From the IMG/VR virus record IMGVR_UViG_3300017917_003822, positions 62,001 through 126,000 of that record: 64,000 nt of DNA; one strand, given 5' to 3'. Source of the DNA: a virus. The notes beneath the pieces are model-generated. The model saw nothing but the letters and a program-made list of their open reading frames with translations, made no database searches and had not been told where the DNA came from. Within the stretch, counting starts at the first letter, position 1. Every line of letters begins with the position of its first letter. The position numbers and the translations under genes are program-made. Below are positions 1 through 64,000 of this stretch, piece after piece.

Positions 1-2
1 TA

Positions 3-35
3 GAAGAATTTGAGTATACCATTCACAGTCTTTAA
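3..35 (+). CDS. 3' end of an upstream gene (partial)
   Basis: One of the three forward frames stays open from the window edge to a TAA at 33-35 and gives the peptide EEFEYTIHSL; the other two frames stop at once. It ends 18 bases before the next start codon, the spacing seen between neighbouring genes here, so it is probably the C-terminus of another tail gene. Ten residues are too few to identify the product. Confidence 0.4.
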   Translation, partial: EEFEYTIHSL

Positions 36-53
36 AAAAAAGATTAATGGTAA

Positions 54-1904
54 ATGCCAAATGGACCTAGTGCTCAAGAGCAACTTTTAAGACAGAATGT
101 TTCTGATGTAGTAAACAGAAACAGTAATCTCGGATCTAATAATCCATTTAAAGGACCTACTGCTAGGAGTCTCTTCTATGATGCTGGGAGGAGAAATCCA
201 AGCAAATATGGTCAGTTTTTATTCTATGCTTTAGGTAACAATGATAATAACTTTGTTGACGCCTATTATAAATCTGAGAATGCTCAATATAATAGGAAAG
301 TATCCTCTTTAAAATCAAAAAATCCATCTGCCGGATATCTCGTAAGAGAAACAGCAACGCTGGAAGCACTTAGTGCCAATCCCAATGGTATCCTTTCTGG
401 ATTAGTTTCTAATTTCGAAAAAAACATAGTCGGTGGGTTATCCGCACCTTATTATTGGAAGGATTTCTTATACTGTAAGTATTATGGTACAATACCAAAT
501 AACTACATGATAACATTGAGAAGGTTTCCTACACCAGTTTTGGATAATCTCTCGGTTCCGGATTCCATAAAATCTTCGGAATCTTATAGAACCCAGGGAG
601 CGGGAAGACCCGTTGCCCAAGCAGTAACTTGGTTTGGTGGGAATACCGGAAACACTTTAAGTTCTCTTATTGAATTTAGTACTGGACTTGAATGGGCACC
701 AAGATCTCAATCCGATATAATAGAGCAGGAAGCTTTTTCTAAGGGTTTCTTTAATGATCTACCTTTTCAATGGTTTTCTCAGGCAGCTAGAGCAGCTACA
801 GGAACGGATGCACTTAGTAATGGTGCCAATGTTATCGGGGAGTCAGCAGTTATTGGTTTCGATCCAAATAACACATCCATAGAAAATCAAAGGTTTAGAG
901 GTTTAAGAGACAGAGCGAAGGACGGTAGAATGGGTCTTCTTAGTGAATATCAATGGGTTCCTATGGATGTCGTGAAGGACACTCAAGTTAGAACTTCTGG
1001 ACTTAAATTCACTTGGGGTGGACTAAGTATTGTTTTTGAATATGATTTGACCTCGGTCGGTGAGGTCAATACGAAGGCTGCTATGCTGGATATTCTCGGT
1101 AATTTACTTTCTATTGGAACCAATTATGGTAATTTTTTAACTCCCGATGTTCGATATCAATCTAATTTTGCTGGTATTGGTTTCCCTGGTGGTGATGCTG
1201 GACTTGCTCTGTTTTACAAGGACCCTTTGGCATTTTTGCTCTCCTATGGTGAAAAGATAGTTAACCCGAAGGGTGATGCCATCAAATCCGCTCAGGATGC
1301 ACAGATAACTGGACAAATAAATCCATCGGATTCTTCCAGTGGTACTTTTGATACCGAGGTTGCTGATCTAAAAGCACAGCTTTCTAAAATTAGTGAGGAT
1401 GGTATAAGTATAGATAAAATTAAAGATCTAGCTAAAAAATTTCCCGCAGCTTTTGGTAGAATATTACAGGGTGTAGTTACTCCGGATTTTTTAGAAAAAT
1501 ATCAAGCTTCTGCAAGTTTGCTGACTGGTGCTCCCATAGGGGAATGGCATTTGACGATAGGCAATCCTTGTAACCCGATTGCTATGATTGGAAATCTTAT
1601 ATGCGACGATGTTAAAATAACTTTTGGCGACACCTTGGGTCCTGATGATTTTCCAACCACACTTAAAGCAACATTTACCCTTGCGCATGCAAGAGCAAGA
1701 GAAAGAGGTGAGATCGAAAGTATATTCAACCGAGGGGATGGTAGATTGTATCAAACAACACTTAGTACATCTTCGAGTTCTCAATCTTATAGTGCATTTG
1801 CAGATACTGCGGGTAATATTTTAAGCGAGCAAACTAAGGATAATATACTTAATTTCAATTTTTATAAATCTGGATTACCAGATCAACAATCGCCAAATCA
1901 ATAA
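54..1904 (+). CDS. Virion structural protein, possible tail-tube/baseplate component
   Basis: A 616-residue protein that I cannot assign to a named family with certainty. The N-terminus is rich in Asn, Gly and Arg with aromatic patches. Around residues 490-575 a stretch containing GEWHLTIGNP and later FTLAHARARERG reads like the C-terminal part of tube-associated baseplate proteins: alternating hydrophobic strands, a W-x-L-T-I-G-N-P turn and a charged helix. No signal peptide or membrane segment is visible. It opens a block of baseplate genes and is followed after 6 bases by the LysM-type gp53-like gene. A tube-initiator role of gp48/gp54 type is an inference from position and strand pattern. 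The start is the first ATG after the upstream stop. Confidence 0.5.
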   Translation: MPNGPSAQEQLLRQNVSDVVNRNSNLGSNNPFKGPTARSLFYDAGRRNPSKYGQFLFYALGNNDNNFVDAYYKSENAQYNRKVSSLKSKNPSAGYLVRETATLEALSANPNGILSGLVSNFEKNIVGGLSAPYYWKDFLYCKYYGTIPNNYMITLRRFPTPVLDNLSVPDSIKSSESYRTQGAGRPVAQAVTWFGGNTGNTLSSLIEFSTGLEWAPRSQSDIIEQEAFSKGFFNDLPFQWFSQAARAATGTDALSNGANVIGESAVIGFDPNNTSIENQRFRGLRDRAKDGRMGLLSEYQWVPMDVVKDTQVRTSGLKFTWGGLSIVFEYDLTSVGEVNTKAAMLDILGNLLSIGTNYGNFLTPDVRYQSNFAGIGFPGGDAGLALFYKDPLAFLLSYGEKIVNPKGDAIKSAQDAQITGQINPSDSSSGTFDTEVADLKAQLSKISEDGISIDKIKDLAKKFPAAFGRILQGVVTPDFLEKYQASASLLTGAPIGEWHLTIGNPCNPIAMIGNLICDDVKITFGDTLGPDDFPTTLKATFTLAHARARERGEIESIFNRGDGRLYQTTLSTSSSSQSYSAFADTAGNILSEQTKDNILNFNFYKSGLPDQQSPNQ

Positions 1905-1910
1905 TAAAAA

Positions 1911-2504
1911 ATGGGATATTTTAATATAGATACTCTATCGAAAAATAAATCGGTATTTAATCCAAGAACATCTTTGGAATCTACCAGCAGCTATGGTATA
2001 TGGGATCTAACAAAATCTTCAATATCATATAGAAACACGAACGTTGATATAGACACACTTTTCGTGGTCACTGAATATTATCAGATGAGACCCGATTTAA
2101 TAGCTGCAATAAAGCTTGGTGATCACTCCCTTGTTGGTTCCTTATTAAAGATTAATAATATAAGTAACCCCTTTGCTGTAAAAGAAGGAAATATCTTTAC
2201 AATACCGACGTTGGCTACAATTGAGAATACATTTAATAATAAAAAAGCACTTAATCAAGCTCAAGCTTCCTCTAATACAAATACCAATCCAAATCAGGTT
2301 TTTAGAGAGAATCAGGAGCAGAAAAAATTTAAGGTTAGTGAGGGACGCAAGAAATTCCTTGAATCGAAGATTAAAAATCAACCCTCGATGATATTACCAC
2401 CTAATGTTGCTCAACCTAACGATAGATCAATCGCTAAAAAAGATGGCTTCTTGATTTTTGCACCTAATGCGGGTGGGGGTGGATTCAATAGACCAGTAGA
2501 TTAA
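1911..2504 (+). CDS. Baseplate wedge protein, gp53-like with LysM-type domain
   Basis: A 197-residue protein. Residues about 45-105 look like a LysM-type module: an aromatic strand (TEYYQMRPDLI), a helix, then NPFAVKEGNIFTIP, matching the N-P-F-x-V-x-x-G-x-x-L-x-I-P ending known from T4-like gp53 wedge proteins. The C-terminal half is polar (Asn, Gln, Lys) and ends in a Gly-rich stretch near AGGGGFN. It sits between a tube/baseplate-like protein and the hub protein with gaps of 4-6 bases, which fits a wedge/hub operon. In T4, gp53 helps join wedges around the hub. The family call rests on one motif plus context. Confidence 0.55.
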   Translation: MGYFNIDTLSKNKSVFNPRTSLESTSSYGIWDLTKSSISYRNTNVDIDTLFVVTEYYQMRPDLIAAIKLGDHSLVGSLLKINNISNPFAVKEGNIFTIPTLATIENTFNNKKALNQAQASSNTNTNPNQVFRENQEQKKFKVSEGRKKFLESKIKNQPSMILPPNVAQPNDRSIAKKDGFLIFAPNAGGGGFNRPVD

Positions 2505-2508
2505 GATT

Positions 2509-4065
2509 ATGACATCTGACGATATAAAATTTGGCACTCTTGCCCTAAATAACATAAAGCTCGATGAATTAATTAAAGTTGATTCATCAAACGGATCTGA
2601 TGATATTCAGACCAAGAGGAATCTTGGGGCTAACTCAGAATCTGCTACCGGTGTAGTAGCTCCATATATTTCAATAAACGGCTATAATGTTACTAATTAT
2701 TTAATCAATTTTCATCTTGATTTAAATGGATTTCTTCCAACTATTAGATTTTCTTTTAGTGTTGCTGAGACTGTTTTTATATCTGTCAATTACCCTAAGG
2801 ATGGAGATATAGTTTCAGTTTATATGAGATCTCCTGGTGATTTCTATAAGCCATTTAGAATGGATTTTAAAATATTGTCTGTTGATGGTGGACTTTCCAG
2901 CAGGTACTCCGAGAGCGGATCAGATCCGAATGGATCTTATTTTAAATTCATGATAATCGCAGAATGTAACATTCCTGGTCTATATACACCACGAATAAAG
3001 TCATTTAAATCAATGTCATCAAGCGATGCATTATTGGAGGCTTCTCAGGATATAAATTTAGGATTTTCTACCAATGAGAAAAGCACGGAGGATGAAATGA
3101 CCTGGATATGCCCGAATTATTCATATTATGATTTTATTCAGGAAGTTGCTATGAGGGCATATAAGGACGATGAATCTAGTTTTTATGATTGCTGGATCGA
3201 TAGTTATTATAATTTAAACTTTGCCAATCTTGGTAATCAATTTTCTTTCAACGGTGACCCGAAGCAGGAGATAACTGTAATTCCTGGATATACCAATCTG
3301 GGACTAAAAACGGATACGGCAATACCAGGTGCACCTACTGCAGATCCAGTTTCACTTCCTCTAGTTTTAACGAATGCGGTTGGTGCCGGAATAAATCCAT
3401 TTATGATAAATGGTTATACTCTAACATCCAGAGCTGGTAACAATACCAATAATATGGGATACATTACCACGATAGGATTTTATGATGAGACATTAGATTC
3501 AAAGGACGATCCGACTAAAAAATATGTTAAGTACGAGATAGAATCTCTAACAACCGACAATGTTCCGGTTGGCGGAATGCTTCAGAAAGGTAGAGCTAGA
3601 AGCAATGATTATAAAGAGGAAACTAGAAGGGAATGGCTGGGTGTTTTAAATAACGATCCGCAAACTGGAGAGGGAGTACATAAGAACTATTATCATGCAA
3701 AATATCAGAATCTTATAAATATAAACGATGTTACAAAAATGACATTGGAGGTAGAACTGAATGGCTATTTCCCCGGAATCTATAGAGGTCAAGTTATACC
3801 TGTTGTTATTTATGTTTTTGATGGTGGTACTAGACAACAAAACGTAGGTAAAGAAGCAAATAAAAAAACAAACACCGATCAGGTACCTACAAAGGACGAG
3901 TTTCTATCGGGGCTATATGTTATAATAGGTATGGATGTGACCTGGAGCGAAACGTCGGGAGGAATGAGACATATTTTATCATTATCTAAAAGAACTTGGG
4001 TTGCTAACGCTTCCGGTGCTATACCTAAAGCTTTCCCTATATCGGTTCAAAATAGACAATTTTAA
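2509..4065 (+). CDS. Baseplate hub protein, gp27/gpD-like
   Basis: A 518-residue protein. After about 65 N-terminal residues come beta strands containing the segment YISINGYNVTNYLINFHL. A central region then carries a helix, LGFSTNEKSTEDEMTWI, a second helix starting YDFIQEVAMRAY and the strand DSYYNLNFANL. This order (small-domain helix, Thr/Asp-rich turn, Trp, helix, strand) is characteristic of myovirus hub proteins of the gp27/gpD type, which form the trimer around the tail tube end and hold the gp5-like spike. A gp5-like OB-fold gene lies one gene downstream (6430). It is longer than T4 gp27 (about 390 residues), mainly through an insertion around residues 250-340. Sequence identity to T4 appears low, so the assignment is structural. 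Confidence 0.55.
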   Translation: MTSDDIKFGTLALNNIKLDELIKVDSSNGSDDIQTKRNLGANSESATGVVAPYISINGYNVTNYLINFHLDLNGFLPTIRFSFSVAETVFISVNYPKDGDIVSVYMRSPGDFYKPFRMDFKILSVDGGLSSRYSESGSDPNGSYFKFMIIAECNIPGLYTPRIKSFKSMSSSDALLEASQDINLGFSTNEKSTEDEMTWICPNYSYYDFIQEVAMRAYKDDESSFYDCWIDSYYNLNFANLGNQFSFNGDPKQEITVIPGYTNLGLKTDTAIPGAPTADPVSLPLVLTNAVGAGINPFMINGYTLTSRAGNNTNNMGYITTIGFYDETLDSKDDPTKKYVKYEIESLTTDNVPVGGMLQKGRARSNDYKEETRREWLGVLNNDPQTGEGVHKNYYHAKYQNLININDVTKMTLEVELNGYFPGIYRGQVIPVVIYVFDGGTRQQNVGKEANKKTNTDQVPTKDEFLSGLYVIIGMDVTWSETSGGMRHILSLSKRTWVANASGAIPKAFPISVQNRQF

Positions 4066-4099
4066 ATGTCGGATAAATATAAGAAATAATAAACCTTAA

Positions 4100-6427
4100 A
4101 TGTCATTAGGAGCAACAGATAAGCAGAGGAGTTTATTCCTGAAAGGATTTAAATTATCCAAACAAGGTAACTATGAAGATCCAACATATCTTGGATTTAA
4201 GATAGTTATAGATTTTGGTACACTTCCAATTAGTGCGGATGATGGTCTTCCTCCTAGTCCTCTTTTTAAGGATGATAGCTATTACTATGGATCGACCAAC
4301 AGTTTCTTTGGACAGAATCCATTCGGTCAACCTCAGTATGATTATCTAACACCCTCACTGGATGGTAAGGTTGCTTATTATTCTGCTGCGAGTTATCTAG
4401 AACAGAGGGAGAGTGATTTTCCTTACGGAGGTAAAAGAGCTGACATGCTAAGGCAGTTTAAAATAATGTTTAGCGATCTTCTTTCAAATTCTCCTTGGTT
4501 CATACAATCAATAAACGGTCTGGATAATTTAGCAAAGGTTGCTAGACCTGGGTATCAACCAAATCCCACTGATGGTACATTTAGTCCACAGAGAACAGCT
4601 GGCAAGGTATTGGAATTCAGTACTTTGGAATCTTTAAATTTAAGAATGAGCGCTCTGGCGGATCTTTACAACCAGGCAACTTTCGATTATGATAACATGA
4701 GGGAACTTCTTCCTAGAAACCTTAGAAAATTCACCATGTACATTTTCGTCTCGGAAATTAGAAATTTCTTCAAAACATCCAGACTTATAGGTTCTTCCGC
4801 GGCACTTACAGCGATAGACAATCTATCCACATTATTAGGCTCCGGTAATAATCCAGGTAGTAATTTGGGTGTAGTTGATACCATAATAGGTGGACAACAG
4901 CAAAATTTTAAATCTGGTAATTCAAATATAAACCCAGCGAGTGGTTTTAATTCCTTTGTTGGGAATATACTTAATCAGTCCGGATTAGATAATGATCTTT
5001 CTCTTTTTAAGAATCAGCAGGACCAATCCGGAATAAAACCTATGTTGGTTTTCGAATGTCGAAATTGTGAGTTCGATTTTACTGACAGTACACCGATAGC
5101 ATCTTCCATCAACGTAGGGACTACCGCTGAGCAATCCACACAAAAATTTAAAATACACGTGGGTAAAGTTAGAATGAGAAACCAGTATCCAAATATTAGA
5201 CAAGATGGTAAACCATTAATTCTTGGTGATAGCTGGGATTCCGCTAGATCCTCTGTACAGAAATCCCCAAGGGATACAAATGATATACTTTCTCTTGGAG
5301 GTGAATTATTAACAAACTTTGTGAGCAATTCTCTTAATGATTTAATTAATGAGGGAGTCGCTAGTTTTATACAGCCAAATTTAGCAGGACTTGATAAATT
5401 GGTTCTTGGTAATGCATATAGTTTCAATCCTTCTCAATTAACCGCTGGATTTTCTTTTAATAATGCTCAAAACTTTCTTAATAGCTTAGATGGCGTTAAT
5501 GCCGGATTCAGAGAAACAACTCTACCAAATCCACAGTCAACTGGACTTGGTGGTCCACCTCAGAGAGTTTATCCTCCTCCTGGAGGACCTGATGCTTATG
5601 ATAGAGTTCCTGGACAGGATCTAGGTGTTCCTGATAGAGTTTATGCGGCACCTCAGGGTGATGTTTATAATGGTGTACCAGGACAGGATCTAGGTGTCCC
5701 TGATAGAGTTTATTCACAACCTGATGGTGACGCTTATGCGAATGTACCCGGACAGGATTTAGGAGTCCCTGATAGAGTTTATCCAGCCCCACAAGGAGAT
5801 GCATATGACACAGTACCTGGAGCAGACCTAGGGGTTCCTGACAGGGTTTACCCTCAGCCTTCTGGTGACGCTTATGCGAATGTCCCAGGACAGGATCTCG
5901 GAGTTCCTGATAGGGTATATCCTAATTTTAATGACGATGTTTATTCAGATGTCCCAGGACAGGATCTAGGTGTTCCGGATAGGGTATATCCTAATTTTAA
6001 TGACGACGTTTATTCTAATGTTCCTGGACAGGATCTTGGGGTTCCTGATAGAAATTACCCAGTTTTTAATGAGAGTGTTTATGGAGAAGCTCCTCCTTCT
6101 GGAAGGTTGAGTGAAACCCAAGTTTATCCTGACCCCGATTTCACTCCGGAAGTAAATAATCTGGGAGGTCAGGTTTACCCGGAAAGAAGGGTAGTTAATA
6201 GTTCAGGTGAGCTTAGAGATCCTTCGAATACATTTGAACAGAAACCTACCCCGGTTTATTCCAGACCTAAAGAAACCCCATCTAGGGGCGATATTGGAAA
6301 AGTTTATCCACCAACTAGTGGCGATTTTGTAATCGAAAAACCTATAGATTTAGGAAACCTAAAACCTCCAACAAAATATAACATAAGTAAGGGCGGTTTT
6401 AATACACCCGAAACTGAATTTGAATAA
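4100..6427 (+). CDS. Virion structural protein with seven 23-residue repeats
   Basis: A 775-residue protein with a globular first part (about 1-480) and a repetitive, proline-rich tail. The globular part includes ADMLRQFKIMFSDLL, NLRKFTMYIFVSEIRNF and ECRNCEFDF, a strand/helix mix compatible with a tube or baseplate protein but not assignable to a named family. Residues 503-663 are seven in-register 23-residue repeats with the core VPGQDLGVPDRVYP, followed by looser VYP-containing copies to the C-terminus. The repeats look extended and disordered, like a spacer or adhesive arm. It lies between the hub gene and the gp5-like spike gene, 2 bases before the latter. The start follows a 34-base gap holding no convincing gene. 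Confidence 0.55.
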   Translation: MSLGATDKQRSLFLKGFKLSKQGNYEDPTYLGFKIVIDFGTLPISADDGLPPSPLFKDDSYYYGSTNSFFGQNPFGQPQYDYLTPSLDGKVAYYSAASYLEQRESDFPYGGKRADMLRQFKIMFSDLLSNSPWFIQSINGLDNLAKVARPGYQPNPTDGTFSPQRTAGKVLEFSTLESLNLRMSALADLYNQATFDYDNMRELLPRNLRKFTMYIFVSEIRNFFKTSRLIGSSAALTAIDNLSTLLGSGNNPGSNLGVVDTIIGGQQQNFKSGNSNINPASGFNSFVGNILNQSGLDNDLSLFKNQQDQSGIKPMLVFECRNCEFDFTDSTPIASSINVGTTAEQSTQKFKIHVGKVRMRNQYPNIRQDGKPLILGDSWDSARSSVQKSPRDTNDILSLGGELLTNFVSNSLNDLINEGVASFIQPNLAGLDKLVLGNAYSFNPSQLTAGFSFNNAQNFLNSLDGVNAGFRETTLPNPQSTGLGGPPQRVYPPPGGPDAYDRVPGQDLGVPDRVYAAPQGDVYNGVPGQDLGVPDRVYSQPDGDAYANVPGQDLGVPDRVYPAPQGDAYDTVPGADLGVPDRVYPQPSGDAYANVPGQDLGVPDRVYPNFNDDVYSDVPGQDLGVPDRVYPNFNDDVYSNVPGQDLGVPDRNYPVFNESVYGEAPPSGRLSETQVYPDPDFTPEVNNLGGQVYPERRVVNSSGELRDPSNTFEQKPTPVYSRPKETPSRGDIGKVYPPTSGDFVIEKPIDLGNLKPPTKYNISKGGFNTPETEFE
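5606..6088 (+). repeat. Seven tandem 69-bp in-frame repeats
   Basis: The 23-residue unit begins V-P-G-(Q/A)-D-L-G-V-P-D-R-(V/N)-Y and ends in a variable ten-residue segment (forms such as PAPQGDAYDT or PNFNDDVYSD). Protein conservation is higher than DNA conservation: synonymous positions differ between copies, except copies 5 and 6, which are nearly identical. This suggests old repeats kept by selection plus one recent duplication. Confidence 0.9.
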
Positions 6428-6429
6428 TT

Positions 6430-7131
6430 ATGCCAAGTGAAAAGACTTATCTAGGTAGGGTAGTTGATATTAGGGATCCTCTTTATCAGGGTAGAGCTAA
6501 GATTGATGTTTTTGGATTTTTTGATGGTATCCCAGTGGAAGATCTCCCATGGGCGGAGCAGATAGCTGGTTTATCTTTTGGTGGAAATTTTGGTGGTGGT
6601 AATATTACCATACCTCGAGTTGGTGCTATAGTCGCTGTTCATTTCGAGGAGGATAACCATTATAAACTCACATACCACTATCTTAAAGAATTTGATCAGA
6701 CACTTTTAGATGAGTTAAAACAAGAAAATTCTTATGAAGGGACACATTCTCTTATCTCAGATTCAGAAGCTCAGCCAGGGGTACTTAAAATGATTTATAC
6801 AAGAAAGAATGGTCTGGTTTTTCAGCTTGGTGATGCGACAATACAACTAGATACTCAGAATGCTGGAACAGATAAGGAGAAACTTAGAATTAAAATAAAG
6901 ATGAATGAAGACGAGATCCGAATGGAAAAGAGTGGAGGAAAGCAGAAGGTTATAGTGAAATCTGAAAATATAGAGCTTGGCGAGGGAGCTGTTGAAAAAC
7001 TGGTTCTGGGTAATAAATTCCTTCAGCTATTTAATCAACACACCCATCCAACTGGTGTTGGACCATCGGGAGTTCCTATTCAGCCCATGGTGGATAATCA
7101 ACACTTAAGTCAGGTATCTAAAACTAAATAA
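6430..7131 (+). CDS. Baseplate spike/hub OB-fold protein, gp5/gpV-like
   Basis: A 233-residue protein. The N-terminal 90 residues match the OB-fold of gp5/gpV-type spike proteins: GRVVDIRDPLYQGRAKIDVFG, then LPWAEQI, then IPRVGAIVAVHFEEDN, the usual order (R-V-x-D-x-x-D-P-x-x-x-G-R, P-W, P-x-x-G-x-x-V-x-V-x-F). The end carries HTHPTGVGPSG, a His-rich turn common near the end of such proteins. In myoviruses this protein sits on the hub trimer below the tail tube. Unlike T4 gp5 it has no lysozyme domain and no long beta-helix, so cell-wall digestion, if any, must come from another protein. It follows the repeat protein by 2 bases and precedes the next gene by 2 bases. Confidence 0.8.
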   Translation: MPSEKTYLGRVVDIRDPLYQGRAKIDVFGFFDGIPVEDLPWAEQIAGLSFGGNFGGGNITIPRVGAIVAVHFEEDNHYKLTYHYLKEFDQTLLDELKQENSYEGTHSLISDSEAQPGVLKMIYTRKNGLVFQLGDATIQLDTQNAGTDKEKLRIKIKMNEDEIRMEKSGGKQKVIVKSENIELGEGAVEKLVLGNKFLQLFNQHTHPTGVGPSGVPIQPMVDNQHLSQVSKTK

Positions 7132-7133
7132 GA

Positions 7134-8831
7134 ATGCCAGCAAATTGGACATCATTTATTAGTAGCGTTAGTGCAAAATTTCAGTCGCAGGGAATAAGAG
7201 ATTCTGACGACCTGGCCGACTTTTTGACTAAACAATATGTTTCTGCCACTGTGGGTAAAGCACAATCACCATTTGGTAACCTTCATCAGAAGGGCAATGA
7301 TTCCATTATGAAATCTGCTTTTTCTAAGGCATTTAAGATGTTAGAGAACGAAAGAGTGCCTTCATTTGAGGATAAATCAGAGGATCCCCAGTATGCTGAT
7401 CTGGAGGAATCTCTTCCAGAAACGGATGCTGAAGGAGCTGCTGCTCAGGTTGAACTTGATTTTAGGGACTGGGCAGAAGCCAATAAAGAAACTATTCCTC
7501 CATTTAGGTATTCACAATTTTTTTCTCAGTTTCCCGGGTTTCCGAGAGACAGAAAACAGGTGGTCAGGGAAATAGCTAGAAAATTAATATTTCAATTTTC
7601 AATCTACCCTGATAGTTCATATATCCAATGGGTATATTCTCTGAGATACGGAAGTTATTCAGATTGGGGAAGAGAAGTTCTTGCCGAAATTGTTAAAATT
7701 ATTAAGCAGGAAACAACAAGTGATTTCAGAGTGGGAGAGGAAGTCCAAGGTTTTGCTAAATTTGAAAATTCGGTTAGATTTACCGGACGTGGATCATCAT
7801 CTAGAATAGCAAGCACTCTAGAAAACACTGACATAGACAACGTTGCTAAATTGCAGAGCGGGAATGTTCTGTTGAGAGGTAAGGTTGTCTCGGTAACTCA
7901 ACCTAAGGGAACAGGTTCACCGACATACAAGATCTCGTATTATGATAAAGTCGCAAAAAAATATTTAGTAAAAGAACTTAGACCCGGATCTATTCAGAAA
8001 AGAATAAGATTTGAAGATTTTGCCAGAACCCTGGAGGATGTAAATATAACAAATAGAATATTCCAGGAACAGAAGATATCTAATCCCAATAAGATACCTG
8101 ATTATATGTCAAGATCTTTTATAATCAAATTCTCATATTCACCGGCCTCCGATAAAAATTTTGTTTATCGAGCTTTTAAGTCTTCAAATTTAAATATACC
8201 AACTTCGGAGATTGATGATATTTTTTCCGCTAGTGATGTTTATTCACTATCGATAATAAATTTACTTTCCGCTAATTTTGGATTTTTTAGTAATAATATA
8301 GCTTCAGCTTTTAATTCGTTTGGTAGCAATTTTAATCTTCTGAATGATGTTAGAAATAGAAAGATTTCTGAATATAATGCAGAGGAAGAAAGGTACAGGA
8401 AACTCAAAATAAGATGGATTGAGGAAATAGCAAACGAAGCTAGAAAGAACGAGGACCCAGATAAGCCGGAAGATCCCTACTATATAATGGCCAAGGGGGT
8501 TATTGATTATTGGAAATCCACACTAGATCAACCGCTGTCACCAAATCCACCAGTTCCCCCAGCTGTAATATTACCTCCACTGGGTGGAAAATATGTTCCG
8601 ATTTATTATGGGAGTCAGGCAAATTTAGCTAATTATCTCAGAAGGGCTTTCAATAGTGGTAAAAGATTTAAAAGTGCACCCGAAATACCAATTGCCAGTA
8701 GAATTGTTGCGACCGCAATAGCTTTCTCTTTTGCTATGCATCTATTGGAGCTTAAATTCATCTATAGAGGTGGTATTCCAACAACGGGAAGCCCAGCTCC
8801 TATGATAGGTTTTGTCCCTCTGGTTTTTTAA
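7134..8831 (+). CDS. Virion protein of unknown function in baseplate block
   Basis: A 565-residue protein of unrecognised family. The N-terminus (MPANWTSFISSVSAKFQSQG) and the following DDLADFLTKQYVSAT are helical and look like an assembly or binding helix. The centre is mixed alpha/beta with basic patches. A Pro-rich stretch (SPNPPVPPAVILPP) precedes the last about 90 residues, which are hydrophobic (RIVATAIAFSFAMHLL) and could form a membrane-interacting or buried helix. It is packed directly after the gp5-like gene, suggesting a hub or tail-tip role. A hydrophobic end in a tail-tip protein would suit membrane penetration, but this is speculation. An 86-base gap with a promoter-like motif follows. 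Confidence 0.5.
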   Translation: MPANWTSFISSVSAKFQSQGIRDSDDLADFLTKQYVSATVGKAQSPFGNLHQKGNDSIMKSAFSKAFKMLENERVPSFEDKSEDPQYADLEESLPETDAEGAAAQVELDFRDWAEANKETIPPFRYSQFFSQFPGFPRDRKQVVREIARKLIFQFSIYPDSSYIQWVYSLRYGSYSDWGREVLAEIVKIIKQETTSDFRVGEEVQGFAKFENSVRFTGRGSSSRIASTLENTDIDNVAKLQSGNVLLRGKVVSVTQPKGTGSPTYKISYYDKVAKKYLVKELRPGSIQKRIRFEDFARTLEDVNITNRIFQEQKISNPNKIPDYMSRSFIIKFSYSPASDKNFVYRAFKSSNLNIPTSEIDDIFSASDVYSLSIINLLSANFGFFSNNIASAFNSFGSNFNLLNDVRNRKISEYNAEEERYRKLKIRWIEEIANEARKNEDPDKPEDPYYIMAKGVIDYWKSTLDQPLSPNPPVPPAVILPPLGGKYVPIYYGSQANLANYLRRAFNSGKRFKSAPEIPIASRIVATAIAFSFAMHLLELKFIYRGGIPTTGSPAPMIGFVPLVF

Positions 8832-8866
8832 GAAAAAAACTGACTTTACAAAGGAACTTCAGAGAT

Positions 8867-8875
8867 GATATATAG
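8867..8875 (+). promoter_or_regulatory. Candidate late promoter, GATATATAG
   Basis: The octamer GATATATA lies in the 86-base gap before the S1-like gene and ends 42 bases before its start codon. The same octamer recurs before seven other rightward genes in the window, and T4 late promoters use the similar TATAAATA. The call is by eye and is supported by recurrence. Confidence 0.5.
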
Positions 8876-8917
8876 TATAATAAATGAACTTTTAATTACC
8901 TTTAAACTAAAAAAAAT

Positions 8918-10078
8918 ATGAATTCGGATTCTTTCGACAATTTTGACTGGAACCTTACTGATGGACTAACAATTAATAAAAACATCAAAGTTCCTGGAGG
9001 ACATAAAATTTATTGCCACGAGCCATATGCTCAGGAGTTGGCAGAACTTTACTTTAACTCATACGAAGGATTAGATTTCGGATCCAAGGATCTGATTGAT
9101 GGTGCAGTTTATCCTTGTAGAATCGTTAATCTGAAGGAGGATGAGGCATTAGCACAGACTCAGTCAGGTCAAACAATTTATATCGATCTTAAAAAAGAGA
9201 GAAGAGATGCCGAGAGATTTAATTTGATAAATTTAACTTTCCATCCTGGAGAGGAAGTTAATGCTAGAGTTAGAAAATCAAACGGGAACTATATTGGATC
9301 GGTTATCGAATATTATTTACATAGTTTAAGAGCTGAACTTTTTGAACAAATTAAAAAAGAAAGCAGCGCTTATAGAATAAAAATCATTAGCGTTAATAAG
9401 GGAGGATATATTGCTGATCTGTCGGGTATTAAGTGTTTCTTACCTGGATCCCTAGCAGCTGCTAATAAAATCACGGATTTTGAATCATACATTGGCAAGG
9501 AGATGCACGTTATGATAGATGGATACGTGGAGGCTAAGGATATTTTCATTGTTTCTTATAAGAAATACCTTAACAAGATCATGGATTCTAAAATACAGGA
9601 ACTTGATCTTACTAAAAAATACAGAGGTTATGTTACAGGAACTAGTGACTTTGGTGTATTTGTTGAATGGGATAGCGTTTATACTGGACTTATACATAAA
9701 ACAGAATTCCCTGATGATAATTCACTAACCACTCTTTCTCCTGGATCAGAGATTGAGTTTTATGTTAAGGAGATTAAAGATAATAATCGATTGACTTTAA
9801 CTCTAGACAAACCATTAGAGAGAAATGTAATTATCCAGGATATCGAAAACCAGGTAAAGGATGGGACTTGCGAGCCTCTTGATGCTAAGGTTAAACACAG
9901 AAGAAAGAACGGTGCTTTGGTTGAAATTGCTCCTTATGGTATTATGGCTTTAATTCCTCAAGATAGACTTGGTAAAAAAGGAAATAACATAAAAAACGGA
10001 GATGACGTAAGTGTTATTCCTTATGAGGTTGATACAATCTCAGGAAAAATATATGTTGAATTAGTAAATGTCGGATAA
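8918..10078 (+). CDS. S1-like RNA-binding protein with four S1-type repeats
   Basis: A 386-residue protein built from repeats of ribosomal protein S1 type. Repeat 1 spans about 60-130 (DGAVYPCRIVNL), repeat 2 about 150-215 (KIISVNKGGYIADL then CFLPGSLA, the usual S1 G-G-x-x-A/V and F-x-P-x-S pattern), repeat 3 about 232-297 (YRGYVTGTSDFGVFVEW then TGLIHKTEF) and repeat 4 about 315-384 (NGALVEIAPYGIMALIPQDR). S1 repeats bind single-stranded RNA; cellular S1 brings mRNA to the 30S subunit. The fourth repeat ends at the C-terminus. The gene lies between hub and wedge genes but has no structural signature. It has its own promoter-like motif and an A-rich leader, and it overlaps the next gene by 11 bases. 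A role in steering host ribosomes to phage mRNA is inferred; a virion or RNA-processing role is possible. Confidence 0.75.
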   Translation: MNSDSFDNFDWNLTDGLTINKNIKVPGGHKIYCHEPYAQELAELYFNSYEGLDFGSKDLIDGAVYPCRIVNLKEDEALAQTQSGQTIYIDLKKERRDAERFNLINLTFHPGEEVNARVRKSNGNYIGSVIEYYLHSLRAELFEQIKKESSAYRIKIISVNKGGYIADLSGIKCFLPGSLAAANKITDFESYIGKEMHVMIDGYVEAKDIFIVSYKKYLNKIMDSKIQELDLTKKYRGYVTGTSDFGVFVEWDSVYTGLIHKTEFPDDNSLTTLSPGSEIEFYVKEIKDNNRLTLTLDKPLERNVIIQDIENQVKDGTCEPLDAKVKHRRKNGALVEIAPYGIMALIPQDRLGKKGNNIKNGDDVSVIPYEVDTISGKIYVELVNVG

Positions 10079-11474
10079 TAGAACACATTTTGATAAGATT
10101 AATGCTCTTGACTCATCAGTAATAGGATTTGAATTTGAATTTTATACTAACCTTTTAAAAGGTCAAGCTGCTGAGTCATTGGCAAAACTTACCAAAAAGA
10201 AAGTTGTTGTTTCCGAAAAATATCACTCAAAAATACCGGTTGATGCTAATAACTTCAAGCTAGAACCAGATTACTCTGGAGGAAGCAAGATGATGGAATT
10301 TATCACCGGTCCGCTTCCGTACAGTGAAGCAATCCCCATATTAATTAAAGTTTTGAATTGGATAGACGAGAATGGCTGGACAACAGACAGATGCGCTTTC
10401 CAATTTTCTGTGAGCTTTGATAAATCAAGAAGAGACGTAAAGGATAAAATAGAAAACCTAGATAAACTTAAATTTGTTTTGGGTCTAGATGAGGGTTTTA
10501 TTTATTCTAGATTTGGTAGCAGGGAAAAAAACGTTTATGCAAAATCGATTAAAAAGGTGGTACCTAGAAATAGATTTTCTATTCTTGAGAACATCCAAAC
10601 TATTGATCCTAAAATGTACAGAGTACCTGAGGACAAATACTATGGTGTAAATTTCACAAAATTACCTCAGGGGTATATAGAATTCAGATATCTTGGTAAC
10701 AGAGACTATCAAAAAAAATCCAAGGAGATAAGGGAAATTATAGACTATGTTATTCTTTATCTGTATGACATTCTGAGCCGTAGAATAAACGGCTATACTA
10801 AGGATGATCTCGCTACCCTTCAGAAGATGATGAATAAATATGCTAAGGTCGTGAGATCTTTTAATAATCCAGACTTCTTCTTTAGAAATTATCCAGATTT
10901 CCATGTTTTCGTGGATCTTAGAGGATGGGACGAAAACATTAAAACATATTTCCCCATCATAAGGGATAAAATATTTGATCTCATCATAGAGGGTAACGTT
11001 ACTTCTTGTTATTTTAATTATGATACCACAACTGGTAGATATCAAGTAAAAGAGGCTAGATTTAGAAATTCTTTCGAAGTGGAAGGTATGGATCTAATTC
11101 TTTGTGATATTAAGAATGCTATTATCAAAAACTGTAACATATACAATTGCGATATAAAGAAATCCTCGATTGAAGATTCCTATATTTTTGCTGGTACTAA
11201 GGTTTACTCATCGAAAGTTAAAGCAACTATTGTAGATTACTCCAATGAATTAAAAGACTGTTTCATAGACTGTCAGGGGAAAAATCTCAACTGCAAAATA
11301 GAAGGTGGGGTTTTAAGAGCCGGTAATATCGGTGAAAACGCTGAAATTAGCAAGGAGACTATGAAGGTTAAAAATACCGACGATCAGAGAATGCTGAGAT
11401 TCGTTACCGATAAAAGATTAAAGGATTTAAATGATAAATACAATAATCCAAGATTCGGTAATATGAATTACTAA
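10068..11474 (+). CDS. Amidoligase-like enzyme with C-terminal beta-helix
   Basis: A 468-residue protein. The N-terminal part carries the pattern of glutamine-synthetase-fold amidoligases: VIGFEFEF at 18-25 (paired acidic residues for metal/ATP), LEPDYSGGSKMMEFITGPL at 65-83 (D-x-S...E-x-x-T/S-x-P), an F-Q-F-S-V-S-F strand near 111-117 and GYIEFRYLGNRDY around 200. These enzymes form amide bonds between a carboxylate and an amine, often on peptides. From about 325 to 440 the sequence becomes short strands with regular Ile, Cys, Asn and Asp (CDIKNAIIKNCNIYNCDIKK), like a pentapeptide-type or left-handed beta-helix. That part could bind a substrate protein or attach the enzyme to a virion. It overlaps the S1-like gene by 11 bases, so the two are probably co-translated. 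The substrate is unknown. Confidence 0.6.
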   Translation: MSDNRTHFDKINALDSSVIGFEFEFYTNLLKGQAAESLAKLTKKKVVVSEKYHSKIPVDANNFKLEPDYSGGSKMMEFITGPLPYSEAIPILIKVLNWIDENGWTTDRCAFQFSVSFDKSRRDVKDKIENLDKLKFVLGLDEGFIYSRFGSREKNVYAKSIKKVVPRNRFSILENIQTIDPKMYRVPEDKYYGVNFTKLPQGYIEFRYLGNRDYQKKSKEIREIIDYVILYLYDILSRRINGYTKDDLATLQKMMNKYAKVVRSFNNPDFFFRNYPDFHVFVDLRGWDENIKTYFPIIRDKIFDLIIEGNVTSCYFNYDTTTGRYQVKEARFRNSFEVEGMDLILCDIKNAIIKNCNIYNCDIKKSSIEDSYIFAGTKVYSSKVKATIVDYSNELKDCFIDCQGKNLNCKIEGGVLRAGNIGENAEISKETMKVKNTDDQRMLRFVTDKRLKDLNDKYNNPRFGNMNY

Positions 11475-11489
11475 AAAAAAACAAAAAGC

Positions 11490-12266
11490 ATGACACAAGA
11501 GGAGTTAATACAAGAAATACAGGATGCACTTTCTTTTAGCTGTGCACTTCCATATAATCTAAATGCCACTGAAACTGAGAGAATTATCAAAAGAGCTAAA
11601 GCTTGGTTTTATGATAATTACCAGTACGCAGTAGAGGAAAGAGTTTTTGTTTTGGCAAACCAACTTTTCCAACATCCCGAGTTTAAGAAAACAAGGCAGA
11701 TTAAGCTCCCTGAATCAATCATAGGGGTTTATGAAGTCAGAGAATTAGGTGGATATGGTATTTCGGGTAATCCTGATAGAGATTTTGGTGATTCTAAATT
11801 GCTTGGGTCAGAGCTTCTTCTTTCTCCCTTTGTCGGTGACAACCTAGTTTACAGAACAGTCATGTATTCATATTTCGATTTAGCTAAAGCATATCTTCTA
11901 AATACATACGCATTCAAATACAACAAGAATACGAAATTTTTAACCATCCTAGGAAGAGACCCGAATAGATCTGGTAAGGGACAATTGGCCCAGGGATTTG
12001 GCGTAGGTGGAGTTGATGTATCAGTAAGATGTCACGTTGCTATATTGGATGAGTACCTATATGATGATGAACTTTTTGTGAGATATTGCATAGCTAAATG
12101 TAAAATAGCTCTTTCTCAGATGCTAAGTGTTTTCACATATAATCTACCCGGAGGTGTACAAGTGAATGCTAGTGAAATAGGAAGCCAGGGGGCAACAGAG
12201 CTTCAGGAAGTAATGGATATGATTAATGGTGAAAATACCCCATCATATTTCCTTCAGTGGAATTAA
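11490..12266 (+). CDS. Putative neck or baseplate-associated structural protein
   Basis: A 258-residue protein of unrecognised family. An N-terminal helical segment (TQEELIQEIQDALSFSCALP) is followed by a helix around Trp-37 and a strand-rich middle. The C-terminal half includes YCIAKCKIALSQMLSVFTYNLPGGVQVN and ends with SYFLQWN. The build, a four-helix start plus a beta domain and no membrane segment, resembles neck/connector proteins of myoviruses, but no diagnostic motif is present. It lies 15 bases after the amidoligase gene and about 70 bases before gp25, at the border between non-structural and wedge genes. Confidence is for a real gene with a structural role. Confidence 0.45.
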   Translation: MTQEELIQEIQDALSFSCALPYNLNATETERIIKRAKAWFYDNYQYAVEERVFVLANQLFQHPEFKKTRQIKLPESIIGVYEVRELGGYGISGNPDRDFGDSKLLGSELLLSPFVGDNLVYRTVMYSYFDLAKAYLLNTYAFKYNKNTKFLTILGRDPNRSGKGQLAQGFGVGGVDVSVRCHVAILDEYLYDDELFVRYCIAKCKIALSQMLSVFTYNLPGGVQVNASEIGSQGATELQEVMDMINGENTPSYFLQWN

Positions 12267-12308
12267 AAAATTAACTTATCGACCTCTTTTGACCTCTCTT
12301 TGATTGTG

Positions 12309-12317
12309 GATATATAA
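12309..12317 (+). promoter_or_regulatory. Candidate late promoter before gp25-like gene
   Basis: GATATATAA ends 18 bases before the start codon of the gp25-like gene in a 69-base gap. The motif lies between the arms of a short inverted repeat (GTGGAT at 12306-12311, ATCCAC at 12330-12335), the second arm touching the ATG. Six-base arms may be chance. Confidence 0.5.
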
Positions 12318-12335
12318 TACGAAATAAAAATCCAC

Positions 12336-12707
12336 ATGAGAGAGATTTATAACAGGGATCCATTAGATCCTAACTACAATCCTTATCAATTAGAGACCAC
12401 AGATCCAACAGAGATTTGTATCGGTCAACTTAAAATGCTGCTACTTACTAATAAGGGCGAGGTTTTAGGTGACCCTAAATTTGGACTAAATTTAGAAGAT
12501 TTAATTTTCAACCTCGAACTTTCAGAATCCAGTATAAGAAAAGAACTAGATCTTTCTCTGAGAGTGTATGTCCCTCTTTTTTTAGCACTTGGAGGAACAT
12601 ACGATCTTCAGTTTTATGTCGGTACTCAGAGGGATATTGCAACTCTTGATTTCAGAATACCTGAGGATGGAAAGCTTAGCCCATTGGTTTCACTAAGATT
12701 AACATAA
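12336..12707 (+). CDS. 25: Baseplate wedge protein gp25
   Basis: A 123-residue protein with the length and layout of the gp25/W family (lysozyme-like fold of the baseplate inner ring). An N-terminal extension (MREIYNRDPLDPNYNPYQLE) is followed by IGQLKMLLLTNKGEVLGDPKFG, which matches the conserved family signature of a helix, then L-x-T-x-x-G-E, then P-x-F-G. After it comes LEDLIFNLELSESSIRKEL. The end has the paired strands YDLQFYVGTQRDIATLDFRI. In T4, gp25 forms the wedge core with gp6 and gp53 and nucleates sheath assembly. The gp6-like gene follows after 9 bases, the order found in most myoviruses. Confidence 0.8.
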   Translation: MREIYNRDPLDPNYNPYQLETTDPTEICIGQLKMLLLTNKGEVLGDPKFGLNLEDLIFNLELSESSIRKELDLSLRVYVPLFLALGGTYDLQFYVGTQRDIATLDFRIPEDGKLSPLVSLRLT

Positions 12708-12716
12708 GTAAAAGAA

Positions 12717-14441
12717 ATGAATATATTTAAGAAAAATAACATCCTTATTAACGGTCTTCTCGGAGATACGTTCAACTTTTTGCAGGCTACCTATAATCAG
12801 ACATCTAATGTCTTTACAGTAGCTTCTGCTTGGGGTCAAATATTATTTGTTCTTCAGAATTTATCACAATTAATTCTTTATTTTATAGAGGATTCGATCA
12901 CTGAATTGAACATGCAGGAAGCAACTAGAGATTACTCAATCCGAAGTTTAGCTAGAATAGCCGGATATGATCCAGGAAGAGCAAATGCAGCACAAGGAGA
13001 AGTTTCTATTTCATGGAATACTAGGGAGGGAGACGTAGGAGGTGGTTCCATCATACTTAGAAACAATAGTCAAATCAGATGTCTTCAGAACGGTAAGGTT
13101 TATTCTTTAATTTTCGGAAGTCCTGAAGTAACTATACCTCTCGTTAGAGGAAACACAATAAGAGTAAAAATAGCACAGGGTACCTTTGAGTCTGCGATAG
13201 TGACCGGAACAGGATTGGCTCTTCAGAGTTTTAATATACCTTCAAGTTCTGGTGCTCTTCTAGACCAGTTTTATGTTGATGTCTATGTTAACGAGGAAAA
13301 ATGGAGAAAATATGATTCACTCTATGATATACCTTTGAATGGGAAAGGATATCTAGTTAAGACTGGAATACAGGAGGGACTTGATATCTATTTTGGAAAC
13401 TCCAATTTTGGAATGGTTCCGCCTAGAGGTTCCAGAATAAGAATAGAATATTTACAGACTGCAGGTGCGGGTGGTAATGCAAATTCAACTAAAGAGACCC
13501 CTTTAACATATAGATTTTCTAGTAACGGTACGGATTTATTTGGAAGAGAGGTTGATGTTAACCTTTATCTGGATATAAAAAATGAAATAGATCCATCATT
13601 CGGAACTAATCCAGAAACGACCAATTTGATTAGGTTGGTTGCACCTAAAACCAGTAGATCTTTCGTTTTTGCTAATGCCGATAATTACGAAGTTTTCTTA
13701 AATAAACTTGGAATATTCTCTCAGATACAGGCTTTTTCGACATTTGATGATGAGTATCTAGACGATGATAATGTCATCTACCTTTATCTAGTTCCTGACA
13801 TTACATTAAATCTTTCCACTAACGAGGATTATTTTAGTGTTCCAGTGGAGGATTTTTTATTGACAGCTCAACAAAAAGCTAGAGTGATTAACCTCATAGA
13901 ACAATCAGGGTCCATGATCGCAACGACGGTTGTTAAGATAGTACAACCAGTTATCGCAAAATATGTTGCTAATGTCGTTCTTGGTATTTTTGAGGGATCT
14001 GATCCTGAAACTATTAAGCAGACAATAAGAAAAAGGATTTCGGAATATATGCTTTCTCTAAAGAGAAGAGACAAGATACCTAAATCCGATTTCATAGCCA
14101 TTATAGAGAGCGTCCCTGGAGTTGATACGGTTTCATTTTTCTTCGTTGGACAGAAGAATGAGGAAAATCAAATAGAGATAAGAAATCTTAGCAATGTTTC
14201 ACAGGCTCAGCTTGACGAGGTTATTGGTATGGATCAATTTGGTGATATTGTTATAGGCAGAAATGAATTGGTTTTACTAAGAGGAGGCTGGACGGATAGA
14301 AATGGAACATTCTACACGGAGTCGATCGTTGAAGGAAAACCTGGACCTCTTAACATAACAATAGCTTCGATAGTCCCTAGAAACTTTAGAAGTGAATTGA
14401 ATGCAGATTTAAAAGCACAGATTATAGCACAGGGATCTTAA
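12717..14441 (+). CDS. 6: Baseplate wedge protein gp6 (baseplate J-like)
   Basis: A 574-residue protein directly after gp25. The N-terminal helical region (SQLILYFIEDSITELNMQEA) and SIRSLARIAGYDPGRANAAQ match the beginning of T4-type gp6/gpJ wedge proteins: the conserved A-x-x-x-G-Y-x-P-x-x-A turn followed by beta strands of the J domain (GEVSISW). A C-terminal region around 440-480 (IRKRISEYMLSLKRRDKIPKSDF) followed by SVPGVDTVSFFFVG corresponds to the J-family ending, helix then V-x-G-V. Gp6 dimers link wedges into the baseplate inner ring. Length is close to T4 gp6 (660). I see no frameshift or missing part. Confidence 0.75.
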   Translation: MNIFKKNNILINGLLGDTFNFLQATYNQTSNVFTVASAWGQILFVLQNLSQLILYFIEDSITELNMQEATRDYSIRSLARIAGYDPGRANAAQGEVSISWNTREGDVGGGSIILRNNSQIRCLQNGKVYSLIFGSPEVTIPLVRGNTIRVKIAQGTFESAIVTGTGLALQSFNIPSSSGALLDQFYVDVYVNEEKWRKYDSLYDIPLNGKGYLVKTGIQEGLDIYFGNSNFGMVPPRGSRIRIEYLQTAGAGGNANSTKETPLTYRFSSNGTDLFGREVDVNLYLDIKNEIDPSFGTNPETTNLIRLVAPKTSRSFVFANADNYEVFLNKLGIFSQIQAFSTFDDEYLDDDNVIYLYLVPDITLNLSTNEDYFSVPVEDFLLTAQQKARVINLIEQSGSMIATTVVKIVQPVIAKYVANVVLGIFEGSDPETIKQTIRKRISEYMLSLKRRDKIPKSDFIAIIESVPGVDTVSFFFVGQKNEENQIEIRNLSNVSQAQLDEVIGMDQFGDIVIGRNELVLLRGGWTDRNGTFYTESIVEGKPGPLNITIASIVPRNFRSELNADLKAQIIAQGS

Positions 14442-14460
14442 AATAAATTGGAACATTAAA

Positions 14461-14991
14461 ATGCAGAGTTATTCACCTTTTTTTCCGGGAGAAAATCAGA
14501 GTATAAGTTATACGGTTAATGGAATAAAACCAAAAACCAACAATACAACTTTTTATAATAATAAGGACTTGTATTCTACCCCCGAGATGGCTCTTGATCG
14601 TTCGTATAATATTGGATGTAGCGGATATCGTGCTGTGATAGCCAATGCAACTGGTTCTTATAAATTTGCTCCATGTTCCACCGTATCTGAATATAAAACA
14701 ATAATGAAACAGATGGGGAAGGTAACGGTTGAGAGGAGATATTATGATTTCGATCCGGGACAAAACATATATGACATAAGGGATAGTATAAATGACAATC
14801 TATACAACGGATTCGATTATCAACACCAGATTTTGAAAAGATCTTTATCCAATGTTATTTATAGAGATCCCGTTAAGGATGGTATACTCAACTACTTTCA
14901 GAGAGTTGTCTATGGATTGGTTGAAACAACAAAGCAAATAAAAAACTTCTTTAACTACACAGTTAAGAAAAATAACAAGAGAGTTTTCTAA
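14461..14991 (+). CDS. Small structural-block protein of unknown function
   Basis: A 176-residue protein between gp6 and the 1639-residue wedge/fibre protein, 6 bases before the latter. The N-terminal half is polar and Asn/Tyr-rich with two Cys residues (NIGCSGYRAV, KFAPCSTV). The middle has MGKVTVERRYYDFDPG, and the C-terminus is basic and helical (LVETTKQIKNFFNYTVKK). I recognise no family. Position suggests a wedge accessory protein. It could be a connector between gp6 and the following protein. Confidence 0.45.
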   Translation: MQSYSPFFPGENQSISYTVNGIKPKTNNTTFYNNKDLYSTPEMALDRSYNIGCSGYRAVIANATGSYKFAPCSTVSEYKTIMKQMGKVTVERRYYDFDPGQNIYDIRDSINDNLYNGFDYQHQILKRSLSNVIYRDPVKDGILNYFQRVVYGLVETTKQIKNFFNYTVKKNNKRVF

Positions 14992-14997
14992 TTTAAA

Positions 14998-17900
14998 ATG
15001 GCAAATATAAAACTTAATTTTTTTGGTAAGGATGGGAATCCTCTAAACTTCGACTATATCGGACCAACCGGACCAACTCCTCTTGATTCCAAATTCACAT
15101 ACATAACATCACCATCCGGAGTTTCGAGTAATGGTGACATTATCTTTAATTTTGGGACTAGCACCTTTATTTGGGAATTGTACCCTAGAGATCTTAATAA
15201 TTTCGATCTGACTGCTTGGTATAATGAGGTTAAGGATTTTATCTCGAAGGGAGCTAATGTTTATGTTAATGGCGAAGTTGCAGGACAGCAGAATTTTAAG
15301 TTTAAGATTCAAAGCGTTGCAAAGAACCCTTCTGGGGATTTTATCATCAATGGTCAAAGTGATAATTACGAGGGTCAAAATATAATAAGTCCAAATAATC
15401 AAATCTATTTCACAACGACTTATGAAAATAGGCCAGGTGGTTATTTTAAGGGTAATATCTATTTCGATCCAGTTTCTGCGGGTCTTTATGAGAATGAACA
15501 AATTTTCGTTGTTCAGGAGTTTGAAACTGCTAGCGGCTATCAATATGGATTGCCTCACACTGGGGCAACAGGTTCAACTGGATCACCCAGATGGAGAACC
15601 AGATGGTACAATGATAATTATGGGGAAACCGATGTAACTGACATTATTTTTACTTATGCCATAGAAGATCAACTTGAAGGCGGTGATGGTGAACCTCTAA
15701 TAGTTAATTATCCCAATATGGTACTTCCTGTTGATATTAATTCGGGTGATTATTACCAGAATGGTTTCATACACACAAATCTTGTTAATTCCGAGGCTTT
15801 AGCTATAAATGTTGCTTTAAATGCTTCTGAGGATGCTGAAAACATATATGAGAGAAAGTTAATAGTAGAGGATATTACTACAGGTACACCAGAGAAAATT
15901 ATAGAAATAGATTTCTACGGTCAAATTATAGGTGAGGATGAGAGATTTAAGGTTTTATTAGAGAATCTTGGGCGTGCATTTTATAAGAGCGATTCGGTGA
16001 TCCTAAGAGACCATGATCCGGATGAACCTAGTCCGAACTTTCTTGAGATTAATGAAAAAAGGAAGGAGCTATTAGTAACGGGCGAGGAGATATTTCCCTA
16101 TATAGGTAGTTATAAGGGTTTAATTAATGCTCTTAAATTTTTCGGGTATCAGGATCTTAGAATTAAGGAATATTGGCTAAATTTAAATTATAAAAATCTA
16201 AAATTAGAATCACCTGTACAACAAAATCAATCTTTTCTTAATGCAATAAAATCCCAACAGTCTAAAGGTTATTCATTGAGCTATCAGATTGGTGATATTC
16301 TAGATAACGAGAATAGTGGAAAGTATAGGCTGACCCAGACATATGGACCCGATAAAAACGGTAACTATGTTCTAAATGTCACATCGGAGGATTCATTAAT
16401 CCCAAGCAGAACATATAAGAAAACTGCTCTCTTTGGTTTATACTATGATTTAAATAAAGTTACAGATGATACCGATGCTTTCGGGTATCCGGTTGTTAAT
16501 GACGCTTTTAAATTTACTCAAGAGGAGGTTTTAATTAAGATTTTTGCACTGAAGGAGAGATTAAAGAGAGACTATCTTCCGTTAAATGCAAGAATTATAG
16601 ATATTACCGGAGAAGGTGTTTATTTCACTATCTACAACACCAAGTCATGGACGGATGTTATGGAAAGGTCTGATATAAACTCTGGATTTTATTTTGATTT
16701 TGCACCGAATCCAGATTTTGGATTTTTGGAAGATCTTAGAAATTTCTCAACTAGACCACTGCCATCAGGAATCCAGACACCAAGTTTATATAGCAACTCA
16801 TATCAAACTGAAGTTAATTTTATAGGTGGGACCGGGAGTGCTATAGGATTCAATGGAAATTTCCCCGGTGGAATGACAGGACCAAATCCAACTATATTTG
16901 TAAATTCCGGTAACACGTATCAATTTAATGTTGTTGATAGTGGAAATTTTGGCTATGATTTTTATTTAACAACTGATCCTCTTTTGACTCAGATTGATCC
17001 TTTGGGAGTTATGAACAATGGAGCAACTGGTGGAAATTCGATCACGTGGTACGTTAACCCTGAACAGACGTCCCCGGTTTATTATTATTCCAGTAATAAT
17101 CCTTCATTATTAAATGGAGTCATTACTGTTCTACCTGCTAAATTATCGGATCTTGGTAATATAGTGGATCCATTATCAAATCAGCAGATTTACACCAAGG
17201 AGCAGAATGATTCTATGATGGCAGCAATAGAAAATTTCTATGAACTTAAACAGAATGGAAAAATTCTTGAGCTAGGTGACGATGATTTCGATCCTACTGC
17301 ATATATTGATCCTGTTACAGGTTCTCAGTATCAGCTTCCTTTGGGGATGCCAGTCATACTGGAGCTTGTTCTAGATGTTTGGGAATGGAATGAACTTAAT
17401 ATTAACTGGAACGCCTTAACTATACCAACCTATAAAGTTGGTGACGTTGTACAAGTTAGACAGCTTGATAATTTTTTCTATGGTGTGTTTGGAACTGTTA
17501 CATCAGCAAGTTATTCCACTGGTGAATATACTGTTTTATTAGATCCCCCTTATAATGTACCTCAGAATTTTGCAGAAGCGGATCTTCTCTCATCTATACA
17601 GACCTATAATTTGTTAACATGGGAAAATATAGATTTTTCGAATTCTGTTGAGATCGAGTGGATTGTTAACAAGACGACGACACAATCTGGATCACCTTAT
17701 AATTTTGAATTTAGAGGTCCAATAGCGAGCTTTTATAGGCTTGCACACTTCTTACCCTACACTGGAGAATATAAGGTCATATGCAACATATATGATGCAT
17801 TTAACGCAAAAACTACTGTAATTAAAGATCGAGTTATTAGAGTTGAACCTAAAACGATCGATATTGATTCATGGACCAGATACAGAGAAGCCGAAAGATA

Positions 17901-19917
17901 CCTTTGGGACAATGTTGATAGAGGATGGGATTCATATAACGGAATCTGGGAATATCCAGCTGAGGGTGAAACCATTGAGATTGTTGAAAAATCAATACCT
18001 AGCGAAATCCTAGACTTTGCTACATACGGAAATAAATCGGAGGAGGGACAGAGTCTCTTTGTAAAATCTCCGACTGATCCGATTGGAGCTACTGGAGAAT
18101 TCTCTTTTACCCAATCAATTACTCAAATTTCTGAAGTTTATTCACTGGAAATATTTCCTGGACAATATGGATATGTTAATATCTCCACCGCATCACCTCA
18201 TGGTCTTGTTGATGGTGATGAGGTAACTATATCGGGATCAATTCCTCAACTTAATGGAAGATGGGTTGTTGGTGTTACTGGATCACTTACGACATTTAAA
18301 ATTCCGACTGCTTTTGATCTTTCCTGGAGTGGGATAAATTTAGAAACCTCACCAGTTAACCGATACGTTGCGGATCCTTTAATCTATCCAAATCAAAGGT
18401 TTACTGGAGCTGGTAACGTAACTGTTTTTGTTGGAGGAAGACCGATAGGAACAGCGGAAACTGGTGATACACTTTATAACACAGCTAACGCTATAACATC
18501 GGCTATAAATTCATTACAAACTTATCCTGATTATTTTGCTTCTTGCTTAGATCCTTCATCAGATCCAGTGAAGATATTAATTTCTGCACCTGATGATCTT
18601 GGTTCCGATCAAAATGGGGTTTCTTTTGATGTTGAAGTTTCAGGATCACTAAGTTTAGTTTCTTTATCTCCGTCCTTAACTGGTGGAGTTAGTCCAACCG
18701 AAACATATGTTTACTGGTCGGAGAATGATCCCGTACAACCTAACGAGAATCTTAAATACTGGGGAACGAAGAGACTCAACTGGGAGGTTTTCACAGATAG
18801 CACATGGGAAGATGCTTATGCACATAGCTGGTTTGATTTCGAATTTAACAACGATTGGCTGGGTGGATATGAGCTTCATACTATATTACCTGGTGATTAT
18901 GTTAAGATTAGCACCGCTAATTCGACATATCCATTTCCCGTTGGCGTAACTTTTTCAAGCGGACTGAGTGGTTTAACGTTACAGGAAGTTGCTGACCAGC
19001 TTAATAACTCCAATGAGCCACATATCACTAATTTTTATTATCGACCAATGCCTAGTGAATCGGGTTCTTTGAGTGCTATAGCTGCTCCAATAAACTTGGA
19101 TATAACTAATAATTTCCTGATTAATAGTAACTTCCAACCACCTCCATCATTAAATGGTGGAAGTCAGTTATTGATTGCCCAATTTGGATATACTGGAGGT
19201 ACACCTATTACAACAACAACATCGACGTCGACAACAACAACATCGACAACAACAACATCGACAACATCGACAACAACAACGACCACTATAGCTCCAACAA
19301 CGACGTCAACAACATCGACAACAACTATAGCTCCGACAACGACAACAACAACTGTCGATCCTTGTTTACTTGCAGGTACAGCTAGTATGGTTTATCCTAC
19401 TACAACGACAACAACATCGACATCGACAACAACGACAACAACAACGCCTATAATACTTTGTCAATGTTACACTCTGACTTGTACCCCTGATCCATTCCCT
19501 GCTCCGTACGTCGGATCTACCACTTTCCAATATGTTGACTGTTCCGGTGATACTCAAACAGTTTTCGTTAATGATGGATCACCAATAGACGTATGTGCTC
19601 AGGAAAATAGTGTCATAAGAATCGGAGGGGATCCTGGAACCATTGACATAAGCCCGTTTGATTGTTGCGATACCTCTCTTTACTTAGCATACAGATCGGT
19701 CTCGTCGGATCCGTCTGATGCTTGTGGTTTTATAACCAGCGAAGTATGCTATGTACAAGGATCTTATACCAGGGTATTTAATGATGCCGGAGGAACTTCA
19801 CCGTTCGTAGGAGGGAATGCATATTGGAAAGTCTCCAGAGCAATTGATTCGTATAGTGTCAGTATGCTAATAGACAACTTTGGATATCCGGTAGGTCTGT
19901 CATCACTTTGTTTTTAA
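14998..19917 (+). CDS. Giant baseplate wedge/fibre protein with poly-Thr linkers
   Basis: A 1639-residue protein placed where T4-like phages carry gp7 (wedge initiator, about 1030 residues). Residues about 300-560 contain DERFKVLLENLGRAFY, EIFPYIGSYKGLINALKFF and LKERLKRDYLPLNARI, the type of helical region found in large wedge or tail-protein-I-like proteins. Residues about 600-1400 are strand-rich with Ig/PKD-like segments (ITVLPAKLSDLGN; FEFRGPIASFYRLAHFLP). Residues 1405-1483 are long runs of Thr with Ser, interrupted by IAP and a short Cys-containing piece. A Cys-rich C-terminal domain follows (CQCYTLTCTPDPF, FDCCDTSLY). The Thr tracts look like mucin-type stalks. The gp7-like call comes from position and size only. 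A short GATGSTGSPRW stretch near residue 190 resembles the collagen-to-W junction of the later fibre genes. Confidence 0.5.
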   Translation: MANIKLNFFGKDGNPLNFDYIGPTGPTPLDSKFTYITSPSGVSSNGDIIFNFGTSTFIWELYPRDLNNFDLTAWYNEVKDFISKGANVYVNGEVAGQQNFKFKIQSVAKNPSGDFIINGQSDNYEGQNIISPNNQIYFTTTYENRPGGYFKGNIYFDPVSAGLYENEQIFVVQEFETASGYQYGLPHTGATGSTGSPRWRTRWYNDNYGETDVTDIIFTYAIEDQLEGGDGEPLIVNYPNMVLPVDINSGDYYQNGFIHTNLVNSEALAINVALNASEDAENIYERKLIVEDITTGTPEKIIEIDFYGQIIGEDERFKVLLENLGRAFYKSDSVILRDHDPDEPSPNFLEINEKRKELLVTGEEIFPYIGSYKGLINALKFFGYQDLRIKEYWLNLNYKNLKLESPVQQNQSFLNAIKSQQSKGYSLSYQIGDILDNENSGKYRLTQTYGPDKNGNYVLNVTSEDSLIPSRTYKKTALFGLYYDLNKVTDDTDAFGYPVVNDAFKFTQEEVLIKIFALKERLKRDYLPLNARIIDITGEGVYFTIYNTKSWTDVMERSDINSGFYFDFAPNPDFGFLEDLRNFSTRPLPSGIQTPSLYSNSYQTEVNFIGGTGSAIGFNGNFPGGMTGPNPTIFVNSGNTYQFNVVDSGNFGYDFYLTTDPLLTQIDPLGVMNNGATGGNSITWYVNPEQTSPVYYYSSNNPSLLNGVITVLPAKLSDLGNIVDPLSNQQIYTKEQNDSMMAAIENFYELKQNGKILELGDDDFDPTAYIDPVTGSQYQLPLGMPVILELVLDVWEWNELNINWNALTIPTYKVGDVVQVRQLDNFFYGVFGTVTSASYSTGEYTVLLDPPYNVPQNFAEADLLSSIQTYNLLTWENIDFSNSVEIEWIVNKTTTQSGSPYNFEFRGPIASFYRLAHFLPYTGEYKVICNIYDAFNAKTTVIKDRVIRVEPKTIDIDSWTRYREAERYLWDNVDRGWDSYNGIWEYPAEGETIEIVEKSIPSEILDFATYGNKSEEGQSLFVKSPTDPIGATGEFSFTQSITQISEVYSLEIFPGQYGYVNISTASPHGLVDGDEVTISGSIPQLNGRWVVGVTGSLTTFKIPTAFDLSWSGINLETSPVNRYVADPLIYPNQRFTGAGNVTVFVGGRPIGTAETGDTLYNTANAITSAINSLQTYPDYFASCLDPSSDPVKILISAPDDLGSDQNGVSFDVEVSGSLSLVSLSPSLTGGVSPTETYVYWSENDPVQPNENLKYWGTKRLNWEVFTDSTWEDAYAHSWFDFEFNNDWLGGYELHTILPGDYVKISTANSTYPFPVGVTFSSGLSGLTLQEVADQLNNSNEPHITNFYYRPMPSESGSLSAIAAPINLDITNNFLINSNFQPPPSLNGGSQLLIAQFGYTGGTPITTTTSTSTTTTSTTTTSTTSTTTTTTIAPTTTSTTSTTTIAPTTTTTTVDPCLLAGTASMVYPTTTTTTSTSTTTTTTTPIILCQCYTLTCTPDPFPAPYVGSTTFQYVDCSGDTQTVFVNDGSPIDVCAQENSVIRIGGDPGTIDISPFDCCDTSLYLAYRSVSSDPSDACGFITSEVCYVQGSYTRVFNDAGGTSPFVGGNAYWKVSRAIDSYSVSMLIDNFGYPVGLSSLCF
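19210..19446 (+). repeat. Threonine-codon repeat (poly-Thr stalk)
   Basis: Runs of ACA/ACG/ACC Thr codons broken by TCG Ser codons, in two blocks separated by a 14-codon non-repetitive piece encoding VDPCLLAGTASMVY. Related blocks share ACAACAACATCGAC-type units. The tract encodes about 65 Thr/Ser residues and is prone to replication slippage in multiples of three. Confidence 0.9.
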
Positions 19918-19960
19918 ATGGAATGAATATATAAAAATAGTAATATAAAAGAACAATATA

Positions 19961-20575
19961 ATGGCATCAGCACTCATAACATTAACAACCGCAGGGACTG
20001 GAACTGGACCATTCGACCTTTATTCTAATATTGGTGGATATGCTTCACCCTTCGAATCTGGGGTTGATAAATCATCTCTTGTTTCTGGGTACGTTTCAAA
20101 TTTGGTTCCAAATGGAACAACTGTAATTAGAGTCCAGTCAACAAGTTTACAGTGCACAAATTATGTTGATATCTCGGTAACTGGTATAACCACAACCACA
20201 ACCACCACAACCACAACGGCAGCTCCCACAAATTCAAGCCTAAAAAATAATAGCGGCACATCAATAAGTGGAACTTTTGTTTTTTCCGTTAAAATAGGAT
20301 CTGGTAGTTTTAGTACTTTCTTTTCAGTGTCTACGACAATTGCACCCGGGGCTACTTATAACTTTTTCCAGTCATATTATCCAGGTTCATTCCAAACTAC
20401 CGGTAACACGTTCAGAGTCCAAGTTTTCTCATCTAGTGGAATAACTTCTTCGAATTATATACAGATGTTTGCTGGATCTACTAGTAATATAGGATTCTTT
20501 AGTGGAACGAATCCTGCTACAGCTGAAACTTTTTCTTCTGGTAACCAATTTGCAATTAACATACAATATTATTAA
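19961..20575 (+). CDS. Small poly-Thr display protein
   Basis: A 204-residue protein. The first 75 residues form a strand-rich domain ending in CTNYVDISVTGI, then ten consecutive Thr (codons at 20189-20218) and AAP, then a second beta domain (FVFSVKIGSGSFSTFFSVST). The Thr-to-AP junction resembles the T...IAP linkers of the preceding 1639-residue protein, so the two probably share an origin and perhaps a modification. No signal peptide. A 43-base AT-rich gap with GAATATATAA precedes it, a near match to the putative late promoter. The function is unknown; a decoration or fibre-tip protein is likely. Confidence 0.5.
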   Translation: MASALITLTTAGTGTGPFDLYSNIGGYASPFESGVDKSSLVSGYVSNLVPNGTTVIRVQSTSLQCTNYVDISVTGITTTTTTTTTTAAPTNSSLKNNSGTSISGTFVFSVKIGSGSFSTFFSVSTTIAPGATYNFFQSYYPGSFQTTGNTFRVQVFSSSGITSSNYIQMFAGSTSNIGFFSGTNPATAETFSSGNQFAINIQYY

Positions 20576-20628
20576 TAAACGAAACAGTTACCTTATTTCG
20601 ACTATAATTAATATCTAAAAGAGATATT

Positions 20629-21594
20629 ATGATAAACAAAAAAATGACATTTATCTGTGCACAACCAGACGTGCCTTATTTTCATTGGCAGGTGGAGGTT
20701 CTGATTCATAACTTCATGAAAAATGGGATAAATCCCAACTGGATTGAGATTCTATTTGCTTATGATGAGACTATATCAAATGAAGGTTTATCGTTGGCTA
20801 GAAAATATCCTTTTGTTAGGTTTTTTTTCTATAAAAAAACTCCATGTGATAATTATGGGTATATCCCAATTCTGAGACCAGATATTTTGGAACAACATTT
20901 TATTAAATATCCCCAACTTTCGAGTGAGTTTATTTTCTATCACGACTCGGATATAATCTTCAGAGAACTCCCGGATTTTAATTCATTGCTTAATGATGAT
21001 ATTTGGTATCTTAGTGATACGGTTTCTTATATTGGCTCAGAGTACATAAAAAGTAAATCCGATAAGATTTTAACGGACATGTGCAACATCGCTGGAATAT
21101 CTAGAGATTTAGTTGAGCAGAATAACAAAAACTCGGGAGGAGCTCAGTATCTTATGAAGAATATAGATCATCTTTTTTGGAGAGATGTAAAATTCGTTTC
21201 TCTTGATCTTTATAAATATATGCTTGATGCCGAAATCGAGGAGAGAAAAACACTAACTGAAGATCAGTTAAAAACATACAACCCGATCCAGAAATGGTGC
21301 GCAGATATGTGGGGGGTTTTGTGGTGTGGTCTAAAAAGAGGAAACGAGATCAGATTATCTGATGAACTTGGATTTAGTTGGGGAAGTAGCTGGGGTACAC
21401 ATGAGTGGCAAAAGCATAAAATAATGCATAATGCTGGTGTTTCGGACAACTGTAACGGGAAATGTTTTCATAAGGCGGAGTTTATGAATAAATCCCCCTG
21501 GGATCATGATTTTTCTACAATAGATCCGAATAGTAACAGCTACAACTACATTCAGGCTATTTTATATGCTAAAGAAATGAGATCAAAGCTCTAG
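20629..21594 (+). CDS. Glycosyltransferase, GT-A type with DxD motif
   Basis: A 321-residue enzyme-like protein inside the tail gene block. The first 50 residues are alternating strand/helix (TFICAQPDVPYFHWQVEVL; WIEILFAY). FIFYHDSDIIF at 101-111 gives the DxD motif (Asp-106, Asp-108) that holds metal and nucleotide sugar in GT-A enzymes. NSGGAQYLMKNID at 168-180 matches the acceptor-side G-G-x-Q region, and KIMHNAGVS at 264-272 the late His often found as a metal ligand. The overall pattern resembles hydroxyproline-arabinosyltransferase-like and GT8-like enzymes. It follows the two poly-Thr genes and precedes large display proteins, so virion protein glycosylation is a reasonable inference. 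The donor sugar cannot be read from the sequence. A second in-frame ATG lies five codons into the gene. Confidence 0.65.
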   Translation: MINKKMTFICAQPDVPYFHWQVEVLIHNFMKNGINPNWIEILFAYDETISNEGLSLARKYPFVRFFFYKKTPCDNYGYIPILRPDILEQHFIKYPQLSSEFIFYHDSDIIFRELPDFNSLLNDDIWYLSDTVSYIGSEYIKSKSDKILTDMCNIAGISRDLVEQNNKNSGGAQYLMKNIDHLFWRDVKFVSLDLYKYMLDAEIEERKTLTEDQLKTYNPIQKWCADMWGVLWCGLKRGNEIRLSDELGFSWGSSWGTHEWQKHKIMHNAGVSDNCNGKCFHKAEFMNKSPWDHDFSTIDPNSNSYNYIQAILYAKEMRSKL

Positions 21595-21615
21595 TTTCAA
21601 GCGCTGATTATTAGT

Positions 21616-21624
21616 GATATATAG
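21616..21624 (+). promoter_or_regulatory. Candidate late promoter, GATATATAG
   Basis: GATATATAG in the 52-base gap after the glycosyltransferase gene, ending 22 bases before the next start codon. It is identical to the copies at 8867, 56738 and 61595 over nine bases. Confidence 0.5.
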
Positions 21625-21646
21625 TGCAAGCAATCATTAATATAAA

Positions 21647-23455
21647 ATGGCAGATATTCAGATAGGTGTAAATCAAGGCGACACCGTTTATTATTTCGAT
21701 CAGAGCGTTGGTTCTGTGGTTTCTAGAGATTGGTTTTTTCCTGGCGGAACTCCAACCGGTGCATCTTCTTTCGGACCAGCGATCCAATATAATAGCGTTA
21801 ATTCAGTCGGATATAATGCTTCTCTGCTTGTTACAGATGCCGCTGGAGTAACTGCTGGAATAACTAAACCTAATATCATCGTCGTTTTTCCGGAGTCCCC
21901 TAATCCGTCCATCTCAGTAACACCTTCTACACTTACCATGGGTATTAATGTAAATTATAGCGTGGTTGGATCGACAGGAACGGGGTTTGTTTCGTATTCT
22001 TGGAATATCCCAGGTCTCGGAGCAACATCGGGACCTTTGCTCTCTTCGGTTTTACAACAGTATAATGATTGGTTTACTCTAACTGGTACATATAGCGGCT
22101 TACCTGGAGCTTCCTATGTTGCCCCAGTTACATTAACAGTTACAACCACTGTGGGAAACACATTTAACGTTAATACAAACGCAACATATTTTAAATATGG
22201 TCCGATTGAGGAGATAAATTATAACGACTCATCATTTCCTTATGGTGTCAGCGGACCCTATTATCTACCAACGTTGATTGGTCCCAATTCTGGAACAATT
22301 GGCCTCGGAGGAAGCAATCCTGTTATAAAAATAGATCAGAGTTATGGTGCTACAGCTTGGAATAATTCTTATTTTCATTCAACAACAGAGAATTGTTACT
22401 TTTGGCCAAATAACGAGGATTTAAATTCGAGTGGATATCTTACTGGCACATTTACCCCGATACAATTTAAGACTATATTTTCAGGTACTGTTCTAAGTTT
22501 AGCTGGGGCTTCTTACACCTCAGATCCTGCTATAAATTCTGGTAATTATATAAAACCTGGATTTATTAGCACCAATTTGAATGACACCTTTTATATAACA
22601 GATTATCCTGCTGGAGGAATCTTAAACCAAGCAACCACTGGAGGTAGAGATTGGAGCGATGATGCTATACGATCCTATTTATCTAACACATACTACCTTT
22701 CTAACTCATCAAAATATATAGAAAATTCTGGATTTGTTTCAAAAGATGTTCCTAGATCAGATTTGGCAACGGTTGCTGACTATCTGAATGGTGGGTATAA
22801 TTTAAACGGCGGATACGGAACAAATAGTCATGGACCCTGTATACCAACTTCATATTTTTTTGAAACTGTTAAATCCGCACCAGGTTTAACTGTGGATGCA
22901 ACAGTAACGGTTCTTTGTGAAAATTCTGGGTCTAATTACTCCTATAATGTTGTTTTATCTTCACCTGGAGGTACCGGTAACAGTCCAGATAAATATCTAA
23001 CGACAGTACAAAGCAACTCTAACGGGAAGGGAATAGCTCAGATCCTTAATGAAGCAACAGCTCTAATTGGTTCGACTAATAAGCTTTCTGATTTCATTAT
23101 TTTCGAAGCTGCTAAAGAATATTGCTGTTATCAGGGTGGTGGAGATTCCTCAAATCCTCAATATGATGCACAGAGCTTCAACGGTCTACGTATATCAGTA
23201 ACCAATCCGATAGTTTCAAATACTGGAACATCTCTAGATTCTGGTGGAAGTATAACTGGGTTGAGTCTAACCTGGGGTCCTAACTGGATATCATCAATAC
23301 AGGGTAGTGGATTCTTCCTGTTTGATGTAAAATTAGCTAGTAGCCCAGGATCTTCGACAACGATGATATCCTGGTTGGGAGTAAAGGAAACTATGCGGAT
23401 AGATTACAATGATCCGACCAGATATTTTAGAGGGTGGAAAATTGGTGGAATATAA
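21647..23455 (+). CDS. Large virion display protein with PKD/Ig-like start
   Basis: A 602-residue strand-rich protein. The first about 170 residues look like two PKD/Ig-type domains: DTVYYFDQSVGSVVSRDWFFPGG with its W-x-F-P-G-G core, then VTPSTLTMGINVNYSVVG and FVSYSWNIPGLG. The rest is rich in Gly, Ser, Asn and Tyr (AYSNTYYLSNSS-like composition) without recognisable enzymatic motifs. PKD-like domains are common in surface proteins of Bacteroidota and in phage fibres that bind sugars. It has its own upstream GATATATA motif and is followed after 27 bases by a 1358-residue protein of similar composition. It is probably a fibre or baseplate decoration. Confidence 0.5.
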   Translation: MADIQIGVNQGDTVYYFDQSVGSVVSRDWFFPGGTPTGASSFGPAIQYNSVNSVGYNASLLVTDAAGVTAGITKPNIIVVFPESPNPSISVTPSTLTMGINVNYSVVGSTGTGFVSYSWNIPGLGATSGPLLSSVLQQYNDWFTLTGTYSGLPGASYVAPVTLTVTTTVGNTFNVNTNATYFKYGPIEEINYNDSSFPYGVSGPYYLPTLIGPNSGTIGLGGSNPVIKIDQSYGATAWNNSYFHSTTENCYFWPNNEDLNSSGYLTGTFTPIQFKTIFSGTVLSLAGASYTSDPAINSGNYIKPGFISTNLNDTFYITDYPAGGILNQATTGGRDWSDDAIRSYLSNTYYLSNSSKYIENSGFVSKDVPRSDLATVADYLNGGYNLNGGYGTNSHGPCIPTSYFFETVKSAPGLTVDATVTVLCENSGSNYSYNVVLSSPGGTGNSPDKYLTTVQSNSNGKGIAQILNEATALIGSTNKLSDFIIFEAAKEYCCYQGGGDSSNPQYDAQSFNGLRISVTNPIVSNTGTSLDSGGSITGLSLTWGPNWISSIQGSGFFLFDVKLASSPGSSTTMISWLGVKETMRIDYNDPTRYFRGWKIGGI

Positions 23456-23482
23456 TATAAAAACAAGAAAAATTGATCTAAG

Positions 23483-26400
23483 ATGGCAAACACTTATTTA
23501 ATAATGAATCAGATAGACACCGACCACGAGTTCTTTGTTTGGGGTTCTGGTCAGGACTTAAGAAGATTCAATGGAAGTGGATGGGATTATTATAATTATC
23601 AGAATTCTGCTGTTCCTAGTGGAGCACCATATTTTTTGGATACCCGATGTATTTCAATCGATCCGGAGGATAAAGTTTGGGTTGGATGTGCTCAAGGACC
23701 AACAGCTGGATTAAATGAGGTTGCCGTTTTTTATATTGATAGCGACGATGTTTCGGTTGGTGAGAGCTGGAATTTTTCTGATCTTGGGGTCTTTGATGTT
23801 CCTCAGGAAATCTCACATGTTTATGCTTGTCCGTTTGGTGATGATATACTGGCATTCTCTACCCCATTAAATGGATTTGGTGGAACTGGTGCAACTTCAT
23901 CGTACACCGAATTTAAGGGGGTTACTGGTGGTAGGTTATTTTATTATCTTATTGAAACTGATCAATGGAAAGAAACAGCTCCTGGCTACACCTGGCCTCA
24001 CATATATGACATAAAAGCTAAAGGATATGAAGGGAAGGATTATTTCTATTATGTTGCTACAGATGAAGGATTACTCACAATACCACAAGGAACTCTTGAT
24101 ACGATAGATCTAAATGGTGTTAAAATATTAAAGCAGGCTCGTTTCTATAATACAAAAACCAGCGGTATATTATCTGATAGAGTTTTGTCATTAGATCTTG
24201 ATGAGGATGGTAATTTATGGATAGGTACTGACAAGGGCCTCTCATTTTTTAATGGTGTAGAATTTTGGAATTATCCAACATCATCCGGACCAATAACCAA
24301 AGTTAAATCTAGACCTAATGGACATGTTTTCTATGCATCAGGAGACGGTGAGTTATACCAGGGAACTGGACTTTGGCATTTTAATGGGGTCAATCACACC
24401 CAATATACATCATCAAATTCCAATTTAAATAATAATAATGTTTTAGATATAAAACTGGTTGAACACAACATAACTCAGAGTGGACTTACTGTTTATGAAA
24501 ATGGATTATGGGTTCTGTGTTATAATGACTTGGTTTCTTTTAATTATGATCAACCTCACGTTTACGGTTCTTCCAAATATGAGGGTGCTACAGGTTGGAA
24601 TTTCACATATTTCTCAGCTACGGGTGCAACCAGTGCACCTCTTCCGAAGGTTGACAAATACACTTGGAAATATCCTGAATGGAGAGTTTATCAGGACGAC
24701 TATTTACAGTATAAATTTCCTGGATTAGATCCGCGAAACCTTTTTCTCACAACAAAACTTTCTGATATAGCAAATGGGGAAGCTGGAAATCAACCATACT
24801 GGGATAATTGGCCAATTCCATCCTATGATGATGGGATTTCCATACAGAGTATATCATCACCAAAATGGGTTAGTGAAATAACAATTACGCAGAATCAAAC
24901 AAACCCAACCTATTTCGGGTTTATTGAAATAACCTCATCCACCTCCATCAGAACTGCACTTGGATTAAAGTATTATATTGGTGGTTACATTAAGGGAAAT
25001 GTTACTGTTAATTTTGGTAATTATAATAATAATGATGCTGCTACATTAATTAACATCAATCCAACCATAGGTGGATCAGTTACTAGCACCTCTGTTTCAG
25101 GATTATCTTCGCTAGATTTCGGTGAAATGGGATTTGTTGTTTCCTATAATGAAGCAGGAAATGTCGATTCAATTCTACCTTTTAGAGGTTATCAGACAAG
25201 GGTTCAGGATCTAGCCGCTTCGGAGGATGGTGAATATTTGGTTGCTTCGGGTATCTTTGATAGATTCATAGAAAATGGACCATATGTTTGGGATTCACTG
25301 GAAAGTGAAAATTACACATATCGAACCGGTCCAACTGGTGCACCTGCGGGGGTTACTACAAATAATGTTAATGGTTTAACCAGTGGTGCATATTCTTGGA
25401 TATACGGATCAACAGGATCAGCAATAATAAACACTAAATGGACTTATCTTCCGGGTAATCTTGGACAATCAAGCGGAAATGTCGATTTTGGTTTCGATTC
25501 AGCCTCAACCTGGGAGGAATTGAATGCAGTTTATCTAAATTATAATGATACCTTTTCAGTTTCACAGACACTCAATAATATAGTTTCATCAAACTCCATT
25601 AGCTTGAGTAGCGGAGCATCGTCGGTTCTATATCGTGTTGATTATATAGAGAATTTACCTAATGCGCCAAAAGGTGTTAAGTTGGGTGTAAGCTATAGTT
25701 ATCAATATCCTGGTTCTACTGGTGCATTTTCTTTTTCGAATGGAAATTCAATAGATGTTATTGTTTATGATTCGTCTAATAGCACATATCCCCTGGTGAG
25801 AGAAGTTTCTAGCGTTACTAATTATTGGGACAACTTTGACATTGATACCAAGTCAGTTTTCGTTGCTAAAATTGGAAGGGATTTAGGTAACACGATATCC
25901 TTTACTGATTTAGGTCTAACTGGAGGTTTTTCTTATGATGTTGCTAAATCATATAGAGGACTAGCTTTTAGACATTTTCCTAGTAAATATGAGCTTGATT
26001 CTAATTATCCTAATTATAAATCAACCAAGCTGGACGTAACTAGATATTCAATAAATCTTTCGCTGGAATCCAATCCGACTTTTTCTCTTTTGTCGAATAC
26101 AGCGGATCTCTCAACTTTAAAGAATAAATGGAATAGAACGAATGACTATTTTTCTACATCCGATGAAATATTGGGAAGCACACAGGAAATATCACAGAAT
26201 TGGAACTATGATTCAGTGTTGGGGTACATCAGAATGTCTTCGGAGGATTTGGCTTTATTCTCAACTAAAACATCCGAGAGCATCTATCCGGGGGTTGGAT
26301 CGACCGGTTCGAATAGAATGATATCTGATATAAAATCACTTACAAATAACAACACCTCACTAATAACGGGAGTTTCTGATCAGAATTTTAATTTTGGTGG

Positions 26401-27559
26401 CATTGGAGTTACCGGGGTTTCTTCAACATATACTCCATATTATATAATTTTGGATAAAGACGGGAACGGTGTAACTGGAGGTTTTATAAATGGAGCGACA
26501 GGTCAATATTTATATCCAAAAACATCTAAGGATTCCTCTACATACTATGTAACCTCCATATTTGGTGCTTCTGGAAGCTATTTTGGCGATTTCTATGATG
26601 CTGGTGCTACTGGAACGACTTCGTCTCATTTTTTAACTGCTAGAATAACTGAGCAGGGTGTGCCACTTTCGATAGATTCATTCAGTTCGTCTGTTGCATA
26701 CTCCGATATTTCACTAGTTGAATCTAGCAACTTAAGTACCGATCAATATTTCGTTTCGTACAGAGAAATCGGAGCAACATCAGATAATTTATATTTAGTT
26801 AAAACAAACAAAAATGATAAGATTACGGATTCCGAATCATTATCAGTAACCGGAACAAATCCATATACTGGAAATTTTGGTTTAGTGGTTAATACAGACC
26901 AGATTAACAACATAATGATTAGTGGTTTCAATTACGGTGTTACTGGATATGGTTATTATGAATATGGATCGACCTCAGGTTCTTTCATTTTGAGTGAACA
27001 GTATGTACCAGAACTAGGTATTAATTTGGGTAATATTATATCCCGCCCTGGATCTGGTGCTTGGACTTGGTGCGACGTTCATTCAACGGATAAAGGAATG
27101 AGCATTCCTTTAATGTCAACCGTTATTTTCAGTAACTATGCCTCAAATATCTATGGTAAGCAGAATAATAAGTGGATACTTAGCGATTCTGGAACTGGTA
27201 ACGAGCTATTAAACGTTATGGGTACACCATATTTTATTTATACTTTTACCTCACCTGGGAATTATACGATTTACAATAGTGTAGAGGATTCTTTTGGTAA
27301 CGTTTATGCTACTACGAGACCTGGGTATATTGAGGTTGTTAATCATAAAGTAAAAAGACCCGATGATAGAAACCCTGATGAAGTTGATTCATTTGATTAC
27401 GGACAACCTGAACCTTTCTATGGAAGGGACTATCAGGCTCAAAAACTTGCCAAGGATCTTATCATCGAGCAAGAAAAAATATTTAAATCTGGTATACAAC
27501 CTTTTGGTAGTCAGGTTAATATACCAGATAATCCAGACGCTACTTTCAGAAGCGAATAA
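23483..27559 (+). CDS. Large virion protein with regulator-type beta-propeller
   Basis: A 1358-residue protein. Residues about 15-330 contain propeller blades: CISIDPEDKVWVGCAQG, LSLDLDEDGNLWIGTDKG followed by LSFFNGVEFWNY, and FYASGDGELYQG. The N-L-W-I-G-T-x-x-G-L-x-x-F/Y-N-G pattern is the signature of the Reg_prop repeats found in sensor regions of Bacteroidota hybrid two-component systems. The middle (about 400-1200) is Ser/Thr/Asn/Gly-rich beta structure with Gly-Ala-Thr-Gly motifs. Near the C-terminus FIYTFTSPGNYTIYNSVEDSFG is PKD-like, and the end is charged (IIEQEKIFKSG). The protein is most likely a receptor-binding or decoration structure. The propeller may have been acquired from a host gene. 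It converges with phoH; the stop codons are 1 base apart. Confidence 0.55.
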   Translation: MANTYLIMNQIDTDHEFFVWGSGQDLRRFNGSGWDYYNYQNSAVPSGAPYFLDTRCISIDPEDKVWVGCAQGPTAGLNEVAVFYIDSDDVSVGESWNFSDLGVFDVPQEISHVYACPFGDDILAFSTPLNGFGGTGATSSYTEFKGVTGGRLFYYLIETDQWKETAPGYTWPHIYDIKAKGYEGKDYFYYVATDEGLLTIPQGTLDTIDLNGVKILKQARFYNTKTSGILSDRVLSLDLDEDGNLWIGTDKGLSFFNGVEFWNYPTSSGPITKVKSRPNGHVFYASGDGELYQGTGLWHFNGVNHTQYTSSNSNLNNNNVLDIKLVEHNITQSGLTVYENGLWVLCYNDLVSFNYDQPHVYGSSKYEGATGWNFTYFSATGATSAPLPKVDKYTWKYPEWRVYQDDYLQYKFPGLDPRNLFLTTKLSDIANGEAGNQPYWDNWPIPSYDDGISIQSISSPKWVSEITITQNQTNPTYFGFIEITSSTSIRTALGLKYYIGGYIKGNVTVNFGNYNNNDAATLININPTIGGSVTSTSVSGLSSLDFGEMGFVVSYNEAGNVDSILPFRGYQTRVQDLAASEDGEYLVASGIFDRFIENGPYVWDSLESENYTYRTGPTGAPAGVTTNNVNGLTSGAYSWIYGSTGSAIINTKWTYLPGNLGQSSGNVDFGFDSASTWEELNAVYLNYNDTFSVSQTLNNIVSSNSISLSSGASSVLYRVDYIENLPNAPKGVKLGVSYSYQYPGSTGAFSFSNGNSIDVIVYDSSNSTYPLVREVSSVTNYWDNFDIDTKSVFVAKIGRDLGNTISFTDLGLTGGFSYDVAKSYRGLAFRHFPSKYELDSNYPNYKSTKLDVTRYSINLSLESNPTFSLLSNTADLSTLKNKWNRTNDYFSTSDEILGSTQEISQNWNYDSVLGYIRMSSEDLALFSTKTSESIYPGVGSTGSNRMISDIKSLTNNNTSLITGVSDQNFNFGGIGVTGVSSTYTPYYIILDKDGNGVTGGFINGATGQYLYPKTSKDSSTYYVTSIFGASGSYFGDFYDAGATGTTSSHFLTARITEQGVPLSIDSFSSSVAYSDISLVESSNLSTDQYFVSYREIGATSDNLYLVKTNKNDKITDSESLSVTGTNPYTGNFGLVVNTDQINNIMISGFNYGVTGYGYYEYGSTSGSFILSEQYVPELGINLGNIISRPGSGAWTWCDVHSTDKGMSIPLMSTVIFSNYASNIYGKQNNKWILSDSGTGNELLNVMGTPYFIYTFTSPGNYTIYNSVEDSFGNVYATTRPGYIEVVNHKVKRPDDRNPDEVDSFDYGQPEPFYGRDYQAQKLAKDLIIEQEKIFKSGIQPFGSQVNIPDNPDATFRSE

Positions 27560-27560
27560 T

Positions 27561-28316
27561 TTATTTAGTATTATTTTTTTCCTCCCACTCATCGAAGACT
27601 TCCTCGATGAGTTTTACTATAGGATCCCTGACTATATCATCATTGGAAAAATACATTGTCCCTATTCCGTCCTTATTTTCAAAGAGCTTAATAACTAGAT
27701 CGAGCGATGATAATTTGGGATTTTTCATATCTATTTGTTTAGTGTCGCCCGTTATGATCATTTTAGAATCCGTACCTATCCTGGTCATAGTGGATCTCAT
27801 GTTTTTCTGAGTTATGTTTTGAGCTTCGTCAACTATTATTATTGAGTTGTCTATCGACCTTCCTCTGATGTATGCGAGAGGTAAAATCTGGATGATACCC
27901 TGATCCAACATAATTTGAGTTAGGCTCTCTCCAATTATTTTATGAAAGTTGTCGAGAAATGAAATCATAAACGGAAACATTTTTTCCTTGAGATCCCCCT
28001 TTAAAAATCCAACCTCTTCTCCCTCCAGCACAGTTACACTCTTAACCAAGAGGATTTTTTTAAATCTTGGGTCCGACTTTAGAAGTTTCAAAGCCTGAGC
28101 ACATGCTAGATAGGTTTTCCCTGTTCCCGCTGGCCCTGATGTAATCGTTATTTTGTTTTCGTTTATGAGATTACTAAGCTTTTTCTGGTTTGTATTCTTG
28201 AATTTGTAATCTATTCTCAGTTTCTGTAAATCAAAATTCTGATTGTTTGCTGTTTGGCATGTAGTAAAATCGGATGTTTCCTTGTCATTGGATTTCTTAG
28301 TTTTGCTTCTTGTCAT
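27561..28316 (-). CDS. phoH: PhoH-family ATPase
   Basis: A 251-residue protein on the minus strand. Walker A GPAGTGKT lies at 61-68, and Walker B plus its extension, IIIVDEAQN, at 159-167. A sensor-type GDTKQID lies at 190-196, and the PhoH-specific VTVLEGEEVGFLKGDLKEKM follows the first strand. PhoH proteins are RNA-associated ATPases of the SF1-like type, widespread in phages. The N-terminal 45 residues are polar and lysine-rich, outside the ATPase core. With the small upstream gene it forms the only leftward unit, so it is probably expressed at another time than the surrounding tail genes. Its start overlaps the upstream gene by 20 bases. Confidence 0.85.
   Translation of the reverse strand: MTRSKTKKSNDKETSDFTTCQTANNQNFDLQKLRIDYKFKNTNQKKLSNLINENKITITSGPAGTGKTYLACAQALKLLKSDPRFKKILLVKSVTVLEGEEVGFLKGDLKEKMFPFMISFLDNFHKIIGESLTQIMLDQGIIQILPLAYIRGRSIDNSIIIVDEAQNITQKNMRSTMTRIGTDSKMIITGDTKQIDMKNPKLSSLDLVIKLFENKDGIGTMYFSNDDIVRDPIVKLIEEVFDEWEEKNNTK
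27588..27615 (+). terminator. Possible terminator for the rightward tail operon
   Basis: A perfect 8-bp stem (CTCATCGA / TCGATGAG) with an 8-base loop is followed by TTTT. It lies 28 bases after the stop of the 1358-residue protein gene and inside the 3' end of the converging phoH gene. The T-run is short and the stem also encodes PhoH residues, so this is tentative. Confidence 0.3.
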
Positions 28317-28488
28317 TTTCTAGTTTTTTTGTTAGAACGCAGATTGGGTACAACCTGGAAGATTTTTTTTTCGATTCAATAAAAAATTTGATTTTTTCGG
28401 TTTTTAGATGGGAATAAATACCGGTTTTTACAGTTAAAGATATATCCTTAAAGGCTTTTTTAGAAGTCTGTGTTTTTTGTCCCGTCAT
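28297..28488 (-). CDS. Small basic protein upstream of phoH
   Basis: A 63-residue, lysine-rich protein (start TGQKTQTSKKAFKDIS after Met; end KKLENDKKQN). The reading frame could extend back to 28557, but that would overlap the start of the rightward gene at 28551 and cross the promoter-like elements. The ATG at 28488 lies about 20 bases downstream of the candidate -7 box, so it is preferred. The gene overlaps phoH by 20 bases, suggesting coupled translation. No family is recognised; small, basic, early-type phage proteins often bind nucleic acid or host enzymes. Confidence 0.4.
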   Translation of the reverse strand: MTGQKTQTSKKAFKDISLTVKTGIYSHLKTEKIKFFIESKKKSSRLYPICVLTKKLENDKKQN

Positions 28489-28507
28489 ATTTAAGTGTTG
28501 TCTGTGA

Positions 28508-28538
28508 CAATGATATATATTTCGCTCTAAAAAACAAA
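28508..28538 (-). promoter_or_regulatory. Candidate host-type promoter for the phoH pair
   Basis: Reading the minus strand, TTTG (28538-28535), 19 bases, then TATCATTG (28515-28508). The Bacteroidota primary sigma factor uses TTTG near -33 and TAnnTTTG near -7 with about this spacing; one fixed position of the -7 box differs. The predicted start would fall around 28501, some 13 bases before the ATG of the small gene. Confidence 0.45.
28512..28520 (+). promoter_or_regulatory. Candidate late promoter, GATATATAT
   Basis: GATATATAT ends 30 bases before the start of the 301-residue structural gene. It overlaps the candidate -7 box of the leftward phoH promoter, so the two promoters may exclude each other. 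An A-rich leader (28529-28550) follows. Confidence 0.5.
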
Positions 28539-28550
28539 TAAAAGAAAAAA

Positions 28551-29456
28551 ATGGCAACTGTAAACATTAATGAAATCTTAGGTTCCGATTCAGTATCGGG
28601 ATCCAGAGTAACCATAAATTCCAATTTTCTTGTTCTTCAGAACTGGATTAATGGTTACGTAAACGTATTTGGAATTGACACCGTAAATGGTATACTTGAT
28701 CTTTCATCAGCTTCGACTGGTAGGGTTCAGGCAAAAATTGGTAGATTTGATTCGATTTCTCTTCCTTCCACAGGAACAGCAACCGCATCTATCAATTCAG
28801 CTGGTAACGCATCATTTGCAAGTGTTCAAACAACAACATTCACAGCATCAGGAGCTGTGGTAGCTTCATCGACCGTTACTTTCGGTTCGGCTTCAGTCTT
28901 TACATCAAATGGTACTGCAACATTCAACGGATCTTTAACAGCAAACTCGTCTCTGAATCTAGGTGCACAAGGTCATATAGTAAGTCAAAATACTACCTAT
29001 CGATCTGGCGCTACAGCAGGAACCGCGTTTCCTTCTAATGCAGCCGGAGGAGGTGGGGTTTATTCTTCTGTTAATTCACCTTATGCAATCACTGGATTGG
29101 AAGACGTTATTTACGCAGAATGTGGACCTACTGGATTCTATATGAAAGTGGTTGATGGAACATCACCAGTTGGTGGAACCTTACCTGCAATTCCGCAGGG
29201 AACAAGAATTACAATAGTGAACACATCAGGAACCACTGGTTATATTCATACAGGTGTTACTGGATCAACTTCATATTACACCGGATTTAACACGAATGCT
29301 TCATATGGAGGATTTGATGCCGGGGGTTTAGTTGTAACATCAGGAAAAGCATATAGATCTTCCGTTGTTCTTCAATGGGAACCTAGAGTTGGACAAGGTC
29401 AGGCTACACAAAATGGATCTTGGGTGGTATTAGGTTCTACAAACATAACAGTATAA
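28551..29456 (+). CDS. Structural protein, possible fibre or decoration protein
   Basis: A 301-residue protein rich in Ser, Thr, Gly and Ala. The first 40 residues (DSVSGSRVTINSNFLVLQNW) resemble, in position and pattern, the N-terminal module of the three fibre paralogues further right (D-S-x-x-x-x-x-x-I-N-x-N-F). The middle has repetitive small-residue strands (TTTFTASGAVVASSTVTFGS), like a beta-helical or trimeric shaft. The C-terminal part (TRITIVNTSG, VVLQWEPRVG) looks like a compact knob. It heads the rightward fibre operon behind its own promoter motif and a very A-rich leader, so high late expression is likely. Confidence 0.5.
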   Translation: MATVNINEILGSDSVSGSRVTINSNFLVLQNWINGYVNVFGIDTVNGILDLSSASTGRVQAKIGRFDSISLPSTGTATASINSAGNASFASVQTTTFTASGAVVASSTVTFGSASVFTSNGTATFNGSLTANSSLNLGAQGHIVSQNTTYRSGATAGTAFPSNAAGGGGVYSSVNSPYAITGLEDVIYAECGPTGFYMKVVDGTSPVGGTLPAIPQGTRITIVNTSGTTGYIHTGVTGSTSYYTGFNTNASYGGFDAGGLVVTSGKAYRSSVVLQWEPRVGQGQATQNGSWVVLGSTNITV

Positions 29457-29475
29457 TAAAATAATATAGGAATCA

Positions 29476-31674
29476 ATGGCAAAAACACCATTTATAAGGC
29501 CTTTACAAGTTCAGGGTGGTACATTCTACACCTTTAGTTCGTCTGCGGAGGATCTTTCGTTCACTTTCAATAACTCGGTTAATAAATTTAGATTTTCTAA
29601 ATTTGCACTGTTAAATATACCCAACATAGATAATAGCTCCAATGCAGAGACCAATTACATTAGATTAAATGGTCCTGATAGTGCATTCCTAGATTGGGCA
29701 AATAGTACAGGTTTAATTATAACTGGTAACGGGAACATTGATTTTTCACAGAGTTTCCAAAGTTATTGTTTAAATTTGGAATCCACGATAACAGGGACTG
29801 ATGAATATGACTCTACGTTGAAACAAAATGTATCGGAAAGAGTTTTCTTTAAATGGTTAAGAGAAATTGGTGCTATTAGATTTAGAGCAGCTGATTCTGA
29901 TGAGGTTGTTTCTTCATTAGATCAAAACACGGTTACTGTTATTGACGGTCTTCCTGTTACACAGAAAAGATATGTCGAGGGTGACTCAACTCCGGGTACA
30001 ACGGGATCTTATGGACTTACCGGGGGTACATATAATAGAGTGGTACAGTATATTGGGAATCTTGATATAGTAAACTCCGTAAAAAATTCAACAAACACAT
30101 ATTCGGAGGTCTATGTTTATGTTCCAACTAAGGACGGTAACACACCAACGGTTCTTTTCAGGAATGTTGTTGATAGAAACTATTATCCAGATTATCAATG
30201 GAGCAACGATCCAGCAAATCCACTTAATGATGAATACCTATTTGGTAGAAATTATGACGAGACAAATCCTAGCGGGTTAACAAATTTAGCCATTTTTGAT
30301 GATGATGTACTAGGCTCTCCAACTTCCAGCTATATTGATACTGGGGTTACTGCTGCTTCTGTTCCTGGTAATTGGTATTCTCCAAGAGACACCGCGAATA
30401 CATATTTTACCGATTCTTCCTTTGTGGATCCTTCAAATTATATTATCACCAAAACTGATAATTCTAACAGTTTGACTTATGTTAGAAGTAAACTTGATTC
30501 GATAGGGATTGATTTCAATCCTAACTCATATCAGGGAATCATATCAGATCCAAATATATCAACGATAGAGGAATTCAATGCCACCGCAGATGCCTCAGAT
30601 TTTGAGTTTAACGCAGTTTTAATTTATTATGATGTGTATGATCCTGCAGTACCTACCGATGTGGCTACGAACTTATATGGAGTTTTATTCTTAGATGACG
30701 TTAACTCTGAGAGCGGAGATGTTTTCATACCTAGATTACAGAAATATAGACCTAATCCTGTTACCAAATTAAATGGTAACTCATACGGATTCAAGATAAA
30801 CTTAAAGTTTGATACTGACGTTGATCAGACCGGAGTGGAGCAAGCAATAAATGACTATTCCCCATTTTCACTTTCGATGTTCATGGATGCCATGAATGTT
30901 TTACAGGATGCCGCATCAACTTTAAATAATGCTAGTGTCGATTTCATAAATTTGAGTAATAGAGTTACGAATATTGAAAATATTACTCTATCATCACAAA
31001 CCGCTGCGAATCTTGAAAGAAGAATAGAGGGACTAGAACAAACATTAGCTGCTAATCAGGCTCTGTTTAATAACACCAGTTCTATAATGGAATTAATCAA
31101 TCAGAATTACGATCTGGTAAGAGCTATTATAAACAATCAGACTAGTGTGGAGGTTTCATACAATCTGGATTTATTTAAACAGGGATTGGGTATAAATCTT
31201 GACAGAAGCACTCCTAATGAGGTGACAGTCAACACCACAAACCAGGATTTTAATATAGGATCTGATTTAGGCAAGGGTACACTTACTCAAAACGGATCTA
31301 ATGAGATAACATTAATTAATTTCTCGAATTATTTTAAGCATGTAAATAATGGTAATCCTTTAACTTTAACCGGGGATCTTACCATAAGAATAAATGACAA
31401 TCCGGTAAACTGGAAGAATGGACAAAGATTCAGATTATCCTTTGGTGATATAGTCTATCCTGGAAATTATTTTATAAATATATTGACAAACTCACAGGGT
31501 AAATACCCTCTGGCTAATCCAAGCACAATTAGCTATTCTACAAGCATTATAACCCTAGACGAGTCTATGTTCGCTTCTCAGGATTATAGACCTGTAATAG
31601 ATATAGTTTGTATCGATTCGGAGAATCTAAGATTCCAAGTTGATATGATAGGAAAAAGCTTAACCAACAACTAA
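29476..31674 (+). CDS. Virion structural protein with central coiled coil
   Basis: A 732-residue protein of unrecognised family. The first about 450 residues are mostly beta (FYTFSSSAEDLSFTFNNSV; VYVYVPTKDGNTPTVLF). Residues about 470-560 form heptad-like helices (NNASVDFINLSNRVTNIENI; ANLERRIEGLEQTLAANQ), a likely trimeric coiled coil. A C-terminal beta domain (LTIRINDNPVNWKNGQRFRL) follows. This globular/coil/globular plan fits a proximal fibre or baseplate spoke. It lies 19 bases after the 301-residue gene and 21 bases before a 1221-residue protein with its own coiled coils. Assembly with these neighbours is inferred. Confidence 0.5.
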   Translation: MAKTPFIRPLQVQGGTFYTFSSSAEDLSFTFNNSVNKFRFSKFALLNIPNIDNSSNAETNYIRLNGPDSAFLDWANSTGLIITGNGNIDFSQSFQSYCLNLESTITGTDEYDSTLKQNVSERVFFKWLREIGAIRFRAADSDEVVSSLDQNTVTVIDGLPVTQKRYVEGDSTPGTTGSYGLTGGTYNRVVQYIGNLDIVNSVKNSTNTYSEVYVYVPTKDGNTPTVLFRNVVDRNYYPDYQWSNDPANPLNDEYLFGRNYDETNPSGLTNLAIFDDDVLGSPTSSYIDTGVTAASVPGNWYSPRDTANTYFTDSSFVDPSNYIITKTDNSNSLTYVRSKLDSIGIDFNPNSYQGIISDPNISTIEEFNATADASDFEFNAVLIYYDVYDPAVPTDVATNLYGVLFLDDVNSESGDVFIPRLQKYRPNPVTKLNGNSYGFKINLKFDTDVDQTGVEQAINDYSPFSLSMFMDAMNVLQDAASTLNNASVDFINLSNRVTNIENITLSSQTAANLERRIEGLEQTLAANQALFNNTSSIMELINQNYDLVRAIINNQTSVEVSYNLDLFKQGLGINLDRSTPNEVTVNTTNQDFNIGSDLGKGTLTQNGSNEITLINFSNYFKHVNNGNPLTLTGDLTIRINDNPVNWKNGQRFRLSFGDIVYPGNYFINILTNSQGKYPLANPSTISYSTSIITLDESMFASQDYRPVIDIVCIDSENLRFQVDMIGKSLTNN

Positions 31675-31695
31675 TAAAACAAATAACCAAAAGAA

Positions 31696-34600
31696 ATGGC
31701 AGGAACACAAAATACAATAAGTTCTTTAGTAGCACAGTTTTTAAGACTTCAAAAAAACTCCCTTGAGATCATCAATGGTTTAAATGAGGTTGCTGTTTCT
31801 ACCAACAACACGGTAAGTATAGAAGTTCTGGACGAACAAGGATTACCTAAGAATGCAAACGTACCTTCATATGGGTATCTAAGTGGTGAAATACAGAGAC
31901 TTGATAATAATATAAAATCCCTGGCAGGGATTGGTGATTCTTCAGCAACCGTAAGAAATCCCGATGGTACTTACTCTCAGGTATTCAAATATCAAACTCT
32001 AAAGGAGCCACCTAGATTAACTAATCTATCAGTTCCTAGCACATTTGGTGTTAAGGATAACTGGTTCTTTGAGAGTTTTCTTAGTCCACTTCTTTATGTT
32101 AATATAAACGTTACAGGTCAAATTGCAGACTCTGATGATAGAATTGTGGTTAAGAGAATTATAGCAAACACTCAGACAGAGGAACAAAAATCCTATTTTG
32201 ATCAGCAGCTTAAGGGTAGAAATGATTTATCATACGAACAATTTATACAGGCACTTGGTGATAATGGTATTGGTTATTTTGTGGATGAATCTATAGAGCA
32301 ATTGCCGTTAAGAACAATAAGATACATTGGAGGATTCGGGGTTCTTAGTTATTATGACGACACCGTATCTTTAACTGACCAAAACGGAGCAACAATACAG
32401 GAAGTTAGAAGAAACTATAAGTTAGATAAATTGACTTATACAGACACTCTTACGAACGTAGTAGACGGTAAGAGCTTGGATGTCGGAGATAAGGTAGCAA
32501 CTCAAGATGGTAGTTTATATCAGATAACATCAATAGATAGAGACCAAGCTTCAATCCAGGCTAAAAGAGTATCTGGATATCAACCAATTCAAATAGGTGC
32601 AAATTCCTTAACAATATCATCAACCGACTTCGGCCCAAGATATGTCCAAGTTAATGTCGGATACGACGAGAGACAGGGGATTTTCTTTAAAACAATAGAC
32701 GATAATTTTAACATCGTAAGTGCCGTATGGTCAACGAGTATAATCTTTTGGAGTAATGAACTTACTACGAAAAATTCCGATGGTGAAATAGTTACTTTGG
32801 AAAACTATTACTTAACTCAGGTTTCTGATTTAGGTAAGGTATTTTTGGGCACAGCCAAGGAAAATAAAATTCCTGCCATACAGGGACTTTTACCCGACGC
32901 TCCTTTATTAACTGAGGAAAGCTTCAAGGTAGTACAAATAAATAGACAAGTAACACAATCCACTTCGATTAAAGTTGTTGAAGATAAGCTCAACATTAAA
33001 ACAACTTTAAAGAGTGAGATTGACGCTCTAGATGAAGCTATAAGTGAAGCTCAACTTCAACTTAATACAGGTTTATCTAGATCTGATGCATATTCAGGAG
33101 GACGTAACCAGTTCATTTTAAGTCCTGATGCCTCTTTTGGAACATCGGAGGGTGGATCTGGCTTTAATACAAGAATCAGAGATTATGTTATTGATAGCCC
33201 ATTAACAGCTCCAAGGGGTGTTAATATAGCTTCAATCAGAGCAAATCTTAATAGTCTTATTGACGAGAGAACAAAGAAAGCCCAGCTTTATGCTTCATTG
33301 GTTGACGAGGTTACCACACTGGTTCAGGACGTACCTCAAATAGTAACTCCACCAAAATATAGAGTTAGAGGATTTTGGCCAATCCCAGCACCGAAGGTCG
33401 ATCCTTCAACCGGTCCTCAGCAAGTAATCCAGTTTTCTGTTAGATATAGATATTTGTCTGATAGCGGAGCAGCACAACCATCAGATCAGATAGAATTCGT
33501 TGATAATGACGGTTTAAAGAAAAACGCAGCATTTTCCAACTGGACCGAATATAAGACGGATATTAGAAAGAAAGTATATGATGAAAGCAGAGGAATTTAC
33601 GTTTGGGCCGATGAGATAACATCGGATTCTGACGTTCAAAATATAAATCAGCTTGATATTGCTATAACTAAGGGCGAAAGATTGGAGATACAGGTGGCTT
33701 CTATTTCTGAAGCTGGATGGCCAGATAACCCACTAACATCAGACTATTCTCAATCTGTTACTATATCTTTCCCTGATGATCTTAGTGTTGAGGGAATCTC
33801 AACAACATTGAGACAAAATAATGAAGATGCAGCTGTTGTTAAGGTTCAAAGAAATCTTGATGCACAAGGATTACCTAGCCATCTTTCTCAGCAATTTACT
33901 TCTGGTGATAGAACTTATTATCACGACGCAACAGGAATTGCCAGTGGATTCTACAATAGCGCTGGTGCTGTTATAAATTTATTTGATAAATTAACTGAGC
34001 TCCAAAATCAAATATCGATGTTGTCATCTCAGATAACTACAGCTAAAGGTGTTCTTGAAATTTATTTGGTTGATTCGAGTAATAATAAGATTAAAGTTTC
34101 TAGAGGATCTACAGTTAAAATAACTGCAGGCTTCTATAGCGATATATTCTCAGATCCCCTTGCTTCCGATGCTGGTAAAATAGCTTCATTTACTTACAAT
34201 ATTCAGTTGTTTAATTCTAAGGCATCAGCGGTTGAGCTTGCTTCTGTTATTCCTGGTGGTTTAACTCTTAGAGCTCCGTCAACAATAGCTCCTCAAAATT
34301 ATCCGGTTGGATATGATGATAATTTAAGATATGGTGACTGCCCTATTTCAATAACATCTTTAGTTTTGGCTGATAGCTCCATTATTAATAATGCATATTA
34401 TAGACAGGCTCCTCCATTTGCTTCAGCAAATTCATATTCTCAGTACATTTACCCTAGATACAGAAGCGTTGGTTACGATCAGCAGCTATATACCGGTAAT
34501 AACTTAGGATCCAGCTTTTCTACTAATTTTAGTGCTTCATATGCTTATGATGGTGGTTTAAATACGGTTAATTTTGGACAGTCTGGGGTATACCCTCAGA

Positions 34601-35361
34601 ATGGTACGATTATGATTCCTTATGACCCAGCTTCAACCCCATCTACAGTTTCTGGTGCTACTGGATCTAATATTTGGAACGGAACATTCTCTGGGGTTAC
34701 TGGAGGTACACCTAATGGTGGTGGGGTAATCTCCGAATTTTGTATCGACAAGAGACACCCGCATCTAGCTTCAGTAGGAAACTCATCATCATTCGTTGAT
34801 TATGCTGATATGGTTAAACCTTATGCTGCATCAAACAAAGTTTATCCGCCATTTAGACACACTCAAACTTTCTGGGGAGATACAACTCTTGATTATTATT
34901 GGGTACAACAATCTTACAGAACTCCAATAACGTTTGCAACTGGTGCAACTGCATCTAGAGACGATAGGATGTATCCTGATAAGTTAGGATTCACCGCAAA
35001 TGACGAATTCTTAATAGGTAAGTATTCATGTGGTTCCTACTTATATTTAGGTCCTCCTTCAGCATCTTCTCTTCAGGTACAGGGTACAACATCACTTTCA
35101 ACAAAAACGTTAAATGATGGAGAGTCAAATGCAATAAACGTTCCATTAATTTTCCAATTTAGAGCGGTCGATAAAGCTGGATACATTGGTGGCTGGAGAA
35201 AATCAGGAAACCTTACGAACATAACATATTCCAAAAAAATAGGGGTGGATGTACAGGTTCAGAATGAGGATTCATTCTCGTTTGATGTTCAGGTAGCTGG
35301 ATCTTACAAAAATGATACATTAGTTGCACCTAACTTCGACAGCGGTCTTAGTACGGTTTAA
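31696..35361 (+). CDS. Large virion structural protein, baseplate/fibre type
   Basis: A 1221-residue protein. It begins with a helix (TISSLVAQFLRLQKNSLEII). A helix-strand region follows, with coiled-coil-like stretches around 430-460 (LKSEIDALDEAISEAQLQL), 510-540 (SIRANLNSLIDERTKKAQLY) and 770-795 (LFDKLTELQNQISMLSSQI). Between them lie fibronectin/Ig-like strands (VIQFSVRYRYLSDSGAAQP, a typical Fn3-like pattern). The last about 350 residues are Gly/Ser/Tyr-rich beta structure ending in SFDVQVAGSY. No enzymatic motif is seen. Size and plan resemble the largest baseplate or long-fibre proteins of big myoviruses. I cannot assign a T4 counterpart. Confidence 0.5.
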   Translation: MAGTQNTISSLVAQFLRLQKNSLEIINGLNEVAVSTNNTVSIEVLDEQGLPKNANVPSYGYLSGEIQRLDNNIKSLAGIGDSSATVRNPDGTYSQVFKYQTLKEPPRLTNLSVPSTFGVKDNWFFESFLSPLLYVNINVTGQIADSDDRIVVKRIIANTQTEEQKSYFDQQLKGRNDLSYEQFIQALGDNGIGYFVDESIEQLPLRTIRYIGGFGVLSYYDDTVSLTDQNGATIQEVRRNYKLDKLTYTDTLTNVVDGKSLDVGDKVATQDGSLYQITSIDRDQASIQAKRVSGYQPIQIGANSLTISSTDFGPRYVQVNVGYDERQGIFFKTIDDNFNIVSAVWSTSIIFWSNELTTKNSDGEIVTLENYYLTQVSDLGKVFLGTAKENKIPAIQGLLPDAPLLTEESFKVVQINRQVTQSTSIKVVEDKLNIKTTLKSEIDALDEAISEAQLQLNTGLSRSDAYSGGRNQFILSPDASFGTSEGGSGFNTRIRDYVIDSPLTAPRGVNIASIRANLNSLIDERTKKAQLYASLVDEVTTLVQDVPQIVTPPKYRVRGFWPIPAPKVDPSTGPQQVIQFSVRYRYLSDSGAAQPSDQIEFVDNDGLKKNAAFSNWTEYKTDIRKKVYDESRGIYVWADEITSDSDVQNINQLDIAITKGERLEIQVASISEAGWPDNPLTSDYSQSVTISFPDDLSVEGISTTLRQNNEDAAVVKVQRNLDAQGLPSHLSQQFTSGDRTYYHDATGIASGFYNSAGAVINLFDKLTELQNQISMLSSQITTAKGVLEIYLVDSSNNKIKVSRGSTVKITAGFYSDIFSDPLASDAGKIASFTYNIQLFNSKASAVELASVIPGGLTLRAPSTIAPQNYPVGYDDNLRYGDCPISITSLVLADSSIINNAYYRQAPPFASANSYSQYIYPRYRSVGYDQQLYTGNNLGSSFSTNFSASYAYDGGLNTVNFGQSGVYPQNGTIMIPYDPASTPSTVSGATGSNIWNGTFSGVTGGTPNGGGVISEFCIDKRHPHLASVGNSSSFVDYADMVKPYAASNKVYPPFRHTQTFWGDTTLDYYWVQQSYRTPITFATGATASRDDRMYPDKLGFTANDEFLIGKYSCGSYLYLGPPSASSLQVQGTTSLSTKTLNDGESNAINVPLIFQFRAVDKAGYIGGWRKSGNLTNITYSKKIGVDVQVQNEDSFSFDVQVAGSYKNDTLVAPNFDSGLSTV

Positions 35362-35391
35362 TTTTATTAATAAATTTTAAGAATTTAATAT

Positions 35392-38300
35392 ATGTCCGGA
35401 GCAAAGCTTTTTGATTATAATTCATCCTTCGCCGTTATAAGAACAAATCCCAAGCTAACTGGGAATTTGAAAATAACGGTGGAATCCAATAACAGAGTTA
35501 GTTTTAATTCTCTTAGTGTTAACTCAACGCTTAGTAATGATAGATTTAAGAATTTTAATATTACTGGAGAGAATAGTTTTGCTTTGGATGTTTTTAATTT
35601 TTTTGATAAAGGAACAACTCCAGCTTCAGCGATATTTCAGGTTGGTGAGTTCACCAGGGGATCTAGAGAACCTGCAAAGCAATTTGGCGAGCAGTATGAC
35701 TTTTTTTATGCTAGCGGTGCATCTGCCTTAGCCGATAAAAATTACTCTGAGTCTTTTAGCTACTTTGCCCCTCTATGGATAAAGAATGAAATTCCCGATT
35801 ATTTTGTTATATTCAAGGTTCCTGGTGCTGTTAGTTATCCATACTCCACCAATCAAACAACAATTTCAAGCTCGTTAAAGTACAAGCTAGTTCAAAACTA
35901 CGACAGTCCTGAGGTTTTTAAAATCACGTACGGAAGAGACCCATCAGGAAATGATGTTGTTTATTCTGCCGGTGATATTTTTACTGGATCTAGTAACTAT
36001 AATTCCTACACGATTCTTTCTGGTAGTGGTATAGTCGTTCTTTTCGATGAATTGGCAAATTTACCTCTGGTAAATGACGTAGAATCACTTTTTAATAGCA
36101 AGATAATTCCGAATCTTTCTGTCGTAAAAACATTTGATATAGGAGAAAATAGTAAAATTGGAAAATATATCAGATCTATATTTAATGATAAGCAGTTTTC
36201 CAAATCACCAATGGAAGTTAGCTGGGGACCTAATTCCTATACATATTTTAACGGAGTTTCAGTTTCCGATGGTATATTTACCAAGAAGGGAGAGATCTTA
36301 ACTTCATATTATACCAGCGATTCTTCCGATAAGATGATGGATTTTGAGTCATATATGACTTCCGGATTTTCTAGAAATAATATAATATGTCCAAATCTTC
36401 TGAATCTTGAGTTCCTATTCGATGATCCTGATTCTGATATGTACACCATTAACAGATACATGGGATTCTATGTTTCTAAAAATGACATGGCCTCATTTAG
36501 ATTAAATGGTAATTTTTTCTATGAATATAGAAATCTGGAGGGTAATAACGATTCACCAAAACCATCAAGAAACTCTTTTGGTTATTATTATGATAATAAC
36601 AGCTACGGTGTAACTGCATCTACAGGAGTTAGACTTTTTTATGAAGAAGCAACAGGATTTCTTCCTGGTTCTAATGATGTTAATTTATTAAACCCACATA
36701 AATTATTTTATATCACTGACAAGGAAAATAATTTTTATACACTTAAGAGGGATGAGGGTTATTTGGTACCAGGTGGAAATTCACCGGCATATTCATATGG
36801 TCCTTTTAACAGTACAACCGGAGAATTTTCAGCAACTGGATCGACTGGTGCTACAATGGGATCCTTTGTGATACAAGATAATTTTGTAGATCTTCTATCT
36901 TTCACCGGTACTGATGTTAAAATAGCCACAGTTCCTGGAGTTCTTGCTAGCGAAGCTGGTAAAGCTTACTGCGATGTTGAGTTTCTTAAACCTTATGATT
37001 TAAATAAGCCTTTAACTTTTAAAATATATTGGCCAAATGGTAGAAGAACGGAGGGATCTAGAAAATATGACATTGTCCAATCAGAGGATCTTTCCGCTAT
37101 TTTAGTATGGGTTGCAGGATCTTATTATTCAACCGGATCCACCTTCTATTTTAATGCTTCGGCTGGTACTACTGAACAGATTGCTACTGGACTATCAAGT
37201 CTATTTGATATCGTGAATCCAACTACATGGGAAAGCGGATCCAATTTAAATACATCTATCATAAGATTGAAGGATTCGGGAACCTATGGAAACGAAGCTT
37301 ATTCCATAAGTGTTTTTGATGACTATGATTCGTTTACTTCTAGATACAGGGGAAATTGGTCAAATACAAGTGCATATGCTTCCGGTGATATTGTCCTTTA
37401 TAATGATATCTATTATTTGACAAACACCAACATAAGTTCACCCTCACCAGGTTCTTTTAATAACAACCCATCAATTTCTGGATGGAGTAGATACTCGACC
37501 TTTTCCAATTCTGGTTACATTAAAATAAACGGTATAGATGCATCACAAATAACTAGTAATGTACATTTTAATGGCGGAACTAGAACTAAAGATACTAGAG
37601 TTACCTTTCCTATTGAATATGATGGATTCGTTAAGCCTGGAAGTTTTATAAAAACGACCGAAGGATATTCTATCATAACATCGGTTACAAGATATGTGGA
37701 TTCACCTCAGAGGGATTCAGTTACCAATAAGATAACCGGATTTAATAATTTTAGCTATACTAAGGTTGCTAACATAGCAGATTATATACCGAATGACCTC
37801 TCTAGAAGAAACACCCTAACATATCCAAGAATAGAATTGGGGTCTGATCGTTCTTTTAATGTTTATGGAACACCTAAATTAAATGCTGGAGTTTTCACAT
37901 TTTTTGATACCAAAGAATTTGATTTCGATTTTTGGTCTTCCAATTATGGATACACCCCAACCCCGGAAACCTATAAATACTTTCAGCTTGAAGTTGGTGC
38001 AAGTGGATCAATTTCGCCCGGAATACCATATCTGGTAAAACAAGGGCAAGCAAATTACAATGGTTCCTTATATATTGAAGGTTCCATATTTTATGGTGTA
38101 ACCGGATCTAGCTTTTTTACTGATGCTAGTCCAAACTTATACAAGGAACTTGTTGTTTTTCCTGCACAGTATTCGGATATTTCTTATGATCCTATATTAA
38201 CGAATTACGGAAACCAAATAGGTTACAATGGTGATTTAAATGCATTTAATGGATTCATTGGAATTCAGAGTTTAGATCCACAGCCTATCCCGGCTTCAGC

Positions 38301-40908
38301 TTCTAAAACTCAAATATTCGAGAGGGGTAAACTCGAAACTGAATATGAATATCTGGAGGAGAATTACACCCCAGAAAGAGCTAATGTTTCCAGAATAGTT
38401 CCTTTTATCAATAAGTGGGTTTATACTTCTGGAACTGATGCTAGAGGTAATTCATACAGGCTAAATCTTAGTCCAGCTTTTACTCCGACAAATTTTTCAC
38501 CTAGTATTGATAAGAATATACCCGATTCTAGATATATTACCCATGAGTGGTTCTTATTAGAGGAACCGCCCAGACAGTTCCCTGTCAATGAAATGCAAAA
38601 TCAGAACAGTTATCTTGCGGGTAAGATAGATCTCGACAAAGCAAGAAGTGCTGATCCTGCAGATTCACTTTATTTATCATCATATTTTACTGTTGAACCC
38701 CAGGATTATGCATCGGAATATGTTGATCCGAAAGCATATACCAAGGAGTTATTCACGCCTCTGACATATAATAAATCTAATGGATATTATGAAACTCTTT
38801 TTAGAGGAGTAAAAGTCTATCTAAAGAAAAGATCAAATCTTTCTAATTCGGTTGCGGATTCACTTGACAAATATATTCCACAATACAGAGGATATGAAGA
38901 TTATAAATTTGCTGCAATATTAAGGGCCGTACCTGAGGATGATTCAATTATACAGGATCCGGTAAGTTACGAGGTTATAGAAAATTCCCAACAAAAGTTT
39001 GTTCTTTTTGTTTGTAATGTTCTTATGAGGGATTATAAATCTCTTCCTCTTGGATATACCGGAGGAACAGGAGGAACCCCACAATTGGACTATACTCTTT
39101 TATATTCGTTAAGTAACAAAGAAAGCCTAAAATCTACACTGATCACGGGGGAAAGACTCTATGATATTGCTGACATTAAACTAAGTTCGGCTCTGGATCT
39201 ATCATTATCTTCGGGAAGTATAGTTAATACCACAATAAGTCCTGGTATCATAAATTACATACCTAGCGCAACATACGATACCGACTTGAGAGAGGAAATT
39301 CACACATTCTTTGTGGAAAATTCTGTTGGTGCAACTGCGGGACCAGATCCTACAGGAAGAGGAAGTTTTATTGTTCCTGGTATAGCTGGTAGTCCAACTT
39401 ATCCTTGGCCGATAGGTGTCGGTCCAAATTATATTGAATTTGGAAGAGTAGCAACGGGATCTGCTTCCTACATATTTAATATACCTTTTTCTGCTGCCGA
39501 TCCGGTGACGGTTCCGGTTGGACCTTCTTCCGTTTATCGAAATAATCCAGTTTTTCAAATTCAGGGAGGAGAAAGTTACTATGATTCGATATTGCAGAGG
39601 ACTTCTGTTGCTGACATTGCTAGAAGAGTTAATTCAAGCTCAACATACATTAGATATCGAACTTATGTTTGGGATCCAATTAACTCAGTTACTGTTGAAA
39701 GAAATAATGATTTTGAGCTTTATATAGAAAAACCAACAAGACTAGTTAAAACAAGAGGGACTAGAACTTCTAAGTTTTATGGCGGACCACAAACAATAGG
39801 AGAATCTACGCCAACCGGATATATTATGCAATCCAATCAAAATCTACCGTCCACACTTCTGAGATATTCGGGTGGATATGAGCCTATATTTAGAAAAGTG
39901 GTTCATTTTGATAATGATAAATCCGATAAGATTTACGGATACAATCAGATGGATCTGTCCTTTAGAAATTGTAATTTTGCACCAAATAAATATTATTTTG
40001 GGGTATCTAGAAACCTACAATTTACTAAAGTTTCACTGGACAATAATATTCTCTCGTTGAGTCAAAATTTACCTGAAGGACCAGTTTATCCTCTTGTTGG
40101 TCAGTCACCAATATGGAAGAAGGATTTTAATTTATTCTCTTCATCTTGGGATCCTGGATATTATCAGCAATTTACGGGTGCAGAAACTTATGTTGATGTA
40201 GCAGGTACTAGATCAATGAAGGAATTTAAATCTTTCTTTGGTTCTAAAATAATGAAAACCCCTGACCCTGTACAGTTTAATAATTACATAACATTACAGA
40301 TTTCTAGAACAACCGGTTCTTCCGATGTTGCTTCTGTAAATGAAATGATAAATTCTTATTTGGCTCCGATACAGTCAATAACCCCTTCAAACTCGTCTTC
40401 CGGTATAGGTAGTGTTGGACCATATCTTTCTGGAGTTGATTATAATAAGTTGGATCTATCTATATTCCCTGATGCTGAGTTAATTTGGCAATATTTTCCA
40501 GAGACTAATTCAATTAGGGGTATAATAAGACTTGATAGAATGTTAAGGAGATATCTTCTTAATTCAGGTATAAAACAGACTTTTATAGACAATATCATAT
40601 CTGATTTTGGTGTTGGTGATCCGGATTCCATAAACGATGATGTAAATGCTTATATTGATTTAAACGTTTCCCCGTTATATCAGGGTAATATATTTGATAT
40701 GTACGTCAAGAAGTCGTCTGAACCTCTGAACCAAAATTACATGGTTAGAGGGGACATAGCAAATTCCGAAAAATATAAGCTGGAATTTTTCAATGAACCA
40801 AACTATAAATTAACAAAAAATAGGGATTTAATTTACGATTTTGAGTATAATCTAGAAACAAATTATAACTACTCATTATTATTTAATCTTGGAATAACTA
40901 AAATATAA
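35392..40908 (+). CDS. Very large virion structural protein (1838 residues)
   Basis: The longest gene in the window. It is almost wholly beta-type: aromatic, Ser, Asn and Gly-rich, with no long helix and no recognised enzyme motif. Near the N-terminus KLFDYNSSFAVIRTNPKLTGN and LDVFNFFDKGTTPASAIF form a compact start domain. A region around 590-640 (TFKIYWPNGRRTEGSRKYDI) looks Ig-like. The C-terminal 150 residues (LIWQYFPETNSIRGIIRL; NYSLLFNLGITKI) may form the assembly end. It is 3 bases ahead of the first collagen-stalk paralogue and 30 bases after the 1221-residue gene, in one fibre operon. A baseplate-skirt or long-fibre role is inferred from size and place only. Confidence 0.5.
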   Translation: MSGAKLFDYNSSFAVIRTNPKLTGNLKITVESNNRVSFNSLSVNSTLSNDRFKNFNITGENSFALDVFNFFDKGTTPASAIFQVGEFTRGSREPAKQFGEQYDFFYASGASALADKNYSESFSYFAPLWIKNEIPDYFVIFKVPGAVSYPYSTNQTTISSSLKYKLVQNYDSPEVFKITYGRDPSGNDVVYSAGDIFTGSSNYNSYTILSGSGIVVLFDELANLPLVNDVESLFNSKIIPNLSVVKTFDIGENSKIGKYIRSIFNDKQFSKSPMEVSWGPNSYTYFNGVSVSDGIFTKKGEILTSYYTSDSSDKMMDFESYMTSGFSRNNIICPNLLNLEFLFDDPDSDMYTINRYMGFYVSKNDMASFRLNGNFFYEYRNLEGNNDSPKPSRNSFGYYYDNNSYGVTASTGVRLFYEEATGFLPGSNDVNLLNPHKLFYITDKENNFYTLKRDEGYLVPGGNSPAYSYGPFNSTTGEFSATGSTGATMGSFVIQDNFVDLLSFTGTDVKIATVPGVLASEAGKAYCDVEFLKPYDLNKPLTFKIYWPNGRRTEGSRKYDIVQSEDLSAILVWVAGSYYSTGSTFYFNASAGTTEQIATGLSSLFDIVNPTTWESGSNLNTSIIRLKDSGTYGNEAYSISVFDDYDSFTSRYRGNWSNTSAYASGDIVLYNDIYYLTNTNISSPSPGSFNNNPSISGWSRYSTFSNSGYIKINGIDASQITSNVHFNGGTRTKDTRVTFPIEYDGFVKPGSFIKTTEGYSIITSVTRYVDSPQRDSVTNKITGFNNFSYTKVANIADYIPNDLSRRNTLTYPRIELGSDRSFNVYGTPKLNAGVFTFFDTKEFDFDFWSSNYGYTPTPETYKYFQLEVGASGSISPGIPYLVKQGQANYNGSLYIEGSIFYGVTGSSFFTDASPNLYKELVVFPAQYSDISYDPILTNYGNQIGYNGDLNAFNGFIGIQSLDPQPIPASASKTQIFERGKLETEYEYLEENYTPERANVSRIVPFINKWVYTSGTDARGNSYRLNLSPAFTPTNFSPSIDKNIPDSRYITHEWFLLEEPPRQFPVNEMQNQNSYLAGKIDLDKARSADPADSLYLSSYFTVEPQDYASEYVDPKAYTKELFTPLTYNKSNGYYETLFRGVKVYLKKRSNLSNSVADSLDKYIPQYRGYEDYKFAAILRAVPEDDSIIQDPVSYEVIENSQQKFVLFVCNVLMRDYKSLPLGYTGGTGGTPQLDYTLLYSLSNKESLKSTLITGERLYDIADIKLSSALDLSLSSGSIVNTTISPGIINYIPSATYDTDLREEIHTFFVENSVGATAGPDPTGRGSFIVPGIAGSPTYPWPIGVGPNYIEFGRVATGSASYIFNIPFSAADPVTVPVGPSSVYRNNPVFQIQGGESYYDSILQRTSVADIARRVNSSSTYIRYRTYVWDPINSVTVERNNDFELYIEKPTRLVKTRGTRTSKFYGGPQTIGESTPTGYIMQSNQNLPSTLLRYSGGYEPIFRKVVHFDNDKSDKIYGYNQMDLSFRNCNFAPNKYYFGVSRNLQFTKVSLDNNILSLSQNLPEGPVYPLVGQSPIWKKDFNLFSSSWDPGYYQQFTGAETYVDVAGTRSMKEFKSFFGSKIMKTPDPVQFNNYITLQISRTTGSSDVASVNEMINSYLAPIQSITPSNSSSGIGSVGPYLSGVDYNKLDLSIFPDAELIWQYFPETNSIRGIIRLDRMLRRYLLNSGIKQTFIDNIISDFGVGDPDSINDDVNAYIDLNVSPLYQGNIFDMYVKKSSEPLNQNYMVRGDIANSEKYKLEFFNEPNYKLTKNRDLIYDFEYNLETNYNYSLLFNLGITKI

Positions 40909-40911
40909 AAT

Positions 40912-42450
40912 ATGCCTGTTACTAATATACAATCTTTAAATTATGGTGACTCACAATCACAGATCATCGACAAAATAAACTACAATTTTGACGAGATTGT
41001 CGAGGCTCATGGGGGAACTCAGGGTATTACCGGACCTACCGGGGATGTTGGACCTATTGGTTCGAGAGGTCCCATCGGATTTACAGGAGGTACCGGGGTT
41101 AGAGGTACTAGATGGTTTGTTGACTTAGTCCAGCCATCGGGAACTTTTAACACTGTTTCAGAGGGTGACTTTTGGATAGACGCCAGTGACGGAAGAATTT
41201 TTATTTTTACCGAATCTGGATGGACAAACACTGGATATACATTAGCTTCAGGAGGTAATATATTTAAACAGGAGGACTCATATTTCTCATCGGGTGGAAC
41301 CGGATCAGCTATTCTTTTTGACCAGATACTACCTCAGAATTATCTCATGATTATAGCTGACAAAGTACCAGAGTCGGGCGTACTGAATGAAAATTTGTCT
41401 AAATTTGTAATTTCCACAGATACCACTGTTAACGATTCACCGGTATTGGAGTTCTCCAAGAGTAATGTTGAATCTGGGGATATCTCTGATTACTCTCAGC
41501 ACCCTATCTTCAGATGGAAAAATTTCGACCCATTAAATAATTCTCTGGTTTTAGAAATACCCGGCGGATCTTTCGTAATAGGTTCCTCTGGAGGATTCCA
41601 ATCAACATTTGACTTTTTAACGGTACAGACACCATCAGCAACTTCCATTTCTTATGGTGCAACTTCAGGATCTGGTATATTTTCTACGGGAGGGTTTGAA
41701 TTAAATACCAGCGGACAATTTAAATTTAGAAGTTCTTTTTTTAATGTCACTGGTGGATCTGGTTATATTTCCGCGCCTGTTAATTTAACGGCAAGTCTTA
41801 CCCCGACAACCCCCTCAATCTTCACTTTTAGTGGTGGAACTGCAGGTTTCAGAACTTCAAGATCCGGTGACAGTTTTAATACGTTGTCAAACTCCGTTTA
41901 TGCTCTTTCGTTAGAATCATCTTCCGATCGTGAATTTTTCATAAACACAAAGGGAAAAATAAGAACAAAAAAAGCGGAGACCTCGATTTCCTATGCATCG
42001 ACTACACCTGGAGCTACCAGTACAGTATCGTCTAATTTGGTTAACTGGTACCTTATTTCAAGAACTTCTACTCCTGTGGCATCCTCAGTTTTACAATCAG
42101 GTAACACCATAGTCATAAATCCGGTTATACCAACCAGCAGCTATGTTGGTATTGGAGTTTATAGTGCAGCTGATTACTCTTGGGGAACGACTGGTGGACT
42201 TGAACCTGGTCAATCCATAGATATTAATGTCCACTATAGTCCAAACACAACTCAAAGGGGTTTTAGTGAGGGCTTCCGTTATATTGGTAAAGGAGCAACC
42301 AGTGGGGACGTATCAAATGTAATCACTTTACCTTTCGCAGCAACTAACGTGGACTTCACTTTAGCTAGAGGAGTTACATCCAGTAATATGACCGTTTTTT
42401 ATAGAGCTTATGGTTCTACTGGTGGATCTGGTGGATCTTTTGTTGTCTGA
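40912..42450 (+). CDS. Fibre paralogue 1: collagen-like stalk protein
   Basis: A 512-residue protein, first of three tandem paralogues. Residues 12-29 (GDSQSQIIDKINYNFDEI) form a shared N-terminal module, probably the virion attachment or trimerisation helix. Residues 38-67 are ten G-x-y triplets (GIT GPT GDV GPI and so on, ending GVR GTR W), a short collagen-like stalk. Residues 67-110 form a conserved Trp-rich strand domain (DFWIDASDGRIFIF), and the rest is a Gly/Ser/Thr beta knob ending GGSGGSFVV. No Hint domain. Such short-stalk proteins act as fibres or head/baseplate decorations. The stop codon lies inside the next candidate promoter motif. Confidence 0.6.
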   Translation: MPVTNIQSLNYGDSQSQIIDKINYNFDEIVEAHGGTQGITGPTGDVGPIGSRGPIGFTGGTGVRGTRWFVDLVQPSGTFNTVSEGDFWIDASDGRIFIFTESGWTNTGYTLASGGNIFKQEDSYFSSGGTGSAILFDQILPQNYLMIIADKVPESGVLNENLSKFVISTDTTVNDSPVLEFSKSNVESGDISDYSQHPIFRWKNFDPLNNSLVLEIPGGSFVIGSSGGFQSTFDFLTVQTPSATSISYGATSGSGIFSTGGFELNTSGQFKFRSSFFNVTGGSGYISAPVNLTASLTPTTPSIFTFSGGTAGFRTSRSGDSFNTLSNSVYALSLESSSDREFFINTKGKIRTKKAETSISYASTTPGATSTVSSNLVNWYLISRTSTPVASSVLQSGNTIVINPVIPTSSYVGIGVYSAADYSWGTTGGLEPGQSIDINVHYSPNTTQRGFSEGFRYIGKGATSGDVSNVITLPFAATNVDFTLARGVTSSNMTVFYRAYGSTGGSGGSFVV

Positions 42451-42457
42451 TATATAC
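42449..42457 (+). promoter_or_regulatory. Candidate late promoter, GATATATAC
   Basis: GATATATAC begins within the TGA stop codon of the preceding gene and ends 24 bases before the next ATG, in a 31-base gap. It would give the second and third fibre paralogues an own start site. Confidence 0.45.
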
Positions 42458-42481
42458 AATAATTATTCCACTTAATCTCAA

Positions 42482-44167
42482 ATGGCAGAATTAAAATTAC
42501 TAAGAATAGAGGAGGGTGACTCTCAGAAGACTTTAACAGATAAGGTAAATGTAAACTTTGCCAATCTGATAATCTTTGATGGTGGTCCCTATGGTAGAAT
42601 TGGAGAAAAAGGTCCAGAGGGAGCTAAAGGTGCCACCGGGCCGATTGGATCGTATGGAGATCGAGGGGTTCGTGGTACAATTTGGACTGTGGGTCCCTGC
42701 CAGCCAAGCCCAACAGGATCTATAGTCGGTGATTTTTGGTTGAATACAGATAATTCAAATTATGTTTATCGTTTCGGATCGGATAGAAATTGGTCACAAT
42801 ACGGTTTTAATTTAAAATCTGAGGATCTTTTCAGGGTATACGGACCACTTTTGAACTCAGCTGGTACCACTAATAAATACGGTTATTTTCTATCATCCAA
42901 TACTCCGATAGATTATACTGTTGTTATTACCGATAATCCATCTATGGATAGCGGAACTGAATTTTCACCAAACCCAATATTCAATCCACAATATTCAAAG
43001 TTTGTTATATCCGTGGACGGAACAAATCCTAATAAAAACATATTAGAATTCACAAAATCTGATTATGATGATACCTCGTTCACTGAAGGAACTCCTAGAT
43101 TTTATTGGAATCAGGGTCCTACTGCAGACAGAGGAAATTATGGGTTATCCTTCAAAAATTATGACCGGACAAATTTTAGCCTACCTAATTCAACTCTGAG
43201 ATTCGAGTCAACTTCGTCATCTATATCCCTTGATTCAGTCGGATTCAATCTTTATCTAAATAGTCAACAGTTATTTACTGTTAATTCATCAGGTGAAATT
43301 TATTTTGATTTCAATAACGGTACTGCTCTGTTTTCAACAAGAAATATATCATATAGCCCAAGTGGGTTTAATTTAACTACTGGATTAAATGTTTATTCAG
43401 AGTCAAGTGATCAAAATCCTCCACTGCATCTTATATCAGGATCTGCTGGAACCGGAAATTTAAGATACCTTTATAACTCGACGCCAAGTAATTCAGCATT
43501 TTTATTTAGAGTAGTTCAGGGAACAGGTACGTTATTTTCCACCTTTGGTGCGGGATATACTTTCATGGATAAGAGGGTTAATTCTATACAATCCCCACAA
43601 AATTTAACCCAAACTGCTTCAGGAACATATGGGTCAACTACCGTAAATTGGACAGCAGTTATACCATCCATAGCTGTAAATACAACGTCGGGTGATTATT
43701 TTTATGCAAATAATGGATCTGATTTTGTTATTGAAAGATCACCATCAGCTTCTCCCGGTGACAGAGGCATCTGTATATGGACTCCAGCAACAGGTGGAAC
43801 CGTTGGCTTTAACGGAGGATGGTTAAATTTGGTGGAGGATCAAGAGGCTATCACATTTAGAGTACATAGCACAAATCCGGGATCAACAGCAGATTGTTTT
43901 AGATATCTTGGATTGAATACGAGCCAATCCCCAAATATTATACCATCAACGTTTAATTCTGGTGTAAATGAGGCAGTTGCAATTTTACCTGCTGGTGAAT
44001 ATGCTTCCACTGCCGAATTTACGGTTGTTAACGTAAGGGGTGCAACTGGAGGTGCCGGTGGAACAGGAGGAACTCGAAGATGGTACAAAGTATTTTATTC
44101 TGCGTGGGGCGGTAATTTATCAAATACCTATTGTGGGGTTTTAACAACAAGTAATTCAATAGCTTAA
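42482..44167 (+). CDS. Fibre paralogue 2: collagen-like stalk protein
   Basis: A 561-residue paralogue of the preceding protein. The N-terminal module is GDSQKTLTDKVNVNFANL (12-29), the stalk is eleven G-x-y triplets at 35-67 (GPY GRI GEK GPE up to GVR GTI W), then comes the Trp-rich strand domain (GDFWLNTDNSNYVYRFG). The distal part differs from paralogue 1 (rich in Asn, Ser, Tyr) and contains ALFSTRNISYSPSGFNL-type beta strands. A second Gly-rich stretch (RGATGGAGGTGGTRRWYK) lies near the C-terminus. Conserved base and variable tip fit a receptor-binding family. The next paralogue starts 1 base after the stop codon. Confidence 0.6.
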   Translation: MAELKLLRIEEGDSQKTLTDKVNVNFANLIIFDGGPYGRIGEKGPEGAKGATGPIGSYGDRGVRGTIWTVGPCQPSPTGSIVGDFWLNTDNSNYVYRFGSDRNWSQYGFNLKSEDLFRVYGPLLNSAGTTNKYGYFLSSNTPIDYTVVITDNPSMDSGTEFSPNPIFNPQYSKFVISVDGTNPNKNILEFTKSDYDDTSFTEGTPRFYWNQGPTADRGNYGLSFKNYDRTNFSLPNSTLRFESTSSSISLDSVGFNLYLNSQQLFTVNSSGEIYFDFNNGTALFSTRNISYSPSGFNLTTGLNVYSESSDQNPPLHLISGSAGTGNLRYLYNSTPSNSAFLFRVVQGTGTLFSTFGAGYTFMDKRVNSIQSPQNLTQTASGTYGSTTVNWTAVIPSIAVNTTSGDYFYANNGSDFVIERSPSASPGDRGICIWTPATGGTVGFNGGWLNLVEDQEAITFRVHSTNPGSTADCFRYLGLNTSQSPNIIPSTFNSGVNEAVAILPAGEYASTAEFTVVNVRGATGGAGGTGGTRRWYKVFYSAWGGNLSNTYCGVLTTSNSIA

Positions 44168-44168
44168 T

Positions 44169-46343
44169 ATGCATTTCAATACTAAATACATTTTTCAGGG
44201 TGACGATAGAGGTGAAATCGCCAGCAAGATCAATTACAACTTTGATCAGATAATTTCATTTGCTGTTGGTCCTGATGGACATATTGGCCCAAGAGGAGCT
44301 ACTGGATTATATGGTCCTGCAGGATTTAAGGGATTAACAGGAGCTACTGGAGCGAGAGGAACGATGATATTTAAACAACCAACTCAACCTCTTCCTTCTG
44401 AAACACAGGAATATGACATTTGGGTGGATAATTCTTCAGGTGAGGGTGACGTGAATGTTTTAGGAGCTACCGGAACTTGGAATTATTCAGGTTATTCTTT
44501 TTTTAGTTCCTCGTATTTTTCAACCTATTCTTGGATACTTGGACCAGCTGGATCCACTGATAAATATGTTGTTGGTATTAAAGATATAGCAAATGCTCCT
44601 ATCACTAATCTGGTTATAAGCGACGGTAACCCAACATCATCAGTTTCAAATCCAAATAATTCTAAGGTTCTTGTTGCCACGCAAGATCAGACGTCAACAC
44701 CAATATTTACTCTATCTAAAACTGGAGCTATTTCTTCTGGAGTACCTTCTTTTTATTGGGAGTCTACTGGATCCAATCGTAATCTTGTTTATAGGTCAAC
44801 GGGTGATCTTGAGATAATATCTCAGTTGAGGATGTCTATAGATTCAGGCCTGGCAAGAACTCTTTTATTTGGTAATAATGTTAATATAACAGCCTCGAGT
44901 TTTACTGTGGGTGGATCTGGTGATTTCCAACTAGCAGCAAACACAACTGTTGGTAGTGGTGGTATATTTAATGTACAGTCTCAAAATTTACTGATCGCCT
45001 CCTCATATTTCACTAGTGCTGATCCTTTGACTATATACGCAGCATCAGGAAATTATGTTCTCAATGATGTCCCAGTTTCTGCTGGATTAAACTCCGGTAT
45101 AACAATATCAACAACATCCACGGCAAATGATAGTTTTTCGATAAATGATCTAACTGGAAATCCGATTTTATCGGGTAAACCATTTGGATCGGTTGATAGC
45201 GGGAAACACTCACAAACAATATTTGGCTCAACCGGTGGATTTACCGGAGGTACCGCCGGTCCATTTTCATACCATGTAAGAAGGGCTTCTCAAGTTACTA
45301 AAAGCACGGTTACAGTTCTATCAGCTGCTCGATATCTTTCAACCACAGCAGGGACAGATACCCTAAATAACGTTTTCGATCTAACAGATCTGTCTCTTTG
45401 GAATTCAAATGTTATAGTCGTTACACCTACATTGTATACGAATAGCGGACAAGCTGGGGTTTATTTGAGAATACCAGCATCATATTTGAATTCATTAGAG
45501 CCAGTTTATAATACGGGTCGAACCAATATTTATAGAATTCTTTTAAACTCACTAGATTCTAGTTTATCTGCTAGGTTTATTAATGGTTTTGTTTTCAGTT
45601 ACACCAATTACGGTTCAGGAGGACTAACTTCAACGTCGATTTTAAATTACTTTAATTTACCAACTCCGATTTCTATTAATAGTTATTGCCAGTATATCGA
45701 TCTCCATTGGCTAGGAATATCAAACTCTTCCAATCTTAATCCGAGACTTTTCTATAAAGCATGTAACGGTGTCGGTGGATATTTAGAATTAACCAACTTA
45801 AATAGTATAGGATCGGAACAACCTATTACATCCGGGTCATCTCCAACCTCTGGTACAGGAAGCCCGAGTTTTGACGACGGTAGCTTCATTTCAAGTGGTG
45901 GTGGATCGTTTTTCAATCCATTCTGTCCAACTCCAGATATGTTAATTTATTTAGGTGATGGTAATTGGATTGCTGCTGGGGAGCTTAATATCGGAGATAT
46001 AGTATATACGCTTCATGAGCAAACTAACCAGTGGGATTATTATAAAGTTTCTTCAGTTGACAGAGCCACTCAGCCTGTTATCTCTGCAATTATTGGGGGC
46101 AAAGAAATTAAGGTATCAGAGCACCATAGATTCCTCACTGTTGATAATGAGTATGTTTCCATTAACGACCTTCAGATTGGTTCCGAACTTAGAACGATCG
46201 ACGGTTCAGTTAAATTAGAATCTAAAACAAATATAGGAGAGACTGAAGTTGTTAAAATAGAAATTGAAAATGCACATACGTATGTTCTGGAGGGTGTAAT
46301 CTCACACAACGTAAAAATAAGTCAGTTTATAGCAGCACCATAA
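44169..46343 (+). CDS. Fibre paralogue 3 with C-terminal Hint domain
   Basis: A 724-residue third paralogue. The N-terminal module is GDDRGEIASKINYNFDQI (11-28); eleven G-x-y triplets at 34-66 lead to a strand domain (EYDIWVDNSSG) and a Ser/Gly-rich distal part up to residue 585. It then carries what paralogues 1 and 2 lack: a 139-residue Hint domain from Cys-586 (CPTPDMLIYLGDG). The catalytic block is VSEHHRFLT and the terminal motif ENAHTYVLEGVISHN ends at Asn-714; ten further residues (VKISQFIAAP) follow. A very similar domain ends the 910-residue protein at 47473. Self-cleavage is expected from family knowledge; protein splicing is not, because the residue after Asn is Val. Confidence 0.65.
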   Translation: MHFNTKYIFQGDDRGEIASKINYNFDQIISFAVGPDGHIGPRGATGLYGPAGFKGLTGATGARGTMIFKQPTQPLPSETQEYDIWVDNSSGEGDVNVLGATGTWNYSGYSFFSSSYFSTYSWILGPAGSTDKYVVGIKDIANAPITNLVISDGNPTSSVSNPNNSKVLVATQDQTSTPIFTLSKTGAISSGVPSFYWESTGSNRNLVYRSTGDLEIISQLRMSIDSGLARTLLFGNNVNITASSFTVGGSGDFQLAANTTVGSGGIFNVQSQNLLIASSYFTSADPLTIYAASGNYVLNDVPVSAGLNSGITISTTSTANDSFSINDLTGNPILSGKPFGSVDSGKHSQTIFGSTGGFTGGTAGPFSYHVRRASQVTKSTVTVLSAARYLSTTAGTDTLNNVFDLTDLSLWNSNVIVVTPTLYTNSGQAGVYLRIPASYLNSLEPVYNTGRTNIYRILLNSLDSSLSARFINGFVFSYTNYGSGGLTSTSILNYFNLPTPISINSYCQYIDLHWLGISNSSNLNPRLFYKACNGVGGYLELTNLNSIGSEQPITSGSSPTSGTGSPSFDDGSFISSGGGSFFNPFCPTPDMLIYLGDGNWIAAGELNIGDIVYTLHEQTNQWDYYKVSSVDRATQPVISAIIGGKEIKVSEHHRFLTVDNEYVSINDLQIGSELRTIDGSVKLESKTNIGETEVVKIEIENAHTYVLEGVISHNVKISQFIAAP
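45924..46340 (+). other. Hint (hedgehog/intein) autoprocessing domain, copy 1
   Basis: Residues 586-724 of the third fibre paralogue. Block A: Cys-586 with PTPDM and G-D-x-x-I-x-A-G-E-L. Block B-like: VSEHHRF, with His pair for activating the N-terminal acyl shift. Block F/G-like: AHTYVLEG and the terminal SHN. All parts of a working Hint fold appear present. The following Val is not Cys, Ser or Thr. Confidence 0.75.
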
Positions 46344-46364
46344 AAAATTAAAATATATATAACT

Positions 46365-46628
46365 ATGATAAATCTAACAAAAAAAGAACAGGAAAGCATG
46401 CTTAATCTATCTAAGGAATTTGTAAGCATACATCAAGAGATTCTCCAGGTTGAGAAAACTATTAAGGAGATGGAAGACAGATCATGTGAATTGATATCCC
46501 AACTCGAGAGATGCAGAGAAAACGAGAGTGATTTTATCTGCAAATTAGAAAAAAAATACGGAATCGGATCTCTAGATCCTATCAATCTCGTATGGAAAAA
46601 AGAAACAGTAAATAATGAAGTACATTAA
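46365..46628 (+). CDS. Small coiled-coil protein
   Basis: An 87-residue protein made almost wholly of charged helix: SMLNLSKEFVSIHQEILQVE, then KTIKEMEDRSCELISQLERC, a strong heptad pattern with two Cys. The end (SLDPINLVWKKE) is a short strand. It overlaps the membrane-anchored gene by 14 bases, and the two lie between the Hint-bearing genes. An AT-rich ATATATATAA lies only 3 bases before the ATG, too near for a promoter unless the mRNA is leaderless. The function is unknown; a partner of the downstream membrane protein is likely. Confidence 0.5.
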   Translation: MINLTKKEQESMLNLSKEFVSIHQEILQVEKTIKEMEDRSCELISQLERCRENESDFICKLEKKYGIGSLDPINLVWKKETVNNEVH

Positions 46629-47463
46629 CAAAGAAAATTTAGGTAAGATATCGGGTTTATTAGGAAATAGATTTTTTCTAATTGCAGTAATTGTTGTTTT
46701 AATAATGCTCTCGTTAAAACAGTGTGGTGATGTCGATCATGCTAAAGCTGAAGCATTAAGAGAACATAATAACTATTTGGCATCTCTTGATTCGGTTAGA
46801 GTTATAAAGAATGAGCTTGGAGAGCTTATCGTGGAAAAATCGGCATATCAACTTAAGGTTTCTGAATTAAGCAATGAACAAAAAGATCTGATAAAAAGAC
46901 TCGACTTAAACACGAACGGGAGAGGAACAACACCAAAGACCGTTATCCAGACAGTTTCAGAATATAATGAAACTATAACAAACATAAAATCGGAGGTTGT
47001 TAAGGACCCAAATGGTTCTGAAGCAATAACATTCAATCATGAACCAACTTTACCAGGAAAAAATAAATTAAAAATATCAGGAAAGGTACCATACGATCTT
47101 AATTTACTGAGGGATCCTGCAGATTCTACTAAATATATAGCTTCAGTTAATCCACTAGGTACAACTTTAACCATAGAGCAGAATATTGATATCGTTACTG
47201 GTCTTTATCAAGATCCCAAATCTAAAAGAATAATGACTAGGGTAAGTACAACCTATCCAAATTTAACTTTTAGCGAAGTTAATTCTTTTGATATTACTGA
47301 TAATCCGGAAGCTAGAAAAGCTTTAAAAGCAGCTAGAAAGGAATTTGGTCTTGGAGTAAGCGTAGGTTATGGTTTAATAGGAAACTCAAATAGCATGAGC
47401 ACCGGTGTTTTTGTTGGACTTGGTCTCCACTATACACCAAAATTTTTACAATTCGGAAAATAA
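46615..47463 (+). CDS. Membrane-anchored coiled-coil protein
   Basis: A 282-residue protein. Residues 20-34 (FFLIAVIVVLIMLSL) form one membrane segment preceded by positive residues, so the N-terminus should be inside and the rest in the periplasm. KQCGD directly after it lacks a proper lipobox. Residues 42-100 are coiled coil (LREHNNYLASLDSVRVIKNE; EKSAYQLKVSELSNEQKDLI). Residues 120-230 are a beta domain, and the C-terminal 45 residues (FGLGVSVGYGLIG; GVFVGLGLHYTPKFL) are alternating amphipathic strands like outer-membrane hairpins. An inner-membrane anchor, coil and outer-membrane-type end would suit a spanin-like lysis protein or an envelope-spanning factor. That is inference. Confidence 0.45.
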   Translation: MKYINKENLGKISGLLGNRFFLIAVIVVLIMLSLKQCGDVDHAKAEALREHNNYLASLDSVRVIKNELGELIVEKSAYQLKVSELSNEQKDLIKRLDLNTNGRGTTPKTVIQTVSEYNETITNIKSEVVKDPNGSEAITFNHEPTLPGKNKLKISGKVPYDLNLLRDPADSTKYIASVNPLGTTLTIEQNIDIVTGLYQDPKSKRIMTRVSTTYPNLTFSEVNSFDITDNPEARKALKAARKEFGLGVSVGYGLIGNSNSMSTGVFVGLGLHYTPKFLQFGK

Positions 47464-47472
47464 AATATAAAA

Positions 47473-50205
47473 ATGGCATTTACTACTACATCCAAATTTG
47501 TACAGATTACTCCATACCTTTTGATGGAGTATATGTATGCTGATGAACCAACACCGGAAACACACTTTGTTAATAGTGGAGGGGTTACCGTGGGGTATAA
47601 TAAATTGATAAATGGATATAGAAGTAATACAGTCCAAATTTTCAATAGAAATTCCGATTATCCCACTACACATAATACAACCGAGAATAACGTGGTTAGA
47701 ATAGGTGAGTCATCTTTTGTGACACTTGATTCCAATCTGATAGTTCCATTTAATGATTACTCTGATGAGCTAACTGATACTATAAACTTACCAATAGTTT
47801 TTCCGTCTAATTTGCTGGTTGTTTATGATACTGTTAGATATCACATAAGAGCTGGATATAATCTAAACAATCTTGATGGCTTGATTTTAACTGTCGAGTA
47901 TCAAGATCAAAATTTAGAATACGTTACAGCTTCTCAAATTCTATTAAAGAAAGGAACTGAGCAAGAGTACAATTTAAATCCAAATCCAGTTACGATCGGA
48001 GCAAATATCTATGATAAGTACTTTGAGATAAAGCTTCCTAACTTGAAGGATATGAACGATAAGTATTTAGCTGCTTCGTCCGCTTTTAAACCAGAAACAC
48101 TTGCTTCGTTAATTAGTTCGAGTGGAAATGGATTTATTTACGGATCCCCACTAAGAGTAACTGCTTGGCAGGTTCAAAATACTGTAGATTTTAACGGCTA
48201 CGAGAGATATAATTGTGCCGAAATAGCTACACTTTCTCTAGAGCAGGAGGATCCTTTTTCTAATATAGGTGCTACCATCAAGGAATCCGACAGGGGTCAA
48301 TTTTTTGAATATTATGCAACTGATAACGAGGGATTTATAGAGGATTTTATACTTTTTCAAAATTCGATAGGAAATGGGTATTATATAAGTCACCAGATAG
48401 AAGTACTAGAACAAATAGGGGCAGCTCTTATACAAACCTCAGGTTTCCAGTCTATACAAACGACTGCATACGATCTTCCTAATTACTATAGACCTATTGT
48501 TAGAAACGCAGCTGTTGCTGCTAGTTTTACCCTTAGATACACGATGTCTCTGATTAATAGCGTTAATCAAAGTCGAATAATTAGAATATCTACATACAGC
48601 TCGGTTAACCCTAGTCAGTGGGGAACTAATATAACTCCGATACAGCTAAGTACATTCCCGCAAGTTCAGAAGATCTATAACAGAGTTTATTCACAACCTG
48701 GTATTACTGTTGGCGGCGGAACAACAGTAGCACCTAAGGAAATTGTTAAATACACGAACGTTTTTATTAATCAAAATTATGTTACGTCCACAGTAAATAA
48801 TTTGACATTTACTGATAATAGTCTGAATATAAATTCAGGAGCTGAACAAACAACGGCTTTTGGAACCGGAAAAATGAACATCACAATTTCACCATTCGAC
48901 AATTACTACAAGTTTAAATTTATTAAAAGTGGTCCTTCAGCAGATCCAGTTCCGATTGATTTAAGTGCTTCTGGTAATTTTAATATCTCCTTTGTTGATA
49001 ATGTTGGTAACAAAATACAGGTTCCCGCACTGGAGGATAGAAATCTAGCAAATCCATCAACTGGAGAATTAGCTTTTAAACTTGATGAATCCATTTCAAC
49101 CAAGGTTCTTCAGCTAAGCGACAGAAGATTTTTTATTACAAACGGAACATCCATAAATAATGCTCAATCCGGAGTTGCTGCAAAAGAGGTGGTTTCAGTT
49201 GATGCAGGTGTTACTGATAATGTGGTTGAAAAGAGAATTGAATCTGTCATCGCAAATAGAAGAAATGAAGCTATGGCTATCAGCGGAGCCAATAACTATA
49301 TAAATATTCCAGCATCCAATATACTTACACCAGTAAATAATGCTAATTCTGTCATGTATTGGGGGTATTGGAAAAAACCAGGAGAGGATGATATTATTGT
49401 TGGTGCTACAGCAGCAGCTCCAGTTATAACTCCGACTAGTGGTGTTGGTGTTGTTGGAGCTGTAGAGGAACCTGCTCCTGTTCCTATAATTAAAAATGTA
49501 AAACCGAGAACTTCGGGTTCTGGTAAATTCTTGATTGGTTCCGCAACTGCGAACACCACTGAGACATTAACTGGAAGTGCATTGATATCAGCTCTAAGTG
49601 CTGAAATTGCTGGATATAAAGCTACTGGATGGCAGGATCAGACCATTATAAATTACTTCATGGTTCCTGGTAAAGCTGGATATATTAAATATCCTGGACT
49701 AACCAAACAACAGTTTATCCAGGCAGCTACTGGTATATTAGCACCGGCGACTCTAACTAGATTTGGTAGAACAAATAATGGCGGTGGCGGATGTCCAACT
49801 CCAGATATGAGGATCTTAACATCAGATGGTGATTATATTAAGGCTGGTGATATTAAAGTAGGAACTAGTGTTCATACGGTCCATGAAAAAACTGGAGAAT
49901 TTGGTGACTATAGAGTTTCTTATGTGGGTAGAATGATCCAGCCTATATTAAGAGTCAGCATAGATGGAAAATCTATAACAGTTTCAGATTCCCATAAATT
50001 TTTAACTGAGAATGGTGAATATGTTACAATCTCTAACATAACTGAGGGCACTTTAATTAAAACCATTAACGGATTAGCAAAACTTGAAAGTAAGCAGAGA
50101 ATAGGTGAGGGAGAGGTTATTAAAATAGAGGTTGAAAATGCACACACTTACGTTCTGGAGGGAGTTATCTCACATAACATTAAAGCTGCTTCCTTAGTAG
50201 AATAA
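47473..50205 (+). CDS. Virion protein with C-terminal Hint domain
   Basis: A 910-residue protein. Residues about 1-560 are beta-type structure with an N-terminal segment FVQITPYLLMEYMYADEP. Residues 560-770 include Ala/Pro-rich linkers and a helical piece (TGSALISALSAEIAGYKATG). A 137-residue Hint domain begins at Cys-774 after GGGG and shares most positions with that of the fibre paralogue at 44169 (both begin CPTPDM, both end ENAHTYVLEGVISHN). Asn-902 is followed by IKAASLVE. The protein has no collagen stalk and no common N-terminal module, so only the Hint part is shared, indicating domain transfer between two structural genes. Cleavage would free a mature protein of about 773 residues. 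It is probably a tail or fibre component. Confidence 0.6.
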   Translation: MAFTTTSKFVQITPYLLMEYMYADEPTPETHFVNSGGVTVGYNKLINGYRSNTVQIFNRNSDYPTTHNTTENNVVRIGESSFVTLDSNLIVPFNDYSDELTDTINLPIVFPSNLLVVYDTVRYHIRAGYNLNNLDGLILTVEYQDQNLEYVTASQILLKKGTEQEYNLNPNPVTIGANIYDKYFEIKLPNLKDMNDKYLAASSAFKPETLASLISSSGNGFIYGSPLRVTAWQVQNTVDFNGYERYNCAEIATLSLEQEDPFSNIGATIKESDRGQFFEYYATDNEGFIEDFILFQNSIGNGYYISHQIEVLEQIGAALIQTSGFQSIQTTAYDLPNYYRPIVRNAAVAASFTLRYTMSLINSVNQSRIIRISTYSSVNPSQWGTNITPIQLSTFPQVQKIYNRVYSQPGITVGGGTTVAPKEIVKYTNVFINQNYVTSTVNNLTFTDNSLNINSGAEQTTAFGTGKMNITISPFDNYYKFKFIKSGPSADPVPIDLSASGNFNISFVDNVGNKIQVPALEDRNLANPSTGELAFKLDESISTKVLQLSDRRFFITNGTSINNAQSGVAAKEVVSVDAGVTDNVVEKRIESVIANRRNEAMAISGANNYINIPASNILTPVNNANSVMYWGYWKKPGEDDIIVGATAAAPVITPTSGVGVVGAVEEPAPVPIIKNVKPRTSGSGKFLIGSATANTTETLTGSALISALSAEIAGYKATGWQDQTIINYFMVPGKAGYIKYPGLTKQQFIQAATGILAPATLTRFGRTNNGGGGCPTPDMRILTSDGDYIKAGDIKVGTSVHTVHEKTGEFGDYRVSYVGRMIQPILRVSIDGKSITVSDSHKFLTENGEYVTISNITEGTLIKTINGLAKLESKQRIGEGEVIKIEVENAHTYVLEGVISHNIKAASLVE
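49792..50202 (+). other. Hint (hedgehog/intein) autoprocessing domain, copy 2
   Basis: Residues 774-910. Cys-774 follows a flexible GGGG hinge, well placed for cleavage. The block-B-like motif is VSDSHKFLT, with the T/S-x-x-H form, and the terminal motif is ISHN at 899-902. The following Ile excludes standard splicing. Confidence 0.75.
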
Positions 50206-50219
50206 AAAAATAATTTTAG

Positions 50220-50768
50220 ATGATACTCAATCCTAAATCAAGTAGTTTTTATTTCGTTTTTCCGAAGGGATTTTTCCCTGAGATTGTTGTTGATAAATAT
50301 TTGCCATATTTAAAAAAGCAGCCAATACCTTTTGACAACGTTGCAAATTATATGAATAGCACCATCAGATCTATTGGATTCCCATCCATGACCATAGATT
50401 CAGTTGAGCAAATAAGACCATTAGGAAAAAGAATAAATTATAAAAGTGGTACACCAATTCAGGATCTTTTTAGTAAAGATTTTGCGATCCAATTTAAGTT
50501 GGTTGATGGCTTTATTAATTACTTCATAATGTTGGATACGATTATACATTTCATGGACTTTCAGAATCCCGGTCTTTTCCTTCAGAACTTACCACTTAGA
50601 ATTATGGATAATGAAGGTAACATAATAACCTCAGTTACTTTTAAGGAGGTTACTTTAACCTCTTTTTCTGAACTTGAGTTAGCTTATACTTCCAATTCGC
50701 CTCAACCGGCATCATTTACTGTAGGGTTTAAATGTAACTACCTAGATATAGTTTTGGAAGCTAAATAA
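50220..50768 (+). CDS. Putative tail-tube-fold protein
   Basis: A 182-residue protein. Features are FPSMTIDSVEQIRPLGKRINYKSG, a middle helix (GFINYFIMLDTIIHFMDF) and a strand pair ending the protein (ASFTVGFKCNYLDIVLE). The layout of N-terminal loop, long helix between strands, and final V-x-F-x-x-N-Y strand is the tail-tube fold shared by gp19- and gp54-type proteins. Length is close to T4 gp19 (163). It follows the Hint gene by 14 bases. If correct, it would be an accessory tube protein rather than the major tube, since it lies apart from sheath genes. The assignment is by fold pattern only. Confidence 0.35.
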   Translation: MILNPKSSSFYFVFPKGFFPEIVVDKYLPYLKKQPIPFDNVANYMNSTIRSIGFPSMTIDSVEQIRPLGKRINYKSGTPIQDLFSKDFAIQFKLVDGFINYFIMLDTIIHFMDFQNPGLFLQNLPLRIMDNEGNIITSVTFKEVTLTSFSELELAYTSNSPQPASFTVGFKCNYLDIVLEAK

Positions 50769-50777
50769 GATATATAA
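50769..50777 (+). promoter_or_regulatory. Candidate late promoter, GATATATAA
   Basis: GATATATAA starts just behind the stop codon of the tube-fold gene and ends 18 bases before the next ATG. It would serve the small 76-residue gene and perhaps the resolvase and gmhA genes. Confidence 0.45.
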
Positions 50778-50795
50778 TCTAAATAAAATAGTAAC

Positions 50796-51026
50796 ATGAA
50801 AAAATTTACAGACCTAAAACAATTAAATGAAATGAAATACGGTCAGCCACTTTATAGTGAAAAAGACCACATGAAAAACCTTTTGATCGCTGCATCAGGT
50901 AATGATCAGAGAGTTTTAAATGACATCGTGAATTGTTTAACCGATGCACAGATGAAGCAGTGCTATGATAAGCTTTCTAAAGCTTATGGTTACACTGGTA
51001 GTGTGGGCCAAAAAGTATCAGCATAA
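50796..51026 (+). CDS. Small protein with F..L..LNE N-terminal tag
   Basis: A 76-residue helical protein. It starts MKKFTDLKQLNEMKYGQ, which resembles the N-terminal tags at 56764, 57291 and 60315 (aromatic, two or more polar, hydrophobic, polar, N-E). The rest (NLLIAASGNDQRVLNDIVNC; DAQMKQCYDKLSKAYGYTG) forms about three helices. No family is recognised. The tag resembles capsid-targeting sequences of T4 internal proteins, so this may be a small virion cargo protein. A regulatory DNA-metabolism protein is equally possible because the resolvase gene follows after 30 bases. Confidence 0.5.
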   Translation: MKKFTDLKQLNEMKYGQPLYSEKDHMKNLLIAASGNDQRVLNDIVNCLTDAQMKQCYDKLSKAYGYTGSVGQKVSA

Positions 51027-51056
51027 ATAAAGTCTAACCATTTAATCTAATTTTTA

Positions 51057-51764
51057 ATGAATTTAGTCGGCATAGACTTTTCTATAAACTCACCAGCATT
51101 TTGTTGTTTAAAGGATGGTAAATACACTTGGGGCTCTGTGACAAGATCTGATAGATCTTCGGAATCACTTTTGAAAAATTCAAAAAAACCATACTTTATA
51201 TTGGAACAAGATGACAATTTTGTTCTAAAGTTCGTAGATAAAAAAGATTTACCCGATGACTATTCGGGAAGGGAGAGAGCTAAAATTGGTTACTTCCTTG
51301 AAATAGTTAATGCTCTTTGGGATTCTATAATTGAAGTGATGGGGCACGATCCGTTCCATGTTGCCATGGAGGGTTTAAGCTTCTCGTCAAATGGAAATGC
51401 ACTTATTGATATTTCGATGGCAACTGGACTACTTAGGGAAAGAATAATTTCCGAGGTGGGTTCAGATTCTTTTCATGTATTTTCTCCAACCACCATTAAA
51501 AAATATGCGGTAAAGGGAAATGCAAAAAAGGATGAATTGTATCATGCTCTTTATAATTTTAAAGAAGATGAAACAAATTTGGAACATTTTGGTAAAATAT
51601 TAGAAACAAACAAAGAGGAGTGGATTACCCCAAGTAAGGTGGTAAATAAACCGATCGATGATATTGTGGACGCAACTTGGATTAATTTATATTTAAAGAA
51701 AGAATTAGGAGAATTTTATGGAATTAAAGGAAATCTTGAAGGAACATCTAAATCAGGCCTCTGA
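51057..51764 (+). CDS. RuvC-like Holliday junction resolvase
   Basis: A 235-residue protein with the RNase-H-like resolvase pattern. LVGIDFSINSPAF at 3-15 places Asp-7 in the first strand. HVAMEGLSFSSNG at 101-113 places Glu-105 in the fourth-strand position. A Lys/Asp-rich helix (GNAKKDEL) follows the VFSPTTIKKYAV strand-helix, and KPIDDIVDATWINLYL at 199-214 gives the closing D-x-x-D helix. These acidic residues hold two metal ions for cutting branched DNA. In a T4-like phage the enzyme would resolve recombination branches before packaging, the job of gp49 (a different fold) in T4. The coding end overlaps gmhA by 47 bases. Confidence 0.65.
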   Translation: MNLVGIDFSINSPAFCCLKDGKYTWGSVTRSDRSSESLLKNSKKPYFILEQDDNFVLKFVDKKDLPDDYSGRERAKIGYFLEIVNALWDSIIEVMGHDPFHVAMEGLSFSSNGNALIDISMATGLLRERIISEVGSDSFHVFSPTTIKKYAVKGNAKKDELYHALYNFKEDETNLEHFGKILETNKEEWITPSKVVNKPIDDIVDATWINLYLKKELGEFYGIKGNLEGTSKSGL

Positions 51765-52320
51765 CATTTTAAATGACTTCATTAACAACGACGAGTATCT
51801 AAGCTCGGTAGAGGAGGCTGCTCAGACTATAATCACAGCACTACAAAACGGTAATAAAATAATATCAGCAGGTAATGGCGGATCTATGTGTGACGCTATG
51901 CACTTTGCGGAAGAACTATCTGGCAGATGGAGGGAAGACAGAAAACCTCTGGCTGCCATTTCTGTATCAGATCCCTCCCATATAACTTGCGTTGGTAACG
52001 ATTACGGATTTGACCAGATTTTTTCCAGATATCTAGATGCTGTTGGGAACGAAGGTGATGTATTTTTTGGTATAACGACCTCAGGTAATTCTAATAATAT
52101 CACCCGAGCGCTGGTTACTGCCAAGCGTAAAGGTATGAGAACTGTCATACTCACATCAGACAGGCCTGAGAGCGACGTACGATTAAAATTTAATCATCTT
52201 ATTGATAATACCATACTAACACCAAGAAACAAATATGCGGACCGTACGCAAGAACTACATATCAAAATAATACATTCCCTGATTGATATGATAGAGCGAA
52301 AATTGGGATTGAAAAATTAA
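51718..52320 (+). CDS. gmhA: Sedoheptulose 7-phosphate isomerase (GmhA)
   Basis: A 200-residue SIS-fold enzyme, near the length of cellular GmhA (about 192). It converts sedoheptulose 7-phosphate to D-glycero-D-manno-heptose 7-phosphate, the first step of ADP-heptose synthesis. The match is strong: SAGNGGSMCDAMHFAEELSG at 50-69 (phosphate loop and Glu-65), VGNDYGFDQIFSRY at 92-105, GITTSGNSNNI at 118-128 (second phosphate site), and ADRTQELHIKIIHSLI with the Gln and His residues used in catalysis. The start at 51718 is needed because the N-terminal helices align with cellular enzymes and no later Met is suitable; it overlaps the resolvase gene by 47 bases. No other heptose-pathway gene is in the window. 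It may feed a phage or host glycan, or a modified nucleotide. Confidence 0.85.
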   Translation: MELKEILKEHLNQASDILNDFINNDEYLSSVEEAAQTIITALQNGNKIISAGNGGSMCDAMHFAEELSGRWREDRKPLAAISVSDPSHITCVGNDYGFDQIFSRYLDAVGNEGDVFFGITTSGNSNNITRALVTAKRKGMRTVILTSDRPESDVRLKFNHLIDNTILTPRNKYADRTQELHIKIIHSLIDMIERKLGLKN

Positions 52321-52380
52321 AGTTAAAAAAGAAACAAAAAGAAAACAAAAAGTAAAAATTAAAATTAAAAAAACAAAAAC

Positions 52381-53352
52381 ATGAGTAATTTAGACATCTT
52401 TAATCTAGACGCAGAAGCTTTCGTAACGAAAACAGCACAACAAGGCGAAAAAGACCTTGAATTTTACAAACCATATCCTGAAGATGGGAAGGATGGAGTT
52501 TACAAATCTTTAATCAGATTCGTACCGAATCCGGTAGATCCAGCTAAATCTAAAGTCCACAAATACTACGTGTATTTGAATGATCCGGTTAGCGGAAATG
52601 GATTTTCAGTAGACTGTCCGTCCACTGTAGGTAAGAAATCGGTTTTAAAGGATTTATTCTGGAAACTTAAGAATTCACATTCTGCAGCAGATCAGGAATT
52701 ATCTAAGAAATTTTCCAGAAAAGAGGATTTCTATTCATTAATTCAAGTTGTACAGGACAAGAACAAGCCTGAACTTGAAGGAAAAATTATGATCTTCAAA
52801 TTTGGTAAGAAAATAAATGACATGATCGAGGCACAATTACAGCCAGAATATGGTGACCCATGTAATCCTTTTGATCTTTTCGAAGGTAGAGAATTTGCAG
52901 TAAGCGTTAGAAAAGTTGGTGAGTGGAACAACTATGATCTTTGTTCATTCGTAGGTGAAAAGACTCCAATTAAAGTTAATGGGGTTCCTATGAAAAAGAC
53001 TCAGGAGGATATGAAAACGGTTCTTGATTATCTGAATGAGGGTCCTAAAAACCTAACAAGTTTCGACTATAAGGATTGGGATGATGAAATGACTGATAAA
53101 GTTATGAATGTAATCAGAAACACAGTTCCTGAACAAAGAGTGATCAATGAAATCATGGGTGGTGTGGCTTCTTCTAAATCAGCTCCATCTCCAGTAGCAA
53201 AGGAAACTTCTTCATCTGATATCTATAACGAGGTTTCTAATACTAAGGTTTCTGGACATACTGAAAGAGTAGAATCTCCAGTACAACAAGCTCCTAGTTC
53301 TTCTTCAACAAGTTCTCCGAATTCATTAGAGGATTTGTACGCTGATCTTTAA
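52381..53352 (+). CDS. 32: Single-stranded DNA-binding protein, gp32-like
   Basis: A 323-residue protein. KPYPEDGKDGVYKSLIRFVPN at 30-50 and KYYVYLNDPVSGNGFSVDCP match the start of the gp32-type core in T4-like phages. FYSLIQVVQDKNKPELEGKI continues the OB fold, and the phrase DPCNPFDLFEGREFAVSVRK is typical of gp32 relatives (N-P-F-D-x-x-x-G). The Cys/His zinc site of T4 gp32 is not evident. After residue 260 a Ser/Pro/Thr linker leads to an acidic tail (LEDLYADL), the protein-partner hook of such SSBs. It lies behind an extremely A-rich 60-base leader without the GATATATA motif and ends in a strong terminator, so it is probably a separate, strongly expressed unit. It coats ssDNA in replication and recombination. 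Confidence 0.75.
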   Translation: MSNLDIFNLDAEAFVTKTAQQGEKDLEFYKPYPEDGKDGVYKSLIRFVPNPVDPAKSKVHKYYVYLNDPVSGNGFSVDCPSTVGKKSVLKDLFWKLKNSHSAADQELSKKFSRKEDFYSLIQVVQDKNKPELEGKIMIFKFGKKINDMIEAQLQPEYGDPCNPFDLFEGREFAVSVRKVGEWNNYDLCSFVGEKTPIKVNGVPMKKTQEDMKTVLDYLNEGPKNLTSFDYKDWDDEMTDKVMNVIRNTVPEQRVINEIMGGVASSKSAPSPVAKETSSSDIYNEVSNTKVSGHTERVESPVQQAPSSSSTSSPNSLEDLYADL

Positions 53353-53369
53353 TAGATAATAAACTTAAT

Positions 53370-53402
53370 GGGGCGGTTCCTTAAGAAGGACTGCCCCTTT
53401 TT
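53370..53402 (+). terminator. Rho-independent terminator after the SSB gene
   Basis: A GC-rich hairpin starting GGGGCGG at 53370 pairs with the arm ending GCCCC at 53397 (about 11-12 pairs with one bulge and a G-T pair), followed by TTTTT. It lies 17 bases behind the SSB stop codon and just before the primase start. Confidence 0.85.
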
Positions 53403-53408
53403 ATTAAT

Positions 53409-54473
53409 ATGGAACTAGAAAAAATAGAGGATACAATAAGAACAATTCTTTCAAGAGAATTTAGCGATAATCCAGCTAAGCAAATCATATACAAAGCTGG
53501 GAATAGACTAAACTTCTCGTGTCCATATTGTGGGGATTCTCATGACGCTAGGAAGAAGAGAGGAAATTTCTACCTTGATACTCTGGGTTATAAGTGCTAT
53601 AATGGCGGATGTGGAATATTCAAGGATGTAATCACTTTTTTTAAGGATTTTTCCGTTTATGCCAAATTGAATGGAGACGAAAGAACCGAGATTAGAGGAA
53701 TCCTGGACGAGGGCAGAAATAAAAGGAGAAGCTCTTATGGAAAAATTGATATTAGCTATTTTTTTGATAATGACATAAGCGATGTTTTAATTGATAGATC
53801 CCAATTAATGGAAAAGCTTGGCCTGAGGGAAGTATACGGGTCTTCTATCCAGAGATATATCACCAGAAGAAACCAAAAATTGGATAAGAAATTTGCCTGG
53901 GATCCTAAGAGGGAAAAATTATTTCTGTTTAATCTAACTCCCGATGATAAAATATTGGGATTGCAGGTTAGAAATATGAATTCAATAAAGGGTTCCATGA
54001 AATATCTTACATACAAGCTTAGTGGTATATACGAGAAGCTTTTAAATGTGACAGATCCGCAACTACTGGAAAAAGCAAAATCGGTCGATCCAATATCGCA
54101 TGTTTTTGGTATAGGATCTTTGGATTTTTCCTCTGATATAACAGTATTTGAGGGTCCTATGGATTCTTGGTTTTGGAATAATTCCGTTGGGTTATGTTCT
54201 CTTGAAAATAAGTTCCCATTCGACGTGGATAATGTTAGATATTGGTATGATTGGGATAAGTCGGGGATAGAGAAATCAATGGATCTTTTAAGTAGAGGTG
54301 AAACGGTTTTCAATTGGGGTAAGTTTCTGGAAGAGAATGGAATATCAAAGAATAGGAAATGGGATTTAAATGATCTGGTGGTTCATTTGAGATCAACCGG
54401 AAAAAAGATTAAGAGATTGGATAATTATTTCACTAACGATGTACTCGACCTTAGATATTTTATTAACGAATAA
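53409..54473 (+). CDS. 61: DNA primase, gp61-like
   Basis: A 354-residue protein, close to T4 gp61 (342). The N-terminal zinc ribbon has Cys-38, Cys-41 (CPYCGDSHD), Cys-63 and Cys-68 (KCYNGGC). The TOPRIM core shows ITVFEGPMDSWF at 244-255 (Glu-248, Asp-252) and RYWYDWDKSG at 277-286 (D-x-D). Between them, KLFLFNLTPDDKILGLQVRN fits the strand leading into the catalytic core. It makes RNA primers for lagging-strand synthesis with a gp41-type helicase, which is not in this window. The start lies 7 bases behind the SSB terminator, so transcription must begin by read-through or in the terminator loop region. Confidence 0.8.
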   Translation: MELEKIEDTIRTILSREFSDNPAKQIIYKAGNRLNFSCPYCGDSHDARKKRGNFYLDTLGYKCYNGGCGIFKDVITFFKDFSVYAKLNGDERTEIRGILDEGRNKRRSSYGKIDISYFFDNDISDVLIDRSQLMEKLGLREVYGSSIQRYITRRNQKLDKKFAWDPKREKLFLFNLTPDDKILGLQVRNMNSIKGSMKYLTYKLSGIYEKLLNVTDPQLLEKAKSVDPISHVFGIGSLDFSSDITVFEGPMDSWFWNNSVGLCSLENKFPFDVDNVRYWYDWDKSGIEKSMDLLSRGETVFNWGKFLEENGISKNRKWDLNDLVVHLRSTGKKIKRLDNYFTNDVLDLRYFINE

Positions 54474-54480
54474 GAGAGAA

Positions 54481-54717
54481 ATGGAATCCGATTTAATGAA
54501 CGAGTGGGAATCTGAATTGGAAAAGTTGGGAAAACCTAAACTTAAATTTCCTTTGAAGGTCATAGAGTCAGATCTGGATAAGATTGATTTAAATTTCAAG
54601 GACCCCTCAGTATCGGAACCAAGGAAAAAAGAGATCAAAAATCCACAGGAGGTTAAAGTTGTAGATCTCGCAAAGAAAAGAAACACTAATAAAAAAGATA
54701 AAACAAAACTATTTTAA
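54481..54717 (+). CDS. Small charged protein between primase and UvsY
   Basis: A 78-residue, highly charged protein (start MESDLMNEWESELEKLGKPK, end KKRNTNKKDKTKLF). An ATG at 54439 would extend the frame, but it would overlap the primase by 35 bases, so the ATG 8 bases after the primase stop is chosen. The stop codon touches the next start (54718). No family is recognised. Acidic start and basic end suggest a disordered adaptor protein, perhaps for the recombination machinery. Confidence 0.5.
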   Translation: MESDLMNEWESELEKLGKPKLKFPLKVIESDLDKIDLNFKDPSVSEPRKKEIKNPQEVKVVDLAKKRNTNKKDKTKLF

Positions 54718-55164
54718 ATGTCAACAGGAGAAAGAGCAGATTTTAATAAGATATTCGAACAAGAAAGATTCGAATGGAAGGAGAAGATACAGACACTATC
54801 ACTCCAGATGAAAGATATAAAAACATTGGCTAAAGCTCAGGTTGATCTTTTTAGTCAGCGTCAGGTTCTTTTGGAGTACAGTTATAAACTTGCTTCGATT
54901 ATATCCAAATTAAGCTCTAAATACAGATCGGAAAAAGCTAAGAAGCTTAAGGATTATTCGGAGAATAATGATGTTAGATACGGATCCAATGAGAAAACAG
55001 TTTTAATTGAGGGTGACTTAACCGAGATATCCGAGAAGATAGAATTGGTAGAAAGTCATAGAAAATTCATAGATCAGACTATACAAACTGTCGACCATAT
55101 GCTATATGGGGTGAAAAGTAGAATAGCATTAGAGGATTATTTAAGAGGATCCACAGTAAAATAA
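54718..55164 (+). CDS. uvsY: UvsY-like recombination mediator
   Basis: A 148-residue helical protein, near T4 UvsY (137). IFEQERFEWKEKIQTLSLQM and the helix with LLEYSYKLASIISKLSSKYR are followed by EKAKKLKDYSENNDVRYGSNE, then EISEKIELVESHRKFIDQTI and the ending GVKSRIALEDYLRG. The middle K-x-x-x-L-x-D-Y and the late K-S-R-x-A-x-x-D motif agree with the UvsY plan (T4: A-I-K-S-R...I-x-D-M). UvsY loads the UvsX recombinase on gp32-covered ssDNA. Its place directly before the UvsW-like helicase supports the call. Sequence alone would give moderate confidence. Confidence 0.6.
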   Translation: MSTGERADFNKIFEQERFEWKEKIQTLSLQMKDIKTLAKAQVDLFSQRQVLLEYSYKLASIISKLSSKYRSEKAKKLKDYSENNDVRYGSNEKTVLIEGDLTEISEKIELVESHRKFIDQTIQTVDHMLYGVKSRIALEDYLRGSTVK

Positions 55165-55176
55165 ATATGTAATTAG

Positions 55177-56727
55177 ATGTTAAAATTTCAAGTTTCCGAA
55201 GATCAGCAGTGGATGATTTTGGTAGAATCTCCGGATGAGGTTGAGAAAAAACAAATTGATATTTCTCTAACTAAAAAAATCCACAACTTTTATTTTCATC
55301 CTCTCGTAAAAAAGAAGATATGGGATGGAAGTATCTGCTTTATAGAGAAGAAGGGTGGATTTTGGAAAGTTCCAATAGGTCTTTGGAGAGAGCTATTACA
55401 GATAGGGGAAGAGTACAACATAGAAATAGAAATAGTTGGCCTGGATAAGATAATTCTAAAAAGTCCAACTCTGGAGGAGTTTACTGAGTGGGTCAACGAT
55501 TTTTTTAAGGACGGTATTCTGGGTGATCCTAATAAAAAACCTAGAGATTATCAAATAGAAACAGCATGGAAGTTGATAAAGTATCGATATTCTGTTTCTG
55601 AAGTTGCAACATCTTCAGGTAAGACCTTAATCTCATTTATGATATTTGCATATTTGAAATCTAAGGGTCTCATAAGAAAATTTTTGATGATTGTACCCAA
55701 TACAAACTTAGTTTTCCAGGGCAGTGAGGATTTTATAGATTATGGACTGGATAGCCTGGGTGTTAAAATACAACAAATTGGAGGGGGAAGTAAGCTAAGA
55801 GATGGATGTGATATTATTATGGGTACCTTCCAGTCTCTTGTAAAACAAGGACCTGAATTTTTTGAGGAGATAGATTGTGTTTTCGTCGATGAGGCACACC
55901 ACACCAACAGCATGTCGATTAAAAAAATAGTTGCTCAGTGTATGCACTCCAAATGGAGATTTGGTTTAACTGGAACTCTGACTAAAAGAGGAACTGCTGA
56001 TTATTTAACAGTTCAGCAATTTCTTGGACCTCTAGTTGTTGAAATCCCGCCAAGTTTCCTTTTCGATAACAACTATGCAACTCCTGTTTCGATAAAGGTT
56101 GTTATAATGGATTGGTTGGAACCTGAATATAAGGAGAAGCTAGCAGAACTAAAACAAAACAACAAAGGCTCTGATAATAAGATAGAGGGTAACGAATTTT
56201 ATAACATAGAGAGAAAACTTGTTATCGAAAGCAAAAAAAGACTAAATTACGTTGTTGATTTTATAAATAAAACATCCAAGAATTCACTGGTTCTTTTCCA
56301 GTCAGTTAAGGATGAATACGGAAAGCAAATATGGAATTCATTAAGAGAAAAAAGCTCAGACAAGGAAGTTTTTTATGTTGACGGTGACACATCGGAAGCT
56401 CTGAGAGAGGAATATAAAACAAGGATGTCTAGTGGATCAAACAAAATACTTATAGCAACATACGGTACATTTTCTACCGGTATATCCATAAACAATCTGC
56501 ATAATATTTTTCTTGTTGAATCTTATAAGAGTGAAGTCCTAATTAAACAGAGTCTTGGTAGAGGTATGCGTAAAATGGACGGAAAGGAAAGGGTAAATGT
56601 AATAGATTTTGTTGATGACTTTAGTACGAAGGGATATCAAAATTATCTGATGCAACATGGTGATGCAAGAATACAGATCTATAGAAAGGAGTGTTTTGAT
56701 TATAAGATATTTAATGTCAAACTTTAA
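55177..56727 (+). CDS. uvsW: UvsW-like SF2 DNA helicase
   Basis: A 516-residue SF2 helicase, close to T4 UvsW (503). An N-terminal domain of about 110 residues (HPLVKKKIWDGSICFIEKKG is typical of UvsW) leads to motif Q RDYQ at 123-126. Motif I is ATSSGKT at 144-150, motif II VDEAHH at 237-242 and motif III LTGT at 264-267. The C-terminal motifs include FSTGISI and KQSLGRGMRK (motif VI). All ATPase parts appear intact. UvsW unwinds R-loops and branched DNA, shutting down origin-dependent replication late in T4 infection. It forms one unit with the UvsY-like gene, 12 bases upstream. Confidence 0.85.
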   Translation: MLKFQVSEDQQWMILVESPDEVEKKQIDISLTKKIHNFYFHPLVKKKIWDGSICFIEKKGGFWKVPIGLWRELLQIGEEYNIEIEIVGLDKIILKSPTLEEFTEWVNDFFKDGILGDPNKKPRDYQIETAWKLIKYRYSVSEVATSSGKTLISFMIFAYLKSKGLIRKFLMIVPNTNLVFQGSEDFIDYGLDSLGVKIQQIGGGSKLRDGCDIIMGTFQSLVKQGPEFFEEIDCVFVDEAHHTNSMSIKKIVAQCMHSKWRFGLTGTLTKRGTADYLTVQQFLGPLVVEIPPSFLFDNNYATPVSIKVVIMDWLEPEYKEKLAELKQNNKGSDNKIEGNEFYNIERKLVIESKKRLNYVVDFINKTSKNSLVLFQSVKDEYGKQIWNSLREKSSDKEVFYVDGDTSEALREEYKTRMSSGSNKILIATYGTFSTGISINNLHNIFLVESYKSEVLIKQSLGRGMRKMDGKERVNVIDFVDDFSTKGYQNYLMQHGDARIQIYRKECFDYKIFNVKL

Positions 56728-56737
56728 TTTTAATAAG

Positions 56738-56746
56738 GATATATAG
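56738..56746 (+). promoter_or_regulatory. Candidate late promoter, GATATATAG
   Basis: GATATATAG in the 36-base gap after uvsW, ending 17 bases before the start of the 175-residue gene. It would drive the tag-bearing genes and the ligase-NMNAT gene late, apart from the replication genes on its left. Confidence 0.5.
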
Positions 56747-56763
56747 AAAAATATGTTTTTATT

Positions 56764-57291
56764 ATGAATATTAAATCTTTCGATGATTTTATAGCCGAAA
56801 ATGAAGTTTATGGTGCTACAGGAAAAACTAAGTTCAGTTCATGGCTTAGAAACGTGAATGCCAGAGTTAAAGACTCGATGGGTGATTCATACTATTCTAG
56901 ATATTACGACGATCATAATGATCCTCATAAGACATCCAAAACTTTGGCTCAACTAATACCTGGAGCTATCCGACTTGTTACTGGTGCTGCTGCGGCAGTT
57001 TCTGATTTTTTCTTTAAAGGAGATAATAAAGAAAGCTTTTCTAAATTATCACGAGAAGATCTAAAATTAAGAAAAAAGGAAGTTGTTGATAAATGGGAGA
57101 GTGAAAATTTGGCATCGAAGAAAGTAACTGAGGAAGATGCTGAAAGATTCTATAAATCTGGAATATTGAGAGGTAAAAAATATTTCGGTAATGAGTATAA
57201 CCCAGCAAATCCTAAGAATAAGGACGAGGAAATGTATACCGATTATATTAATGATGTGATGGAGAGATACCACAAAAAATTAAAATCGTAA
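56764..57291 (+). CDS. Tagged protein of unknown function, possible internal virion protein
   Basis: A 175-residue protein starting MNIKSFDDFIAENEVYG. The first 14 residues resemble the capsid-targeting sequence of T4 internal proteins (pattern M-K-x-x-x-x-F-I-A-E). The rest is basic, with KTSKTLAQLIPGAIRLV, an Ala-rich helix (TGAAAAVSDFFFKG) and a Lys/Glu-rich C-terminal half (EDLKLRKKEVVDKWESE). No enzyme motif. The stop codon overlaps the next gene's start (ATG at 57291), so the two are coupled. Packaging into the head and ejection with DNA is inferred from the tag only. Confidence 0.5.
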   Translation: MNIKSFDDFIAENEVYGATGKTKFSSWLRNVNARVKDSMGDSYYSRYYDDHNDPHKTSKTLAQLIPGAIRLVTGAAAAVSDFFFKGDNKESFSKLSREDLKLRKKEVVDKWESENLASKKVTEEDAERFYKSGILRGKKYFGNEYNPANPKNKDEEMYTDYINDVMERYHKKLKS

Positions 57292-58226
57292 TGAATTTCG
57301 GTAAGGCTTTAAGATTTTCTGAATTTGTTCAATTGAATGAGGGTGGGGCTGCTATAAAAAGTTCTAGAAGAATCCGCGAAGACGAATTTCCGGGTACTCT
57401 TGACAACATAAAACAAAATCTTTTCCCTATTCTATCTATAGATCCGGTCAAACAAAACGATCAATATATCATAATAGGAAGCATAGGTAAAAAGAAAAAT
57501 CCGGATGATACTTCAGGGGATCTTGATTTGGGTTATGATAGTTCATGGTTTTCCAGAACCCATAATATCCCAGTAAAGGAGTCATCGTCATTTGTTTATA
57601 ATTTACTCTCTGAAAAGTTACCGGAGGTTCTTGGATTTAATCCCGAGATCAATTTTATGAAGGGATTAAATATAGTTAGTGTTGGTTGGCCTATTAAGGG
57701 GGATGTTAATAATGGGATAGTACAGTTAGATCTTATTCCAATATCAAGTATGGATTGGGCGGAGTTCATATATTATTCACCCAATTATAAAATAGGGGAA
57801 AGTAAATATAAATCTGCTCATAGAAACTGGCTTTTAGCTGCTATATTGGCATCAAGGAAAGAAATAATAGGCAATGATGATAATGGTGAAATTATGGACT
57901 ATAACTCTCCTGTATTGATTCTAAGTGATGGGTTATTTTGGCACACCAAATCTTATCGTGGAAAATTAAAAGATAGGCTTAAAAATCCAAAAAAAGTAGA
58001 GGGTAGCGAGAGATTTATTACTAGAGATCCACAGGAATTTATCGATTTTGCACTAGGAACTGGTTACAGTTTGAATGACGTCAAAACTTTTGAATCTCTA
58101 TTAAATATTATAAATTCTCCGGATTTTGAATTGAAAGAAAAATTACCAGAGATTAAGAGTAAATTTATAGAGTATCTAACTAGAGCTAATTTGGAGATAC
58201 CGGCCGAAATAAATCAAATACCTTAA
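57291..58226 (+). CDS. Pol-beta-type nucleotidyltransferase-like protein
   Basis: A 311-residue protein. An N-terminal tag (RFSEFVQLNEGG at 8-19) resembles those of its neighbours. The strand-loop YIIIGSIGKKKN at 59-70 is followed by SGDLDLGYD at 75-83 and VQLDLIPIS at 144-152. This gives the nucleotidyltransferase pattern G-S...D-x-D...D, with Gly-63, Ser-64, Asp-77, Asp-79 and Asp-147. Enzymes with this fold add nucleotides to RNA, proteins or small molecules. The helical C-terminal half (LNDVKTFESLLNIINSPDFE) has no recognised domain. The gene lies 26 bases before the ligase-NMNAT fusion and overlaps the 175-residue gene by one base. Joint action on RNA ends or NAD is possible but not shown. 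Confidence 0.5.
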   Translation: MNFGKALRFSEFVQLNEGGAAIKSSRRIREDEFPGTLDNIKQNLFPILSIDPVKQNDQYIIIGSIGKKKNPDDTSGDLDLGYDSSWFSRTHNIPVKESSSFVYNLLSEKLPEVLGFNPEINFMKGLNIVSVGWPIKGDVNNGIVQLDLIPISSMDWAEFIYYSPNYKIGESKYKSAHRNWLLAAILASRKEIIGNDDNGEIMDYNSPVLILSDGLFWHTKSYRGKLKDRLKNPKKVEGSERFITRDPQEFIDFALGTGYSLNDVKTFESLLNIINSPDFELKEKLPEIKSKFIEYLTRANLEIPAEINQIP

Positions 58227-58252
58227 AGTATAAAACAGTAAAGAATTTAGAC

Positions 58253-60313
58253 ATGTCAGGAATAAGTCATCTATATGATATCTATAATAAGAAGGGTAAA
58301 GAGTTTATTGATAATCTCTTCAATTCTTATGTGACCGTTAATGAAAAAATGGACGGATCAGCCTTTGTTTTCGAAAGAGATTTAGAAACTGGTAGATTTA
58401 TCTTTTATAAAAGGGACCAAAGAAACCCAATTACGTTGGTGGATAGGACCTTAATGAAATACTATGAAATTCCTATTCAGTACATAGAATCTTTACCTCC
58501 TCATATTATAAAGGAGATCCCGAGAGGTTGGAAATTTGGATTAGAGTATTTTGCAAATTTAAAGCCTGTTGAGATAGCATATGATAGATTACCAAAAAAT
58601 AATCTGATCTTATCTTACGTTCATCCAAAAGACGAGAACGGAAAACAAACAACGATACAAAACAAGGAAAAACTGGACACTTGGGCAGATTTGATTGGTG
58701 TGGAAAGACCTCCGATAGTTTTTCAGGGGTATCTTTCGGACGAACAGAAAGACAAGATTTTAGACTTTTTAAGAACCCCTTTTGATCAACTTGTCACAGA
58801 ATACAGAACAAAAAGTTTTGTTAGGTACATTATAGGTGTTCTGAACCCAGAAGCCAAGAATAGTGCTTTAAATAAAGATCTGGATAAACCCATTGAGGGA
58901 ATAGTATTTAGATTTGGTGAGGAGAATAACGAATCTGAGCCTATTCTTTCTAAAATGGTCGATCCGGTCTTTACTGAAATGGCTAAGGAAAAGTACAAGA
59001 AGAAAACTGAGGAAAAACCTAGTGATTTCTTGGGGATAACCATACTGGATGTGATGAATTTTATACTGGAGAGAGGAGTGGAAAGCTTCAATATCAGTGG
59101 AGACAGCGACGATGAGAGATACATCTCGTTTATATCTGACGTATTTTCAAAATTCCTAGATGAGTATGGGTACAAATATAAGGGTGCTGACTTTCAGGAA
59201 CCTGAATATCTTAAAAAGGATGAATTTAGATTAAATAGACCACTAATAAAAGACAAGAGAGTCCTTAGTTATCTTGAATCTGACGATTCCTACGAATCTT
59301 TGTTTAAGTTAATATTAAATTCCTTCAGAAAAATTAAAAAAAGAGCTGGTGGAATAATAACATCAGGAATAATAGATCAGTTTAATTTACTGGTTAAAGA
59401 TATACAGGGAGCAGTTTCTAGTAAATCTACACCAAAAATACAGGAATCACAGGTTCCTTCATTTCTGGACTTTAAGAAAAATAATCTCTCACTTAGAAAT
59501 ATTGACTATACAACATCAGAGAGTGAGGAATCTGATAAATCTGGTGATGAATTTGATCATTTCTATTCATATAACGAATTTATCTCTGCCTTAGAAACTC
59601 TTGACACTCAGGAAAAACCGAGCGAGATAGTGACGGAGGTCGAGGAGAATTTGGAAGAAAATAAAAAAAGTGAACTTCAGCCTGTTAATCTTCTCGTTGG
59701 TAGATTCCAGCCCTTCCATAACGGTCACCTCAAGATGATTAAAAAGATGGAGGAGGAAAATGAACTTCCTAGCATTATAGCGGTAGTCCATCCGGGTCAT
59801 AATAAATCTGGCAAAACACCATTTGACGTGGATCTAGTTTCTAAATATATGGAGACACTTGTTAGAGATAACCCAGGAAAGATATTGGGATATTTTATTG
59901 TCAATCGAGGGTTGCTTGGTGTAATATACGGAAAGGCCAAAGAACTTGGATACCTTGTTAAAGCTATTGCTGCTGGGGATGATCGTGTTGACGATTATAA
60001 TAAACAAGTGGAATATCTTAAAAAAGCTGGTGGCGATTTTCCGGAGGACATTAAAATAATCCAAACACAAAGATCAGGTAGCGGAACTGATGTGAGAGAT
60101 AAAATCGAAAGTGAAGATTTTGTTGCTTTTAAAAAAATGGTTCCCCCTGCTATATCCTCGTTTTATGAACAGCTGGTTTCTGCACAGAAGGGAAGAAGCA
60201 TCAAGGAATCCTCTGAGACTATCTATTACCTAAATGAATTCGGTGACGAGAAAACTCTGGAAGAAGTTCAGAACGAAATAAAAGAAAAAGAAATTAAAAA
60301 TAAGGAAGAATAA
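58253..60313 (+). CDS. Fusion: KxDG ligase-like domain plus NMNAT-like domain
   Basis: A 686-residue two-enzyme protein. N-terminal domain: VNEKMDGSAFVF at 29-40 is motif I of covalent nucleotidyltransferases (Lys-32 as the nucleotide-bearing residue). KFGLEYF at 94-100 fits motif III, KPIEGIVFRF at 212-221 motif IV, and SKMVDPVF around 233-240 motif V. This pattern is that of RNA ligases of the Rnl2 type. A helical part (260-400) and an acidic linker (415-475) follow. C-terminal domain: LVGRFQPFHNGHLKMI at 481-496 carries HxGH, and SGSGTDVRD at 608-616 the S-x-x-x-x-R motif, as in nicotinamide mononucleotide adenylyltransferases. The last 40 residues are charged. Single activities are secure at motif level; the substrate and whether they cooperate are unknown. 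No frameshift joins them. Confidence 0.7.
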   Translation: MSGISHLYDIYNKKGKEFIDNLFNSYVTVNEKMDGSAFVFERDLETGRFIFYKRDQRNPITLVDRTLMKYYEIPIQYIESLPPHIIKEIPRGWKFGLEYFANLKPVEIAYDRLPKNNLILSYVHPKDENGKQTTIQNKEKLDTWADLIGVERPPIVFQGYLSDEQKDKILDFLRTPFDQLVTEYRTKSFVRYIIGVLNPEAKNSALNKDLDKPIEGIVFRFGEENNESEPILSKMVDPVFTEMAKEKYKKKTEEKPSDFLGITILDVMNFILERGVESFNISGDSDDERYISFISDVFSKFLDEYGYKYKGADFQEPEYLKKDEFRLNRPLIKDKRVLSYLESDDSYESLFKLILNSFRKIKKRAGGIITSGIIDQFNLLVKDIQGAVSSKSTPKIQESQVPSFLDFKKNNLSLRNIDYTTSESEESDKSGDEFDHFYSYNEFISALETLDTQEKPSEIVTEVEENLEENKKSELQPVNLLVGRFQPFHNGHLKMIKKMEEENELPSIIAVVHPGHNKSGKTPFDVDLVSKYMETLVRDNPGKILGYFIVNRGLLGVIYGKAKELGYLVKAIAAGDDRVDDYNKQVEYLKKAGGDFPEDIKIIQTQRSGSGTDVRDKIESEDFVAFKKMVPPAISSFYEQLVSAQKGRSIKESSETIYYLNEFGDEKTLEEVQNEIKEKEIKNKEE

Positions 60314-60314
60314 G

Positions 60315-60857
60315 ATGGAAAAAATTATAACATTTGGACAATTCATAAATAACATGAATGAATCAGATGGTTTTGGTACTTCACCCTTTCTGCTAGAAAA
60401 AGTTAGTGACATATATCATTACTTTTTTAATCTGGATCAGGAAAAATCTGAGGATCAAATGGGATATCACTTAATTATAGGAAAATATTCAGACCAGGAA
60501 GTCATAGAAGGTCCAAAAAATTCATACTGTGTACTAACTATAAACCAGATTTCGCCTGAAGTTATAGATGATATAGCAGTTAAAAAAGAGGACGTTCCGC
60601 AAACTAACAAGGAAAAATTTAAGATGGGCGGAAATGATATATCTAGACTTATGGAATATGTTTTCAAATGTGTTACTAACTATCTGGAAGCAAATCCCAA
60701 GGTTACTAGAATATATGATGAAATGCAGGAAAATCTAGTTTTAGAGGGTAAAGGTGAATATATCGAGTATATGAAATCCATCGCAATTTCACAACTTGGT
60801 GGGAATTGGTCGATCCAACAGGGGGCATCCAAAATTTCAGTAATAATTAGCAGATAA
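60315..60857 (+). CDS. Tagged protein of unknown function
   Basis: A 180-residue protein starting MEKIITFGQFINNMNESDG, with the F-x-x-F-I-x-x-x-N-E tag. The body is mixed alpha/beta (GYHLIIGKYSDQEVIEG; YCVLTINQIS; SRLMEYVFKCVTNYLE), ending with strands (SIQQGASKISVIIS). No family is recognised. It begins 1 base after the ligase-NMNAT stop codon, so it is translated with it and may be a partner. A 53-base gap with an exact TATAAATA follows. Confidence 0.5.
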   Translation: MEKIITFGQFINNMNESDGFGTSPFLLEKVSDIYHYFFNLDQEKSEDQMGYHLIIGKYSDQEVIEGPKNSYCVLTINQISPEVIDDIAVKKEDVPQTNKEKFKMGGNDISRLMEYVFKCVTNYLEANPKVTRIYDEMQENLVLEGKGEYIEYMKSIAISQLGGNWSIQQGASKISVIISR

Positions 60858-60880
60858 CGAAACAAATTAAGAATACTAAG

Positions 60881-60888
60881 TATAAATA
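60881..60888 (+). promoter_or_regulatory. Candidate late promoter, exact TATAAATA
   Basis: TATAAATA is identical to the T4 late promoter -10 sequence read by the gp55 sigma factor. It ends 22 bases before the start of the histone H1-like gene. The other promoter candidates in the window use GATATATA instead. Confidence 0.55.
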
Positions 60889-60910
60889 TTAAATTTTAAA
60901 AAAGATCAAA

Positions 60911-61090
60911 ATGGAAAAATTTGAACAAATCAAGGCTCTTATCGAGCAAACTCAAGGAGACGTTGAAAAATTCTTCAACAAAGGAAACGGAACAGCTGGT
61001 ACTAGAGTTAGACAAGCTATGCAGGAATTAAAAAAACTTGCTCAGGATCTTAGAATTGAGGTGCAAGATGCTAAAAACAACAAAGCTTAA
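60911..61090 (+). CDS. Histone H1-like (Hc1-type) DNA-binding protein
   Basis: A 59-residue helical protein: MEKFEQIKALIEQTQGDVEK, then FFNKGNGTAGTRVRQAMQEL, then KKLAQDLRIEVQDAKNNKA. It matches the Bacteroidota histone H1-like family (Hc1 type) almost throughout: M-x-K-F-x-x-I/L-K-x-L, E-x-F-x-K-G-N-x-x-A-G-T-R-V-R-x-x-M-Q-x-L-K-x-L-A-Q-x-I/L-R-x-E-V-Q. It is full length for the core form, without the long lysine-rich tail of some relatives. Cellular forms bind DNA and compact the chromosome. In a phage it could coat phage DNA, alter host nucleoid, or be packaged. It has its own T4-like late promoter and an A-rich leader. The resemblance points strongly to a Bacteroidota host. Confidence 0.75.
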   Translation: MEKFEQIKALIEQTQGDVEKFFNKGNGTAGTRVRQAMQELKKLAQDLRIEVQDAKNNKA

Positions 61091-61114
61091 TTATTAACAT
61101 TTAAAAAAATTAAA

Positions 61115-61348
61115 ATGGCATATTATCTTGTAAAAGTTAATTTTGAATCTGGTGACGTTAATAAAGCCGGTGATCCAATTTACAAAAAATCCGAATTCCT
61201 AGTTGCTGCTGAATCTGTAATCGAATGTGAAAGAAAAGTAGCAGAATACATGGACGGAACGGTTGGAGGATTTGAAACATTTCAAATCTCCAAAACAAAA
61301 ATAGAATCAGTCATTTATGACAAAGAAAAGTACGAAGATATCATCTAA
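61115..61348 (+). CDS. Small protein, possibly DUF4494-like
   Basis: A 77-residue protein: YYLVKVNFESGDVNKAGD, KSEFLVAAESVIECERKVAE and FQISKTKIESVIYDKEKYED. Strand-strand-helix-strand order, with E-F-L-V-x-A-x-S-x-x-E-x-x-x-K in the middle, recalls the small DUF4494-type proteins of Bacteroidota (L-V-D-A-x-S-F-x-E-A-E), but the match is weak. It lies 24 bases behind the H1-like gene, probably in the same transcript. Function unknown. Confidence 0.5.
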   Translation: MAYYLVKVNFESGDVNKAGDPIYKKSEFLVAAESVIECERKVAEYMDGTVGGFETFQISKTKIESVIYDKEKYEDII

Positions 61349-61580
61349 AAATCCATCCGAAACCAGTTCGTATGTTCCCCCGCAATCACCAATTGCTATT
61401 CAGCCTGGTGATACTGGATTTACGACAGTGGGAAAGGCATATAATAGGTTCATTTGGACATTTAGCGACTGGAAAGATAGAAAAAAGAAGATAATAAATC
61501 CCGATACCAATTGGGATCTAAATTCGAAACCCATGACTGATAACGAATGGGAAAAAAAGAAAAAGGACTTATATTTATAA
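61317..61580 (+). CDS. Small hypothetical protein overlapping its neighbour
   Basis: An 87-residue polar protein with a Ser/Pro-rich start (SSYVPPQSPIAIQPGDTG), then a central VGKAYNRFIWTFSDWKDRKK and WDLNSKPMTDNEWEKKKKD. It overlaps the preceding gene by 32 bases in another frame. No internal Met near the overlap end offers a shorter start of fair length. The stop lies inside the left part of a strong terminator, consistent with a real gene end. No family is recognised. Confidence 0.45.
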   Translation: MTKKSTKISSKNPSETSSYVPPQSPIAIQPGDTGFTTVGKAYNRFIWTFSDWKDRKKKIINPDTNWDLNSKPMTDNEWEKKKKDLYL

Positions 61581-61591
61581 GTCCTTTTTTT
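61561..61591 (+). terminator. Rho-independent terminator overlapping a stop codon
   Basis: A long perfect inverted repeat (AAAAGGACTTATA at 61561-61573 against TATAAGTCCTTTT at 61576-61588) followed by T residues to 61591. The TAA stop at 61578-61580 lies in the right arm, so the hairpin ends the H1-like transcript directly at the gene end. The symmetric A and T flanks might also work leftward. Confidence 0.8.
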
Positions 61592-61594
61592 ATT

Positions 61595-61603
61595 GATATA
61601 TAG
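61595..61603 (+). promoter_or_regulatory. Candidate late promoter, GATATATAG
   Basis: GATATATAG directly behind the terminator, ending 28 bases before the next ATG. A terminator followed by the motif supports its role as the start of a new transcript. Confidence 0.55.
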
Positions 61604-61631
61604 CTTGAACCCAAAAATAATTTAAAATAAT

Positions 61632-62000
61632 ATGCCAGCAGTAAGTACAGCACAACAAGCATTAATGGGACAAGCTTATGCTATCAAGATAGGTTCTATG
61701 AAACCTTCGGACTTAAACCCAAAATATAGAAAAGAAATATTAGCACTCGCTGATAAAATGACCAAGAAGGAATTAGAAGCTTTTGCGTCAACGAAACACA
61801 AGGGTCTTCCACACCACGTGGAGGAGTCTAATTTGAATGTTTCTCTGGAACCAATTAGTTCTGAAAATATCCCCCAATTTAACCCGAAGGGACCAGGAAA
61901 AATAGTTCCATTTTTAGACCCAGATTCCAAACAAAAAGTCAAAGGAAAAAGAAATCTCCAGAACCTTAAGGATTATAGAGATTGGATAGCAAATAAATAA
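61632..62000 (+). CDS. DUF3008-like small phage protein
   Basis: A 122-residue protein. It starts MPAVSTAQQALMGQAYAIK, close to the DUF3008 signature (M-P-A-x-S-x-x-Q-Q-x-x-M-G), and continues with MTKKELEAFASTKHKGLPHH, again like that family (K-x-L-x-x-F-A-x-T-x-x-K-G-L-P). The C-terminal 60 residues (PQFNPKGPGKIVPFLDPDSK) are an extension. Such proteins occur in many phages and some bacteria without known function. It begins a transcript ahead of the giant collagen-like fibre gene, 20 bases upstream of it, and may belong to virion assembly. Confidence 0.6.
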   Translation: MPAVSTAQQALMGQAYAIKIGSMKPSDLNPKYRKEILALADKMTKKELEAFASTKHKGLPHHVEESNLNVSLEPISSENIPQFNPKGPGKIVPFLDPDSKQKVKGKRNLQNLKDYRDWIANK

Positions 62001-62020
62001 AAGCCGACTTAGAATAGTAT

Positions 62021-64000
62021 ATGGCTCAATTTCCAATCAATCCCCGAATAGGGCAAGCTTTTCTAGCAGATTCCAAAATATATGTTTGGAGTGGAACTCA
62101 GTGGGTTGCGGCACAGGTTGGAGGGACAGGAGACGGATCATCAGGAACCTCTGGAACTAGTGGAGTTGATGGAAATTTTTATGGATCCTCTGGAACCTCT
62201 GGAACCTCCGGGGTTAATGGATCCAGTGGAACAAGTGGTACACCGGGATCTTCTGGAATATCAGGATCTTTCGGAACAAGTGGATCTAGTGGAACATCAG
62301 GATCTACCGGAAGTCCAGGATCTTCTGGGTCTAGTGGATCTTCTGGTGCTAATGGTTCGTCTGGAACATCAGGAATTAATGGATCCAGTGGAACAAGTGG
62401 CTCGAATGGATCATCAGGAACTTCTGGATCTAGTGGAAGCAGCGGAACTTCAGGCACTAGAGGATCTAGTGGAACTTCGGGTTCTTCGGGAACATCTGGT
62501 GCTAATGGTTCTTCAGGAACATCTGGATCTAATGGATCTTCGGGTGTCAGTGGAATTAATGGTATAGATGGAACTTCTGGATCTAGTGGAACTTCAGGTA
62601 CTAGAGGATCTAGTGGAACTTCTGGTTCTTCAGGAACATCTGGTGCTAATGGTTCTTCAGGAACCTCTGGTGCTAACGGTTCATCGGGTTCATCGGGAGT
62701 TAGTGGAATTAATGGTGTTGATGGAACCTCAGGATCTAGTGGAAGTAGCGGAACTTCAGGTACTGGCGGATCGAGTGGATCTTCGGGTTCTTCCGGAACA
62801 TCTGGCTCTAATGGTTCTTCAGGAACATCTGGTGCTAATGGTTCATCGGGATCTTCGGGTGTCAGTGGAATTAATGGTGTTGATGGAACTTCAGGATCTA
62901 GCGGTACTTCTGGTGTTAATGGCTCTAGTGGAACATCCGGTTCATCAGGATCGTCAGGAACCAGTGGAATCACCGGATCGTCGGGATCTAGTGGATCTTC
63001 GGGTGTCAGTGGAATTAATGGTGTTGATGGAACTTCAGGATCTAGCGGTACTTCTGGTGTTAATGGATCTAGTGGTACTTCGGGATCTGGTGGATCGAGT
63101 GGAACTTCAGGATCTGGTGGATCTAGTGGAACTTCGGGATCTAGAGGATCTTCAGGAACCAGTGGGACAAGTGGATCCTCAGGGTCTAGTGGAGATTCTG
63201 GCTCTAGTGGAACATCCGGTTCATCAGGATCGTCAGGAACCAGTGGAATCACTGGATCGTCGGGATCTAGTGGATCGTCGGGTGTCAGTGGAGTTAATGG
63301 TGTTGATGGAACCTCAGGATCTAGTGGTACCTCTGGTGTTAATGGATCTAGTGGTACTTCGGGATCTGGTGGATCGAGTGGAACTTCAGGATCTAGAGGA
63401 TCTTCGGGAACCAGTGGAACCAGTGGATCTTCAGGATCTAGTGGAGCTTCTGGATCTAGTGGTACCTCCGGTTCTAGTGGTTTATCAGGATCTAGTGGAA
63501 CTTCGGGATCTAGAGGATCTTCGGGAACCAGTGGAACCAGTGGATCTTCAGGATCTAGTGGATCTTCAGGAGTCAGCGGGGTTAACGGTGTTGATGGTTC
63601 TTCCGGATCCAGTGGAACATCCGGAAGTAACGGAACTCCGGGTTCTTCAGGTTCTTCAGGTTCTTCAGGTTCTTCAGGTTCTTCAGGTTCTTCAGGAACT
63701 TCGGGATCTAGAGGATCCAGTGGAACATCTGGTATAAACGGTTCTTCCGGCTCTTCGGGAACGTCAGGGTCCAGTGGAACATCAGGGACAAGAGGAACTA
63801 GCGGAACATCTGGTATAAGTGGAAACGACGCATCTAATTCAGGGAGATGGGAATATTCAAATTCGATTGCACCGACCAATCCAGGCACCAGCAGATTCTG
63901 TACAAATAGTTCTTCTCTAGGATCTGTTAATGTATTAAGTATTAGTATTTACGACATAAACTCGGTGGATTACACTAAATGGTTTCAAGCATCTGACACA
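62021..64000 (+). CDS. Giant collagen-like fibre protein (3' end beyond window)
   Basis: The frame from ATG 62021 stays open for 660 codons to the window edge, so the gene is partial. Residues 1-36 (AQFPINPRIGQAFLADSKIY with V-W-S-G-T-Q-W-V) form a small strand domain of the type found at fibre bases. From residue 39 to about 601 the protein is almost pure G-x-y triplets, about 185 of them, mainly GSS, GTS, GVS, GAN, GVN and GTR, with one break near residues 51-54 (GNFY). Pro is rare, unlike animal collagen; Ser and Thr fill its place. A non-repetitive domain starts at about 602 (NDASNSGRWEYSNS) and continues off the edge. Trimeric stalk and distal receptor-binding tip are inferred. The Thr/Ser residues are possible sugar acceptors. 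Confidence 0.75.
   Translation, partial: MAQFPINPRIGQAFLADSKIYVWSGTQWVAAQVGGTGDGSSGTSGTSGVDGNFYGSSGTSGTSGVNGSSGTSGTPGSSGISGSFGTSGSSGTSGSTGSPGSSGSSGSSGANGSSGTSGINGSSGTSGSNGSSGTSGSSGSSGTSGTRGSSGTSGSSGTSGANGSSGTSGSNGSSGVSGINGIDGTSGSSGTSGTRGSSGTSGSSGTSGANGSSGTSGANGSSGSSGVSGINGVDGTSGSSGSSGTSGTGGSSGSSGSSGTSGSNGSSGTSGANGSSGSSGVSGINGVDGTSGSSGTSGVNGSSGTSGSSGSSGTSGITGSSGSSGSSGVSGINGVDGTSGSSGTSGVNGSSGTSGSGGSSGTSGSGGSSGTSGSRGSSGTSGTSGSSGSSGDSGSSGTSGSSGSSGTSGITGSSGSSGSSGVSGVNGVDGTSGSSGTSGVNGSSGTSGSGGSSGTSGSRGSSGTSGTSGSSGSSGASGSSGTSGSSGLSGSSGTSGSRGSSGTSGTSGSSGSSGSSGVSGVNGVDGSSGSSGTSGSNGTPGSSGSSGSSGSSGSSGSSGTSGSRGSSGTSGINGSSGSSGTSGSSGTSGTRGTSGTSGISGNDASNSGRWEYSNSIAPTNPGTSRFCTNSSSLGSVNVLSISIYDINSVDYTKWFQASDT
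62921..63115 (+). repeat. 195-bp direct repeat, copy 1 (copy 2 at 63200-63394)
   Basis: Both copies begin GGCTCTAGTGGAACATCCGG and run in parallel for 195 bases with about six differences. The offset is 279 bases, a multiple of nine, so the reading frame and the triplet phase are kept. It is a recent internal duplication in the collagen-like gene. Confidence 0.8.
63200..63394 (+). repeat. 195-bp direct repeat, copy 2 (copy 1 at 62921-63115)
   Basis: Second copy of the segment described at 62921. Differences are mostly silent third-base changes; one changes Ile to Val in the G-I-N/G-V-N triplet. After the repeat the copies diverge from GGTGG to AGAGG. Confidence 0.8.
63641..63694 (+). repeat. 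Six perfect tandem copies of GGTTCTTCA
   Basis: Six identical 9-base units encoding Gly-Ser-Ser. Elsewhere in the gene neighbouring triplets use different codons, so this perfect array is young and likely to gain or lose units by slippage, each step changing the stalk by one triplet. Confidence 0.9.

Follow-up and report, generated by a model that had tools for sequence, protein, structure and literature searches.

Why should two otherwise unrelated proteins of a single virus end in closely related Hint domains, and what might such a domain do in that position? The question is raised by a 64,000-nucleotide stretch of DNA (hereafter the window; positions 62,001 to 126,000 of IMG/VR record IMGVR_UViG_3300017917_003822), which is a portion of a 270,629-base virus record; this large uncultured virus is most likely a contractile-tailed phage. 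The features that bear on the question, all on the plus strand and in window coordinates, are these:

40912-44167, +, two related fibre-like ORFs lacking a Hint domain (512 and 561 aa)
44169-46343, +, fibre-like protein of 724 aa, third of the three related ORFs, with a C-terminal Hint domain
45924-46310, +, Hint domain of the fibre-like protein (Cys586-Asn714), putatively type A BIL-like, CPTPDM subfamily
46311-46340, +, 10-residue tail VKISQFIAAP behind Asn714, Lys at +2
46365-47463, +, coiled-coil gene (87 aa) overlapping a membrane anchor gene (282 aa), between the two Hint genes
47473-50205, +, 910-aa protein ending in a Hint domain
49774-49791, +, Gly-rich linker NNGGGG, directly ahead of the predicted scissile bond
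49792-50178, +, Hint domain of the 910-aa protein (Cys774-Asn902; AlphaFold2 pLDDT 93, TM 0.87 to BIL2)
50179-50202, +, 8-residue tail IKAASLVE behind Asn902, Lys at +2, disordered in the model
50220-50768, +, tail-tube-like protein (phrog_45, E 4e-8)

The two C-terminal domains are paralogous Hint domains. Counted to the stop, they comprise 139 residues from Cys586 and 137 from Cys774, and both open with CPTPDM, as a re-reading of the ORFs confirmed for the original prediction; the block-B region reads VSEHHRFLT in the fibre-like protein and VSDSHKFLT in the 910-residue protein, and both domains close with ENAHTYVLEGVISHN before their respective tails. They share 53% identity as protein and 63% as DNA, and are the only Hint copies in their own genome. 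Comparison of the 724- and 910-residue proteins by blastp returned E = 5e-44 for the C-termini only, with nothing significant elsewhere; the likeness is thus beyond chance, and the claim that one domain is common to two otherwise unrelated proteins holds. About 60% of terminal CPTPDM domains have Gly ahead of the Cys, which counts in favour of self-removal, whereas the Phe ahead of Cys586 counts against it.

Of the proteins that carry these domains, the shorter had been described as a collagen-stalk fibre paralogue. The kinship is well founded, in that its ~200 N-terminal residues match those of the two preceding ORFs at 30% (E 1e-17 to 7e-20), but the short collagen-like stalk near its N-terminus is less secure, the Pfam Collagen match being weak (E 3.5e-4) and under the curated cut-off. 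The fibre-like protein had no match among named phages. The 910-residue protein consists of several beta-rich modules with disordered linkers, a short helical segment (701-765), the Gly linker and the Hint domain; its full-length model is only fair (pLDDT 71, pTM 0.41), structural matches outside the Hint domain are weak and mixed, and a profile search of the PDB gave no match for its N-terminal part. MaF61 is a distant homologue of that N-terminal part, and the paper describing it mentions neither mass spectrometry nor the homologous ORF. The 910-residue gene directly precedes the tail-tube-like gene, and from this neighbour, together with PHROG tail fibre matches, we infer that both Hint carriers belong to the virion.

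The genes that lie between the two carriers had been proposed to form one system with them, a proposal that we abandon. A survey of the same neighbourhood in related phages found the gene pair conserved, whereas the Hint domain comes and goes, and because 26 of the 28 relatives with no Hint domain in either protein keep the pair in the same position, it is best regarded as standing outside the Hint system. The membrane-anchored coiled-coil protein itself (46615-47463) gives a weak match to DUF6808, and nearly every relative encodes it in the same position.

Assignment of the domains to the Hint fold, also anticipated, is borne out by the predicted structure. The NCBIfam and Pfam intein/Hint models match weakly (TIGR01445 at E 2e-4; TIGR01443 just reaching its 15.6-bit cut-off with the 910 domain). 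Against the 27.7-bit cut-off of PF07591 (Pretoxin HINT), the full fibre-like protein scores 14.9 bits and its isolated Hint domain 21.2, no match is listed for the 910-residue protein, and one relative (L112) exceeds the threshold at 28.9 bits. An AlphaFold2 model of the 910 domain, built from an alignment of 37 domains with identity down to 34%, is confident (pLDDT 93), and Foldseek places Tetrahymena BIL2 (6y75; TM 0.87, E 6e-10) and Clostridium BIL4 (2lwy; TM 0.86) above inteins and Hedgehog. A profile search of the PDB likewise ranks 2lwy first, at E 6e-11. A sterol function of the Hedgehog Hog kind is unlikely, because no extra region lies behind the Asn.

The catalytic Cys, His and Asn are all present, as predicted, and are invariant in the 37 aligned domains: Cys at position 1 and the C-terminal His-Asn occur in 37 of 37, and C1, H68 (block B), H118 (block F), H128 and N129 are among the 15 invariant columns. 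Within the block-B TxxH motif His68 never varies, and Ser stands for Thr in nearly all (VSxxH, CSxxH). The residue following the Asn is Val in the window fibre and Ile in the 910-residue protein, and among 38 distinct CPTPDM domains it is K in 23, I in nine, R in three, V in two and L in one, with Cys, Ser or Thr in 0 of 38. In these features the window domains agree with type A BILs as reviewed (PMC4031507), save for the block-B Ser where Thr is usual. The dN/dS of related Hint pairs is 0.06-0.11 (certain of the dS values are near saturation), and this figure, together with the invariant catalytic set, indicates that the chemistry is under selection. The 8-10 residue tails of the window proteins are unlike the ends of orthologues lacking the domain.

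On these grounds we consider it likely, at a probability of about 0.72, that both C-terminal domains are active Hint domains of the type A BIL kind which remove themselves, serving as thioester-forming caps, so that the mature protein ends at the linker. An N-S acyl shift at Cys586 or Cys774, aided by the block-B His, would form a thioester with the preceding linker; cyclisation of the Asn, aided by His128 and His118, would shed the short tail; and the thioester would then be resolved, mostly by hydrolysis (or by amine attack). The mature products would be 585 aa (fibre) and 773 aa (910), each ending at the linker as do the Hint-free orthologues. We commit to self-removal of a cap by way of a thioester because published BILs perform all three steps, with cleavage dominating: type A BILs both cleave and splice without a +1 nucleophile, cleavage being dominant, and an amine can attack the thioester (PMC4031507). 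As such, the earlier expectation of cleavage or transfer stands, but the statement that splicing is unlikely was too strong. Cleavage presumably takes place inside the infected cell, with the domain capping or activating the C-terminal end of a particle protein up to the time of assembly. The open-access literature yielded no biochemical or proteomic data on any member of the family.

The distribution of the domain among relatives is informative in this regard. The 910-residue protein has relatives at 72 viral loci, and a C-terminal Hint domain is present in 13 of 52 distinct rows of these; nine of the domains are CPTPDM, and the other four, at the same site, belong to a second subfamily (CFxxGT...VHNK). 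Its absence from the remaining 39 of the 52 argues that it is dispensable. Up to Cys774 the window protein measures 773 aa, compared with 737-784 aa for full-length Hint-free orthologues of >57% identity (three further Hint-free orthologues of 591-594 aa are split genes); up to Cys586 the fibre-like protein measures 585 aa, compared with 508-595 aa for most of its Hint-free orthologues, a few being longer (658-1159 aa). This agreement in length supports self-removal at the Cys. A tree of the 910-type N-terminal parts requires at least five changes, whether gains or losses, and the repeated turnover, with two subfamilies alternating at the 910 site, supports functional convergence. One small clade holds CPTPDM domains in L164 and L171 and a CFxxGT domain in L134, the sister of L171. 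Where the fibre neighbour could be scored, the domain is in both carriers in six rows, in the fibre only in six, in the 910-type protein only in one and in neither in 28 (Fisher p 0.001, a nominal value, since the test takes no account of the kinship among the rows). Across phages, Hint domains group with those on the same carrier rather than with those of the same genome, which speaks against a recent duplication between the two window genes; the differing subfamilies of L164 and L171 similarly disfavour Hint-Hint recognition between the two carriers. No relatives of the CPTPDM subfamily were found in a collection of bacterial and archaeal genomes, and a cellular source was rejected on that account. 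One fibre orthologue (L035:4765-6813) bears at the Hint site a different domain of ~110 residues with no family match.

The two subfamilies are not restricted to these carriers. CPTPDM domains also terminate or interrupt other phage proteins, among them ORFs with a weak Jacalin-like match (L110); proteins of ~2,800 aa and DUF4815 type (L114-L119, the assignment being tested in L114) have in mid-protein a CPTPDM domain that lacks a +1 nucleophile and is followed by ~940-1,120 residues. Internal Hint domains of other phage proteins as a whole are followed by 98-1121 residues. CFxxGT domains may be arranged in tandem, as in the "poly-Hint" C-terminus of L147:2502-5222 and in proteins of L143, L144, L145, L151, L153, L155, L167, L170 and L173, with two to four copies per protein and spacers down to two residues. 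Some have no terminal His-Asn (L179:1234-3378, L202, L211), that of L179 being joined to a subtilase. The Pfam AXH model (the ataxin-1/HBP1 module) matches phage CFxxGT domains (L147, L151, L170 and others) above its cut-off, at best with E 3e-42, and the solved ataxin-1 AXH structure (PDB 1oa8) matches them at E 2e-13; the animal AXH module looks like a derived Hint domain.

A specific clue to the fate of the thioester may lie just past the catalytic Asn. Lys occupies +1 (23 domains) or +2 behind Ile, Val, Leu or Arg (15) in 38 of 38 distinct CPTPDM domains, where 10,000 shufflings of the tails gave a mean of 9.9 and never more than 21, with the caveat that the Lys-bearing sequences are related and the counts are not independent events. 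Lys is also at +1 in 20 of 26 distinct terminal CFxxGT tails, and it is the commonest +1 residue in cellular CFxxGT relatives (14 of 53, with C, S or T together in 19 of 53). Seven CFxxGT proteins (L151, L152, L153, L161, L167, L170, L173) have a single residue past the Asn, in every case Lys (HNK). A basic residue at +1/+2 appears to be under selection, and it may hasten cyclisation of the Asn, support the fold or furnish the amine itself; amine transfer is thus a possibility.

Were the thioester passed to an amine (a Lys or a free N-terminus) of a virion, capsid or cell-surface protein, fibre ends could be stapled in place. In favour of such conjugation are the conserved lysine and the Gly-rich linkers, which resemble ubiquitin-type C-termini; amine attack is moreover part of the type A mechanism, and BIL2 of Tetrahymena, the closest fold, attaches a ubiquitin-like domain to lysines without ATP and is reported to join its N-extein to them through isopeptide bonds (PMC8616854). 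However, no acceptor candidate was identified, the +1 residue of BIL2 is Met and the conserved Lys was accordingly rejected as an equivalent of the published BIL2 acceptor, and both the clustering by carrier and the different subfamilies on the L164 and L171 carriers argue against a matched pair; we hold conjugation to be a tentative possibility, and on the unlikely side. Its broadest form, a widespread phage system in which Hint-activated linker thioesters of fibre and surface proteins would be transferred to lysine amines in an ATP-free, ubiquitin-like covalent assembly of the virion, is more doubtful, and the same doubt covers the lysines it would employ, namely the near-invariant +1/+2 Lys of the tail or lysines of neighbours. 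The thioester could also be resolved by splicing, in which the Hint domain is cut out and aminolysis joins the short tail to the linker (e.g. ...GGGG-IKAASLVE). Type A BILs are capable of this as a minor course, the Lys-rich start of the tail is conserved, and splicing would save the long segments behind internal domains; yet the HNK proteins have almost nothing to ligate, tails of 4-20 residues vary widely past +2, and certain CFxxGT members keep Cys1 with the His-Asn end lost, such that splicing appears improbable here.

Three further explanations can be set beside these. An intramolecular chaperone that aids folding or trimerisation and then cuts itself off has a precedent in the S74 autopeptidase, which serves in this manner on jumbo phage tail fibres and spikes (PMC7824862) from a similar C-terminal placement; the fold and catalytic set are different, however, both proteins have many orthologues without the domain, and internal and tandem copies in other phages sit poorly with a terminal chaperone, making this rather unlikely, if less so than splicing. 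A non-cleaving Hint fold, retained for binding or as a tip domain, would be equally compatible with the dN/dS taken by itself, and lectin-like parts do occur on certain Hint-bearing relatives (a weak Jacalin-like match in L110, E 6e-4), but the invariance of Cys1, both catalytic His and His-Asn amid mostly variable positions, and the retention of Cys1, the block-B His and His-Asn by two divergent subfamilies, leave it quite improbable. A decayed selfish intein stranded at a gene end is largely refuted: terminase mini-inteins of Corynebacterium phages are 30% identical across the whole domain, but there is no space for an endonuclease, no CPTPDM member has a +1 nucleophile, purifying selection is strong and different subfamilies repeatedly occupy the same two genes. 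These readings and the self-removing cap overlap, and the confidence attached to them is not intended to sum to one.

The self-removing cap should represent a known chemistry in an unusual place, namely Hint self-cutting on what are probably particle-surface proteins. Its recurrence on the same two proteins, its gain and loss, the replacement of one subfamily by another and the strong selection together make a role in particle maturation testable, and the near-fixed Lys behind the Asn offers a handle on how the thioester is resolved. If conjugation should prove true, phages would possess a covalent assembly chemistry that takes only one protein and that could double as a ligation tool. Some proteins of uncultured phages already bear an automatic 'Hint domain' label; in the open-access literature, of which coverage was partial, we found no description of phage structural proteins with Hint tails.

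Among known systems, the class 1 mini-inteins (Corynebacterium phage terminase, gp41-1) resemble the window domains in fold, in blocks A, B, F and G and at ~30% identity, but are located inside conserved enzymes with a +1 nucleophile, whereas the window domains end variable proteins and have none. Pretoxin HINT (PF07591) gives weak profile matches, and the window domains fall below its cut-off with no toxin domain behind them. The S74 autopeptidase shares C-terminal, self-cleaving placement on phage fibres, with an unrelated fold and Ser/Lys chemistry. BIL2, from the Tetrahymena BUBL1 ubiquitin-like locus (6y75/6tmm), is the best fold match, has the candidate amine chemistry in common and is matched by the CFxxGT sister subfamily at E 4e-25; it differs in being eukaryotic, in sitting between ubiquitin-like domains with Met at +1, and in that transfer has been demonstrated for it, whereas for the phage domains it is a possibility. 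Few biological roles have been settled for type A BIL domains, known since 2003. Those such as BIL4 of Clostridium thermocellum share with the window domains the fold, Cys1, the terminal His-Asn, the want of a +1 nucleophile and hosts that are variable proteins, unlike conserved enzymes. The window domains depart from them in belonging to a subfamily that the bacterial and archaeal genome collection does not match, in residing on phage fibre-like proteins, mostly at the extreme C-terminus, and in the near-fixed Lys at +1/+2.

What the first reader, a model, noticed from the sequence alone, without database searches (positions are those of the whole stretch)
50796..60857. Common N-terminal tag F..F....NE on several unrelated proteins
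Proteins at 56764 (SFDDFIAENE), 57291 (RFSEFVQLNE), 60315 (TFGQFINNMNE) and, more loosely, 50796 (FTDLKQLNE) begin with a short helix of the same pattern, while the rest of each protein is different. T4 internal proteins and other prohead cargo carry a similar N-terminal capsid-targeting sequence that the gp21 protease cuts behind Glu. These could therefore be proteins packed into the head and injected with the DNA, including an active enzyme.
Basis: partly seen in the sequence, partly recalled or inferred. Interest (0 to 1): 0.7.

Follow-up and report, generated by a model that had tools for sequence, protein, structure and literature searches.

The report
Capsid-packaging tag on many phage proteins
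A giant phage and its relatives put the same short, apparently removable tag on the front of many otherwise unrelated proteins, including several enzymes, most likely to load them into the virus head so that they can enter the host with the DNA.

Summary
Three of the four named ORFs (56764, 57291, 60315) carry the tag clearly; 50796 carries a looser form. By eye I count about 23 tagged proteins in the 169.6 of 270.6 kb of this phage that I held: six near the capsid genes, eight in one cargo-like cluster. The tag is an aromatic pair F/Y-x-x-F/Y, then, after a variable gap, [I/L/V/M]-x-E. Both parts persist in relatives while the sequence between drifts. This matches the mapped T4 IPIII capsid-targeting sequence, where residues 4 and 7 target and 8 and 10 allow cutting at L/I-x-E (PMC9026906). 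The genome encodes an S77 (gp21-like) prohead protease, fused to a scaffold-like part with 12-14 repeats of Y-x-x-Y-[L/I/V]-x-E, the same motif as the tag. Relatives of ORF 57291 in Lak, Agrobacterium and Sinorhizobium phages start where the cut would fall. Tagged bodies include two nucleotidyltransferases (57291 by weak evidence), adenylate kinase, a RimK-type ligase, an SLT transglycosylase, and in relatives an exonuclease and further cell-wall enzymes. Packaging, cutting and injection are inferred; no virion data were found for this clade.

The parts
50796..50831 (+). loose tag MKKFTDLKQLNE of the 76-aa ORF 50796-51026
   Evidence: [I/L/V]NE kept in 7 of 7, but the second aromatic residue is L, A or I
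56764..56799 (+). tag MNIKSFDDFIAE of the 175-aa ORF 56764-57291 (cut predicted after IAE)
   Evidence: F6 and F9 invariant in 15 of 15 aligned sequences; regex 15 of 15
56800..57291 (+). body of ORF 56764, unknown function, with a moderately hydrophobic stretch (residues 61-79, Kyte-Doolittle mean 1.5)
   Evidence: no Pfam or PHROG match at E 0.05; hydropathy
57291..57341 (+). tag MNFGKALRFSEFVQLNE of the 311-aa ORF 57291-58226
   Evidence: F9, F12, E17 invariant in 15 of 15; distant homologues lack it
57342..58226 (+). body of ORF 57291: likely Pol-beta-type nucleotidyltransferase (GSIGKK...SGDLD, later Asp in VQLDLI)
   Evidence: motif residues invariant in 15 of 15; most listed Foldseek hits are Pol-beta-type nucleotidyltransferases, but none at E<=0.001 and the top hit is not one; no Pfam hit
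58253..60313 (+). untagged RNA-ligase/cytidylyltransferase fusion lying between two tagged genes
   Evidence: PF01467 6e-6 over cut-off, PF09414 3e-4 below its cut-off; no conserved tag, regex 3 of 12
60315..60362 (+). tag MEKIITFGQFINNMNE of the 180-aa ORF 60315-60857
   Evidence: F7, F10, E16 invariant in 11 of 11
60363..60857 (+). body of ORF 60315, unknown function
   Evidence: no family above cut-off; no tblastn match in the 'phages' collection at E 0.01; model too poor to use

Best explanation
The tag is a T4-type capsid-targeting sequence used by a clade of giant phages on more than 20 proteins. The aromatic pair docks the protein on the prohead core, probably by imitating the Y-x-x-Y repeat of the scaffold that is fused to the prohead protease. 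Once the prohead closes, the S77 protease cuts after Glu in [I/L/V/M]-x-E, both in the scaffold repeats and behind the tag, so the scaffold is cleared and the cargo is left free in the head and ejected with the DNA. Shown by sequence: the tag, its conservation, its modularity, the protease, the repeats, the enzyme domains. Inferred: that the repeat part is the scaffold, docking, cutting, packaging, ejection, and what each enzyme does in the host.
For: (1) Protease present: S77 hit over cut-off and phrog_207 4e-37. (2) Motif kept across families: F, F, E invariant in 15 of 15 and 11 of 11 while the gap varies; Glu codons GAA 8 and GAG 7 of 15, so selection is on protein. (3) T4 positive control: IPI, IPII and IPIII are hit; in IPIII residues 4 and 7 target and 8 and 10 allow processing, motif L/I-X-E (PMC9026906, passages), which maps on Y4-x-x-F7-I8-A-E10. 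(4) The capsid protein and protease carry the same kind of triplet at places where T4 precedent predicts a cut: capsid HSLNE/SAGAY in 7 of 7 genomes, protease N-terminus LNE in 6 of 7 and LKE in one. (5) Repeat part of the protease ORF: 12-14 copies of [YF]..[YF][LIVM].E, spacing 14 (three single gaps of 28), in 7 of 7 genomes; shuffle means 0.11-0.16, maximum 3. (6) Modularity: homologues of 57291 in two Lak phages start MSGMAIKG, in Phosso MGGAAFKD, and in Atu_ph07 the annotated CDS starts at MGGRAF; nucleotidyltransferase homologues in cyanophages, a Maribacter and a Lak phage have no F..F tag (by eye). (7) DNA pattern FxxF[hydrophobic]NE: 52 matches against 5 for the reversed control in 7 clade genomes; of 31 inspected 24 lie within 25 codons of an ORF's first start. 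Outside the clade 18 against 10, and only 2 of the 18 lie so in an ORF of 45 aa or more. (8) Tagged genes near the capsid gene and eight in 8 kb. (9) The RimK-type ligase also carries FKNYLEE in phage Mosig and FSQFITE in phage Melnitz, and its homologue in phage YerA41 is annotated as a structural protein; that phage's authors ran particle LC-MS/MS.
Against: No proteomics of this phage or clade found. The YerA41 homologue has no F..F tag, and that particle list also holds polymerases and topoisomerases, so carry-over is possible. Raw N-terminal counts are only 1.7 to 4.3 times the internal-window background. T4 gp22 has no aromatic-pair repeats, so scaffold mimicry is not general. Clade genome G007 has no match to the strict DNA pattern, though its orthologues carry looser tags. 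Head regions of Lak-B6, LR756500 and PTm1 show no clear tags by eye, although their capsid proteins are related.
Confidence: 0.87

Rival explanations
1. The tagged proteins are assembly-core proteins: the tag binds them to the scaffold during prohead assembly and they act in the head or are digested, and are not injected effectors.
For: Six tagged genes lie near the capsid gene; several of those bodies look rich in lysine and glutamate (by eye) and match no family or only weak unknown ones; T4 gp67 and gp68 are core proteins cut into pieces (PMC9026906, passages).
Against: Adenylate kinase, a RimK-type ligase, nucleotidyltransferases, an exonuclease and cell-wall enzymes make poor scaffolds; T4 precedent is ejection of many internal proteins and Alt (PMC9026906).
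Confidence: 0.15
2. The tag sends proteins to some other place (tail, membrane, a replication compartment) or is a protein-stability signal; the likeness to the T4 sequence is convergence.
For: Several kinds of cell-wall enzyme carry it, and such enzymes often sit in tails; no localisation data.
Against: The motif carries the T4 cleavage triplet, recurs in the repeats fused to the protease, is on genes near the capsid gene, and the triplet is also in the capsid protein. It is too short and polar for a membrane anchor.
Confidence: 0.08
3. Chance: short amphipathic N-terminal helices of Phe, Leu, Asn, Glu in an AT-rich genome.
For: Loose regex background is 3-6%, and some single hits are clearly chance (MCP N-terminus, SIS-domain ORF 51718, a vWA helix in L106).
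Against: Conservation controls, 52 against 5 reversed-pattern matches, 24 of 31 inspected near a first start against 2 of 18 outside the clade, absence in distant homologues.
Confidence: 0.02

Closest known systems
T4 capsid-targeting sequence (CTS) of internal proteins IPI, IPII, IPIII
   Same: 10-20 residue N-terminal tag on unrelated bodies; aromatic pair i, i+3 followed by [I/L]-x-E; S77 protease in the genome; IPI shows the same variable gap (FKEF...TITE)
   Different: About 23 proteins rather than a few; often M-x-x-[I/L]-x-x-F-x-x-F-[I/L]-N-E with Asn before the Glu; V and M also allowed in the triplet; protease fused to repeats of the same motif; cargo includes metabolic, likely protein-modifying and cell-wall enzymes
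phiKZ / SPN3US propeptides and ejection proteins
   Same: Giant phages, many head proteins trimmed after Glu by a gp21-like protease (PMC5694885, PMC9026906; passages read)
   Different: There the motif is S/A-x-E or A-x-E, several propeptides exceed 100 residues, and a gp22 counterpart was not confirmed in 2017; here the tag is short and the triplet is [I/L/V/M]-x-E
T4 Alt
   Same: A protein-modifying enzyme, packaged in the head, trimmed by gp21 and ejected (PMC9026906, passages)
   Different: ADP-ribosyltransferase; here nucleotidyltransferases and a RimK-type ligase; no homology tested

Membership tests
T4-type capsid-targeting sequence | short N-terminal sequence shared by proteins with unrelated bodies | tested here: met
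T4-type capsid-targeting sequence | aromatic pair at the two targeting positions (IPIII residues 4 and 7) | tested here: met
   invariant F-x-x-F in the 56764, 57291 and 60315 families; not met by 50796; mapping from PMC9026906
T4-type capsid-targeting sequence | L/I-x-E processing triplet behind the pair | tested here: met
   L in 10 and I in 5 of 15 for 57291; V and M also occur in other families
T4-type capsid-targeting sequence | S77 prohead protease in the same genome | tested here: met
   relatives 9 of 12 records searched, the 3 misses being contigs under 51 kb
T4-type capsid-targeting sequence | tagged proteins present and trimmed in virions | not testable with these tools
   no proteome of this clade found; YerA41 RimK homologue is annotated structural but without F..F
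T4-type capsid-targeting sequence | tag sufficient to package a foreign protein | not testable with these tools
   needs a fusion experiment
T4-type capsid-targeting sequence | common descent with the T4 tag | not tested
   too short for homology inference
Pol-beta nucleotidyltransferase (body of 57291) | hGS motif, D-x-D and a later Asp (motif recalled) | tested here: met
   G63 S64, D77, D79, D147 invariant in 15 of 15
Pol-beta nucleotidyltransferase (body of 57291) | fold match | tested here: inconclusive
   model pLDDT 59; 159 matches at E<=10, none at E<=0.001; the top one (0.038) is a CoaE kinase, about 43 of the 50 listed are of this superfamily by title

The most novel reading that the evidence does not exclude
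The tag is a copy of one unit of the phage's own scaffold repeat: any gene that gains it at its front is built into the prohead core as an extra scaffold unit and freed by the same protease. The clade uses this open loading rule to deliver an arsenal of 20 or more proteins at the moment of DNA entry, including enzymes that could chemically change host proteins or nucleotides (nucleotidyltransferases, RimK-type ligase, adenylate kinase) and several that open the cell wall.
Probability: 0.45. Interest if true: 0.85.

Novelty: new variant of a known kind. Interest (0 to 1): 0.72.

Why it matters
It gives a sequence rule that predicts which unknown proteins of a giant-phage clade ride in the virion, a question normally settled only by proteomics. 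It points to candidate host-takeover enzymes (nucleotidyltransferases, RimK-type ligase) delivered before any phage gene is expressed, proposes how the tag docks (scaffold-repeat mimicry), and offers a possible packaging address for engineering phage heads.

Tried and rejected
Raw motif counting was too weak alone, so I moved to conservation. Structure of 60315 failed (mean pLDDT 46). A sequence-profile search of the PDB for 57291 gave 0 matches. T4-like late promoters (TATAAATA) showed no clear link to tagged genes by eye. Head regions of PTm1, LR756500 and Lak-B6 gave no clear tags. Among tagged-looking hits I dropped as chance: MCP N-terminus (YDTW..IIE), SIS ORF 51718, L031:12333, L030:2193, the vWA protein in L106, and L112, which the script counts as N-terminal but which is a 59-aa ORF without ATG. 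L031:6344 (FEEFKKRAANVTE) looks tagged but has no relative among the loci held. L098:11396 passes the regex but I do not count it. L060 (minus strand in a plus-strand region) is among the 23 but less sure. The aromatic-pair unit is absent from T4 gp22, gp67 and gp68, occurs once in the Mosig core protein and 3 times in the LR756500 ORF.

A1, A2 and A3 hold 15, 11 and 15 sequences, the window's included. Of the 21 loci I left out near-duplicates (L008, L015, L018, L020, L021, L023, L026) and, for A2, L016 (fused ORF) and loci whose contig ends before that gene.

The literature was searched only in the held library. 'capsid targeting sequence' occurs in 15 papers there, most of them, by title, on T4 or T4 engineering, the others including P1, P22 and SPN3US; in those five searches I saw no paper on such a tag in this clade. 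Papers seen as passages only: PMC5694885, PMC9958956, PMC3012670, PMC9026906, PMC7354516. The others only as search listings.
Full report
WHAT IS THERE. The window is bases 62001-126000 of a 270,629-base virus record. 56764 (175 aa) and 57291 (311 aa) are adjacent; 60315 (180 aa) follows an untagged RNA-ligase/cytidylyltransferase fusion at 58253; 50796 (76 aa) lies 6 kb upstream, next to a tail-tube-like gene (phrog_45). 50796, 56764 and 57291 match no Pfam or PHROG family at E 0.05; 60315 has one sub-cut-off Pfam hit.

IS THE TAG MORE THAN CHANCE? By raw count only mildly: 17 of 170 ORFs in 157.5 kb against 5.8% of internal windows, or 16 of 170 against 53 of 2396 with a tighter motif. By conservation clearly. 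In 21 related IMG/VR loci (59-82% identity to 57291) the orthologues of 56764, 57291 and 60315 keep F-x-x-F and a hydrophobic-x-Glu although the stretch between changes in sequence and length. Examples for 57291: LNFSGFSKIFE|GGAAIK, LSFNNFVILLE|GGAAIK, LSFSKFIILNE|GGAAIK, LNFSDFIFE|GGAAIK. F9, F12 and E17 are invariant in 15 of 15, the residue two before the Glu is L in 10 and I in 5, and the Glu codon is GAA in 8 and GAG in 7, so selection acts on the protein. Across the genome 14 of 44 families, and with more relatives 17 of 59 families, keep the motif in at least 80% of members, against 5.75% of 782 and 68 of 1055 aligned internal windows. I judge four of the 17 to be chance. In the 60315 family the one miss of 12 is L016, where the best ORF is a fusion with the upstream gene; the tag is still present inside it, at the junction (MKRISNFNEFKIMSRDGINE|SDGFG).

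HOW MANY PROTEINS CARRY IT? Reading by eye, about 23 in the 169.6 kb that I held (contig coordinates = window + 62000). Near the capsid gene, six: a nucleotidyltransferase at C1:42507 and five ORFs at C1:49805, 50949, 51832, 56767 and about 59071. In the window, four (50796 loose). At C1:138700 an adenylate kinase; at C1:141341 an unknown; at about C1:132983 (minus) a small, less certain one; at C1:150676 a RimK-like ATP-grasp ligase; at C1:152143 a small protein with a single-Phe variant. At C1:262348-270386, minus strand, eight (FDDFLNE, YNQFLNE, FEEFINE, YENFVNE, YEDF..VNE, FNSFINE, YENFLNE, YEDF..LNE); the regex finds 9 of the 12 minus-strand ORFs of that 11.6-kb stretch and 0 of the 12 plus-strand ones; one of the 9 I do not count.

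A DNA pattern for FxxF[hydrophobic]NE finds 52 matches in seven clade genomes, this one included, against 5 for the reversed pattern; one of the seven (G007) has none. For 31 of the 52 I had a locus to read. Counting each site once, 24 lie within 25 codons of the first start codon of an ORF of 45 aa or more (one of them, L112, I distrust); 3 lie further but have a nearer ATG (L060, L125, and L106, which is a helix of a von Willebrand domain and chance); one is internal (L123) and 3 are in no such ORF. By judgement about 25 of 31 are N-terminal tags. The other 21 were not read in that call. In seven phage records outside the clade the count is 18 against 10; Lak-C1 and Lak-B6 alone give 12 against 4. 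But of these 18 only 2 lie within 25 codons of the first start in an ORF of 45 aa or more, none of the 12 Lak ones. One of the two, in LR756500 (TFNSFVNE), the closest named relative by capsid protein, may be a real tag.

WHAT DOES IT RESEMBLE? In T4 only the first 10 residues of IPIII are needed for packaging; substitutions showed that targeting depends mainly on residues 4 and 7 and processing on residues 8 and 10; gp21 cuts after L/I-X-E (PMC9026906, passages). From, T4 IPIII begins MKTYQEFIAE|A, so residues 4 and 7 are Y and F and residues 8 and 10 are I and E: the same aromatic pair and the same triplet. T4 IPI (MKTFKEFTSTTTPVSTITE|A) shows that pair and triplet may be separated by a variable gap, as here (the T4 cut marks are placed by that rule). 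The motif scan hits IPI, IPII and IPIII; it does not hit gp67, gp68, gp21, gp22 or gp24; hits in gp20 and at the very start of gp23 are probably chance.

THE MACHINERY. The genome has an S77 protease at C1:46011-47960, followed by the capsid protein. Both carry such a triplet: protease LNE in 6 of 7 genomes and LKE in one, capsid HSLNE/SAGAY in 7 of 7; that these are cut is inference from T4. The rest of the protease ORF looks like scaffold: 12-14 copies of [YF]..[YF][LIVM].E, mostly YSxYLAE, spaced by 14 residues (three single gaps of 28), in 7 of 7 genomes; shuffled versions give 0.11-0.16 on average and never more than 3. So each unit has an aromatic pair with the same spacing and a cleavage triplet, as in FDDFIAE of 56764. 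Core or scaffold proteins of T4 (gp22), PTm1, Mosig and LR756500 are rich in the triplet too (for example 21 against 11 by shuffling in gp22) but lack regular aromatic-pair units: 0, 0, 1 and 3.

MODULARITY. Homologues of 57291 in two Lak phages start MSGMAIKG (with an in-frame stop shortly upstream) and in Sinorhizobium phage Phosso MGGAAFKD, aligning with the GGAAIK that would follow the cut; in Atu_ph07 the annotated CDS starts at MGGRAF, although an upstream TTG would lengthen the ORF by nine residues. Identity is only 26-30%. The tagged nucleotidyltransferase (PF01909 2.9e-4) has homologues in two cyanophages, a Maribacter and a Lak phage that show no F..F tag by eye; two uncultured huge phages (L076, L077) have tag-like starts that I could not judge. 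The RimK-type protein carries FFSFLNE here, FKNYLEE in Pelagibacter phage Mosig, and FSQFITE in Methylophilales phage Melnitz, while cyanophages S-RIM12 and S-CAM8 have an untagged form. In Mosig it is the only convincing one of 5 hits among 185 ORFs. In YerA41 the homologue is annotated as a structural protein; its authors identified 63 particle-associated proteins by LC-MS/MS, and a 'ribosomal protein modification protein' is marked as found (PMC7354516, passages), which I take to be this gene. That protein has an N-terminal extension but no F..F, and the particle list includes replication enzymes, so this supports packaging of the enzyme only weakly.

CARGO. Above Pfam cut-offs: adenylate kinase 3.6e-39, RimK 8e-34, NTP_transf_2 2.9e-4, SLT transglycosylase 1.8e-6, and in relatives exonuclease RNase_T 3.9e-9, CHAP 3.9e-9 and 1.6e-8, Glucosaminidase 8.4e-8 (a second one below cut-off), SLT 1.1e-7; just below cut-off Tlde1 1e-6 and YkuD 2e-4 on one protein. 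Most of the rest match nothing. 57291 itself has the invariant GSIGKK...SGDLD motif and a later Asp. Its model is weak (pLDDT 59, best blocks up to 96) and Foldseek gives no hit at E<=0.001; the top hit (0.038) is a CoaE kinase, but about 43 of the 50 listed are Pol-beta-type nucleotidyltransferases by title. I call it a likely nucleotidyltransferase.

HOW IT MOST LIKELY WORKS. Shown by sequence: tag, conservation, modularity, protease, repeats, enzyme domains. Inferred: the aromatic pair docks on the repeat scaffold; the protease cuts after Glu in scaffold and tag; the cargo stays in the head and is ejected. The chief rival is that many tagged proteins are core proteins only; this may be true of some near the capsid gene.

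NOVELTY. The principle is T4's, and the T4 review already suggests that the tag lets T4-like phages package varied proteins. New here, as far as searches show, are its scale in a giant-phage clade, the enzyme repertoire, and the identity of motif between tag and the repeats of the protease ORF.

Noticed in passing
window 47473-50205 (+): Large ORF whose last 150 or so residues look like a Hint/intein-type domain (starts GGCPTPDMRILTSDG, ends near VISHN); judged by eye only.
   Followed up: no
window 62082-63888: Repetitive DNA, perhaps coding for a collagen-like protein: the ORF listing shows repetitive ORFs on both strands (569 aa on the minus strand).
   Followed up: no
window 4100-6427 (+): ORF with a run of short repeats of the type VPGQDLGVPDRVYPxPxGDAY.
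   Followed up: no
L016:6420-8987: In one relative the RNA-ligase/cytidylyltransferase gene and the 60315 orthologue form one 855-aa ORF, with the tag and its Met kept at the junction.
   Followed up: partly
L111:694-1539 (-): An RNase_T/DnaQ-like exonuclease with the tag MKNLSTFSQFLNE in a 434-kb relative.
   Followed up: partly
L079:10812-11186 (YerA41): A gene annotated as mono-ADP-ribosylating toxin lies four genes behind the RimK-type gene.
   Followed up: no
window 51718-52320 (+): SIS-domain gene (PF13580 1e-20; phrog_14703 3e-60) between a RuvC-like gene and the gp32-like gene.
   Followed up: no
L134 (LR756500, 462-kb uncultured phage): A 125-aa ORF with TFNSFVNE near its start, possibly the same tag in a more distant relative.
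   Followed up: no
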